From positions 1 to 39,461 of the forward strand of contig VHCW01000040.1 of NCBI GenBank assembly GCA_016871575.1: 39,461 bases of DNA, given 5' to 3'. Each line of letters begins with the position of its first letter. Position 1 is the first letter of the stretch. Below, piece after piece: positions 1 through 39,461 of this stretch. The position numbers and the translations under genes are program-made. This stretch comes from Verrucomicrobiota bacterium. GTDB lineage: Bacteria > Verrucomicrobiota > Verrucomicrobiia > Palsa-1439. The notes under the pieces are model-generated. The model saw only the letters and a list, made by a program, of their open reading frames with translations. It did not search any database and was not told where the DNA came from.

Positions 1-713
1 CAATGCGGATAATACCATGGATCAGAGAAACCACCGGCGCTGGCGCGTGTGAACCAGCCGAAGTAGGCTTCAATCGCCTTGATGATGGAATCCTTCATCT
101 CATAGCGCGCATTCACAAACAGCAGATTGTTGCCGCCGTGATACTCGGTGGGCAGATAGCTGCCGTCGGTGCTGCGGTCGGTGATTCTGGCTCCGACGAG
201 GTCAATCGTGAGTGGATAGAAATCCAACACGAGACGGGCCGCGTCGAAGTTGTAGGTTTCATTGGCGCTGCTGAGCACGAAGCCTTTGCCGTAGTTCAGG
301 TACTGGCGACCGAGCTTCAGGGTCGTCGGTGTGAAGAACATCTCGCTGAACTGGACATAACCTTCGCTGAGTCCCACGCTCCAACCACGGTCATAGCTGG
401 TGCTACGGAAGCTGGCGTCGCCTTTTTGTCCCCAAAGCCCTTCGGCCTTGAGGGTGATGACGACGAGCACGTGGTCTTCAAGGTCTGCTTCGCACGTTAC
501 GCGGGTGCGCTGCAGAATGAACGCGTTGTCTGTACGCTTCGCTGTTGGTGGGGATAACCTTGACTGATCTGGCGCGAATCCCATTTCGCTGTTGAAGTAA
601 TATCCGCGGACGCGGACATCGCCACTGAGGCGGATGTTCTGGACGTCGGCGAACACGCTGGTGGCCATCACTCCGGCGGCGGCCAACACTACTGCTAACC
701 ATACTTTCTTCAT
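1..713 (-). CDS. Porin-like outer-membrane beta-barrel protein, N-terminal part (runs off left edge)
   Basis: This minus-strand gene starts at ATG 713 and stays open to the window edge, giving 237 N-terminal residues. The start has a good AGGAGA ribosome site about 6 nt upstream. The N-terminus is a clear Sec signal peptide: MKK, a hydrophobic core, then a likely cleavage after VFA at about residue 23. The mature part begins with alternating polar and hydrophobic strands (IRLSGDVRVRGYYFNS) and contains TLKLGRQYLNYGKGF, a pattern typical of alginate-export-type and other outer-membrane porins. I infer a beta-barrel channel in the outer membrane, substrate unknown. It is divergent from the hydrogenase block, so no functional link is implied. 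The C-terminus is not visible, so the exact family cannot be fixed. Confidence 0.75.
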   Translation of the reverse strand, partial: MKKVWLAVVLAAAGVMATSVFADVQNIRLSGDVRVRGYYFNSEMGFAPDQSRLSPPTAKRTDNAFILQRTRVTCEADLEDHVLVVITLKAEGLWGQKGDASFRSTSYDRGWSVGLSEGYVQFSEMFFTPTTLKLGRQYLNYGKGFVLSSANETYNFDAARLVLDFYPLTIDLVGARITDRSTDGSYLPTEYHGGNNLLFVNARYEMKDSIIKAIEAYFGWFTRASAGGFSDPWYYPH

Positions 714-758
714 TCTGTTCTCCTATTGTTGTTGTTTGCGTTTACTGCTGTTCAGTTC

Positions 759-789
759 GTTTTGTGGACTCTCGAGATATCCACAAAAC
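759..789 (-). promoter_or_regulatory. Perfect 10-bp stem-loop in the porin 5' leader
   Basis: GTTTTGTGGA at 759-768 is followed by an 11-nt loop and its exact reverse complement TCCACAAAAC at 780-789. The loop contains the palindrome TCTCGAGA. It lies inside the predicted untranslated leader, about 45 nt upstream of the start codon, and no T-run follows it on either strand, so it is not an obvious terminator. It could stabilise the mRNA or act as a binding site for a protein or RNA. The stem is directly visible; any role is inference. Confidence 0.5.
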
Positions 790-868
790 ACACAATAGCC
801 AAGAGACCGGTAGAGAATCGCCTGACCAGCAAGCTCTCCACCAACTACTCTCCTAGCAATCGTGCGCG

Positions 869-896
869 ATTATATGCAGGGGCCTTATCTTGTCAA
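869..896 (-). promoter_or_regulatory. Near-consensus sigma70 promoter for the porin-like gene
   Basis: Read on the minus strand there is a perfect -35 TTGACA (896 to 891), a 16-nt spacer and a perfect -10 TATAAT (874 to 869). The predicted transcript start is near 862, leaving a leader of about 150 nt before ATG 713. Both hexamers match the bacterial housekeeping consensus exactly; the spacer is one base shorter than ideal. A 12-bp tandem repeat lies just upstream of the -35. Confidence 0.75.
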
Positions 897-902
897 GCAG
901 TC

Positions 903-926
903 TTTTGAGAATTGTTTTGAGAATTG
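903..926. repeat. Two tandem copies of a 12-bp repeat
   Basis: TTTTGAGAATTG occurs twice back to back (903-914 and 915-926). It sits about 7 bp upstream of the -35 element of the porin promoter, so it could be an activator site or simply a slippage product. No protein assignment is possible from the sequence. Confidence 0.6.
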
Positions 927-931
927 TGCAG

Positions 932-1025
932 GTTTTGGGCAAGCGCTCAATGTGGAGCAGGTTTGCAACCTGCTCTTCCATTACAACCAGGCAGGTTGCA
1001 AACCTGCCCCACATTCCTGCCCAAA
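932..1025. repeat. Long palindromic intergenic repeat (REP/MITE-like)
   Basis: Two 23-nt arms at 951-973 and 991-1013 are inverted copies matching at 22 of 23 positions. Each contains an internally palindromic core (GCAGGTTTGCAACCTGC and GCAGGTTGCAAACCTGC), separated by a 17-nt loop. An outer stem pairs TTTGGGCA (933-940) with TGCCCAAA (1018-1025) across a small internal bulge. There is no coding capacity. Such GCAGGTTGCAAACCTGC palindromes are, as far as I recall, scattered through intergenic regions of Verrucomicrobiota. The rest of 714-1164 holds the porin promoter and leader but no gene I can support. Confidence 0.7.
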
Positions 1026-1164
1026 GGTTTGTGCGCCCTGCGACAATCTTCACCAAGGGGGCAGGCATCAAGTTGTAGAACCCGCAACGAGATGGCCTGA
1101 AGACTGCTTTGGAGAGTTGGCGGGTATTGGGGGTGTAACTGAGAAAGGTTGAAAGGAAACAGAC

Positions 1165-1479
1165 ATGAAGACTTTGATGCGACCGCTGGGGCGTCCTGGC
1201 TTGAAAAAGGCCGTGGGCGCGTTTGGGGTGTTGGGAGCGTTTTTCGTGGCATTGTTCTATGGGCTGGAACATTCCATTACCGTATTATCCAATGCCGGTG
1301 TGCCGGAAGCGTATCGCCGGGCATTCGAAAATGAAGTTCTGCTGTTGCGACTTACAGCCAGCGGCGTGGCGTTGTGCGGCGTGGCAGTGGGGTTTTGCAT
1401 TGCGACCGTCTATTTCCTGTGGCGGACAGGATTGCAGGCGCAAGATTCGGCCGGTTTCACACCGGTGAAACAAAGCTGA
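1165..1479 (+). CDS. Small membrane protein, hypothetical
   Basis: This encodes a 104-residue protein with a ribosome site (GAAAGGAAAC) about 5 nt before ATG 1165. Two hydrophobic segments are predicted, at about residues 16-36 and 62-88, with a polar stretch between them (YRRAFENEVLLLR) and a short polar C-terminal tail, suggesting an inner-membrane hairpin. I recognise no family. It stands alone between the repeat-rich gap and the hydrogenase block, 218 nt before the next start, so it is probably transcribed separately. A perfect 7-bp inverted repeat overlaps its last codons. The real start and coding status rest on the ribosome site and the plausible two-helix topology. Confidence 0.55.
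   Translation: MKTLMRPLGRPGLKKAVGAFGVLGAFFVALFYGLEHSITVLSNAGVPEAYRRAFENEVLLLRLTASGVALCGVAVGFCIATVYFLWRTGLQAQDSAGFTPVKQS
1454..1471. repeat. Perfect 7-bp inverted repeat at gene end
   Basis: GTTTCAC (1454-1460), loop ACCG, GTGAAAC (1465-1471). It lies within the last codons of the small membrane protein. It is followed by AAAGCTGATCC, not a T-run, so it does not look like an intrinsic terminator. It could be an operator half-site pair or a chance palindrome. Confidence 0.3.
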
Positions 1480-1643
1480 TCCAGCAGCCCGCCAGAAATC
1501 TGCCAGTTTGTCAGTGTGGTAATGAATTGCTGACATATTGTCTTTTAGGCTTTCTATCTCCATGGGAAACAGGAAGATTTCTTTCTATACATCAACCTTG
1601 TCAGCAATGAGTTGCAAAGATCGAGTCAGCTTTGTGAAAAGCG

Positions 1644-1659
1644 TGGCAGAGCTGGTGCT
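1644..1659 (+). promoter_or_regulatory. Candidate sigma54 (-24/-12) promoter for the hydrogenase block
   Basis: TGGCA at 1644-1648 and TGCT at 1656-1659 have the GG and GC dinucleotides at the exact 12-bp offset of the sigma54 consensus (TGGCAC-N5-TTGCW). Position 6 and the first T of the -12 element deviate. A start near 1670 would give a leader of about 28 nt before ATG 1698. Hydrogenase operons in several bacteria use sigma54, but no sigma54 activator with an AAA+ domain is encoded in this window. No convincing sigma70 promoter was seen in 1480-1697. Confidence 0.35.
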
Positions 1660-1697
1660 AATCGGAATGGAGACAATAGTCGTTTTTCACACAGCCA

Positions 1698-2675
1698 ATG
1701 AACAACCCCACCGTCAAGGACAAGGCATCGAACGCCGCAGACAAGCGGAGAGTGACGCTTGCCCAGTTGCTTGTCTATGAGTTGCGTGTGCGTGATGCCA
1801 TGCACAAGGACCCGGTCACGGCGCAGCCGTCCGATTCCCTCCGCGCCATCCAGCACCTGATGAAAAAGCACCGCATTTCCGGTGTGCCCATTACCGAGAA
1901 CGGCAGGTTGCTTGGCGTTATCAGTATTGAGGACATCATTAACGCCCTCGACAAGGGGTACATCAATGACCCGTGTGACAAGTGGATGACGCGCGATCCT
2001 GTGACATTGCGCGACCACTACACGCTGGTGCGCGCCGTGGCCGAGTTTGACCGGCACGGTTTTGGGCGGTTCCCCGTGTTGGATGCGTGCGAGCAGTTGA
2101 CCGGCATCATCACCCGCGGCGACATCTCCAACGCGCTCGTCCATCACCTCGAAGCGCGCGCCGAGCAGGCTGTCGCCCACGAAGCCGTGCTCGTCGCCGA
2201 GCGGCAAGCCGATGAAAAAGCCCATCGTGTTGTCCTCCGCACCCCGATCAAGTCCGGCGATTTTGAGAGCGCCGGCAAGGTTTCCCAGCGGATGCGCGAA
2301 ACCTTGCGCCAGCGCGGCATTGATCCCGAAGCGCGTCGCCGGGCCGCCATTGTCGCCTACGAAGCGGAGACCAACATCATCATCCACTCCATCGGCGGCG
2401 AACTGCGCGTCGTCATCGAGCCGGAGCGTGTCGTCATTGATGCCATGGACCAAGGTCCCGGCATTGAACGCCTCGATCTCGCCATGCAGGAAGGCTGGTC
2501 CACCGCCGGGCCGCTGGCCCGGCAGCTTGGGTTTGGCGCCGGGATGGGGTTGCCGAACATGAAAAAAAGCGCCGACCACTTCGAGGTGCGCACCGAACTC
2601 GGCATCGGCACGCATCTGCACGCCGAGATTGTTTTGAAGAAAGCGGAACTCAACCCAGGAACAACAGCATCATGA
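1698..2675 (+). CDS. CBS-pair protein with C-terminal HATPase (RsbW-like kinase) domain
   Basis: This encodes 325 residues. Two CBS repeats occupy about residues 30-150 (VRDAMHKDPV and CDKWMTRDPV mark their starts), and a GHKL ATPase domain of the anti-sigma/serine-kinase type fills about residues 195-312. Visible nucleotide-binding motifs are the N box around EAETNIIIHS (222-231), DQGPGI (251-256) and GFGAGMGLPNM (278-288). CBS pairs usually sense adenine nucleotides, so the fusion suggests an energy-state-responsive regulator. Genes of this type occur beside [FeFe] bifurcating hydrogenase operons. It is the first gene of the block and overlaps the next by 4 nt. The chosen ATG lacks a clear Shine-Dalgarno sequence; no better in-frame start is evident. 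Confidence 0.85.
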   Translation: MNNPTVKDKASNAADKRRVTLAQLLVYELRVRDAMHKDPVTAQPSDSLRAIQHLMKKHRISGVPITENGRLLGVISIEDIINALDKGYINDPCDKWMTRDPVTLRDHYTLVRAVAEFDRHGFGRFPVLDACEQLTGIITRGDISNALVHHLEARAEQAVAHEAVLVAERQADEKAHRVVLRTPIKSGDFESAGKVSQRMRETLRQRGIDPEARRRAAIVAYEAETNIIIHSIGGELRVVIEPERVVIDAMDQGPGIERLDLAMQEGWSTAGPLARQLGFGAGMGLPNMKKSADHFEVRTELGIGTHLHAEIVLKKAELNPGTTAS

Positions 2676-3001
2676 CCATCAAAGACCTCATCGGCTGTCT
2701 GCAAGCCGAACTCCTGACCGGCAGCGCCGACACGCAGGTGTGCGGCTGTTACGCCGGCGATTTGCTCAGCGATGTGCTTGCCAGCGCGAAACCGGATGTG
2801 TTATGGATCACGATCCAAGTCCACCGAAACGTCGTCTCTGTGGCCAGCATGAAGGATATTTCCACCGTATTGATTACTCGCGGACGAAAACTTGACTCGC
2901 AAACCATTGCCGAGGCCGAGCAATCCGGCGTGACCGTCTTGAGCACGCCGCTCAGCAGCTACGAAGCCGCCGGCAAACTCTGGGAGACAGGACTACGATG
3001 A
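2672..3001 (+). CDS. DRTGG-domain protein
   Basis: This 109-residue protein is almost entirely a DRTGG domain: CGCYAGDLLSDVLASAKPDV, then WITIQVHRNVVSVASMKD and a C-terminal GVTVLSTPLSSYEAAGKL. The domain is of unknown biochemical role; it is found in phosphotransacetylase, in pyrophosphatases with CBS domains, and as stand-alone proteins in [FeFe]-hydrogenase operons. The start overlaps the upstream stop (ATGA), indicating translational coupling with the CBS-HATPase gene, and its stop overlaps the NuoE-like start. I infer a regulatory or ligand-sensing accessory of the hydrogenase. Confidence 0.8.
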   Translation: MTIKDLIGCLQAELLTGSADTQVCGCYAGDLLSDVLASAKPDVLWITIQVHRNVVSVASMKDISTVLITRGRKLDSQTIAEAEQSGVTVLSTPLSSYEAAGKLWETGLR

Positions 3002-3534
3002 GCGAACAAAAACAAATCAGCCATTCCGCGCGCCTTGCCACGCTGGACACGACGCATCCCAGCGGCGACCCGCGTTTTGCCGACCTTGACCGGACGATGG
3101 AGAGCTACAATTTCGACCCGACATCGCTCATCCAGATTCTTCACGCCGCCCAGCAGATGTTCGGCTACCTCAGCGCCGATGTGCTCCGCTACATTTCCAC
3201 GTCCTTGAAGCTGCCGATCTCCCACGTGTACGGCGTCGTCACCTTCTACCACCTGTTCACCATGAAACCGCGCGGCAAACACCAGATCATGGTCTGCCGC
3301 GGCACCGGCTGCCACGTGCGCGGCGCGACGCAAGTGCTCGAAGCGCTCCAAAAGGAACTCGGCATCCGCGAGGGCGAGACAACGAAGGACGGTCTTCTCA
3401 GCCTTGCGACGGCGCGCTGCATCGGCGCCTGCGCGCTCGCGCCCGCCATTTCCGTGGATGACGATGTGTACGGAAAGCTTTCGCCGGACAAGGTCAAGGA
3501 CCTTGTGAAGAACGACCTGAAAAAATATGTTTGA
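2998..3534 (+). CDS. hoxE: NuoE/HoxE-like [2Fe-2S] subunit of the NAD(P)-linked hydrogenase
   Basis: This 178-residue thioredoxin-like ferredoxin subunit has an N-terminal helical region (about 25-85, ILHAAQQMFGYLSADVLRYI) and the four cluster ligands of the 24-kDa complex I family: Cys100, Cys105 (CRGTGCHVRG), Cys141 and Cys145 (ARCIGACALAP). In Hox, Hnd and Hyd enzymes this subunit binds beside the NADH/FMN subunit. It is encoded just ahead of the NuoF-like gene, separated by two small accessory genes, and overlaps both neighbours by a few bases. Length and motifs match HndA/HydC/HoxE proteins; which name is best depends on phylogeny. Confidence 0.92.
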   Translation: MSEQKQISHSARLATLDTTHPSGDPRFADLDRTMESYNFDPTSLIQILHAAQQMFGYLSADVLRYISTSLKLPISHVYGVVTFYHLFTMKPRGKHQIMVCRGTGCHVRGATQVLEALQKELGIREGETTKDGLLSLATARCIGACALAPAISVDDDVYGKLSPDKVKDLVKNDLKKYV

Positions 3535-4009
3535 GGAGTTGTCACTGCACATTCTCGATATCGCGATGAATTCACTTGCCGCCAACGCCAGCAAGATCGA
3601 GATCAGCGTGCTGGAAAACCACCAGCGCGACTGGCTCATTCTGCGCGTGCGCGACAACGGCCGCGGCATGGACGCCGCTGCGCTCCACCGCGTGCTGCAC
3701 CACCGCGCCACCACCAAAACCCTTCGCAAGAAAAACATCGGCCTCGGCGTCGCCCTGTTGCGTCAAACCTCCGAGATGTGCGGCGGTCATTTCCACATCC
3801 GCAGCGCCCCCGGCCAAGGCACCAGCGTCACCGCCTCGATGCGCCTCAGCCACATTGACCGGCCGGCGCTCGGTGACTTGAACTCCAGCATCCTCGCCAT
3901 TTGCGCCGCCAACCCAAAGGTGGACGTGCGTTTGCATTACCGCACCGACAAGAACCAATACCATTTCAGCTCACACGAGCTGGCCCCGAAAGGAGAGTCC
4001 TGCCCATGA
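3527..4009 (+). CDS. Stand-alone HATPase (GHKL) accessory protein
   Basis: The 160-residue protein carries the GHKL ATP-binding fold without a histidine-phosphotransfer domain. The N box is DIAMNSLAANASKI (11-24), the G1 box is DNGRGM (43-48), the G2 region is IGLGVALL (71-78) and GQGT follows at 96-99. Similar small ATPases occur between hydrogenase subunit genes of the HydABC/HndABCD type, where their function is unsettled. It overlaps the NuoE-like gene by 8 nt and the next gene by 4 nt. The C-terminal tail beyond residue 110 has no motif I recognise. With the CBS-HATPase protein it makes two GHKL proteins in one operon and no histidine-kinase core in either. Confidence 0.85.
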   Translation: MFEELSLHILDIAMNSLAANASKIEISVLENHQRDWLILRVRDNGRGMDAAALHRVLHHRATTKTLRKKNIGLGVALLRQTSEMCGGHFHIRSAPGQGTSVTASMRLSHIDRPALGDLNSSILAICAANPKVDVRLHYRTDKNQYHFSSHELAPKGESCP

Positions 4010-4377
4010 ACCTCGAACAACTCAAACAGCTCAAAAACAAAGCCCAGAAACAGATCGCCCTGCGCGAGAGCGGCAAGAAATACCGCGTCGTCGTCAGCAT
4101 GGGCACCAGCGGCATCGCCGCCGGGGCGCGCGAGGTCATGAAGACGATGCTCGACGAAATGGAAAAGCGCGGCATCGAAAGCGTCGAAGTCGCCGTCACC
4201 GGCGAGATCGGCATGGTGGACGCCGAGCCGGTCGTGCGCATCGAGGAAGCCGGCGGCGAGAAGACCACCTACGCCAAGGTCAATCCCGAAGTCGCCCGCA
4301 AAATCGTGGTCGAGCATTTGGAGAAAGGCAAGAAGGTCGAGAGCGTCGCCGTCGGCAAGGTCAAAGAACAGGAGTAA
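4006..4377 (+). CDS. HndB-like protein lacking all cysteines
   Basis: The 123-residue protein matches the thioredoxin-like [2Fe-2S] HndB family over its whole length: SMGTSGIAAGAREV (31-44), VEVAVTGEIGMVDAEPVV (60-77), TYAKVNPEVARKIVVEHL near the C-terminus. The family normally has Cys where Ser35, Glu67 and Val71 occur (GTCG and TGC-x3-C). No cysteine is present anywhere, so it cannot bind a cysteine-ligated cluster. It likely keeps a structural or docking role beside the NuoF subunit. It has a strong ribosome site (AAAGGAGAG), overlaps the HATPase gene by 4 nt and precedes the NuoF fusion gene by 6 nt. The substitutions are clear in the nucleotide sequence and are not due to a frameshift. 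Confidence 0.85.
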   Translation: MNLEQLKQLKNKAQKQIALRESGKKYRVVVSMGTSGIAAGAREVMKTMLDEMEKRGIESVEVAVTGEIGMVDAEPVVRIEEAGGEKTTYAKVNPEVARKIVVEHLEKGKKVESVAVGKVKEQE

Positions 4378-4383
4378 TCCCCC

Positions 4384-7300
4384 ATGTCCACCGCCCGAAC
4401 ACATGTGCTGCTCTGCACCGGCACCGGCTGCTCCAGCGCCGGCAGCCTGATTACCCGCGATAAGTTGCGGGACGAACTCAAGAGGGCCGGACTCGGCGAC
4501 GAAATTCATGTCGTCGAGACCGGCTGCATGGGCCGCTGTGATCTCGGGCCGTGCGCGCTCGTCCATCCCGACGACACTTTCTACCAATACGTCAAGCCCG
4601 CCGACGCCCAGGCGCTCATCGAGGAGCATTTCGTCAAGGGACGCCCCTTCGAGAAACTGCTCCCGCGCGACCCCGTCACGCAAAGCGTCATCGCCACCAA
4701 GGAAGACTTCGCGTTCTTCCGTCTCCAAGCCAACGTCATCCGCCACAATTGCGGCGTCATCAACCCCGAGAACATCGAGGAATACATTGCCCGCGACGGT
4801 TACGCTGCGCTCGGCAAAGTGCTCACCGCGATGAAACCCGAACAAGTCATTGCCGAGGTCAAAGCCAGCGGCCTGCGCGGCCGCGGCGGCGCGGGATTCC
4901 CCACCGGCGTGAAATGGGAACTGATGTCCCGCGTGCCGTCCAAGACCAAGTACGTCGTCTGCAACGCCGACGAGGGCGACCCCGGCGCGTTCATGAACCG
5001 GTCCGTCATCGAAGGCGACCCGCACAGCGTGCTCGAAGGCATGATCATCGGCGGCTACGCGATGGGCGCCTCGCAGGGGTACATCTACATCCGCGCCGAG
5101 TATCCGCTCGCCATCAAACGCCTCCAGATCGCCATTGACCAAGCCTACAAGTACGGCCTGCTCGGCCAGAATCTTTTTGAAACCGGCTTCCAGTTCGACC
5201 TCGAACTGCGCATCGGCGCCGGCGCGTTCGTTTGCGGCGAGGAAACCGCGCTCATGCGTTCCATCGAGGGACGCCGGGGCCAGCCGATGCCCCGCCCGCC
5301 GTTCCCCGCGCAACGCGGCCTCTGGGGACAGCCCACCAACATCAACAACGTCGAGACGTGGTCCGGCATTCCTATCATCATCCGCAACGGCGCCGCGTGG
5401 TACTCGGCCATGGGCACCGAGCGCACCAAGGGCACCAAAGTGTTTGCGCTCACCGGCAAGATCAAGAACACCGGCCTCGCCGAGATCACTTTCGGCACGC
5501 CGCTCAGCGACATCGTTTACGAAATTGGCGGCGGCTGTCCCAACGGCAAACAATTCAAAGCCGTCCAGACCGGCGGCCCCTCCGGCGGCGTCATTCCGGC
5601 CAAACATCTCGACACCCCCGTCGAATACGAGAGCCTCCAGAAACTCGGCTCGATCATGGGTTCCGGCGGCATGGTCGTCATGGACGAGGATTCCTGTATG
5701 GTGGACGTGGCGCGGTTTTTCCTCGAATTCTGCTGCGACGAAAGCTGCGGCAAATGCCCGCCCTGCCGGGTCGGCACGAAGCAGATGCTCGACCTCCTCG
5801 AAAAAATCTGCCGCGGCGAAGCCTCCCTCGCCGACCTTGACCTGCTTGAAAGTCTCTGTACCACCGTCAAGGACGCCAGCCTCTGCGGCCTCGGCCAGAC
5901 TGCGCCGAACCCTGTCCTCACGACGCTCCGTTATTTCCGGCACGAGTACGAGCAACACATCCGCGAGCATCGTTGCGTCGCCGGCGCTTGCGGCGCGCTC
6001 GCCATCTCGCCCTGCGAGAACACCTGCCCGCTGAACATGAACATCCCGGCCTTCCTCCAGTTGCTCAAGGAAGACCGCCTTGATGACGCCTTCGAGCAGG
6101 TCGTCATGGACAACCCGCTCCCGTCTTCCACCGGCCGCGTCTGCCAGCACCCGTGCGAGATTCGTTGCCGTCGTTCGCAGGCCGACGCCCCGATCAACAT
6201 GCGCGAGACGCACCGCTACATTGCTGACGTGGCGTATGAAGGCACGGTGGCGAAAAGAGTCCTCAAACGCATTCTCAAACGGAAACAGAAACCGACCGGC
6301 AAGAAGATTGCCGTCATCGGCGCCGGTCCCGCCGGGTTGAGCGCGGCGTTTTATCTTGCGTTGCTCGGCCACAAGGTCACCGTCTTCGAGAAAGCCGCCG
6401 ATGCCGGCGGCATGTTGCGGTACGCGCTGCCCGAATACCGGCTCCCGAAGAAGATCGTGGACAAGGAAATCGCGCTGATCAAGGCCGCCGGAGTCAAATT
6501 CCAGTTCAACACCAAACTCCGCAAGCTCGACAAGTTCGCGAAGGAACACGACGCCGTGTTCGTCGCCGTCGGCACGTGGGAGGAACAGGCGCTCGGTGTC
6601 CCCGGCGACGAGGCGAAGGGACTCTACTCCTCGCTCAGCTTCCTCAACGAAGCGTCGCTCGGCAAGAAGACCAAACTCGGCCAGAAAGTGCTCGTCATCG
6701 GCGGCGGCAACTCCGCCATTGACGCCGCGCGCACCGCGATGCGGCAGGGCGCGGTCGCGACGATTGTCTATCGCCGCAGCCGCGCTGACATGCCGGCGAT
6801 CCAGGAGGAAGTGGACCAGGCCCTCGAAGAAGGCGCGCAGTTGATCACGATGGTCGCCCCGGTGCGGTTGATCACCGATGCCAAGGGCAAGCTCACCGGC
6901 CTCGAAGTCGCCAAGACCGTCCCCGGCAAATACGACGCCAAGGGCCGGCGCGCGCCCGTGGTGACGAAGGACACGTTCATCATCCCGTGCGACGCCATCA
7001 TCAAGGCCATCGGCGAGAAGGCCGACAGCGTGTTGACGAAGGGACTCGGCCTCGAAACGACCTCGTGGGGCACGATCAAGGTTGACCCGTGGACGCTGCA
7101 GACCAGCAACCCGAAAGTCTATGCCGGCGGCGATTACGTCAGCGGCGCGGCCAACGTCGCCACGGCGATGGGCTACGGCAAGAAAGCCGCCAAACAGATG
7201 GATCGCGCGCTAACCGGTTTCGACCGGTTCGAAGAGTTGTGGCCGAAGTTCGAATACGACAACACCGTGCCGCCGCCTTCGCAAGGCGGCGCGCGCAATC

Positions 7301-7428
7301 CCGCGCGGGCGATCCTGCCCGCCGAACGCGTCGGCAACACGGAAGTCTCGCCGACGTTCACCGAGTGGCAGGCCAAAGCCGAGTGCCTGCGTTGCCTGCG
7401 TTGCGATATCAAGACGGAGGCCAAGTAA
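4384..7428 (+). CDS. NuoF-GltD fusion: NADH/FMN diaphorase subunit joined to an NADPH-type flavoprotein domain
   Basis: This 1014-residue fusion has four parts. (1) Residues 1-95 are a thioredoxin-like [2Fe-2S] domain (Cys11, Cys16, Cys48, Cys52). (2) About 115-520 is NuoF/HoxF: GLRGRGGAGFPTG for FMN, CNADEGDPGAF for NADH, an SLBB region, then ESCGKCPPC and SLCGLGQ for the N3-type [4Fe-4S] cluster. (3) About 540-625 is the Fer4_20 helical domain of GltD (ENTCPLNMNIP, GRVCQHPCEIRC). (4) About 640-970 is an FAD/NAD(P) domain with GAGPAGLSAAFY, VIGGGNSAIDAA, VYRRSRADMPA and GGDYVSGAANVATAMGYGKKA. The YRRSR motif is associated with NADPH specificity. The GltD part replaces the C-terminal ferredoxin domain of HydB-type subunits. 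It probably exchanges electrons between NADH, NADPH and the hydrogenase. Confidence 0.93.
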   Translation: MSTARTHVLLCTGTGCSSAGSLITRDKLRDELKRAGLGDEIHVVETGCMGRCDLGPCALVHPDDTFYQYVKPADAQALIEEHFVKGRPFEKLLPRDPVTQSVIATKEDFAFFRLQANVIRHNCGVINPENIEEYIARDGYAALGKVLTAMKPEQVIAEVKASGLRGRGGAGFPTGVKWELMSRVPSKTKYVVCNADEGDPGAFMNRSVIEGDPHSVLEGMIIGGYAMGASQGYIYIRAEYPLAIKRLQIAIDQAYKYGLLGQNLFETGFQFDLELRIGAGAFVCGEETALMRSIEGRRGQPMPRPPFPAQRGLWGQPTNINNVETWSGIPIIIRNGAAWYSAMGTERTKGTKVFALTGKIKNTGLAEITFGTPLSDIVYEIGGGCPNGKQFKAVQTGGPSGGVIPAKHLDTPVEYESLQKLGSIMGSGGMVVMDEDSCMVDVARFFLEFCCDESCGKCPPCRVGTKQMLDLLEKICRGEASLADLDLLESLCTTVKDASLCGLGQTAPNPVLTTLRYFRHEYEQHIREHRCVAGACGALAISPCENTCPLNMNIPAFLQLLKEDRLDDAFEQVVMDNPLPSSTGRVCQHPCEIRCRRSQADAPINMRETHRYIADVAYEGTVAKRVLKRILKRKQKPTGKKIAVIGAGPAGLSAAFYLALLGHKVTVFEKAADAGGMLRYALPEYRLPKKIVDKEIALIKAAGVKFQFNTKLRKLDKFAKEHDAVFVAVGTWEEQALGVPGDEAKGLYSSLSFLNEASLGKKTKLGQKVLVIGGGNSAIDAARTAMRQGAVATIVYRRSRADMPAIQEEVDQALEEGAQLITMVAPVRLITDAKGKLTGLEVAKTVPGKYDAKGRRAPVVTKDTFIIPCDAIIKAIGEKADSVLTKGLGLETTSWGTIKVDPWTLQTSNPKVYAGGDYVSGAANVATAMGYGKKAAKQMDRALTGFDRFEELWPKFEYDNTVPPPSQGGARNPARAILPAERVGNTEVSPTFTEWQAKAECLRCLRCDIKTEAK

Positions 7429-7430
7429 CC

Positions 7431-9236
7431 ATGATTGCCCCCAAGAAAATCTCCATCACCATCAACGGGCAGGTTTGCGAAGGCGAACAGGGCCAGACCA
7501 TCCTCGAAATCGCTCGCGCCAACAACATCTATATCCCGACGCTCTGCTACATGAAGGGGCTGACGCCGTGGGGCGGCTGCCGGCTGTGCATCGTCGAGGT
7601 CGAGGGCAACCCGAAAGTGGTTCCCTCGTGCGCCACGCCGGCCGTGGACGGCACGAAGATCACGACCCACAACGACCGGCTCGTCGCGTTGCGCAAGGCG
7701 ACGCTCGAATTGCTGTTCAGCGAACGCAACCACATCTGCCCGATCTGCCCCTACAACAAGGGCGATTGCGGCCTCCAGCATCAGGGACTGGCGCACGGCA
7801 TCACCGGCATCCGTTACCCGTACTTGTATCCTGCGTTGCCGGTGGACGTGACTGGGCGGTACTTCGGCATTGACCACAACCGTTGCATCCTCTGCACCCG
7901 TTGTATCCGCACCTGTGACGAGATCGAAGGCGTTCACACGCTCGATGTCTCCAGTCGCGGCATCAAGAACCAGATCGTCGTGGACATGAACACGACGTTT
8001 GGCGCGTCCGACACCTGCACCCAGTGCGGCGCCTGCGTCGTCAGTTGCCCCACGGGCGCGCTCTTCGACAAGGCTGCCGCGTTCCGCGGCCAGTGGACAA
8101 GTTCCGTGCAAATCCTCACCACCTGCACCGAGTGCCCCGTCGGTTGCGGCCTGAAAGTGCACACGAAAGAAAACCGGATCGTGAATGTCTGGGGCGACCC
8201 CGACAGCCCGGTCAACACGGGCCACCTCTGCGTCAAGGGCCGTTACCAGACTTGGGCCGAACCGCGCGACCGGATCACCACGCCGCTCATCAAAGGCCAG
8301 CCGGCGACCTGGGACGAAGCCCTCGCCGCCATCAAGAAAGCCGCGAAGGTCAAGAAGGCGGAGAAAGCGTTGCTCGTCGCGCCGCGCGTCACCAACGAAA
8401 CCGCCGCCGCCATCGCCGGCGTCGCCGGTAAATTCGGCCAGACTGCCATGTTCGTCGGCGCCAACGAAGCCGCGCTCTGCGCCGAGCCGTCGTTCACCGG
8501 GGACGCGCTGCGCAAGTTGCAGGACGCCGACGCCATCATTGTTCTCGGCGCGCAGCCAACCCGCGACAACGGCGTCGTGGCCTCCCGCATTCGCGTGGCC
8601 GTTCGCAAGCGTGGCGCGAAGCTCTTGATCTTCCACGCCCGCAAGAGCGAGCTGGACCGGCACGCCGACGTTGCCGCCAACGTCGTCAGCTTGGAAAGCA
8701 AACTCTGGAATAAGGTCAAAGCCGCGCTCGCCGGCGCGCAGCGGCCTGCCATCGTTTACGGCCCCAACGCGATGACGCCCATCGGCGTCACCGTGATGGA
8801 ACGGCTCATCGCCATCTTCGAGGCCAACACCGGCGGCAGCGAACCGTTGCTGATCGGGTTGCCCGTCAGCGCCAACGCGCTCGCCATGTCCCGCGCCGGC
8901 ATCCCGGCGGTCGAGGAAGTCGGGCCGTGGCTCGACGCGAAACCGTTGAAGTTCCTGCACATCGTCGTCGGCGACGCGCTCGACGGCGGCGCGGGCTTGC
9001 TGGAGGAAAAATACGTGCCCGCGTTGCTGGAGCGGATTGACTGCCTCGTCGTGCAGGCGAGCTACAAGTCGGCGTTGACCGACAAGGCGAGCGTCGTGTT
9101 GCCCGCGACCATCTGGTGCGAGAAGACCGGCACCGTCACCAACCTCGAAGGCCGCGAGTTGCCGCTGCGGCCCGTCGTGACCGTCGCCGGCGAAGCCCGC
9201 GATGACAAAGCGATTCTGGAGAGCGTTTACGCATGA
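7431..9236 (+). CDS. NuoG/HoxU-like iron-sulfur subunit with truncated molybdopterin-type domain
   Basis: The start is ATG 7431, 2 nt after the fusion gene, giving 601 residues that begin MIAPKKISITING. Visible ligands are: [2Fe-2S] Cys39, 50, 53, 67; His101-Cys103-Cys106-Cys113 (HoxU-style His-Cys3); Cys152, 155, 158, 162 and Cys196, 199, 202, 206 for two [4Fe-4S] clusters; and an N7-like set Cys232, 235, 239, 267 (CTECPVGCG...GHLCVKG). Residues 275-601 resemble a shortened molybdopterin-oxidoreductase fold without an evident active-site ligand. HoxU proper is only about 240 residues, so this is closer to NuoG or to SfrA, the partner of SfrB. It likely wires the flavin subunit to HoxY. Its stop overlaps the hoxY start. 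Confidence 0.88.
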   Translation: MIAPKKISITINGQVCEGEQGQTILEIARANNIYIPTLCYMKGLTPWGGCRLCIVEVEGNPKVVPSCATPAVDGTKITTHNDRLVALRKATLELLFSERNHICPICPYNKGDCGLQHQGLAHGITGIRYPYLYPALPVDVTGRYFGIDHNRCILCTRCIRTCDEIEGVHTLDVSSRGIKNQIVVDMNTTFGASDTCTQCGACVVSCPTGALFDKAAAFRGQWTSSVQILTTCTECPVGCGLKVHTKENRIVNVWGDPDSPVNTGHLCVKGRYQTWAEPRDRITTPLIKGQPATWDEALAAIKKAAKVKKAEKALLVAPRVTNETAAAIAGVAGKFGQTAMFVGANEAALCAEPSFTGDALRKLQDADAIIVLGAQPTRDNGVVASRIRVAVRKRGAKLLIFHARKSELDRHADVAANVVSLESKLWNKVKAALAGAQRPAIVYGPNAMTPIGVTVMERLIAIFEANTGGSEPLLIGLPVSANALAMSRAGIPAVEEVGPWLDAKPLKFLHIVVGDALDGGAGLLEEKYVPALLERIDCLVVQASYKSALTDKASVVLPATIWCEKTGTVTNLEGRELPLRPVVTVAGEARDDKAILESVYA

Positions 9237-9784
9237 GCACAAACGGAAAAGTAAAAGTGGCAACGATGTGGTTGAGCGGCTGTTCGGGCTGCCACATGTC
9301 GTTGCTCGACATTGACGAGCGGATCCTCGAACTGGTGAAGCACGTGGACATCCTGTTCAGCCCGATCGTGGACATCAAGGTCAAGGACATGCCATACGTG
9401 GACGTCGGCATCGTCGAGGGCTGCGTCAACAACACCGATCAGGAACACGAATTGAAGATGCTGCGCGAACGTTGCAAGGTGCTCATCGCGCTCGGCGATT
9501 GTGCCGTGACCGGTAATGTGCCGTCGTTGCGGAATCAGTTTGCGTTGAAGGATTGCCTTAGCCGCGCCTACGAACAGACCGAGAGCACCAAGATTGCCTG
9601 CATTCCCAATGATCCCGTGGTGCCCAAACTGTTGCCCAAGGCCCATCCGTTGCAGGAGATCGTGAAAGTGGATTTGCATATTCCCGGCTGTCCGCCTGAT
9701 GCCGACTGCATCTGGTTTGCGCTGACCGAACTGCTCGCCGGGCGCATCCCGCAATTGAACGAGAAGAACATGAGGTACGACTAG
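9233..9784 (+). CDS. hoxY: [NiFe] hydrogenase small subunit HoxY
   Basis: This 183-residue short small subunit carries only the proximal [4Fe-4S] cluster, as in the cytoplasmic NAD-linked group 3d type. Ligands are Cys17 and Cys20 (WLSGCSGCHMSLLDIDER, close to the HoxY signature), Cys90 (GDCAVTGN) and Cys153 (PGCPPDAD). No twin-arginine signal is present, so it is a cytoplasmic protein. It passes electrons from the NiFe site of HoxH to the NuoG-like subunit. It overlaps the upstream gene by 4 nt and precedes hoxH by 1 nt. Confidence 0.94.
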   Translation: MSTNGKVKVATMWLSGCSGCHMSLLDIDERILELVKHVDILFSPIVDIKVKDMPYVDVGIVEGCVNNTDQEHELKMLRERCKVLIALGDCAVTGNVPSLRNQFALKDCLSRAYEQTESTKIACIPNDPVVPKLLPKAHPLQEIVKVDLHIPGCPPDADCIWFALTELLAGRIPQLNEKNMRYD

Positions 9785-9785
9785 A

Positions 9786-11222
9786 ATGACCAGCAAGACC
9801 ATCCTCATCAACCCGGTGACCCGCATTGAGGGGCACGCGAAGATTACGATTCACGTGGACGCGAAGGGTAACGTGGACGACGCCCGGTTCCACGTCGTCG
9901 AGTTCCGCGGCTTTGAGAAATTCTGCGAAGGCCGGCACTACACCGAGATGCCAAACATAACGCCGCGCACCTGCGGCATCTGCCCCGTCAGCCACCTGCT
10001 CGCCAGCGCCAAGGCGTGCGACGCCATCGTTGGACGCGAAATCCCGCGCACGGCGAAGATGCTGCGCGAACTGATGCACATGGGCCAGATCATCCAGTCC
10101 CACGCCCTCAGCTTCTTCCATCTCAGCGCGCCGGACATGTTGCTCGGCTTCGACAGCGACCCGCTGAAACGCAACGTCATCGGCCTCGTCGCCGCCGCGC
10201 CCGACATCGCGGTCAAGGGCGTCCTCCTGCGCAAGTACGGCCAGGAAATGATCAAGACCGTCGCCGGCCGCAAGGTCCACGCCGATTTCCCCGTCCCCGG
10301 CGGCGTCAACAAGGCGCTCACCGCCGAGCAGCGCGACGCGATGCTCAAGGGAATGCCGGCGGCGTTTGAGACGGCGAAGTTCGCGCTCGATCTGCTCAAG
10401 GGCTACCACGCGAAGAACCTCGCCGAGGTCGAGGACTTCGGGAATTTCGATTCCAACTACATGGGCCTTGTCCAGCCCGACGGCGCGCTGGAGTTGTACG
10501 ACGGCAATCTCCGGTTCTGCAACGCCAAGGGCGAGATCATCCACGACCAGATTCCCCCGTCGCAGTATCTCGACTACGTGGCCGAGGCGGTGGAGCCGTG
10601 GAGCTACATGAAGTTCCCGTTCATCGCCAAGCTCGGCTACCCGCACGGCATGTACCGCGTCGGCCCGCTGGCGCGCCTGAACGTGTGCAGCCACATCTCA
10701 ACGCCGCTGGCCAATGCCGAGTTGAAAGTCTGGCGCGAGAAACGCCGGGTGCAGACCAGCTCGTTCTACTTCCACTGGGCGCGGCTCATCGAACTGCTCT
10801 ACGGCTTGGAACGCGCGCAGCAATTGCTCGAAGACAAGGAAATCACCAGCACCGACATCCTCGTGCCGAATCAACCGCAGAACCCGGTCGGCGTCGGCAT
10901 CGTCGAGGCGCCGCGCGGCACGCTCATTCATAATTATTGGGTGAACAAGGACGGCCGGGTCGAGAAGGTGAACCTCATCGTCTCCACCGGCCACAACAAC
11001 CTCGCCATGAACAAGGGCGTGTACGCGCTGGCGAAGAAATACGTGAAGTCGAAGAAGCTCCAGGAAGGCATGCTCAACCGCGTCGAGGCGGTCATCCGCT
11101 GTTACGACCCGTGCTTGAGCTGCGCGACGCACGCCGTCGGCCAGATGCCGATGATGGTGGAGTTGCAGGACGCGGATGGCAAGATATTGGAAACGTTACG
11201 GAGGGATCCGGGAGGGGAGTAA
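9786..11222 (+). CDS. hoxH: [NiFe] hydrogenase large subunit HoxH
   Basis: The 478-residue catalytic subunit has the L1 motif RTCGICPVSH with Cys63 and Cys66, and the L2 motif DPCLSCATH with Cys443, Cys446 and His449. These four cysteines ligate the NiFe(CN)2CO site. A 29-residue extension follows His449 (AVGQMPMM... to the end) and is expected to be removed by a maturation endopeptidase, whose gene follows. The sequence resembles group 3 bidirectional enzymes, catalysing H2 oxidation/production with cytoplasmic NAD(P) and/or ferredoxin coupling. It lies 1 nt after hoxY. Confidence 0.95.
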   Translation: MTSKTILINPVTRIEGHAKITIHVDAKGNVDDARFHVVEFRGFEKFCEGRHYTEMPNITPRTCGICPVSHLLASAKACDAIVGREIPRTAKMLRELMHMGQIIQSHALSFFHLSAPDMLLGFDSDPLKRNVIGLVAAAPDIAVKGVLLRKYGQEMIKTVAGRKVHADFPVPGGVNKALTAEQRDAMLKGMPAAFETAKFALDLLKGYHAKNLAEVEDFGNFDSNYMGLVQPDGALELYDGNLRFCNAKGEIIHDQIPPSQYLDYVAEAVEPWSYMKFPFIAKLGYPHGMYRVGPLARLNVCSHISTPLANAELKVWREKRRVQTSSFYFHWARLIELLYGLERAQQLLEDKEITSTDILVPNQPQNPVGVGIVEAPRGTLIHNYWVNKDGRVEKVNLIVSTGHNNLAMNKGVYALAKKYVKSKKLQEGMLNRVEAVIRCYDPCLSCATHAVGQMPMMVELQDADGKILETLRRDPGGE

Positions 11223-11238
11223 TGGGGTAGAGGAGTTT

Positions 11239-11281
11239 TGGAGTGTTGTTATTCCCATCACTCCATTTCTCCAACACTCCA
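11239..11281. repeat. Inverted repeat with CTCCA-type iterations between hoxH and the protease gene
   Basis: TGGAGTGTTG (11239-11248) and CAACACTCCA (11272-11281) form a perfect 10-bp stem with a 23-nt loop containing further CTCCA words. It fills the 66-nt gap between hoxH and the protease gene, the largest gap in the 31-gene block, and ends 7 nt before ATG 11289. No T-run follows, so it is not a standard terminator, but it could attenuate or process the transcript. Similar CTCCATCA/CTCCAACA words recur inside hypF and at the right edge of the window. Confidence 0.5.
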
Positions 11282-11288
11282 CCACACC

Positions 11289-11714
11289 ATGAAAACACTG
11301 ATTATTGGCTACGGCAACGACAGTCGCAACGACGACGGCGCAGGCTGGTTCGTCGTGAACGAATTGTCGAAGCTGAATCTGCCCGACGTGACACTGGAAA
11401 CAGCGCACCAGCTCGAGGTGGATTTCGCCGAGACCGTCCGTGACTACGATGAGGTTGTCTTCGTGGATGCCGCGATACCGGAAAGTCCGGAGCCGTGGTG
11501 GACGGCGGAAGTCGAGCCGGGTTTCCGCAGCCACGCCGTTGCGCACTTCATGACGCCGGGCGACGTGCTCGGATTGTGCCGGACGCTGTACGGCAAGACG
11601 CCGCGCGGGCGGTTGTTCAGCATTCGCGGGCACGATTTCAATTTTGGAATGGAACTGTCGCCGCAGACGCGGGAAGCGGCGCTGGAGGTTGTGCGGAAGA
11701 TTGCCCATGCATGA
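11289..11714 (+). CDS. Hydrogenase maturation endopeptidase (HoxW/HycI type)
   Basis: From ATG 11289 the protein has 141 residues and begins MKTLIIGYGNDSRNDDGAGW, the typical N-terminal strand-loop of hydrogenase maturation proteases. The acidic residue in that segment and the later DAAIPE segment fit the conserved nickel-binding carboxylates, and a His near residue 80-90 (FRSHAVAHFMTP) fits the third ligand. It would cut the C-terminal extension of HoxH after Ni insertion. It is the only protease of this kind in the window although two large subunits with such extensions are encoded. No Shine-Dalgarno sequence precedes the ATG; an upstream in-frame TTG (11238) would add unconserved residues. 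Its stop overlaps hypA. Confidence 0.85.
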   Translation: MKTLIIGYGNDSRNDDGAGWFVVNELSKLNLPDVTLETAHQLEVDFAETVRDYDEVVFVDAAIPESPEPWWTAEVEPGFRSHAVAHFMTPGDVLGLCRTLYGKTPRGRLFSIRGHDFNFGMELSPQTREAALEVVRKIAHA

Positions 11715-12072
11715 GATGAGTATCATTGAATCACTGCTGGACGCGGTGCGTGCGGAATTGGTAAAGTATCCGGGCGCACAGGTGACCGTTGTGCGCGTCC
11801 GCGTCGGCGCGTTGCGGCTCGTGGTGCCGGACGTGATGGAGTCCTGCTACGCGGCAGCAACGCTGGGCACGCCGCTCGAAGGGTCGCGGTTGGAATTGGA
11901 GGCGGTGGCCGCAACGGCGCGTTGTCCGCAATGCCAACGCGAGTTCGCGGTGCAGGAACAGTGGTTTGAGTGTCCGAAATGCCAGGCGGTCGGCGGCGAG
12001 TTGCTGACCGGGCAGGAGTTGGACCTGATGAACATTGAACTGGAGGAAACCGGAGCCGTGGCGACGGCCTGA
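11707..12072 (+). CDS. hypA: HypA nickel metallochaperone
   Basis: This 121-residue protein starts MHEMSIIESLLDAV; the N-terminal Met-His-Glu is the nickel-binding motif, which fixes the start at 11707. The zinc domain shows paired motifs CPQC and CPKC (about residues 77-98). HypA delivers Ni to the hydrogenase large-subunit precursor together with HypB. It overlaps the protease stop by 8 nt and is separated from the other hyp genes by about 14.7 kb of redox genes. Confidence 0.93.
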   Translation: MHEMSIIESLLDAVRAELVKYPGAQVTVVRVRVGALRLVVPDVMESCYAAATLGTPLEGSRLELEAVAATARCPQCQREFAVQEQWFECPKCQAVGGELLTGQELDLMNIELEETGAVATA

Positions 12073-12083
12073 GAGGAGCACAC

Positions 12084-13280
12084 ATGCCAGTCATCGCAGA
12101 AGACATGAACGAGATTACGCTGGAGAACCTGTGGAACACCCCGGAAGGCCACCGTGTGCTCAGTTGCATGCAGTGCGGCATGTGCGCGGGGACGTGTCCC
12201 TACGGCGAGGTGATGGAATATCCGCCGCGCCGGATCATCGGGATGCTCAAGGCGGGCGAACTGGACACCGTGCTGCGCAGCCAGAGCCTGTTGACCTGCG
12301 TGACTTGTTACGCCTGCATGAATAAATGCCCGCGCGGCATCCGGCTCACCGAAGTTCTGTTGCCGCTCGTCAAGGAACAGACGTTCATCCAGCTGACCGA
12401 CATGCCGGCGGAACTCCAGAAGGCGCTCGAAAACACCGACCGCTACGGCAACCCGCTCGGCGAATCGCCCCGCAAACGCGCCGACTGGGTCAAGACCTCG
12501 AAAGTCCCCGTCCGCATCCTGCCGACTGACCGCAAGCCGACCGACGTGCTCTGGTTCGTCGAGTGCTACACCGCCTATCATCCGCGCGGCCAGGACAACT
12601 GCCGGGCCACCGCGAAGCTGTTCCACGCGCTCGGCGTTGATTTTGCCATCCTCGGCCACGAGGAAAAATGCGCCGGCGAATGCGCCCGCCTCACCGGCGA
12701 GACCGGCTTGTTCGACAAACTGACCGATTACACGATGAAGCTGCTCGGCAAGTACAAATTCAACCGCCTCGTCACCTCCGGCGCGCACGCCTATGACACC
12801 TTCGTGCACGAGTATCGGCCCCGCGGATTCAATCACGAGTTGGACCACACCGTTTCGTTCTTCGCCAGCCGGCTCGACCAACTCAAGCCAAAGCTCAAGA
12901 AGAAACTCAATTACACCGTCACCTACCACGACGCCTGCGCGCTCGGCCGGCACAACAACATGTACGACGAGCCGCGCAAACTCCTCGCCGCCATCCCTGG
13001 CGTGAAACTCGTCGAGATGGAGCACAACCGCGAGAACGGAATCTGTTGCGGCGGCGGCGGCGGCGGGATGTGGCTCGACACCTATTACAAGGCGAAGGGC
13101 TACGAGCGTCTCAGCGAACGCCGCATCAAGGAAGCCATCGCCACCGGCGCCAACGTGCTCGCCGTCTCTTGCCCCTACGAAGTCTCCCGTTTTGAAGACG
13201 CCCTCAAGACCGTGGGCGGCAACAGCAACATGATTGTCCGCGACGTGGTCGAACTGCTCGCCGAATCCTTGGAGGAATAA
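12084..13280 (+). CDS. Soluble HdrD-like iron-sulfur protein (HdrC-type clusters plus CCG domain)
   Basis: This 398-residue protein has two ferredoxin-like cluster motifs near the N-terminus (CMQCGMCAGTCP and CVTCYACMNKCPRGI) followed by two CCG-type domains. The first CCG domain is degenerate: ECYTAYHP and EKCAGEC remain, but the usual CPGCY-like pair is SGAHAYDTF. The second keeps YHDACALGR, ICCGGGGGG and a final SCPYE cysteine, so one non-cubane cluster may form. No membrane segments are seen. It is followed 3 nt later by etfB and resembles the C-terminal half of the membrane protein at 15020-16897. I infer a soluble electron carrier linking ETF or hydrogenase to another partner. A ribosome site GAGAGGAG precedes it. 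Confidence 0.85.
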   Translation: MPVIAEDMNEITLENLWNTPEGHRVLSCMQCGMCAGTCPYGEVMEYPPRRIIGMLKAGELDTVLRSQSLLTCVTCYACMNKCPRGIRLTEVLLPLVKEQTFIQLTDMPAELQKALENTDRYGNPLGESPRKRADWVKTSKVPVRILPTDRKPTDVLWFVECYTAYHPRGQDNCRATAKLFHALGVDFAILGHEEKCAGECARLTGETGLFDKLTDYTMKLLGKYKFNRLVTSGAHAYDTFVHEYRPRGFNHELDHTVSFFASRLDQLKPKLKKKLNYTVTYHDACALGRHNNMYDEPRKLLAAIPGVKLVEMEHNRENGICCGGGGGGMWLDTYYKAKGYERLSERRIKEAIATGANVLAVSCPYEVSRFEDALKTVGGNSNMIVRDVVELLAESLEE

Positions 13281-13283
13281 CGC

Positions 13284-14048
13284 ATGAACATACTCGTCCT
13301 GCTCAAAATGGTTCCCGATGTCGTCGAGGAACTGGAGGTGGCCGGCGACGGCAAGTCGCTCGACACCTCGTTCCTGCGCACCATCATCAACGAACGCGAC
13401 GACCACGCGCTCGAACAGGCGATCCTCCTGAAGGAACGCCACGGCGGCAAGGTCACCGTTGTCGCGCTCGATGCGCCCGACATTGACGACACGCTGTTCG
13501 CCACGATGGCGAAAGGCGCCGACCGCGCCGTGAAAATCACCGACGCGCCCGAAGGCATGACCACGCAGATGGCCGCCAAGCTCTGCGGGCAGGTTGTCGC
13601 CGGGCTGTTGCCGGCCGATCTCGTCCTCACCGGCGTGCAGGCGCTCGACGACCTCGACGGACTCAGCGCCGCGTTGGTCGCGCAGCAACTCAACTTCCCC
13701 TACATCGGCGTCGTGACCGCCGTCACTGCCGGCGGGCCGACCGCGACGGTCCTCAAGGAATTTGCCGGCGGCGTGCGCGGCGAGTTTGCCGTGACGTTGC
13801 CCGCCGTGCTCGGCGTGCAGGCGGCGGAGAAACCGCCGCGCTATGTGCCCGTTGCCAAGGTGCGCGCCGTGATGAAGACGAACAAGATCGAGACCGTTTC
13901 CGCGCCCGGCGATGCCGGCGCGGCGCAGATTGAAGTCCGGCAACTGGCCAAGCCCGTGGTGAGCAGCCATGCCGAGATGTTGGAAGGCTCACCCGAAGAA
14001 GCCGCCGGCAAGCTCGTCGAGCTGCTGGCCCAACGCGGTCTGCTCTAA
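13284..14048 (+). CDS. etfB: Electron transfer flavoprotein beta subunit
   Basis: The 254-residue protein opens MNILVLLKMVPDVVEELEV and contains the NERDDHALEQAILLKER and LVLTGVQALDDLDG segments typical of EtfB. It pairs with EtfA to bind FAD and AMP or a second FAD. Whether this ETF is of the bifurcating type cannot be decided by eye. It lies between the HdrD-like gene and etfA, and the membrane ETF:quinone oxidoreductase-like gene follows, so electrons probably move between ETF, the HdrD-like proteins and the quinone pool. Confidence 0.93.
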   Translation: MNILVLLKMVPDVVEELEVAGDGKSLDTSFLRTIINERDDHALEQAILLKERHGGKVTVVALDAPDIDDTLFATMAKGADRAVKITDAPEGMTTQMAAKLCGQVVAGLLPADLVLTGVQALDDLDGLSAALVAQQLNFPYIGVVTAVTAGGPTATVLKEFAGGVRGEFAVTLPAVLGVQAAEKPPRYVPVAKVRAVMKTNKIETVSAPGDAGAAQIEVRQLAKPVVSSHAEMLEGSPEEAAGKLVELLAQRGLL

Positions 14049-14062
14049 AGGAGGACGACACC

Positions 14063-15013
14063 ATGGCATCCAACATCTGGGTTCTCGCTGAAACGTGGCG
14101 CGGTCAGGTCACCGAGACCACGCTCGAACTGTTGACACTCGGCCGCGAAGTCGCCGGCCAATCCGGCAGCCAACTCGAAGCCGTCCTGCTTGGCGACAAA
14201 TCGCTCGCCGCCTCGCTCGGCGCCGCCGACAACGTGCTCTGCGCCGCCAATGTCGAGCCGACACCCGAAGCCGTCGCCGCGGCGCTCGCGCAACTCGTCA
14301 AGGAACGCCAGCCGCAGGCTGTGCTCGTTCCGTGGACGAACCTTTCAATGGACGCCGGGGCGCTTGCCGCGGCGCAGTTGAACGTGCCGTTCGTCAACGG
14401 CTGCAAAGACCTCAAGTCCGACGCCGGGACACTCGTGGCGCAGTGCGTGGTTTACGGCGGCAAACTCGAAGCCGCCGTCTCAGCCACAACTGCCTCGACA
14501 TTGTTCGGCGTCTTGCCGGGGTCGCGTTCCGCCGCAAGTCCGGGAAACGCCCCGACGGTCACGGATGTCGCGGTGACGTTGCCGGAAGCGAAAGTGAAAT
14601 TCACCAAGTATCTCGAACCCGAAGCCGGCGGCGTGGACATCACGCAGCAGGACGTGCTCATCGCCGTCGGTCGCGGCATCCAGACGCAGGACAACATGGA
14701 ATTGGCGAATGATCTTGCCGCGGCGCTCGGCGGCGCGGTGTGCGGGTCGCGGCCGGTGATTGACCAGGGCTGGCTGCCGTTGTCCTGTCAGGTCGGCAAG
14801 TCCGGGATGCAGGTGAAACCGAAGCTCTACATCATGCTCGGCATCAGCGGCGCGCCGGAACACATCGAGGGCATCAAGGGCGCGCAGGTTGTTGTTGCTG
14901 TCAACACCGACGCGGCGGCGCCGGTGTTCAACGCGTCGCACTACGGCATCAATGCCGACCTGTTCGAGGTTGTGCCGGCGTTGACGGAAGCCGTGAAGGC
15001 GAAAAAAGGATAA
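14063..15013 (+). CDS. etfA: Electron transfer flavoprotein alpha subunit
   Basis: This 316-residue protein has the N-terminal EtfA domain (IWVLAETWRGQVTETTLELL) and the C-terminal FAD-binding domain: VGRGIQTQDNMELANDLA, GSRPVIDQGWLP, QVGKSGMQVKPKLYIMLGIS, VVAVNTDAAAPVF and DLFEVVPAL. It has an AAGGAGG-type ribosome site 8 nt before ATG 14063. It forms the ETF heterodimer with the product of the preceding gene. No ferredoxin domain is fused at its N-terminus, unlike some EtfA paralogues. Confidence 0.95.
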   Translation: MASNIWVLAETWRGQVTETTLELLTLGREVAGQSGSQLEAVLLGDKSLAASLGAADNVLCAANVEPTPEAVAAALAQLVKERQPQAVLVPWTNLSMDAGALAAAQLNVPFVNGCKDLKSDAGTLVAQCVVYGGKLEAAVSATTASTLFGVLPGSRSAASPGNAPTVTDVAVTLPEAKVKFTKYLEPEAGGVDITQQDVLIAVGRGIQTQDNMELANDLAAALGGAVCGSRPVIDQGWLPLSCQVGKSGMQVKPKLYIMLGISGAPEHIEGIKGAQVVVAVNTDAAAPVFNASHYGINADLFEVVPALTEAVKAKKG

Positions 15014-15019
15014 CGAACC

Positions 15020-16897
15020 GTGACCCACGATCCAGTCAGAATCTCTTTGTTGGGCGTGCCCGGCTGGGCGGTGCTCTGGGCGCTGTCGGTGGCGGCGTTC
15101 GGCGTGTTCGGCTGGCGCGCGTGGCAACTGATCGGGTTGCTGCGGCAGGGGCGGCCGGAAAACCGGTTCGACCAACTCGGCCAGCGCGTGCTGCGGTTTT
15201 GCAAGCACGTGCTGTTGCAGCCGCGGCTGCTCAATGAACGCAGCATCGGGCTGCCGCACTTGCTGATCTTCTGGGGGTTCGTCGTTTATGTGATCTGCTT
15301 CAACTGGAGTTTGGTGCGCGGGCTGGTGCCGGTGTTGCCGATACCGTACCCGGAGGAAGTTTTTGTCGCGGCGTTGTTCCTCAAGGCGTTTGCGGTGCTC
15401 GTGTTGATTTCGCTCGGTATCGCGGTGGCGCGCCGGATCTTTTTCCCGCCGCCGCACCTGCACTTGAGTTGGGACGCCAACCTAATTTTGTCGCTGATCG
15501 CGGTGCTGATGTTGACGACGCTGCTCAGCGCGTTTTGGCCGAGGGCAATGTGGTGGCTGCACATGGTCACCGTGTTGTTCTTCCTGGTCTATCTGCCGTA
15601 CTCGAAACACCTGCACCTGCTGGCGTCGCCATTCAACGTCTTCTTCGGCAACCTGCGCCCGGCGGGCGACTTGGGCATCGCGGGCGGCAGCGAGGAGATT
15701 ACGGCGGGGTCGGCGAAGTGGAACGAGTTCACGTGGAAACAACTGCTCAGCGGTTTCTCATGCGCCGAGTGCGGGCGCTGCGACCGGGCCTGCCCGGCGA
15801 CGACGGCGGGGTTCCCGTTGCAACCGCAAGAGATCGTCCAGAAACTCAAGAAGCACACCATCCATGCGGGGCTGGAAACGAACGGCGGCAAGTTGATCGG
15901 CGACGTGATCACCGAGGACGAAATCTGGGCCTGCACGACGTGCATGTCGTGCATGGAGCGGTGCGCGGTGCTCAACGAGCAGATTCCGATCATCGTTCAA
16001 CTGCGCCGGCACCTGGTGGCCGAGGGGCAGATGGCGAAGACGTTGCAGGACGCGCTCCAGAACTTCACCCGCTACGGCAACTCGTTTGGCAAGTCGGACC
16101 GGATGCGGGCAAAATGGACGCAGCCGCTCGGCTGGAAGGTCAAGGACGCCCGCAAGGAGCCGGTCGAGTATTTGTGGTTTGTCGGCGACTACGCCAGCTA
16201 CGATCCGCGTCTGGAGGAAATCACGCGCCAGACCGCGCGGCTGTTCCAGCAGGCCGGCGTGGACTTCGGGATTTTGTACGAGGGCGAACGCAACGCCGGC
16301 AACGACGTGCGCCGGATCGGCGAGGAAGGTTTGTTCGAGATGCTGCGCGACAAGAACAAGCAGAGCTTCGAGAAGGCGCAGTTCAAGGCAATCGTCACGA
16401 CTGACCCGCACGCCTACAACGCGCTGAAGAACGAGTACGGCCTCAGCGTGCCGGTGCTGCACTACAGCGAACTGCTCGACCAACTCGTCGCGCAGGGCAA
16501 ACTGACGTTTGCGAAGAAGAACGGCGTCCGTGCGACGTACCACGATCCGTGTTACCTCGGCCGGTACAACGACATTTACGAGCCGGCTCGTCGTGTGTTG
16601 CAGGCGGCCGGCGTGGAGTTGGTGGAAATGCCGCGCAGCCGTTGCCAGAGTTACTGCTGCGGCGCCGGCGGAGGCCGGATTTGGATGGAAGACACCCCCG
16701 GCGTGAAAGAACGTTCCGCGGAGAGCCGAGTGCGCGAGGCGGCGGCATTGGGCGTGGACACGCTCGTGGTCGCGTGCCCGAAAGACTTGGTGATGTTCCA
16801 GGACGCGGTGAAGACCGCGGGGCTGGAAGGCAAACTCACGATCAAGGATTTGACGGAACTGGTGCAGGAGGCGCTCAAACCCGCTGCGCAAGCATAA
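15020..16897 (+). CDS. Membrane ETF:quinone oxidoreductase-like protein (cytochrome b domain plus HdrD domain, EMO/EtfD type)
   Basis: Residues 1-210 of 625 form about five membrane helices (near 10-34, 75-100, 110-135, 148-170, 175-195), with histidines at the helix ends (LPHLLIFWG, WWLHMVTV, SKHLHLL) that could bind b hemes as in NarI/HdrE. Residues 240-330 carry two [4Fe-4S] motifs (CAECGRCDRACP and CTTCMSCMERC). Residues 370-620 are CCG-type: the first copy has lost all its ligands (ERNAGND, TTDPHAYNAL), while the second keeps YHDPCYLGR, YCCGAGGGR and VACPKD. This architecture beside etfBA matches ETF:(methyl)menaquinone oxidoreductases of Geobacter-type bacteria and mycobacterial EtfD. 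I infer electron flow between ETF and quinones. Confidence 0.85.
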   Translation: MTHDPVRISLLGVPGWAVLWALSVAAFGVFGWRAWQLIGLLRQGRPENRFDQLGQRVLRFCKHVLLQPRLLNERSIGLPHLLIFWGFVVYVICFNWSLVRGLVPVLPIPYPEEVFVAALFLKAFAVLVLISLGIAVARRIFFPPPHLHLSWDANLILSLIAVLMLTTLLSAFWPRAMWWLHMVTVLFFLVYLPYSKHLHLLASPFNVFFGNLRPAGDLGIAGGSEEITAGSAKWNEFTWKQLLSGFSCAECGRCDRACPATTAGFPLQPQEIVQKLKKHTIHAGLETNGGKLIGDVITEDEIWACTTCMSCMERCAVLNEQIPIIVQLRRHLVAEGQMAKTLQDALQNFTRYGNSFGKSDRMRAKWTQPLGWKVKDARKEPVEYLWFVGDYASYDPRLEEITRQTARLFQQAGVDFGILYEGERNAGNDVRRIGEEGLFEMLRDKNKQSFEKAQFKAIVTTDPHAYNALKNEYGLSVPVLHYSELLDQLVAQGKLTFAKKNGVRATYHDPCYLGRYNDIYEPARRVLQAAGVELVEMPRSRCQSYCCGAGGGRIWMEDTPGVKERSAESRVREAAALGVDTLVVACPKDLVMFQDAVKTAGLEGKLTIKDLTELVQEALKPAAQA

Positions 16898-16898
16898 C

Positions 16899-18812
16899 AT
16901 GATCGAACCGACGAACAACAATCCCGGCGGCTGCCTGTTGCGGATGCCGATGGGAACGAAGCTGACGCTCAGCTTCGTGTCCATCATCGTCATCATCAGC
17001 GCCGTGTTCGTCGTGGTGGGCATCCGGTTGATTGCGAACCGGGTGGTGGCGGAGGCGCAGCAGAAGGTCACGCTCGACTTGAACGCCGCGCGCGAGATCT
17101 ACAATGGCCGGTTGAACCGGGTGCACGACACGGTGCGGTTTCTGGCGGACCGGTATCTGTTGTTGGATCCGTTGTTCGCGGGCGACATGCAGCGCACCGC
17201 GGAGGAATTGGCGCGGATCAAGGAGCGCGAGGGGCTGGACGTGTTGACCGTGACCGACAAGAACGGCGCGGTGCTGCTGCGCACGAGCAACCCCGGCCAG
17301 GCCGGCGACAGCCAGCGCGCGGACGAGTTGGTGCGGGCCGTGCTGGAACGGAAACAGGCCGTGGCCGCGACGGCGGTGGTGCCGGCGGAGGAGTTGCGGC
17401 GGGAACTGCCCGCGCTGGCGGAGCGGGCGCGGGGCGACGGGATGATGCTGAAGGCGGCGGCGCCGATTTTCGATGCGCGGAAAAATTTCGTCGGGATTCT
17501 GTACGGCGGCTCGTTGTTGAACGGCAATTTCGATCTGGTGGACAAGATCAAGCAGACGGTCTATCAGGATGTCGTCTATCAGGGCAAAGACATTGGGACG
17601 GCGACGATCTTCCTCGACGGCCTGCGGATCGCCACCAACGTCCGCAACGAGGACGGCACCCGCGCCATTGGCACCCGCATCGCCGACGACGTGTACCAGC
17701 AGGTTGTCAAAGACGGGAAACAGTGGTTGGGACGGGCGCGCGTGGTCAACTCCCATTACATTGCCGCGTACGAGCCGGTCCGCAACCTCGGCAACAAGAT
17801 CGTCGGTGTCCTCTACGTCGGGATGCTGGAACAGAAGTACCTCGACATCCAGCGGCGGACGATCTGGGTGTTCCTTGGCATCACGCTGGTCGGCGCGCTG
17901 GTGGCGCTGGGGCTGTCGCTGTTCATTTCCCAGAAGGTTTCCGGCGCGGTCCAGAAACTGGTGTCCGCCTCCCACGAGCTGACGCACGGCAACCTCGACG
18001 CGAAGGTGGACATCCGCTCCAACGACGAGTTGAACGATCTGGCCGAGGCGTTCAACTCGATGGCGGCTTCGCTGAAGAAACGCGACGAGAAACTCAAGGA
18101 GTTCGCCCGCAAACGGATCATGGAATCGGAGCGGCTGGCCATCATCGGCCAGTTGGCGGCGGGCGTCGCGCACGAGTTGAACAACCCGATGCAGGGCATC
18201 GTGACCTACTCGCACCTGTTGCTGGAGGAAATGCCCAACGGCAACCCCGGCCGCGAACTCGCGCAGAAGATTGTCACCCAGGCCAACCGCTGCACCGGCA
18301 TCGTGCGCGGCCTGCTCGACTTCTCCCGCCAGCGCAAGCCGCAGACCCGCTCCATCAACATCAACAACATCCTCAACGACTGCGTCTCGCTCGTCAAACA
18401 CCAGTCGCTGTTCCACAACATCCAGATCTTCCCCGTGCTCGCCCCGGACCTGCCAGTGGTGGTGGTGGACCCGACACAGATGCAGCAGGTGTTCATGAAC
18501 CTCATCATCAACGCCGCCGAGGCGATACACGACGGCGGGCAGTTGCGCCTGGCCACCCGCGTCAACGCCGCCGACCAGTGCGTCGAGATCGAGGTCGCCG
18601 ACACCGGCCACGGGATCACCGAGGAACACCTGGAGCGGATTTTTGACCCGTTTTTCACGACCAAGGAGGCCACGCACGGCACCGGGCTGGGCCTGGCCAT
18701 CAGCTTTGGCATCATCAAGGAACACCAGGGAACCATTTCCGTCGAAAGCGAAGTCGGCAAAGGCACGACCTTCACCGTGCGGCTGCCGGTCCTCGTGGAG
18801 GAGAAAGTCTGA
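16899..18812 (+). CDS. Cache-domain sensor histidine kinase
   Basis: This encodes a 637-residue membrane sensor. A first membrane helix lies at about 22-45 (LSFVSIIVIISAVFVVVG) and a second at about 311-333 (VFLGITLVGALVALGLSLF). The intervening region of about 265 residues is a Cache-like extracytoplasmic sensor (DGMMLKAAAPIFDARKNF, then FVGILYGGSLLNG). A HAMP linker, the H-box AHELNNPM, the N-box NLIINAAEAI and the G boxes DTGHGI and GTGLGLAISFGII follow. It starts 1 nt after the EMO-like gene and its stop shares a base with the next start, so it belongs to the block. It likely senses a small molecule relevant to H2 or electron metabolism; the ligand is unknown. Confidence 0.93.
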   Translation: MIEPTNNNPGGCLLRMPMGTKLTLSFVSIIVIISAVFVVVGIRLIANRVVAEAQQKVTLDLNAAREIYNGRLNRVHDTVRFLADRYLLLDPLFAGDMQRTAEELARIKEREGLDVLTVTDKNGAVLLRTSNPGQAGDSQRADELVRAVLERKQAVAATAVVPAEELRRELPALAERARGDGMMLKAAAPIFDARKNFVGILYGGSLLNGNFDLVDKIKQTVYQDVVYQGKDIGTATIFLDGLRIATNVRNEDGTRAIGTRIADDVYQQVVKDGKQWLGRARVVNSHYIAAYEPVRNLGNKIVGVLYVGMLEQKYLDIQRRTIWVFLGITLVGALVALGLSLFISQKVSGAVQKLVSASHELTHGNLDAKVDIRSNDELNDLAEAFNSMAASLKKRDEKLKEFARKRIMESERLAIIGQLAAGVAHELNNPMQGIVTYSHLLLEEMPNGNPGRELAQKIVTQANRCTGIVRGLLDFSRQRKPQTRSININNILNDCVSLVKHQSLFHNIQIFPVLAPDLPVVVVDPTQMQQVFMNLIINAAEAIHDGGQLRLATRVNAADQCVEIEVADTGHGITEEHLERIFDPFFTTKEATHGTGLGLAISFGIIKEHQGTISVESEVGKGTTFTVRLPVLVEEKV

Positions 18813-19915
18813 TGGGCAACGAACGCTACAAAATCCTGTTGATTGACGACGAGGAAGTCGTGCTCGATTCCTGCGCCCGCATGTTGCGCGGCGGCAACCA
18901 CGAGGTCGTGAGCATCATGGACGGCGCCCAGGGCGTGGAACTGGCCCACCAGTTCCATCCCGACCTCGTCATCGTGGACCTGAAGATGCCCGGCATCTCC
19001 GGGCTGGAAGTCCTGGAGCGCATCCACGCCTTCGATCCGACCATCGTCAGCATCATGCTCACCGGCTTCGCCACTGTCGGCAGCGCCGTGGACGCGATGA
19101 AACGGGGCGCCTGCGATTTCCTGCCGAAGCCGATCGCGCCGGATGAGTTTCGGATGGTGGTCTCTCGCGCGCTGGAGCGACGGCGGCTGATTCTGGAGAC
19201 GCAGGCATTACGGCGCGAGAAGGAGATGTTGCGGGAACAGTTCGCCGCCATCGTGTCGCACGAGCTGAAAAGCCCGCTCGGCGCGATTCAGCAGAACCTG
19301 TTCGTGCTGGCCGAGGAACTTTCCGACAAGCTCGACGAATCGCAACGCCAGCGGCTGGAGCGCATGAAGGTCCGCGTGACCGACCTGATGAAGATGATCC
19401 AGACCTGGCTGCGGCTGATCTCCGCCGACATCGGCAAGATCCGCGACAACTTCCATCCGGTCGCCATCAAGGAAGTCATCGCCAAGGCCATCGAGAGCGT
19501 GCAGAACGAGGCGACCCGCAAAAACATCGAAGTGCTCGCCGAGGGCGCCGACACGCCCCGCCGCGTCAACGGCGACGAGGGCACGCTCGTGCAGGCGCTC
19601 GTCAACCTTCTGAACAACGCGATCAAATACTCCCGCAGCGCCAGCGAAATCCAGGTGCGCGTGACGGAAGACGGCGACAAGGTCGCCCTCGCCGTGGCCG
19701 ACAGCGGCGTCGGCATCGCGGCGGACGAACTGCCGCACGTGTTTGAGGACTTCTATCGCGCGCCGTCGTCGGCCAAGGGCGAGCAGGGCGCCGGCCTCGG
19801 CCTGCCGCTGAGCCGGCGGATCGTGGAGGCGCATGACGGAACGATTTCCGTGAGCAGTGAACCCGGCAAAGGCAGCACGTTCACCATCCGTCTGCCCGCG
19901 CTGAAAACCAGTTAA
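18812..19915 (+). CDS. Receiver-histidine kinase hybrid (REC-HK)
   Basis: This 367-residue soluble protein has an N-terminal receiver domain (ILLIDDEE, phospho-acceptor in VIVDLKMPG, switch Thr in LTGFA, Lys in LPKPI) and a kinase core (H-box SHELKSPLGAIQQN, N-box LVNLLNNAIKY, DSGVGI, GAGLGLPLSRRIV). There is no membrane segment. The order receiver then kinase suggests it is phosphorylated by the upstream sensor kinase and relays to another receiver, likely the next gene. Start and upstream stop overlap in TGATG. Confidence 0.93.
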   Translation: MGNERYKILLIDDEEVVLDSCARMLRGGNHEVVSIMDGAQGVELAHQFHPDLVIVDLKMPGISGLEVLERIHAFDPTIVSIMLTGFATVGSAVDAMKRGACDFLPKPIAPDEFRMVVSRALERRRLILETQALRREKEMLREQFAAIVSHELKSPLGAIQQNLFVLAEELSDKLDESQRQRLERMKVRVTDLMKMIQTWLRLISADIGKIRDNFHPVAIKEVIAKAIESVQNEATRKNIEVLAEGADTPRRVNGDEGTLVQALVNLLNNAIKYSRSASEIQVRVTEDGDKVALAVADSGVGIAADELPHVFEDFYRAPSSAKGEQGAGLGLPLSRRIVEAHDGTISVSSEPGKGSTFTIRLPALKTS

Positions 19916-19926
19916 GGAGAAACGAC

Positions 19927-20349
19927 ATGAGCAAAGCCAAGCAACTGTTGATCATTGACGATGATGTGGACTATGTGGATGGGATCAAAGCCATCCTGAC
20001 GCGCGCCGGCTACGAGGTCGCGGCGGCCTACAACCCGAAGTCGGGCATGGAATTGTTGAAATCGAAACCGTGGGACCTGTTCTTGCTCGATGTGATGATG
20101 GGGCGCGGCGCCGAGGGCATCATGATGGCCCGCCAGATCGGCAAGGACCCGAAACTGCGCGAGACGCCGTTGCTGATCATCACCGGCATCCGCGAACAGA
20201 TCGCGTTCCTGTTCCCCGGCGAGCCGGTCCACCCGCATTTCGTCGCCAACGACGAATTGATGGAAAAACCGGTGGACCCGAAGCTGTTGCTGGAACGGGT
20301 CGCCGCGCTGCTGAAGGCGTCGGAAGCCAAGAAAGCGAAAGCGAAATAG
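19927..20349 (+). CDS. Single-domain response regulator
   Basis: The 140-residue protein is a receiver domain only: LLIIDDDVDYVDG with the acidic pocket, the phospho-Asp in LFLLDVMM, the Thr in LIITGI and the Lys in LMEKPVDPKLL. There is no DNA-binding domain, so it probably acts by protein contact. A 20-residue insertion-like stretch between the Thr and Lys motifs (FLFPGEPVHPHFVAND) is longer than in CheY-type receivers. It is preceded by AAGGAGA and followed 2 nt later by hdrC, suggesting a link with the Hdr-Mvh complex. Confidence 0.9.
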   Translation: MSKAKQLLIIDDDVDYVDGIKAILTRAGYEVAAAYNPKSGMELLKSKPWDLFLLDVMMGRGAEGIMMARQIGKDPKLRETPLLIITGIREQIAFLFPGEPVHPHFVANDELMEKPVDPKLLLERVAALLKASEAKKAKAK

Positions 20350-20351
20350 TC

Positions 20352-20924
20352 ATGGCTGACAAACCCACATTCCGCGAAGAGATCGCCGGCGTGCTGCACG
20401 CTTCGACGGGCAATCCCCTCGACGTGTGCATGCAGTGCGGCACCTGCTCGGCCACCTGCCCGGTGGCGTCGGGCGGGTTCATGGACAACAGCCCGCGACG
20501 GATCATCGCGATGATCAACGCGGGCCTCAAGGAGCGCGTCCTGAAGAGCAACACCTACTGGTATTGCGCCTCTTGTTATCATTGCACGGTGCGTTGCCCG
20601 CGCGGCATTGACATTGCCGAACTGATGTATGGGCTGAAACGCTACACCGTCTGGCACGCCAAAACCCAGGAAGGCATGATCGGCCCGGTCTTCTCAGAGA
20701 CGTTCGTCAAGATGATCGTCCGCACCGGCCGCTCCTACGAACCCGTGCTGGCCACCAGCTACCTGTTCACGCTCGGCGTGCCGGAGATGATCCAGGAAGC
20801 GCAGACGGCCACGAGCCTCATGCTGAAAGGTCGCCTCCCGCTGTTGCCGGCCCGCATCAAGCGGCTCGACAACTTCAAGAAGGTCCTCAAACGCATCATC
20901 CCGCTGGGAGACCCTGACGAATGA
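20352..20924 (+). CDS. hdrC: Heterodisulfide reductase-like subunit C
   Basis: From ATG 20352 the protein has 190 residues. Two [4Fe-4S] motifs are visible: Cys26, 29, 32, 36 (CMQCGTCSATCP) and Cys72, 75, 78, 82 (CASCYHCTVRCPRGID). Helical regions flank them, as in HdrC of methanogens and acetogens. HdrC relays electrons from HdrA to the HdrB active site. It is the first gene of a complete hdrC-hdrB-hdrA-mvhD-mvhG-mvhA set and overlaps hdrB by 4 nt. Confidence 0.93.
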   Translation: MADKPTFREEIAGVLHASTGNPLDVCMQCGTCSATCPVASGGFMDNSPRRIIAMINAGLKERVLKSNTYWYCASCYHCTVRCPRGIDIAELMYGLKRYTVWHAKTQEGMIGPVFSETFVKMIVRTGRSYEPVLATSYLFTLGVPEMIQEAQTATSLMLKGRLPLLPARIKRLDNFKKVLKRIIPLGDPDE

Positions 20925-21802
20925 AGAAATACGCTTATTTCCCTGGTTGTTCGCTGGAGAAGATGGCGCAGAGCTATCACCACTCCTCCATCGAGACCAT
21001 GCGCAAGCTGGATGTGGAGTTGGAGGAACTCGAAGACTGGAACTGCTGCGGCGCGACCGCCTACTTCCACGTGGACGAGTTGCTCGCCTACACGCTCTGC
21101 GCCCGCAACCTCGCGCAGGCCGAGAAACAAAAGCTCGACGTCGTCGCCCCGTGCAGCGGGTGCTACAAGAACATGTTTTCCACCCGCGCCCACCTCCAGC
21201 ACGAGCCGGCGCTGGCCGACCACATCAATTACGCGCTGGAGGCCGACAACCTGAAGTTCACCGGCAGCAGCGCCGTCCGCCACCTCATCGAGGTGTTCGT
21301 GCAGGACATCGGGCTGGACGCCGTGAAAGCCAAGGTCACACAGCCGCTGAAAGGGTTGCGCGTCGCGCCGTATTACGGCTGCCAGATTCTTCGGCCCCGC
21401 AAGGCCGACGAGGATGTCGAGCAGGCGCATTACTTCGAGGACCTGATGGCGGCCATCGGCGCCACGCCGGTGGATTTCGAGTTGAAACTGCGCTGCTGCG
21501 GCGGCGCGTTGATCATCACCAACCGCAAAGCCGCGCTCAGCCTTGTGCGCAACCTGCTCGACAACGCCGCCAAGGTGGGTTCGCAGGTCATCGCCACGGC
21601 GTGCCCGCTCTGCCAGGTCAACCTCGAGTGTTACCAGAAGCTGGTGAACCAGGAGTTCGGCACCAACTTCAACATGCCGGTGCTGTATTTCACGCAACTG
21701 ATCGGGCTGGCGTTCGGACTGCCGCCCAAACAACTGGGGATCGGCACCGAGCTGGTCTCCGCTGAATCCGTCGTCTGCCTCGCGCGCAGCAAACCATCGT
21801 AA
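20921..21802 (+). CDS. hdrB: Heterodisulfide reductase-like subunit B
   Basis: This 293-residue protein has two intact CCG domains: Cys10, Cys42-Cys43, Cys78, Cys81 (FPGC, NCCGAT, PCSGC) and Cys154, Cys192-Cys193, Cys228, Cys231 (YGCQIL, RCCGGA, CPLC). In methanogen HdrB these hold two non-cubane [4Fe-4S] clusters that reduce the CoM-CoB disulfide. Bacteria lack that substrate, so the acceptor here is unknown. The intact ligands contrast with the degenerate CCG copies in the two HdrD-like proteins upstream. It overlaps hdrC (ATGA). Confidence 0.94.
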   Translation: MKKYAYFPGCSLEKMAQSYHHSSIETMRKLDVELEELEDWNCCGATAYFHVDELLAYTLCARNLAQAEKQKLDVVAPCSGCYKNMFSTRAHLQHEPALADHINYALEADNLKFTGSSAVRHLIEVFVQDIGLDAVKAKVTQPLKGLRVAPYYGCQILRPRKADEDVEQAHYFEDLMAAIGATPVDFELKLRCCGGALIITNRKAALSLVRNLLDNAAKVGSQVIATACPLCQVNLECYQKLVNQEFGTNFNMPVLYFTQLIGLAFGLPPKQLGIGTELVSAESVVCLARSKPS

Positions 21803-21817
21803 CGAGAAGGAGAACCT

Positions 21818-23794
21818 ATGAGCAACCGAATTGGAGTCTATGTCTGCCACTGCGGCACCAACATCGCCAGCATGGTGGACTGCAAGGCCGTGGCCGAGTA
21901 TGCCGCCACGCTGCCCGGCGTCGCACTGTCGCGCGACTACAAATACATGTGTTCGGATCCCGGCCAGACGCTGATCCAGCAGGACATCAAGGAACACAAG
22001 CTCGACCGCATCATCGTGTCGGCCTGTTCGCCCCTGTTGCACGAGCACACGTTCCGCAACGCCACCAGGCAGGGCGGAATCAACGAATTCTTCTTCCAGA
22101 TGGTCAACATCCGCGAGCACGACGCGTGGGTCCACACCGACCGCGCGAAAGCCACGGAGAAGGCCAAGGACCTGATCCGCGCCGCCGTGCATCGCGTCCC
22201 GTTCCACAAACCGCTGGAGAAAAAGACTGTCCCGATCAAGCCCGACGTGCTGATCGTCGGCGGCGGCATCGCCGGCATCCACGCCGCGCTCACGCTGGCC
22301 AACGCGGGGAAGAAAGTCTATCTCGTCGAGCGCGATGCCACCATCGGCGGCCACATGGCCAAGTTCGACAAGACGTTCCCGACGCTCGATTGCGCGGCGT
22401 GCATCCTGACGCCGAAGATGAGCACCGTGAAGACGCACCCCAACATCACGATGTGGACGTACTCCGACGTGACCAAGGTGGAGGGCTTTGTCGGCAACTA
22501 CAAAGTCACCGTCCGCCGCAACCCGCGCTACATTATCGAGGAGCTTTGCGTCGGTTGCTCCGAGTGCGTCGAAGCCTGCGTCTTCAAGGAACCAAAATTC
22601 CCCGACGAGTTCAACCTCGGCCTCGGCAAACGCAAGCCCGTCTTTCTGCCGTTCCCGCAGGCCACGCCGCTCGTGGCGGTCATTGACCCGGAGACCTGCA
22701 TCCAACTCAAGACCGGAAAGTGCAAGAAAACCTGCGTCGAGGCCTGCGGCGACCGCAAGGCCATTGACTTCTCGCAGAAGGCTGAGGAGAAGGAAATCGA
22801 GGTTGGCACCATCATCCTGTCAACCGGCTTCAAGATCTTCGACGCGAAACGCATCCCCTACTACGGCTACGGCACCTATTCGAATGTCTTTACCGCCCTC
22901 GACATCGAGCGGCTCGTCAATGCCAGCGGCCCGACCGGCGGTGAACTCGTCCTCCGCAACGGACAGAAACCAAAATCCGTTGCCATCGTCCATTGCGTCG
23001 GCAGCCGCGACGAGAACACCAACAAGTATTGCTCGCGCGTCTGTTGCATGTACTCGCTGAAGCTCGCCCATCTCGTCAAGGAACGAACCGGCGCCGAAGT
23101 CTATAACTTCTACATTGACATGCGGACCCCCGGCAAAGGCTTCGAGGAGTTTTACTCCAAAGTCTCCGGCGAAGGCGTCCACATGATCCGCGGCAAAGTC
23201 GCCGACGTCTTCCTCGAAAATCCCGCCGACAAGAGCGGCCGGATGATCGTTCAGGCGGAGGACACGTTGCTGAACATCATGCGGAAAGTGCCGGTGGACA
23301 TGGTCGTGCTCGGCGTCGGCCTCGAAGCGCAAGCTGATGCCAACGACGTGCGGCGGCAGTTCAACATCTCCTGCTCCACTGAGGGCTGGTTCCTCGAACG
23401 CCACCCGAAGCTCGCGCCGGTGAACACGTTCACCGACGGCATCTTCCTCGCTGGCTGTTGCCAGGGACCGAAGGACATTCCCGACACCGTCGCCCAAGCC
23501 GGCGCGGCGGCCGCGGAAGCGCTGGCGTTGATTGACGCCGGGTCCGTCGAGTTGGAGCCGAACACGGCGTTTGTCGTCGAACAGGAATGTTCGGGTTGCA
23601 AGACCTGCATCCCGATGTGCCCGTACACGGCCATCAGCCGCAACGAGGACAAGAAGATCGCTGTCATCAACGAGGCCCTCTGCAAAGGCTGCGGCACCTG
23701 CGTCGCCGCCTGCCCCAGCGGCGCCATCAAACAAAATCTCTTCGAGGACGATGAAATCTTCGAGGAAATCAACGGAGTGCTCGCCCATGTCTGA
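21818..23794 (+). CDS. hdrA: Heterodisulfide reductase-like subunit A (FAD-bifurcating)
   Basis: The 658-residue length is close to methanogen HdrA. The order is an N-terminal cysteine-rich domain (VYVCHCGTNIASMVD), a thioredoxin-reductase-like FAD domain with VGGGIAGIHAA (147-157) and LDCAACILTPKM, an inserted ferredoxin (CVGCSECVEAC), the YCSRVCCMYS segment, GIFLAGCCQGPKDIP, and two C-terminal [4Fe-4S] motifs (CSGCKTCIPMCP and CKGCGTCVAACP). In the MvhADG-HdrABC complex the HdrA FAD splits H2 electrons between ferredoxin and the HdrB acceptor. An AGAAGGAGA ribosome site precedes ATG 21818. The stop overlaps mvhD by 8 nt. Confidence 0.95.
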   Translation: MSNRIGVYVCHCGTNIASMVDCKAVAEYAATLPGVALSRDYKYMCSDPGQTLIQQDIKEHKLDRIIVSACSPLLHEHTFRNATRQGGINEFFFQMVNIREHDAWVHTDRAKATEKAKDLIRAAVHRVPFHKPLEKKTVPIKPDVLIVGGGIAGIHAALTLANAGKKVYLVERDATIGGHMAKFDKTFPTLDCAACILTPKMSTVKTHPNITMWTYSDVTKVEGFVGNYKVTVRRNPRYIIEELCVGCSECVEACVFKEPKFPDEFNLGLGKRKPVFLPFPQATPLVAVIDPETCIQLKTGKCKKTCVEACGDRKAIDFSQKAEEKEIEVGTIILSTGFKIFDAKRIPYYGYGTYSNVFTALDIERLVNASGPTGGELVLRNGQKPKSVAIVHCVGSRDENTNKYCSRVCCMYSLKLAHLVKERTGAEVYNFYIDMRTPGKGFEEFYSKVSGEGVHMIRGKVADVFLENPADKSGRMIVQAEDTLLNIMRKVPVDMVVLGVGLEAQADANDVRRQFNISCSTEGWFLERHPKLAPVNTFTDGIFLAGCCQGPKDIPDTVAQAGAAAAEALALIDAGSVELEPNTAFVVEQECSGCKTCIPMCPYTAISRNEDKKIAVINEALCKGCGTCVAACPSGAIKQNLFEDDEIFEEINGVLAHV

Positions 23795-24293
23795 ACCCAC
23801 CAACACATTTGAACCGCGCATCGTTGCGTTCTTCTGCAACTGGTGCACCTACACCGCCGCCGACCTCGCCGGCGTGTCCCGGATGAAATACGCCCCGAAC
23901 ATCCGCGTCGTCCGCCTGATGTGTTCGGGCCGGCTCGACCCGCAGTTCGTCATGGCGGCGTTCGCCAAGGGCGCCGACGGCGTCCTCATCGGCGGCTGCC
24001 ATCCCGGCGACTGCCATTACGTCGAGGGAAACTACAAGGCGTTGCGCCGCGTAACGCTCCTCAAGCGGATGCTCGCCGACCTCGGCATCGAGGAGGACCG
24101 GTTCCGCCTCGAATGGATTTCCGCGAGCGAAGGCGACAAGGTCAAGCACGTCGTCAACGAGATGGTCGAGAAGATCCGCGCGCTCGGCCCGCTCGACATG
24201 CCCGGCAAACACACCCACTGGGACAAGGAAATGGAAGAACTTGAAGCCCACGTCAACCACAGCCAGAAGGAGATTCCCGCCCATGCCCACTAA
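23787..24293 (+). CDS. mvhD: MvhD-type [2Fe-2S] linker subunit
   Basis: From ATG 23787 the protein has 168 residues. The conserved cysteines Cys17, Cys20 (CNWCTYTAADLAG), Cys46 (LMCSGR), Cys71 and Cys76 (GGCHPGDCHY) match MvhD/FrhD proteins, which connect the hydrogenase MvhAG to HdrA through a [2Fe-2S] cluster. The last 30 residues are rich in Glu and His. It overlaps hdrA by 8 nt and mvhG by 11 nt, consistent with a tightly coupled complex. Confidence 0.94.
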   Translation: MSEPTNTFEPRIVAFFCNWCTYTAADLAGVSRMKYAPNIRVVRLMCSGRLDPQFVMAAFAKGADGVLIGGCHPGDCHYVEGNYKALRRVTLLKRMLADLGIEEDRFRLEWISASEGDKVKHVVNEMVEKIRALGPLDMPGKHTHWDKEMEELEAHVNHSQKEIPAHAH

Positions 24294-25254
24294 ACCCAAA
24301 ATCGGTTTCTACTGGTGCGCCAGTTGCGGCGGCTGCGAAGAGTCCGTCGTTGATTTGGCCGAGGACGTCTTGATGGTCACCGCGGCGGTGGACATCATCT
24401 TCTGGCCCTGCGCGATGGACTTCAAGAAAGCCGACATCGAAGCGATGCCCGACAAGAGCATCGTCGCCACACTGCTGAACGGCGCGATCCGTTCCAGCGA
24501 ACAGGAAGAGATGGCGCACCTGTTGCGTCGCAAGAGCCAGGTGCTCATTGCCTTCGGTTCCTGCGCCCACACCGGCGGCATCCCCGGCCTCGCCAACCAG
24601 TTCACGTGCGAACAGATCATGAAATACGTCTATGAGGAATGCCCGACGATGGTCAACGACCAGAAGACGCACCCGCAGACGCATTTCAAGGACGGCAACC
24701 GCGAGACGGAACTGCCCGTGATCCGCAATGTCGTTCGCGCGCTCGACCAGGTCGTGGATGTTGACTACTACATCCCCGGCTGTCCGCCGACGCCGAAGCT
24801 GTTGAAGGAGGCCGTGCTCGCGTTGCTCAGCGGCAAGCTCCCGCCGAAAGGCAGCGTGCTCGCGCCGAACATCGCTGTTTGCCAGCAGTGCAAACGCAAC
24901 GACAGCAAACCGCAGGACATCAGCCTCACCGAGTTCAAGCGTCCGCACCAGATCATCGCTGACCCCGACATCTGCCTGCTCGCACAAGGTTTGCCCTGCC
25001 TCGGCCCCGCCACGCGCGGCGGTTGCGACGCCGTCTGCATTCAGGGCAACATGCCCTGCACCGGTTGCTTCGGTCCCGTGGACAACGTCCACGATCACGG
25101 CGCCAAGATTCTCAGTTACCTCGCCTCCACCGCCGCCGGCAAGGAGGAGAAGGACATCACCAAAACGCTGGCCGGGATTCCCGATCCGGTCGGCACGTTC
25201 TACCGTTACGGTTTGGCGAAGTGCTTGCTTCGCGGAAAGGTCTCCCAGTCATGA
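24283..25254 (+). CDS. mvhG: Group 3c [NiFe] hydrogenase small subunit
   Basis: From ATG 24283 the protein has 323 residues. The proximal cluster region is WCASCGGCEE (Cys12, 15, 18), then GSCAHTGG and IPGCPPTP. The C-terminal third adds more cysteines (CQQCKRND, PCLGPATRGGCDAVC and MPCTGCFGP) for medial and distal [4Fe-4S] clusters, as in MvhG but not in HoxY. There is no export signal. It carries electrons from MvhA to MvhD-HdrA. It overlaps both neighbours. Confidence 0.94.
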   Translation: MPTKPKIGFYWCASCGGCEESVVDLAEDVLMVTAAVDIIFWPCAMDFKKADIEAMPDKSIVATLLNGAIRSSEQEEMAHLLRRKSQVLIAFGSCAHTGGIPGLANQFTCEQIMKYVYEECPTMVNDQKTHPQTHFKDGNRETELPVIRNVVRALDQVVDVDYYIPGCPPTPKLLKEAVLALLSGKLPPKGSVLAPNIAVCQQCKRNDSKPQDISLTEFKRPHQIIADPDICLLAQGLPCLGPATRGGCDAVCIQGNMPCTGCFGPVDNVHDHGAKILSYLASTAAGKEEKDITKTLAGIPDPVGTFYRYGLAKCLLRGKVSQS

Positions 25255-26771
25255 ATGATCCCCTGAAACAAGTTTGGAACCAAGGCCAGCAGGCCGCCGC
25301 CGCCGCCTACAAGGCGCGTCGCGTTGCCATTGACCCAATCACCCGCCTCGAGGGCCACGGTAAGATTGACATCCATCTCGATGAGAAGGGCGACGTCGAG
25401 CGCGCCTATTTCCAAGTGCCCGAACTGCGCGGATTTGAGGTGTTCTCGTTGGGGCGACCGGCTGAGGACATGCCGCAAATCACCTCCCGCATCTGCGGCG
25501 TCTGCCCGACCGCCCACCACATGTCCGGCGTCAAGGCGTTGGATGACCTCTACAAGGTCGAACCGACTTCCGCCGCCAAGAAACTGCGCGAGCTGGTCTA
25601 TAGCGCGTTCATGCTCGAGGACCACGCGCTCCACGTGTATATCCTCGGCGGCCCCGACTTCATCGTTGGCCCCGATGCGCCGCCCGAACTGCGCAACGTC
25701 GTCGGCGTCATCCAGAAAGTCGGCCTCGAAATCGGCAAGCGCGTCATCTCATCTCGCCGGCGCGTCCGCGAATTGATCGCCTACCTCGGCGGCAAAGTCA
25801 TTCACCCCGTGCTCGGCCTCCCCGGCGGCGTCGCGAAAGGCATGTCGCCACAAGACCTGCCGCAGTTCCAGCAGCTCGGCAAGGACGCGCTCGACTTCGC
25901 GCAGTTCACGCTCCAGGTCTTCAAGGACATCGTCCTCAAGAACGACGCCTACGTGAAGCTCATCACCTCCGACGATTACACGCACAAGACCTATTACATG
26001 GGCATGGTGGACGCCAACAACAAGGTCAACTTCTACGACGGCAAGATCCGCGTCGTCACGCCCGCCGGCAAGGAATACGCCAAGTTCGACATCCATCAGT
26101 ACAAGGACTTCGTGGCCGAGCACGTCGAGCCGTGGAGCTACATGAAGTTCTGTTTCCTCAAGCCGGTTGGCTGGAACGGATTCACCGAGGGCGACAAGAG
26201 CGGCATCTACTCCGTTGCGCCGCTCGCCCGCCTCAACGCCTCCGACGGCATGGCCACGCCCATCGCGCAGAAGGCCTACGAGGAATTCTATGTGACACTC
26301 GGCGGCAAGCCCGTCCATCACACGTTGGCGAATCATTGGGCGCGTTGCATCGAAATCATCTACGCAGCCGAGCGCATGAACGAACTCCTCAACGACCCGG
26401 AGATCACGAGCAAGGACATCCGTTGCCTGCCGACACAGAAGCCGACCGTCGGCATCGGCGTCGTCGAAGCGCCGCGCGGCACGCTCATCCACGAGTATTA
26501 CACCGACGACAACGGTATCCTCACCAAGGCCAACCTCATCGTCGCCACGCAAGGCAACGCCGCCCGCATGGCGATGAGCGTCGAGAAAGCCGCGAAAGGA
26601 TTGATCCACGGCGGCAAGGTTGATCACGGGTTGCTTAACAAAGTCGAGATGGCGTTCCGCGCCTACGACCCCTGTCTCGGTTGCGCCACCCACGCCATCG
26701 GCCAGACGCCGATGATCGTCACCATCCGCGACCCGCAAGGCAACGTGGTGCAAACATTACGGCGCGACTGA
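25251..26771 (+). CDS. mvhA: Group 3c [NiFe] hydrogenase large subunit
   Basis: From ATG 25251 (ATGA overlap with mvhG) the protein has 506 residues. L1 is RICGVCPTAHH (Cys82, Cys85) and L2 is DPCLGCATH (Cys475, Cys478, His481). A 25-residue C-terminal extension (AIGQTPMIVTI to RRD) must be removed during maturation. This second [NiFe] catalytic subunit is clearly diverged from HoxH of the same block but shares the CATHAxGQxPM cleavage context. It oxidises H2 for the HdrABC bifurcating module or runs in reverse. Confidence 0.95.
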   Translation: MNDPLKQVWNQGQQAAAAAYKARRVAIDPITRLEGHGKIDIHLDEKGDVERAYFQVPELRGFEVFSLGRPAEDMPQITSRICGVCPTAHHMSGVKALDDLYKVEPTSAAKKLRELVYSAFMLEDHALHVYILGGPDFIVGPDAPPELRNVVGVIQKVGLEIGKRVISSRRRVRELIAYLGGKVIHPVLGLPGGVAKGMSPQDLPQFQQLGKDALDFAQFTLQVFKDIVLKNDAYVKLITSDDYTHKTYYMGMVDANNKVNFYDGKIRVVTPAGKEYAKFDIHQYKDFVAEHVEPWSYMKFCFLKPVGWNGFTEGDKSGIYSVAPLARLNASDGMATPIAQKAYEEFYVTLGGKPVHHTLANHWARCIEIIYAAERMNELLNDPEITSKDIRCLPTQKPTVGIGVVEAPRGTLIHEYYTDDNGILTKANLIVATQGNAARMAMSVEKAAKGLIHGGKVDHGLLNKVEMAFRAYDPCLGCATHAIGQTPMIVTIRDPQGNVVQTLRRD

Positions 26772-26777
26772 CGTTCC

Positions 26778-27491
26778 ATGAACATCAAGGTCCTCAAGAA
26801 TGTCCTTGAGGCGAACGACCAGTTGGCGGCGCGCATCCGCCACCAACTGGCCGCTCGTCGCATCACCGCCATCAACGTCATCAGCGCCCCCGGCGCCGGC
26901 AAGACCTCGCTGCTGGAGCGGACGATCCCGCTGCTGAAGCAGTTCCGCGTCGGCGTCCTCGAAGGCGACATCGCCACCACGCGCGACGCCGAGCGCATCG
27001 AAAAACTCGGCGTTCCCGTCATCCAACTTCTCACCGGCGGCGCCTGCCACCTCGAAGCCGCGCTCATCCAGCGCGGCCTCGGGGAACTCAACCTCGACGC
27101 CATCAACCTCCTCATCATCGAAAACGTCGGCAACATCGCCTGCCCCGCCGAGTTCGACCTCGGCGAGAACGCGAAGGTCGGCATCCTCAGCGTCACCGAG
27201 GGCCACGACAAACCGGCGAAGTACCCGCTCCTCTTCCACGAAGTCGCCGCGCTCGTCCTCAACAAGATTGACCTGTTGCCGTACACCGATTTCGACTACG
27301 CGAAGTTCGAGGCCGATTTCCGGAAGCTCAACGCCGCCGCTCCCATCTTCAAGCTCTCCTGCCGCACCGGCGAAGGTATTGGCGACTGGATCCACTGGCT
27401 CGAACACGTCGCTGGCGGCGAGATCCACGTTCACCCGCACACGCATTCCCACGTCGAGGGCGTCGAGCCGCACACCCACCCGCACCGATGA
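26778..27491 (+). CDS. hypB: HypB nickel-insertion GTPase with C-terminal His-rich tail
   Basis: This 237-residue SIMIBI GTPase has a P-loop SAPGAGKTS (about 36-44), the EGDIATTRDAERI segment, the metal-site segment TGGACHLEA, ENVGNIACPAEFDLGE and NKIDLLPY for guanine recognition. It inserts nickel with HypA. The last 23 residues hold eight histidines (HVHPHTHSH and PHTHPHR). Many HypB proteins have such a nickel-storing stretch at the N-terminus; here it is at the C-terminus. It overlaps hypF by 4 nt. Confidence 0.94.
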   Translation: MNIKVLKNVLEANDQLAARIRHQLAARRITAINVISAPGAGKTSLLERTIPLLKQFRVGVLEGDIATTRDAERIEKLGVPVIQLLTGGACHLEAALIQRGLGELNLDAINLLIIENVGNIACPAEFDLGENAKVGILSVTEGHDKPAKYPLLFHEVAALVLNKIDLLPYTDFDYAKFEADFRKLNAAAPIFKLSCRTGEGIGDWIHWLEHVAGGEIHVHPHTHSHVEGVEPHTHPHR

Positions 27492-29722
27492 AGACGCGCG
27501 TGCAGGCGAAGATCGTTGGCCGCGTCCAAGGCGTCGGCTTCCGCCCGACTGTTTATCGCTACGCCACCGAACTCGGCCTCGCCGGTTTCGTCCGCAACGA
27601 CCCGCAAGGCGTCATCCTCGAAGTCGAAGGCGAACCCGAAAACGTCAATGCCTTTCTCGATCATCTTCAAGCAGCACCCCCGCCACAGGCCGTCATCACC
27701 AGCGTCGAGACACACCCGCAAACGCCGCGCGGCGACAACAAGTTCGAGGTCGTCGAGTCCGAAGCCACCGGCAACGCTGAGGTTCACATCTCGCCCGACC
27801 TCGCCACTTGCGACGATTGCCTCCGTGAACTGAACGACCCGCAAGACCGCCGCCACGGTTATCCGTTCATCAACTGCACCAACTGCGGCCCGCGTTTCAC
27901 CATCATCCGCGATCTCCCCTACGACCGAGCCAACACCAGCATGGCCGGCTTCGCGATGTGTCCGCCGTGCGGCTACGAGTATCACGACCCGCACGACCGT
28001 CGTTTCCACGCCCAGCCAGACGCATGTGAGCGATGCGGCCCGCGCTTGAGCATGGAAATCACCGACGCCGTCAACTTGCTCCGTTCCGGCCAGATCGTCG
28101 CCATCAAGAGCCTCGGCGGGTTTCATCTCGCCTGCACGCTCGCCGCCGTCGCCACGCTGCGCGAGCGGAAGCATCGTCCGCACAAACCGTTTGCCGTCAT
28201 GTTCCGCGACGTCGAAACCGTAAAGCGTTACTGCCGCGTGAATGAGTCCGAAGAAGCGGAACTGCTCTCCACAGCGCGACCAATTGTTGTCCTTAAAACT
28301 CCATCACTCCATCGCTCCATCACTCCCGATTTTCCCACCATCGGCGCATTCCTCCCCTACACCCCGATTCACCACTTACTCATGCAGCACTTCGACGCGC
28401 TGGTGATGACCAGCGGCAACCTTGCCGAGGAGCCGATTGCCAGTGATGACGCCGAACTGCCGCACGTCGCCGACGCCGTGCTCACGCACAACCGGCCCAT
28501 CGTCCACAAGTGCGATGATTCCGTCGTTCGCATCGTCAACGGCCAGCGACAGTTCTTCCGCCGGGCGCGCGGCTTCGCGCCGAGCGCGATCCGGTTCGCT
28601 GAGGATTGTCCGCATATCCTCGCCGTTGGCGGCGAGTTGAAGAGTACCTTCTGCCTCGCGCGAAACGGTTTTGCCTTTCTCTCCCAGCACATTGGCGACT
28701 TGAAGGAACTGAAGACGGTCGAGTATTTCGAGCGAGAGATTGCCGAGTGGCAGCGCCTGATGCGCGTCGCGCCGGTGGCAGTCGCTCACGATCTGCACCC
28801 CGGTTATCGTTCGACGCGCTGGGCGCAGGGGCAGGCGGTGAAGTTGATTCCAGTTCAGCATCACCACGCCCACATCGTCACTGTGATGGCGGAGCATGAC
28901 CTACACGGCGAAGTCATCGGCGTCGCGCTCGATGGAACCGGCTACGGGACCGACGGCACGATCTGGGGCGGCGAGTTCTTGTTGGCGACCCGCGCCGATT
29001 TCGAGCGGGTCGCCCACTTCAAACAATACCGGCTCCCCGGCGGCGAAAAGGCCATTGAGGAACCGTGGCGCATGGCCGTCAGCGTATTGGCCGCCGAAAA
29101 CCTCGCCCCCGAAATCCGGTCAATCAGAGGAACGATCGTTCCCCTGAAACACCGGATGGTGGAGCAACTGGTGAGGGACGGGTTCCAGTCGCCGCTCACC
29201 TCCAGCGCCGGGCGGTTGTTCGACGCGGCGGCGGCGATGCTCGGCCTGTGCGATGTGGCGACGCACGAGGCGCAGGCCGCAATCCGTCTCGAAGCGGCGG
29301 CGGACGCGTCGGTGACGGGACATTACCCGTTTGACTTGAACGGCCCTGTGCTCGACTTCGGACGGACGATTCGCGCATTGCTTGACGACCGGCAGAACGT
29401 CGGCCTTGCAGCAGCCCGTTTCCACAACACCATCGTCGCCGGCATTGTGCGCGTTTGCGAATCGGTGCGCGAACAACGCGGGTTGAAGCGTGTGGCGCTG
29501 TCGGGCGGCGTGTTCCAGAACGAGTGGATTCTGACACGCACGACTGCGGCCTTGCGCGAGCGCGGTTTCGAGGTGTTCACCAATACGCTCGTGCCGCCCA
29601 ATGACGGCGGGCTGTCGCTCGGACAGGCAGCAGTTGCGGCGGCGCGATTTGTGGGACAAGCGTCCCGCTTGTCCGCAGTAAACGTGGACAACCGGGACGG
29701 TTGTCCCACAGAGGACAAATAA
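27488..29722 (+). CDS. hypF: HypF carbamoyltransferase
   Basis: The 744-residue protein has all HypF domains: acylphosphatase (GRVQGVGFRPTVYRYA, 11-26), zinc fingers (CDDCLREL, CTNCGPRF, CPPCGYEYHDP, CERCGP), the YrdC-like domain (about 190-370) and the Kae1-like domain with the VQHHHAHIV metal site, ALDGTGYGTDG and ALSGGVFQNEW. It makes the carbamoyl group for the CN ligands of the NiFe site. Two sections derive from repeats: an octamer array at 28299-28326 in the YrdC-like domain, and the last 23 or so codons (VGQASRLS to the end), which coincide with a palindromic intergenic repeat. The normal family C-terminus ends near LSLGQAAVAAARF. Confidence 0.95.
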   Translation: MKTRVQAKIVGRVQGVGFRPTVYRYATELGLAGFVRNDPQGVILEVEGEPENVNAFLDHLQAAPPPQAVITSVETHPQTPRGDNKFEVVESEATGNAEVHISPDLATCDDCLRELNDPQDRRHGYPFINCTNCGPRFTIIRDLPYDRANTSMAGFAMCPPCGYEYHDPHDRRFHAQPDACERCGPRLSMEITDAVNLLRSGQIVAIKSLGGFHLACTLAAVATLRERKHRPHKPFAVMFRDVETVKRYCRVNESEEAELLSTARPIVVLKTPSLHRSITPDFPTIGAFLPYTPIHHLLMQHFDALVMTSGNLAEEPIASDDAELPHVADAVLTHNRPIVHKCDDSVVRIVNGQRQFFRRARGFAPSAIRFAEDCPHILAVGGELKSTFCLARNGFAFLSQHIGDLKELKTVEYFEREIAEWQRLMRVAPVAVAHDLHPGYRSTRWAQGQAVKLIPVQHHHAHIVTVMAEHDLHGEVIGVALDGTGYGTDGTIWGGEFLLATRADFERVAHFKQYRLPGGEKAIEEPWRMAVSVLAAENLAPEIRSIRGTIVPLKHRMVEQLVRDGFQSPLTSSAGRLFDAAAAMLGLCDVATHEAQAAIRLEAAADASVTGHYPFDLNGPVLDFGRTIRALLDDRQNVGLAAARFHNTIVAGIVRVCESVREQRGLKRVALSGGVFQNEWILTRTTAALRERGFEVFTNTLVPPNDGGLSLGQAAVAAARFVGQASRLSAVNVDNRDGCPTEDK
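28299..28326. repeat. CTCCATCA octamer array inside hypF
   Basis: Three head-to-tail 8-bp units (CTCCATCA, CTCCATCG, CTCCATCA) and a partial fourth lie in frame in hypF and encode TPSLHRSITP in a loop between RPIVVL and GAFLPYTPIHHLL. The same word family occurs before the protease gene (11266-11281) and at the right edge (39416-39433). Length of the loop is tolerated by the family, so the gene appears intact. Confidence 0.6.
29650..29710. repeat. Palindromic repeat forming the 3' end of hypF
   Basis: Two 25-nt inverted arms (29650-29674 and 29686-29710) match at 23 of 25 positions around an 11-nt loop. Each arm is itself palindromic (GACAAGCGTCCCGCTTGTC on the left). The two mismatches are compensating C/G swaps that preserve each arm's own symmetry, a mark of selection on folding or of a repeat family. 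It lies across the last codons of hypF, 12 nt before the stop codon end and just before hypC. Confidence 0.75.
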
Positions 29723-29724
29723 TC

Positions 29725-29940
29725 ATGTGTCTAGCGGTACCAGCGAAGATAGTGGAACTGAACGGGATGACCGCGACGATCTCGATTGAGGGGACGTTGC
29801 GCGAGGTGGACGTGTCGCTTGTGGACGAGCCGCGGCTTGGTGATTACGTGTTGATACACGCCGGGTTCGCCATTCAGAAGTGGGACGAGTCCGATTATCA
29901 GGAGTGGAAGGAGATTCAGGAATCCGTGCCGCATGAATGA
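29725..29940 (+). CDS. hypC: HypC/HupF hydrogenase assembly chaperone
   Basis: This is 71 residues starting MCLAVPAKIVEL. The Cys directly after Met is the essential ligand for carrying the Fe(CN)2CO unit with HypD, which fixes the start at 29725. DYVLIHAGFAIQKWDE is the other conserved segment. It starts 2 nt after hypF and overlaps hypD by 8 nt. Confidence 0.95.
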   Translation: MCLAVPAKIVELNGMTATISIEGTLREVDVSLVDEPRLGDYVLIHAGFAIQKWDESDYQEWKEIQESVPHE

Positions 29941-30994
29941 GGCGTTGAACAGAATCGCCGAACAGGCGCGTCGCGTCGGGCGCAACGTCACCTTCATGGA
30001 GGTGTGCGGGACGCACACGATGGCGGTGTCGCGCTCCGGCCTGCGCCAACTCCTGCCGGCGAATGTGAAGCTGATTTCGGGGCCGGGCTGCCCGGTCTGC
30101 GTGACGGACACCAGCTACATTGACGCCGCCATCGAGCTGGCGCGTCGGCCCGGCGTGATCGTTACGACGTTCGGCGATCTGATTCGCGTTCCCGGCAGCG
30201 AGTCGTCGTTGGAACGGGAGCGAGCAGCCGGCGCCGACGTGCGTGTGGTCTATTCGCCGGCGGACGCGCTGGCGTTGGCGCGGGAGAACCCGGACAAACA
30301 AGTCGTGTTCCTCGGCGTCGGTTTCGAAACGACGGCGCCAACAGTCGCGTGGACGATCAAGAAGGCGGCGCAGGATGGCGTGATGAATTTCTCGGTGCTC
30401 TGCGCGCACAAGACGATGCCGTTCGCGATGGAGGCGTTGCTGAAGGATCAGGAAGTGAAGATTGACGGGTTCATCTGCCCCGGCCACGTCAGCGTCATCA
30501 CCGGCGCGCAGCTTTACCGGTTCATCCCGGAGCGGTACGGCATCCCATGCGTCGTGTGCGGGTTCGAAGCGGTGGATGTGATGAAGTGCATCGTGATGTT
30601 GCTGGCGCAGATTGCCGGCAAACGGACGGCGGTCGAGATCGAGTACAGCCGTTCGGTCAACGAGACCGGCAACCCGGCCGCGCAGCAGCTTATCGCCGAG
30701 GTGTTCGAGGAGAGCGACGCCGGGTGGCGCGGCATTGGTGTGATCCCGCGCAGCGGGCTGGCGATTCGGAAGGAGTTTGCGCGTTGGGATGCTGGGCGAA
30801 GCGTGACGTTCCGCGAATCGAAGCCGCATCCGGGCTGTCGGTGCGGCGACGTGTTGCGCGGTGTCCTCACGCCGCCGGACTGCAAGCTGTTTGCGAAAGT
30901 CTGCACGCCGACGAACCCGTTGGGACCGTGCATGGTGTCAAGCGAAGGCGCGTGTGCCGCGTTCTACAAGTACGAACGAAAGGCGGCAGTATGA
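29933..30994 (+). CDS. hypD: HypD Fe(CN)2CO assembly protein
   Basis: The 353-residue protein shows the HypD signatures EVCGTHTMAVSRSGLR (about 23-38), SGPGCPVCVTD, GFETTAPTVAW, ICPGHVSVITG, VVCGFEAVDV and the C-terminal cysteines around HPGCRCGDVLRG and CTPTNPLGPCMVSSEGAC that bind the [4Fe-4S] cluster. With HypC it is the scaffold for the Fe(CN)2CO cofactor. It overlaps hypC by 8 nt and hypE by 4 nt. Confidence 0.96.
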   Translation: MNEALNRIAEQARRVGRNVTFMEVCGTHTMAVSRSGLRQLLPANVKLISGPGCPVCVTDTSYIDAAIELARRPGVIVTTFGDLIRVPGSESSLERERAAGADVRVVYSPADALALARENPDKQVVFLGVGFETTAPTVAWTIKKAAQDGVMNFSVLCAHKTMPFAMEALLKDQEVKIDGFICPGHVSVITGAQLYRFIPERYGIPCVVCGFEAVDVMKCIVMLLAQIAGKRTAVEIEYSRSVNETGNPAAQQLIAEVFEESDAGWRGIGVIPRSGLAIRKEFARWDAGRSVTFRESKPHPGCRCGDVLRGVLTPPDCKLFAKVCTPTNPLGPCMVSSEGACAAFYKYERKAAV

Positions 30995-31977
30995 AACACG
31001 ACCGTATCTTACTGGCACATGGCGGCGGCGGGACATTGACGCATGAGTTGATCGAGCAGTTGTTTGCGCCGGCGTTTGGGTTGAAAGAACTGGAGGATAG
31101 CGCGGTACTCGATGACAAGTTGGCGTTCACGACGGATTCGTATGTGGTGAAGCCTTACTTTTTCCCCGGTGGCGACATCGGGAAGTTGGCGGTGTGCGGG
31201 ACGGTGAATGATCTGGCGATGCAGGGGGCGGAGCCGTTGTGGCTGAGCCTCGGTATGATTTTGGAGGAAGGACTGCCGCTGGCGGACTTGGAGAAGATTG
31301 TCGCTTCGATCAAGGCGACGGCGGCGGAAGCCGGCGTGACAATTGTGACGGGCGACACGAAAGTCGTCGAGCGCGGGAAGTGTGAAGGGCTTTACTTGAA
31401 CACTGCCGGGATTGGGCGCGTGGTGGCGGATGTTGGCAGCACGCACGTGCGCCCCGGTGATGCGGTGATTGTGAATGGGAACCTGGGCGAGCACGGCGTG
31501 GCGGTGTTGAGCCGGCGGGAGGGGATTGCCTTTCAAACGAGTGTAATCAGTGATTGCGCGCCGCTCTGGAGCTTGGTACAAAGTGCGCTCGTTTCGGGCG
31601 CGGAGATCCACGCGATGCGCGACCCGACACGCGGCGGACTGGCGGCGACGGTATGTGACATTGCCGCTGCGTCGGGTGTCGGGATTTGGCTGCAGGAGTC
31701 GGCGTTGCCGATCAGCGCCGAGGTTCGCGGGGCGTGCGATTTGCTGGGACTGGATCCCTTGAACATCGCCAACGAAGGGAAAGTCGTCGTGTTCTGTCGC
31801 GGGACCGACGCGGGGCGCGTGTTGGACGCGATGCGGGCGCATCCGTTGGGACGCGGCGCGCGGGTGATCGGGGAAGTGACGGAGAAACCGAAGGGCATGG
31901 CCGTGTTGCGGACCGCGATTGGCGGCGAGCGGATTGTGGACATGCCGACGGGCGAGGATTTGCCCAGAATTTGTTAA
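30991..31977 (+). CDS. hypE: HypE carbamoyl dehydratase
   Basis: From ATG 30991 (ATGA overlap with hypD) the protein has 328 residues. It begins ILLAHGGGGTLTHELI and has the AIR-synthase-like ATP fold (GTVNDLAMQGAEPLWLS, VTGDTKVVERGK, MRDPTRGGLAAT). It ends in PRIC, the C-terminal cysteine that is carbamoylated by HypF and dehydrated to thiocyanate. The intact tail shows a working copy. It closes the hypBFCDE set. Confidence 0.96.
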   Translation: MKHDRILLAHGGGGTLTHELIEQLFAPAFGLKELEDSAVLDDKLAFTTDSYVVKPYFFPGGDIGKLAVCGTVNDLAMQGAEPLWLSLGMILEEGLPLADLEKIVASIKATAAEAGVTIVTGDTKVVERGKCEGLYLNTAGIGRVVADVGSTHVRPGDAVIVNGNLGEHGVAVLSRREGIAFQTSVISDCAPLWSLVQSALVSGAEIHAMRDPTRGGLAATVCDIAAASGVGIWLQESALPISAEVRGACDLLGLDPLNIANEGKVVVFCRGTDAGRVLDAMRAHPLGRGARVIGEVTEKPKGMAVLRTAIGGERIVDMPTGEDLPRIC

Positions 31978-32001
31978 ATCCAAGTAATAACAGGAGAAAA
32001 A

Positions 32002-35000
32002 ATGAGCAAGAGAGAATTCATCACGATGGACGGCAACGAGGCGGTAGCCCACGTTGCGGTTCGCACCAACGAAGTCATAGCGATTTACCCGATTACGCCG
32101 TCCTCGCCGATGGGCGAGTGGGCCGACCAATGGGTCTCCGAGGACCTGAAAAACATCTGGGGCACGATTCCGTCGGTCGCCGAAATGCAGAGCGAAGGCG
32201 GCGCCGTCGGCGCCGTCCACGGCGCGCTCCAGACCGGCTCGTTGTCCTGCACGTTCACGGCGTCGCAGGGCCTGTTGTTGATGATCCCGAACATGTACAA
32301 AATCGCCGGCGAACTGACGCCGTCCGTGTTCCACGTTTCCGCCCGCACCGTCGCGGCGCACGCGCTTTCGATCTTCGGCGATCACGGCGACGTGATGTCC
32401 ACCCGCCAATGCGGCTGGGCGATGCTCTGCTCCAACAGCGTCCAGGAAGCCCACGACTTCGCGCTCATTGCACAGGCTGCGACGCTTGAATCGCGCGTGC
32501 CGTTCCTGCATTTCTTCGACGGGTTCCGCACCTCGCACGAAGTCGCCAAGATCGAGGTCCTGACCGACGACGATATGCGGGCGATGATTGACTACCAACA
32601 CGTCCTCGCCCACCGCGCCCGTTGCCTCTCGCCCGACCATCCCGTGTTGCGCGGCACCGCGCAGAATCCGGACGTCTTCTTCCAGACCCGCGAAGCCTGC
32701 AACAAGTTCTACGCCGCCTGCCCCGACATCACGCAGAAGGCGATGGACAAGTTCGCCAAGCTCGTCGGGCGCCCGTATCACCTGTTCGACTACGTCGGCG
32801 CGCCCGATGCCGAGCGCGTGATCGTCGCGATGGGTTCCGGCTGCGAGACCGCGCACGAAGCCATCGAGTACATGGTCAAACAGGGCGAGAAAGTCGGCCT
32901 CGTCAAGGTCCGCCTCTTCCGTCCATTCGACACCAAGCGGTTCATCGCCGCGTTGCCGGCCAGCGTCAAGGCCGTCGCTGTCCTCGACCGCACGAAGGAA
33001 CCCGGTTCCGCCGGCGAGCCGCTGTATCAGGATTGCCTCACGGCGGCCTTCGAGGAAGGACGCGCGTTGAAGATCGTCGGCGGACGCTACGCGCTTGCCT
33101 CGAAGGAGTTCACCCCGGCGATCGTCAAGGCCGTGTTCGACAACCTCAAGGCCGATCGTCCGAAGAATCATTTCACCGTCGGCATCAATGACGACGTGAC
33201 GCACACCAACCTCCCCTTCGATCCGTCCTTCACCACCGAGTCGCCCAAGGTCGTCAGCGCGCTCTTTTACGGACTCGGCGCGGACGGCACCGTCGGCGCG
33301 AACAAGAACTCGATCAAGATCATCGGCGAGAACACCGACAACTGGGCGCAAGGCTACTTCGTCTATGACTCGAAGAAATCCGGCGCGATGACCGTGTCGC
33401 ACCTGCGTTTCGGCCCCGACCCGATCCGCTCGACCTACCTCGTCACTGAGGCCAACTTCGTCGCGTGTCACCAGACCGTGTTCCTGGAGCGCTACGACAT
33501 GCTCCAGTACGTCAAGCCCGGCGGCGTGTTCCTGTTGAACGCCCCGTGGAGTGCCGAGGAAGTGTGGAATCATCTCCCGCGCGTCACGCAACAACAGATC
33601 GTGGACAAGAAGCTGAGGTTCTTCACGATTGACGCCGTGAAGGTCGCCCGCGACTCCGGCATGGGCGGCCGCATCAACACCGTCATGCAAGTCTGCTTCT
33701 TCGCGATCAGCGGGGTGTTGCCGAAGGACGAAGCCATCGAGCAGATCAAGTACTCCATCAAGAAGACCTACGGCAAGAAGGGCGACGACGTTGTCCAGAT
33801 GAACCTCAAGGCCGTGGACAACACGCTCTCCAACCTCCACGAAGTCAAAGTACCCGCCGCCGTCAGCAGCAACGCCGAGTTGCTTCCGCCCGTCACGTCG
33901 AATGCCCCGGCGTTCGTGCGCGAGGTGCTTGGCGAAATCAGCGCCAACCGCGGCGATCTGCTGCCGGTCAGCGCGTTCCAGCCCGACGGCACCTTCCCGA
34001 CGGCCACCACCCAGTACGAGAAACGCAATATTGCCCTCGACACTCCCGTCTGGGACCCGGCCACCTGCATCCAGTGCGGCAAATGCGCCATGGTCTGCCC
34101 CCACGCCTGCATCCGCGGCAAGGTCTATGAGGCAGCCCTCCTCGCGAACGCGCCCGCCGCGTTCAAGAGCGTTGATGCGCGCGATCCGGAATGGAAGAAG
34201 TCCGGGTGCAAATTCACCATTCAGGTCGCCGTCGAGGATTGCACCGGCTGCGGCCTCTGCGTGGACATCTGCCCCGCCAAGAACAAAACGCAGACCAAAC
34301 TCAAAGCCATCAACATGGCGCCACAACCGCCGCTCCGTCGCCAGGAAGCTGTCAACTGGGACTTCTTCCTTGCGTTGCCCGACGTGGATCGCCGGCGGCT
34401 CAAGGTCACCAGCATCCCGCAACAACAATTGCAGCGTCCGCTCTTCGAGTTCAGCGGCGCCTGCGGCGGCTGCGGCGAGACGCCCTACGTCAAGCTCGCC
34501 AGCCAGCTTTTCGGCGACCGCATGATCATCGCCAACGCCACCGGTTGCTCCTCGATTTACGGCGGCAACCTGCCGACCACCCCATGGGCGACGAACCCCG
34601 ACGGACGCGGCCCCGCGTGGTGCAACTCGCTCTTCGAGGACAACGCCGAGTTCGGCATGGGCTACCGCCTCTCGATTGACAAACAGAAACAGTTCGCCGA
34701 GGAACTCGTCCGCGCCCTCGCCCCGCGCATCGGCGACGTGCTCGCCACCGGCCTTCTCACCGCCGACCAGAAAGACGAAGCCGGTATCTACGAGCAACGC
34801 ATCCGCGTCGCCGAACTCAAAGGCAAACTGGCCCGACTCCAGCAGGAGAACGACGCCACCGCCAAGTCGCTCGCCACGCAATTGCTCGGCATCGCCGACA
34901 TGCTCGTCAAGAAGAGCGTCTGGATCATGGGCGGCGACGGCTGGGCCTACGACATCGGGTACGGCGGCCTCGACCACGTCATCGCCTGCGGCCGCAACGT

Positions 35001-35610
35001 CAACCTTCTCGTCATGGACACCGAAGTCTATTCCAACACCGGCGGCCAGATGTCGAAGGCCACGCCGCGCGGCGCCATCGCCAAGTTCGCCGCCGGCGGC
35101 AAACCGGCCGGCAAGAAAGACCTTGGCCTCATCGCCATGAGCTACGGCAACGTCTATGTCGCCAGCGTCGCGATGGGCGCGCGCGACGAGCACACGCTCC
35201 GCGCGTTCCTCGAAGCCGAGAGCTACGACGGCGCGTCGCTGATCATCGCGTACAGCCATTGCATCGCCCACGGCATCAACATGACCACCGGCATGCAGAA
35301 CCAGAAAGCGGCGGTCGCCAGCGGCCAATGGCTGCTCTACCGCTACGACCCGCGCCGTGCCGCGGCGGGCCAGAACCCGTTGCAGCTCGACTCGCGAAAG
35401 CCGACCATCCCCGTCGAGCAATACCTGCTCATGGAAAACCGCTTCAAGATGCTTACCAAGAGCAACCCCGAAGCCGCCAAGACGTTGTTCAAACAGGCGC
35501 AGGACGACATCAACACCCGCTTCGCCTACTACGAATACCTCGCCGCCCGGCCTTTTGGCGCCGCAGCAAAACCGGAACAACCACTCCCACCCGCCGCCCC
35601 GGCCGCCTGA
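32002..35610 (+). CDS. nifJ: Pyruvate:ferredoxin (flavodoxin) oxidoreductase, single-chain
   Basis: This 1202-residue protein has the full single-polypeptide PFOR layout. The N-terminal pyrimidine-binding domain starts with AIYPITPSSPMGEWAD. Two [4Fe-4S] motifs (CIQCGKCAMVCPHAC and CTGCGLCVDICP) lie near residues 690-760. The proximal cluster region is GACGGCGETPY. The TPP/Mg site is GGDGWAYDIGYGGLDH followed by DTEVYSNTGGQMSKATPRGA. It converts pyruvate, CoA and oxidised ferredoxin to acetyl-CoA and CO2, or the reverse. It has a strong AGGAG site and starts 24 nt after hypE. It probably supplies or draws reduced ferredoxin for the hydrogenases encoded upstream. Confidence 0.95.
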   Translation: MSKREFITMDGNEAVAHVAVRTNEVIAIYPITPSSPMGEWADQWVSEDLKNIWGTIPSVAEMQSEGGAVGAVHGALQTGSLSCTFTASQGLLLMIPNMYKIAGELTPSVFHVSARTVAAHALSIFGDHGDVMSTRQCGWAMLCSNSVQEAHDFALIAQAATLESRVPFLHFFDGFRTSHEVAKIEVLTDDDMRAMIDYQHVLAHRARCLSPDHPVLRGTAQNPDVFFQTREACNKFYAACPDITQKAMDKFAKLVGRPYHLFDYVGAPDAERVIVAMGSGCETAHEAIEYMVKQGEKVGLVKVRLFRPFDTKRFIAALPASVKAVAVLDRTKEPGSAGEPLYQDCLTAAFEEGRALKIVGGRYALASKEFTPAIVKAVFDNLKADRPKNHFTVGINDDVTHTNLPFDPSFTTESPKVVSALFYGLGADGTVGANKNSIKIIGENTDNWAQGYFVYDSKKSGAMTVSHLRFGPDPIRSTYLVTEANFVACHQTVFLERYDMLQYVKPGGVFLLNAPWSAEEVWNHLPRVTQQQIVDKKLRFFTIDAVKVARDSGMGGRINTVMQVCFFAISGVLPKDEAIEQIKYSIKKTYGKKGDDVVQMNLKAVDNTLSNLHEVKVPAAVSSNAELLPPVTSNAPAFVREVLGEISANRGDLLPVSAFQPDGTFPTATTQYEKRNIALDTPVWDPATCIQCGKCAMVCPHACIRGKVYEAALLANAPAAFKSVDARDPEWKKSGCKFTIQVAVEDCTGCGLCVDICPAKNKTQTKLKAINMAPQPPLRRQEAVNWDFFLALPDVDRRRLKVTSIPQQQLQRPLFEFSGACGGCGETPYVKLASQLFGDRMIIANATGCSSIYGGNLPTTPWATNPDGRGPAWCNSLFEDNAEFGMGYRLSIDKQKQFAEELVRALAPRIGDVLATGLLTADQKDEAGIYEQRIRVAELKGKLARLQQENDATAKSLATQLLGIADMLVKKSVWIMGGDGWAYDIGYGGLDHVIACGRNVNLLVMDTEVYSNTGGQMSKATPRGAIAKFAAGGKPAGKKDLGLIAMSYGNVYVASVAMGARDEHTLRAFLEAESYDGASLIIAYSHCIAHGINMTTGMQNQKAAVASGQWLLYRYDPRRAAAGQNPLQLDSRKPTIPVEQYLLMENRFKMLTKSNPEAAKTLFKQAQDDINTRFAYYEYLAARPFGAAAKPEQPLPPAAPAA

Positions 35611-35630
35611 GCGGAAAGGAGATTATCATC

Positions 35631-36629
35631 ATGGACTTGACCACCACATACCTGGGAATGACACTGCGAAACCCGCTGGTGATGAGCGCCTGCCAGCCGC
35701 TCTCCGAGGAAATCAGCAACATCAAGCTCGCCGAGGATTCCGGCGCGGGCGCCGTGGTGCTCTACTCGTTGTTCGAGGAGCAACTTCTCACCGACGCGCA
35801 GGAACTGCACAGCCACACCACTGCCGGGACCGAGAGTTTCGCGGAGTCGTTGAGCTACTTCCCCGAACCGTCGCAATATCACCTCGGCCCCGAAGGCTAC
35901 CTCAAGCACATCCAGAAAGCCAAGGCCGCGGTGACAATCCCGGTCATCGCCAGCCTCAACGGCTGCTCGATCGGCGGCTGGACCGAGTTTGCCAGGCAAA
36001 TCGAGCAGGCCGGGGCCGACGCCCTCGAACTGAACATCTACTGGATCCCCGCCGACATGAACCTGTCCGGCGCGCAGGTCGAGCAGACCTACATGGACAT
36101 CATCAAGGCCGTCAAGGGCGCGGTGAAGATTCCCGTCTCGGTGAAGCTCAGCGCCCGCTTCACCAACATCGCCAACATGGCCAAGCGGCTCGATGATTGT
36201 TGCGCCGACGGGCTGACGTTGTTCAGCCGCTTCTATCAGCCGGACATTGACCTCGACTCGCTGGAGATCAAACCGAGGATTCTGTTGAGCACGCCGCAAT
36301 CCTTGCGGTTGCCATTGCGCTGGATCGCCATCCTGCATGGACGGGTCAAGGCCAGCCTGGCCGCCTCCAGCGGCATCCACAACGCCGAGGACGTCATCAA
36401 GATGCTCATGGCCGGCGCCAACGTCACGATGCTCTGTTCCGCGCTGCTCAAGCACGGCATCGGCCACCTGCGAACCGTCGAGCGCGACATGGCGCGGTGG
36501 ATGGAGGAACACGAGTACGAGTCCGTCAAGCAAATGTGGGGCAGCATGAGCCAGGTGGAGTGTCCCGACCCCGGTGAGTTTGAGCGCGCCCAGTACCTCC
36601 GCGCCGTCACCACCTACCGGCCCGCATAA
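35631..36629 (+). CDS. Dihydroorotate dehydrogenase-like flavoprotein
   Basis: From ATG 35631 (ribosome site AAAGGAG) the protein has 332 residues and a PyrD-like TIM-barrel: TTYLGMTLRNPLVMSACQPL at the start, IPVIASLNGCSIGGW, ADALELNIYWIPAD, IPVSVKLSARFTN and SSGIHNAEDVIKMLMAGANV for FMN phosphate binding. Members of this subfamily are often encoded next to PFOR and are not the pyrimidine-pathway enzyme; their reaction is not established. It is the last gene of the co-directional redox block. Confidence 0.85.
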   Translation: MDLTTTYLGMTLRNPLVMSACQPLSEEISNIKLAEDSGAGAVVLYSLFEEQLLTDAQELHSHTTAGTESFAESLSYFPEPSQYHLGPEGYLKHIQKAKAAVTIPVIASLNGCSIGGWTEFARQIEQAGADALELNIYWIPADMNLSGAQVEQTYMDIIKAVKGAVKIPVSVKLSARFTNIANMAKRLDDCCADGLTLFSRFYQPDIDLDSLEIKPRILLSTPQSLRLPLRWIAILHGRVKASLAASSGIHNAEDVIKMLMAGANVTMLCSALLKHGIGHLRTVERDMARWMEEHEYESVKQMWGSMSQVECPDPGEFERAQYLRAVTTYRPA

Positions 36630-36638
36630 CGCCCCGGC

Positions 36639-37358
36639 ATGAACCGGCGACCGCGATCCGCGTCGGCATTCACAAGGGCCGAACTGCTTGTGGCGCTGGT
36701 TGTGCTGGCTGTCGTCTGGCTGTTGGTCTTGCCGCTGCTGAACACGCAGCGCGAAAAACGCAACCGCGCCGTCTGCGCCCGCAACCTCGCCATGATCGGC
36801 GCGGCCATACGCGCCTATCAATCCGACCATCACGGCCTGATCCCAAACGCCGGGCTTTGGCATCGTCCGCACCAGGACGATCCCAGTTGGGACCTCAAGT
36901 TGATCAACGGCGGTTACGCCGCGCCGCCGGTCTTCCATTGCCCGTCCGACCGCATCCAGCGCGCCACGGCGCTTTGCGACTGGCATCCCATGCCGCCCAA
37001 TGTCGGGTTGCGTTCCTACGCGATCAACATGGGCAGCAACGGCGCGCCGGAAACCTTCTGGATCCAAGGCTCCCGCCTGCCGTGCCCCCACCTGCCCAAC
37101 CCCGACGAAGTCGTGCTCGTCTCCGAAATGCTCGACGACGCGCTGAAAGGACGGATCGGCGCGAAGTGTTCCAGCCTCGCCTTTCACAGCCCCGCGCAAA
37201 TCACCTCGTTCCACGTCAAGAAACCGCATCCGCTCGCCCGCGACCCGCGCACCAACTATCTGTTCCTCGACGGCCATGTCGCCTGGGTGGACGCGCCGCG
37301 TTGGGAGATGTTTCCACCGCCGCCCGGCGCCGGCTTTGCCAGCCGGCCTTGCCCGTGA
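36639..37358 (+). CDS. Pseudopilin-like protein with type IV prepilin N-terminus
   Basis: The 239-residue protein has a prepilin-type N-terminus: a short basic leader, FTRAELLVALVVLAVVWLLVL with the characteristic Glu five residues after the cleavage site region, and one membrane helix. The C-terminal YLFLDGHVAWVDA is the H-x9-DG type motif of the large pseudopilin families of PVC bacteria. Cysteines at about 46, 105 and 114 may form disulfides. It starts only 9 nt after the flavoprotein gene, though function in H2 metabolism is not expected. A role in a type II secretion-like or surface structure is inferred. Confidence 0.75.
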   Translation: MNRRPRSASAFTRAELLVALVVLAVVWLLVLPLLNTQREKRNRAVCARNLAMIGAAIRAYQSDHHGLIPNAGLWHRPHQDDPSWDLKLINGGYAAPPVFHCPSDRIQRATALCDWHPMPPNVGLRSYAINMGSNGAPETFWIQGSRLPCPHLPNPDEVVLVSEMLDDALKGRIGAKCSSLAFHSPAQITSFHVKKPHPLARDPRTNYLFLDGHVAWVDAPRWEMFPPPPGAGFASRPCP

Positions 37359-37361
37359 CGA

Positions 37362-37390
37362 TTGACAGTTGCGCGACACGTTCCTATAGT
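37362..37390 (+). promoter_or_regulatory. Consensus-like sigma70 promoter for the aminotransferase gene
   Basis: A perfect -35 TTGACA (37362-37367), an exact 17-nt spacer, and -10 TATAGT (37385-37390, five of six matches) lie in the 43-nt gap. The expected transcript start (about 37397) is only about 5 nt before GTG 37402, so the mRNA would be nearly leaderless. It marks a new transcription unit after the hydrogenase/PFOR block. Confidence 0.75.
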
Positions 37391-37401
37391 CACCTCCCAT
37401 T

Positions 37402-38235
37402 GTGCCTGAGATTGCCTGCATCAACGGGAAGTTCATGCCGCTTGAACAAGCCACAGTCCCCGTCGAGGACCGCGGTTACCAGTTCGCCGACGCCGTCTAT
37501 GAAGTCGTCCGCACCTATCGCGGCCGGCTTTTCGCGCTCGACGAGCATCTCGCCCGGCTCTTTCGCAGCCTCGATGCCATCCAGATTCAACATCCCTACA
37601 CCGTTGACCAACTGAAATCGCTCATTGGCGAAGCCATCCAGCGCGCCGGGTTTGCCGAGACGATGGTTTACATCCAAATCAGCCGCGGCGTCGCCAAACG
37701 CCACCGGGGTGTTCCCGCCGGTTGCGAGCCGATGTTCGTGATGACGGTTCGCGCGGTGCCGGATTCCCGCCCTCTCCGCGAACGCGGCGCCACGGTCATC
37801 ACCGTGCCCGACAACCGCTGGAGCCGGTGCGACATCAAGAGTGTCGCCCTTCTCGCCAACGTGCTCGCCTACCAGGCCGCCAAACACGCCGGCGCCACCG
37901 ACGCCATCTTCATCGCCGACGACGGCACGATCAATGAAGCCACCGCGGCCAACGTGTTCATCATCCGCAACGGTGAGCTGCTCACGCCACCCGAAGGGCC
38001 GAAGATTCTCAGCGGCATCACCCGCGGCAAAATCCTCGAAGCCGCCCGCGCCGCCGGTCTGCCGGCAGCGGAGCGGCGGGTGACGAAGGCGGAGTTGATT
38101 GGCGCCGATGAGGCGTTTCTGTGCAGCACAACGGCTGAGGTCGTTCCGATCCGCTCCGTGGACGGACAGAAGATCGGGACCGGACCGCTGGCCGCGCGCA
38201 TTTACGACCAATTCATCAGGATGTTTGCCTCATGA
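37402..38235 (+). CDS. dat: D-amino-acid aminotransferase (class IV PLP enzyme)
   Basis: The 277-residue protein starts with GTG at 37402; the alignment to the family (INGKFMPLEQATVPVEDRG) begins there. Motifs are FADAVYEVVRTY, YIQISRGVAKRH (typical of D-alanine transaminases), the PLP lysine in CDIKSVALLANVL (about residue 146) and the phosphate-binding INEATAANVFII and LSGITRG. It would interconvert D-alanine and D-glutamate with 2-oxo acids for peptidoglycan precursors. No Shine-Dalgarno sequence precedes the start, consistent with a leaderless mRNA from the promoter just upstream. It overlaps the next gene by 4 nt. Confidence 0.9.
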   Translation: MPEIACINGKFMPLEQATVPVEDRGYQFADAVYEVVRTYRGRLFALDEHLARLFRSLDAIQIQHPYTVDQLKSLIGEAIQRAGFAETMVYIQISRGVAKRHRGVPAGCEPMFVMTVRAVPDSRPLRERGATVITVPDNRWSRCDIKSVALLANVLAYQAAKHAGATDAIFIADDGTINEATAANVFIIRNGELLTPPEGPKILSGITRGKILEAARAAGLPAAERRVTKAELIGADEAFLCSTTAEVVPIRSVDGQKIGTGPLAARIYDQFIRMFAS

Positions 38236-39359
38236 AGCTCACGCTCAACCGGCGACCGGCAGCCCGGCAGATGGGACGGACGGGTCTGTTGTTGTTTTTC
38301 TCCGTGTTCCTGCTCGCGGGATTGGCTGCGACTTGGTTTCTCTTGATTCGTCCGATCGCCCGTGTGTACGAGGCCCGGCAATGGCCGGCCACGCCGTGTG
38401 TGGTTGTTTCCAGCCAGGTGCGTTCCCACAGCGACAGCGACGGCACAACGTACAGTGTCCACATCGTCTATCGGTACACCGTCAACCGGCGCGACTATCA
38501 ATCCGACCGCTACGATTTCATGGGCGGTTCCTCCAGCGGTCGCAAAGGCAAACAAGCCATCGTGCGCCGCTATCCGCCCGGCAAAGAAGCCGTCTGTTAC
38601 GTCAACCCGCGCGACCCGTCCGACGCCGTGCTGGAGCCGCGGTTCACGCCGATGATGCTGGTTGGATTGTTTCCGCTGCTGTTCGTCGGCGTCGGCGTGG
38701 GCGGCCTGCTCTGGGTGTTCGCCAACAAGTCGCTTCGCAAACCGATTGACGGCGCGTTGCCGTGGCAGTCGCGCGCCGACTGGGCCGAAGGACGAATTGT
38801 GTCGTCGAGCAAACCGATGATGCTCGTGGCGTGGGTCGTGGCCATCATCTGGAACATCGCGGCGTGGACGGCAACGTTGATCTTGATGGACCAGTTTCCG
38901 TGGATCGTGCTGTTCCCGTTCATCGGCGTGTGGCTCCTGTACGCCGCTTTCCGCCAGATGCGCCGTTGGCAGCAATACGGCGAAACCGTCTTCGAGATGA
39001 CCACCCGCCCCGGCGCAGTCGGCGGCGCGTTCGCCGGGACGTTGCGCCTGCAACAGTATGTCCGGTTCGACGGCGGACTGAAACTCAGCTTGCGCTGCAT
39101 CCGCATCGAATCCAGCGGCAAGTCCACCACCGAACGCTTGCTCTGGACCGACGAACAGACTGTTGCCGCCGACGGCACCGATGCCGTGCCGGTCAACTTC
39201 TACATCCCGCCCGATTGCGCAGAGACAGACATCGTCAACCGCGTCCTCTGGCGGCTCGAAGCAAAGGCGCCCGGCTACACGGCGCAATTCGAGGTGCCGG
39301 TGTTCAAGGTTGCGCAAGATGCTGCCACTGCTAGCCTGAATAATTCACTGATTGATTGA
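38232..39359 (+). CDS. DUF3592-type membrane protein
   Basis: The 375-residue protein has an N-terminal helix (about 17-40, LLLFFSVFLLAGLAATWFLL). It then has a DUF3592-like soluble domain with TPCVVVSSQVRSHS, YRYTVNRRDYQSDRYDF and YPPGKEAVCYVNPRDP, a helix near 137-160, and two more between about 195 and 240. A C-terminal domain of about 130 residues with VPVNFYIPPDC follows. The function of the family is unknown. Its ATG overlaps the dat stop (ATGA), so the two are co-transcribed. Confidence 0.75.
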   Translation: MKLTLNRRPAARQMGRTGLLLFFSVFLLAGLAATWFLLIRPIARVYEARQWPATPCVVVSSQVRSHSDSDGTTYSVHIVYRYTVNRRDYQSDRYDFMGGSSSGRKGKQAIVRRYPPGKEAVCYVNPRDPSDAVLEPRFTPMMLVGLFPLLFVGVGVGGLLWVFANKSLRKPIDGALPWQSRADWAEGRIVSSSKPMMLVAWVVAIIWNIAAWTATLILMDQFPWIVLFPFIGVWLLYAAFRQMRRWQQYGETVFEMTTRPGAVGGAFAGTLRLQQYVRFDGGLKLSLRCIRIESSGKSTTERLLWTDEQTVAADGTDAVPVNFYIPPDCAETDIVNRVLWRLEAKAPGYTAQFEVPVFKVAQDAATASLNNSLID

Positions 39360-39383
39360 ACGAAGGCCGGGGAGGCCGGTCAA

Positions 39384-39406
39384 ATAGGTGATGATCAATC
39401 ACCTAT
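39384..39406. repeat. 9-bp stem-loop that would mask a ribosome-site-like sequence and a start codon
   Basis: ATAGGTGAT (39384-39392), loop GATCA, ATCACCTAT (39398-39406). The left arm contains the AGGTGA ribosome-site-like word and the right arm ends in the AT of ATG 39405. No T-run follows, so it is not a typical terminator for the preceding gene. The rest of 39360-39461 holds only the possible partial reading frame. Confidence 0.4.
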
Positions 39407-39461
39407 GAAAACCACCCACTCCACCAACACTCCAACAGTCTGTTTCCCAGAACCTCTCCTG
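39405..39461 (+). CDS. Possible start of a coding region at the right edge
   Basis: An ATG at 39405 opens a frame without stop to the window end (19 codons, MKTTHSTNTPTV...). The codons overlap CACTCCA-type repeats (39416-39433). In Verrucomicrobiota such repeat-encoded leaders can precede prepilin-type proteins, but the diagnostic part is outside the window. An AGGTGAT word 12 nt upstream could serve as ribosome site if the local hairpin opens. Confidence 0.25.
   Translation, partial: MKTTHSTNTPTVCFPEPLL

Follow-up and report, generated by a model that had tools for sequence, protein, structure and literature searches.

A cysteine-free HndB protein encoded in a predicted [NiFe] electron-bifurcating hydrogenase operon of a Verrucomicrobiota bacterium

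What can an HndB protein contribute to a hydrogenase once it has lost every cysteine? The question is raised by a 39,461-nucleotide (nt) contig of a Verrucomicrobiota bacterium (VHCW01000040.1), whose entire length is here referred to as the window. The first-pass annotation described an HndB-like gene at positions 4006 to 4377, with a clean reading frame and no cysteine codon, and proposed that the fold had been kept as a structural or regulatory subunit of the complex. We examined the gene, its operon and its relatives, and we suggest that the protein may be a cluster-free docking or regulatory subunit of the hydrogenase.

A cysteine-free HndB within a HydABCSL-type operon

The open reading frame 4006..4377 on the plus strand starts with ATG, is intact and encodes 123 residues, none of which is cysteine, as the first-pass annotation had stated; both segments quoted there were found in the protein, GTSGIAAGAREV as residues 33 to 44 and VTGEIGMVDAEPVV as residues 64 to 77. 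Since it shares 4 nt at its start with the HATPase gene upstream, and only 6 nt separate its end from hydB, hndB is a real member of the operon. The protein shares 33 to 48% identity over nearly the full length with standalone HndB proteins of Synergistota, Bacillota, Nitrospirota, Thermodesulfobacteriota and Bipolaricaulota, and this full-length relationship places it, as far as the sequence can tell, in the HndB/HydD (BfuD) family. It also has the family's usual size of about 120 to 130 amino acids, an N-terminal helix followed by a thioredoxin-like ferredoxin fold in its structural model, and a gene located within a HydABC-type operon beside the HATPase/HydC and HydB genes. A Pfam search at an E value threshold of 0.01 matched it to no family, including PF01257, the thioredoxin-like [2Fe-2S] ferredoxin model, which was matched by 31 of 54 HndB homologues.

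The surrounding genes, all on the plus strand and mostly overlapping, begin with a regulatory gene for a fusion of a CBS pair with a SpoIIAB-like HATPase, recognized by profile matches (1698..2675), which overlaps by 4 nt the next regulatory gene of the cassette, encoding a DRTGG-domain protein (2672..3001; PF07085, 3.8e-06; 4-nt overlaps). They are followed by hydC (2998..3534), whose NuoE/HoxE-like product is a thioredoxin-like [2Fe-2S] protein (PF01257, 4.6e-51), and by the gene for a GHKL ATPase lacking a HisKA domain (3527..4009; HATPase_c, 9.4e-16), which corresponds by gene content and order to HydE of Acetobacterium woodii and HisK of Acetomicrobium mobile. Downstream of hndB, the 1,014-residue HydB (NuoF; 4384..7428) combines an N-terminal four-Cys domain with a C-terminal GltD/NfnB-like NAD(P)H oxidoreductase, according to Pfam and NCBIfam matches. 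The operon continues with a HydA-like (NuoG) Fe-S subunit (7431..9236), identified by domain search and reading frame, in which we looked for an H-cluster domain and detected none, and with the small and large [NiFe]-hydrogenase subunits HydS (9233..9784; PF01058, 2.5e-28) and HydL (9786..11222). Since HydL carries both NiFe ligand motifs (RTCGICPVSH and DPCLSCATH) and HydA shows no H-cluster domain, the operon, with its HydB/HydC core, HydS and HydL, is predicted to encode an enzyme of the NiFe HydABCSL type, belonging to the electron-bifurcating class (NiFe-Bfu).

The CBS-HATPase protein is a possible adenine-nucleotide sensor, and proteins related to it and to the DRTGG protein are encoded alongside HndB operons across many phyla. 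Beside the hydrogenase operon (12084-23794) lie genes for CCG/4Fe-4S proteins, both ETF subunits, two histidine kinases, an HdrB-like CCG protein and an HdrA-like flavoprotein. A pyruvate:ferredoxin oxidoreductase of 1,202 residues, encoded at 32002-35610, belongs to the same redox island and probably supplies reduced ferredoxin.

An incomplete cluster site and its complete loss

The canonical ligands of thioredoxin-like [2Fe-2S] proteins occupy columns 31, 36, 67 and 71 (CX4C and CX3C). This quartet is complete in HydC and in the N-terminal domain of HydB, the two proteins covered by our cluster check in the window, whereas HndB has none of the four. Where canonical or HndB-type ligands would be expected, it carries S31, S35, G36, E67 and V71. 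The replacement of cysteines by Ser35, Glu67 and Val71, as originally proposed, was borne out: the three residues fall exactly on columns that are cysteine in most HndB homologues, and the protein does not qualify for the three-Cys HndB subtype. A stretch of 123 residues without cysteine is by itself not improbable by chance; what goes beyond chance is the joint loss at three columns otherwise fixed as cysteine, together with the conservation of S35 and E67 among the proteins that lost them.

To judge how widespread this loss is, we compared standalone HndB proteins from 80 loci of named genomes, to which we added genomes from the phylum of the window and from those of three relatives. All three cysteines were present at columns 35, 67 and 71 in 142 of 199 proteins, 56 had none and 1 was mixed, a few genes having been fetched, and hence counted, repeatedly; after reduction at 80% identity, the figures were 87, 24 and 1 (n = 112). 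The possibility that HndB homologues of hydrogenase operons are mostly or generally cysteine-free was therefore rejected. However, the background assumption that HndB proteins are [2Fe-2S] proteins proved too strong. Column 36 was cysteine in 0 and column 31 in 1 of the 199 sequences, so that cysteine-containing HndB proteins have two of the usual four ligands together with a shifted Cys35, and column 31 is mostly Gly or His. Cys35 is an HndB-type position rather than a canonical ligand, the canonical four-Cys site is missing from almost all HndB proteins, and the window protein represents the end-point of an already incomplete site. Having no cysteine at all, the predicted protein could not hold a Cys-ligated cluster. 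His31 occurs in 50 three-Cys HndB proteins of Nitrospirota, Thermodesulfobacteriota and others (L092:6001-6369, L103:4135-4500 and similar), and in the three-Cys class a site of three cysteines and one histidine, or a cluster whose fourth ligand is not a cysteine, is conceivable.

The published record is mostly in line with a cofactor-free subunit. In HndB of Solidesulfovibrio fructosivorans a redox centre is probably absent (PMC10084766), and HndB/HydD has been described as cofactor-free (PMC10084766, PMC3315566, PMC6288185), whereas one review lists the conserved cysteines of HydD as putative ligands (PMC6085437). In the N-terminal domain of StnB, two of the four ligand cysteines are replaced by glycine and no [2Fe-2S] cluster is listed in the cryo-EM study (PMC7483475, PMC10482914). 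Earlier publications had thus already regarded HndB/HydD as cofactor-free or as lying outside the holoenzyme; the window protein adds a cysteine-free variant of a known subunit.

All 13 Verrucomicrobiota HndB proteins of our first comparison, including that of the window, lack cysteine at the ligand columns, and 2 of them carry one elsewhere. Cysteine-free proteins were also found in Omnitrophota (L047), in Bipolaricaulota (L071 and relatives) and in a Syntrophorhabdaceae bacterium (L054) and its kin, whereas the sampled Bacillota and Synergistota proteins retain three cysteines. In a tree calculated without columns 31, 35, 67 and 71 and without one stray long-branch cysteine-free sequence (L158), the cysteine-free members formed two supported groups (100/97 and 92/90), implying two changes: one of Verrucomicrobiota and Omnitrophota, the other of Bipolaricaulota and some Syntrophorhabdaceae-type bacteria; a single-clade topology was not rejected (AU p 0.37). 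Within the cysteine-free group, S35 and E67 are conserved at 94% and 89%, respectively, and H104 and Y89 are invariant there and in the cysteine class alike. This distribution indicates that the loss is old and has been maintained. One Verrucomicrobiota genome contains a second, divergent cysteine-free HndB (L046:6001-10186; also L030 and G010); the HydB that follows it has a three-Cys N-terminal domain, and no HATPase gene is nearby.

The loss could not be tied to the HydB-GltD fusion, as cysteine-free Verrucomicrobiota loci have either fused (the window, L032, L034, L035 and L040) or unfused HydB (L031, L033, L037 and L039). A link to [NiFe] enzymes is suggestive. HydS and HydL accompany most cysteine-free Verrucomicrobiota loci and 17 of 20 loci of a mostly Bipolaricaulota cysteine-free set, compared with 0 of 20 cysteine-type loci from the window's phylum. 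Nevertheless, it is not a rule and involves few independent lineages: the NiFe operons of Synergistota keep the cysteines, and the Syntrophorhabdaceae-type cysteine-free loci lack HydS.

The hndB gene is under purifying selection. For most close HndB pairs, omega ranged from 0.02 to 0.09, with one pair at 0.21, these estimates being rough on account of the codon bias (GC3 0.84); the value of 0.44 between the window and L040 accompanies an unusually low dS. When referenced to the window, HndB showed dN values much like those of HydB and HydC. The absence of purifying selection, which would have spoken against a functional subunit, was thus not observed.

Fold, neighbours and the N terminus of HydB

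The retention of the fold proposed in the first-pass annotation is supported by an AlphaFold2 model of the window HndB, built from 54 sequences (pLDDT 83). The closest solved folds are the N-terminal domains of HydB-type subunits, namely StnB of Sporomusa ovata and the B subunit of NfnABC, with VIA Z scores of 17.5 (9bp5, chain 9bp5_B), 17.1 (9n5u) and 15.8 (8oh5); these domains have the HndB-like three-Cys pattern and are fused to the flavin subunit, whereas the window protein is standalone and cysteine-free. The thioredoxin-like [2Fe-2S] ferredoxin of Aquifex aeolicus (1f37/1m2a) has the same fold (Z 16.4, about 26% identity) but binds a cluster through ligands that the window HndB lacks. 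The model thus indicates that the thioredoxin-like ferredoxin fold would be kept in the absence of cysteines. With the ligand columns omitted, the cluster loops are the most conserved part of the cysteine-free group (0.52 versus 1.47 bits; permutation p 5e-5), and because they are best conserved even without cysteines, we read the former cluster loops as a possible binding surface.

In the first set, a HATPase gene was present at 44 of the 53 long HndB loci. In two further sets it was found in 34 of 40 HndB operons (missing from the vicinity in 3 of 20 in each set), compared with 0 of 20 HydBC operons that lacked HndB, the latter all from one phylum and the counts ignoring kinship. It was the nearest recognized gene upstream of HndB at 76 of 123 loci, usually overlapping it or lying within about 50 nt.

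The N terminus of HydB varied together with the presence of HndB, some of the loci counted being short. Of 110 HndB-containing operons, 109 had a four-Cys domain there, whereas among the 20 lacking HndB, 12 had an HndB-like three-Cys domain, 4 a four-Cys domain and 4 none. Conversely, among 20 further HydB proteins picked for an HndB-like three-Cys N terminus, none was accompanied by a separate HndB or by an operon-type HATPase; a CBS-HATPase-like gene and a large kinase with a weak match were each seen once. Outside HndB operons, the same domain occurs as a fusion to the N terminus of HydB, in operons that lack the HATPase. HydB occurs in two forms at these loci (L231-L250, L291-L310), either with a four-Cys N terminus beside a separate HndB or with an HndB-like three-Cys domain fused to it and no HndB, and the pattern suggests a domain exchange at the HydB N terminus. 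In a tree with the ligand columns, HndB and the three-Cys HydB N termini formed one group apart from the four-Cys domains (98/96); without these columns, the best tree split them, a single group not being rejected (AU p 0.28).

Possible roles of a cluster-free HndB

Related subunits or genes are known from several characterized enzymes. The Hnd hydrogenase of S. fructosivorans and that of A. woodii have both been described as tetramers that include HndB/HydD (PMC10084766, PMC6288185). The HndB of the former, compared here by description, carries the same family name as the window protein and is likewise part of a HydABC-type complex, but this complex is an electron-bifurcating FeFe enzyme, whereas that of the window is predicted to be of the NiFe type. 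In A. woodii the gene set comprises hydC, hydE (with an ATP-binding domain like that of histidine kinases), hydD, hydB and hydA (PMC3315566, PMC6288185); HydD, which the gene set and its size of about 15 kDa identify as probable HndB, has no predicted cofactor (PMC3315566, PMC6288185), and HydE is outside the active enzyme and may act in assembly or signalling (PMC3315566). The gene content is as in the window, but the enzyme is again of the FeFe type and the sampled Bacillota proteins keep three cysteines. The NiFe-HydABCSL of A. mobile shares its enzyme type with the window, although the sampled Synergistota HndB proteins have three cysteines. On the basis of gene numbers (1675 to 1678 and 1681 are in the enzyme; PMC8880783) and of the gene order at the Synergistota loci L050 and L083, its HydD is probably HndB; both hydD and hisK are outside the holoenzyme (PMC9304861), and maturation and/or regulation has been assumed for the extra genes of the operon (Feng et al., PMC8880783).

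Of the original proposal, the HndB homology, the fold, the lack of a Cys-ligated cluster and the purifying selection held up; the role itself we infer. We suggest, with about an even chance of being right, that the window HndB is a cluster-free docking or regulatory subunit of the HydD/BfuD kind between the HATPase and the HydBC core. As part of a [NiFe] electron-bifurcating HydABCSL-type hydrogenase, the protein would transport no electrons, although its thioredoxin-like ferredoxin fold would be retained, as would the conserved surface formed by the earlier cluster loops. It most likely docks onto the HydBC core, at the site taken in other lineages by the fused HndB domain, and would pair with the HATPase encoded directly upstream, so that a nucleotide or energy-state signal involving the HATPase, CBS and DRTGG genes could be passed via HndB to the hydrogenase. 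Evidence against a stably docked HndB comes from the enzyme purified from A. mobile, which lacks HydD (HndB by gene order), whereas the enzyme purified from A. woodii contains it.

The tetramers of S. fructosivorans and A. woodii (PMC10084766, PMC6288185) and the existence of HydB-fused HndB-like domains would suit a purely structural protein, a permanent cofactor-free fourth subunit that stabilizes the flexible domains of HydC and the HydB N terminus without any regulation or special tie to the HATPase. The absence of HydD from the A. mobile holoenzyme (PMC9304861) argues against this possibility, which we hold to be rather doubtful. It also leaves the strong gene linkage of HndB and HATPase unexplained. 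GHKL ATPases include chaperones, and HndB and HATPase might form an ATP-driven pair that inserts cofactors into HydBC or assembles it and leaves afterwards. The functions assumed for the extra A. mobile genes (PMC8880783) and for A. woodii HydE (PMC3315566) would agree with such a pair, but both genes are missing from many HydBC operons, the assembly of which must in general proceed independently of them, and sensing better matches the CBS and DRTGG partners; we regard this explanation as unlikely. That HndB is still a redox or metal protein, through non-Cys ligands such as S35, E67 and H104 or through a site shared with a partner subunit, seems very improbable. Although the cysteine-free group conserves S35 and E67, and H104 and Y89 are invariant, the latter two are so in the cysteine class too and hence are no replacements; moreover, the window protein has no cysteine whatsoever, and the joint loss of three cysteines is as expected for an abandoned site. 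The lost ligand residues are the sole point in favour of a decaying, non-functional gene, an explanation of negligible probability that was rejected in view of the 13 intact Verrucomicrobiota frames, the low omega and the motifs invariant across phyla.

A broader extension of the docking and regulatory reading, which we offer only tentatively, is that HndB may be an adaptor through which a GHKL ATPase and CBS/DRTGG sensors gate bifurcating hydrogenases according to the energy state. Most lineages would have a three-Cys version, possibly redox-responsive, while the cysteine-free version of Verrucomicrobiota/Omnitrophota and of Bipolaricaulota-type lineages would be uncoupled from redox sensing.

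Electron-bifurcating hydrogenases govern the balance of H2, NADH and ferredoxin in anaerobes, and the roles suggested so far for HndB/HydD and the linked HATPase are assembly, signalling, maturation or regulation. The cysteine-free HndB divorces the fold from cluster chemistry; if it is functional, electron transfer cannot be the job of HndB. The tight linkage to a GHKL ATPase gene, together with the fused form seen in HydB, provides a testable idea of where HndB may dock and which signal it may convey.
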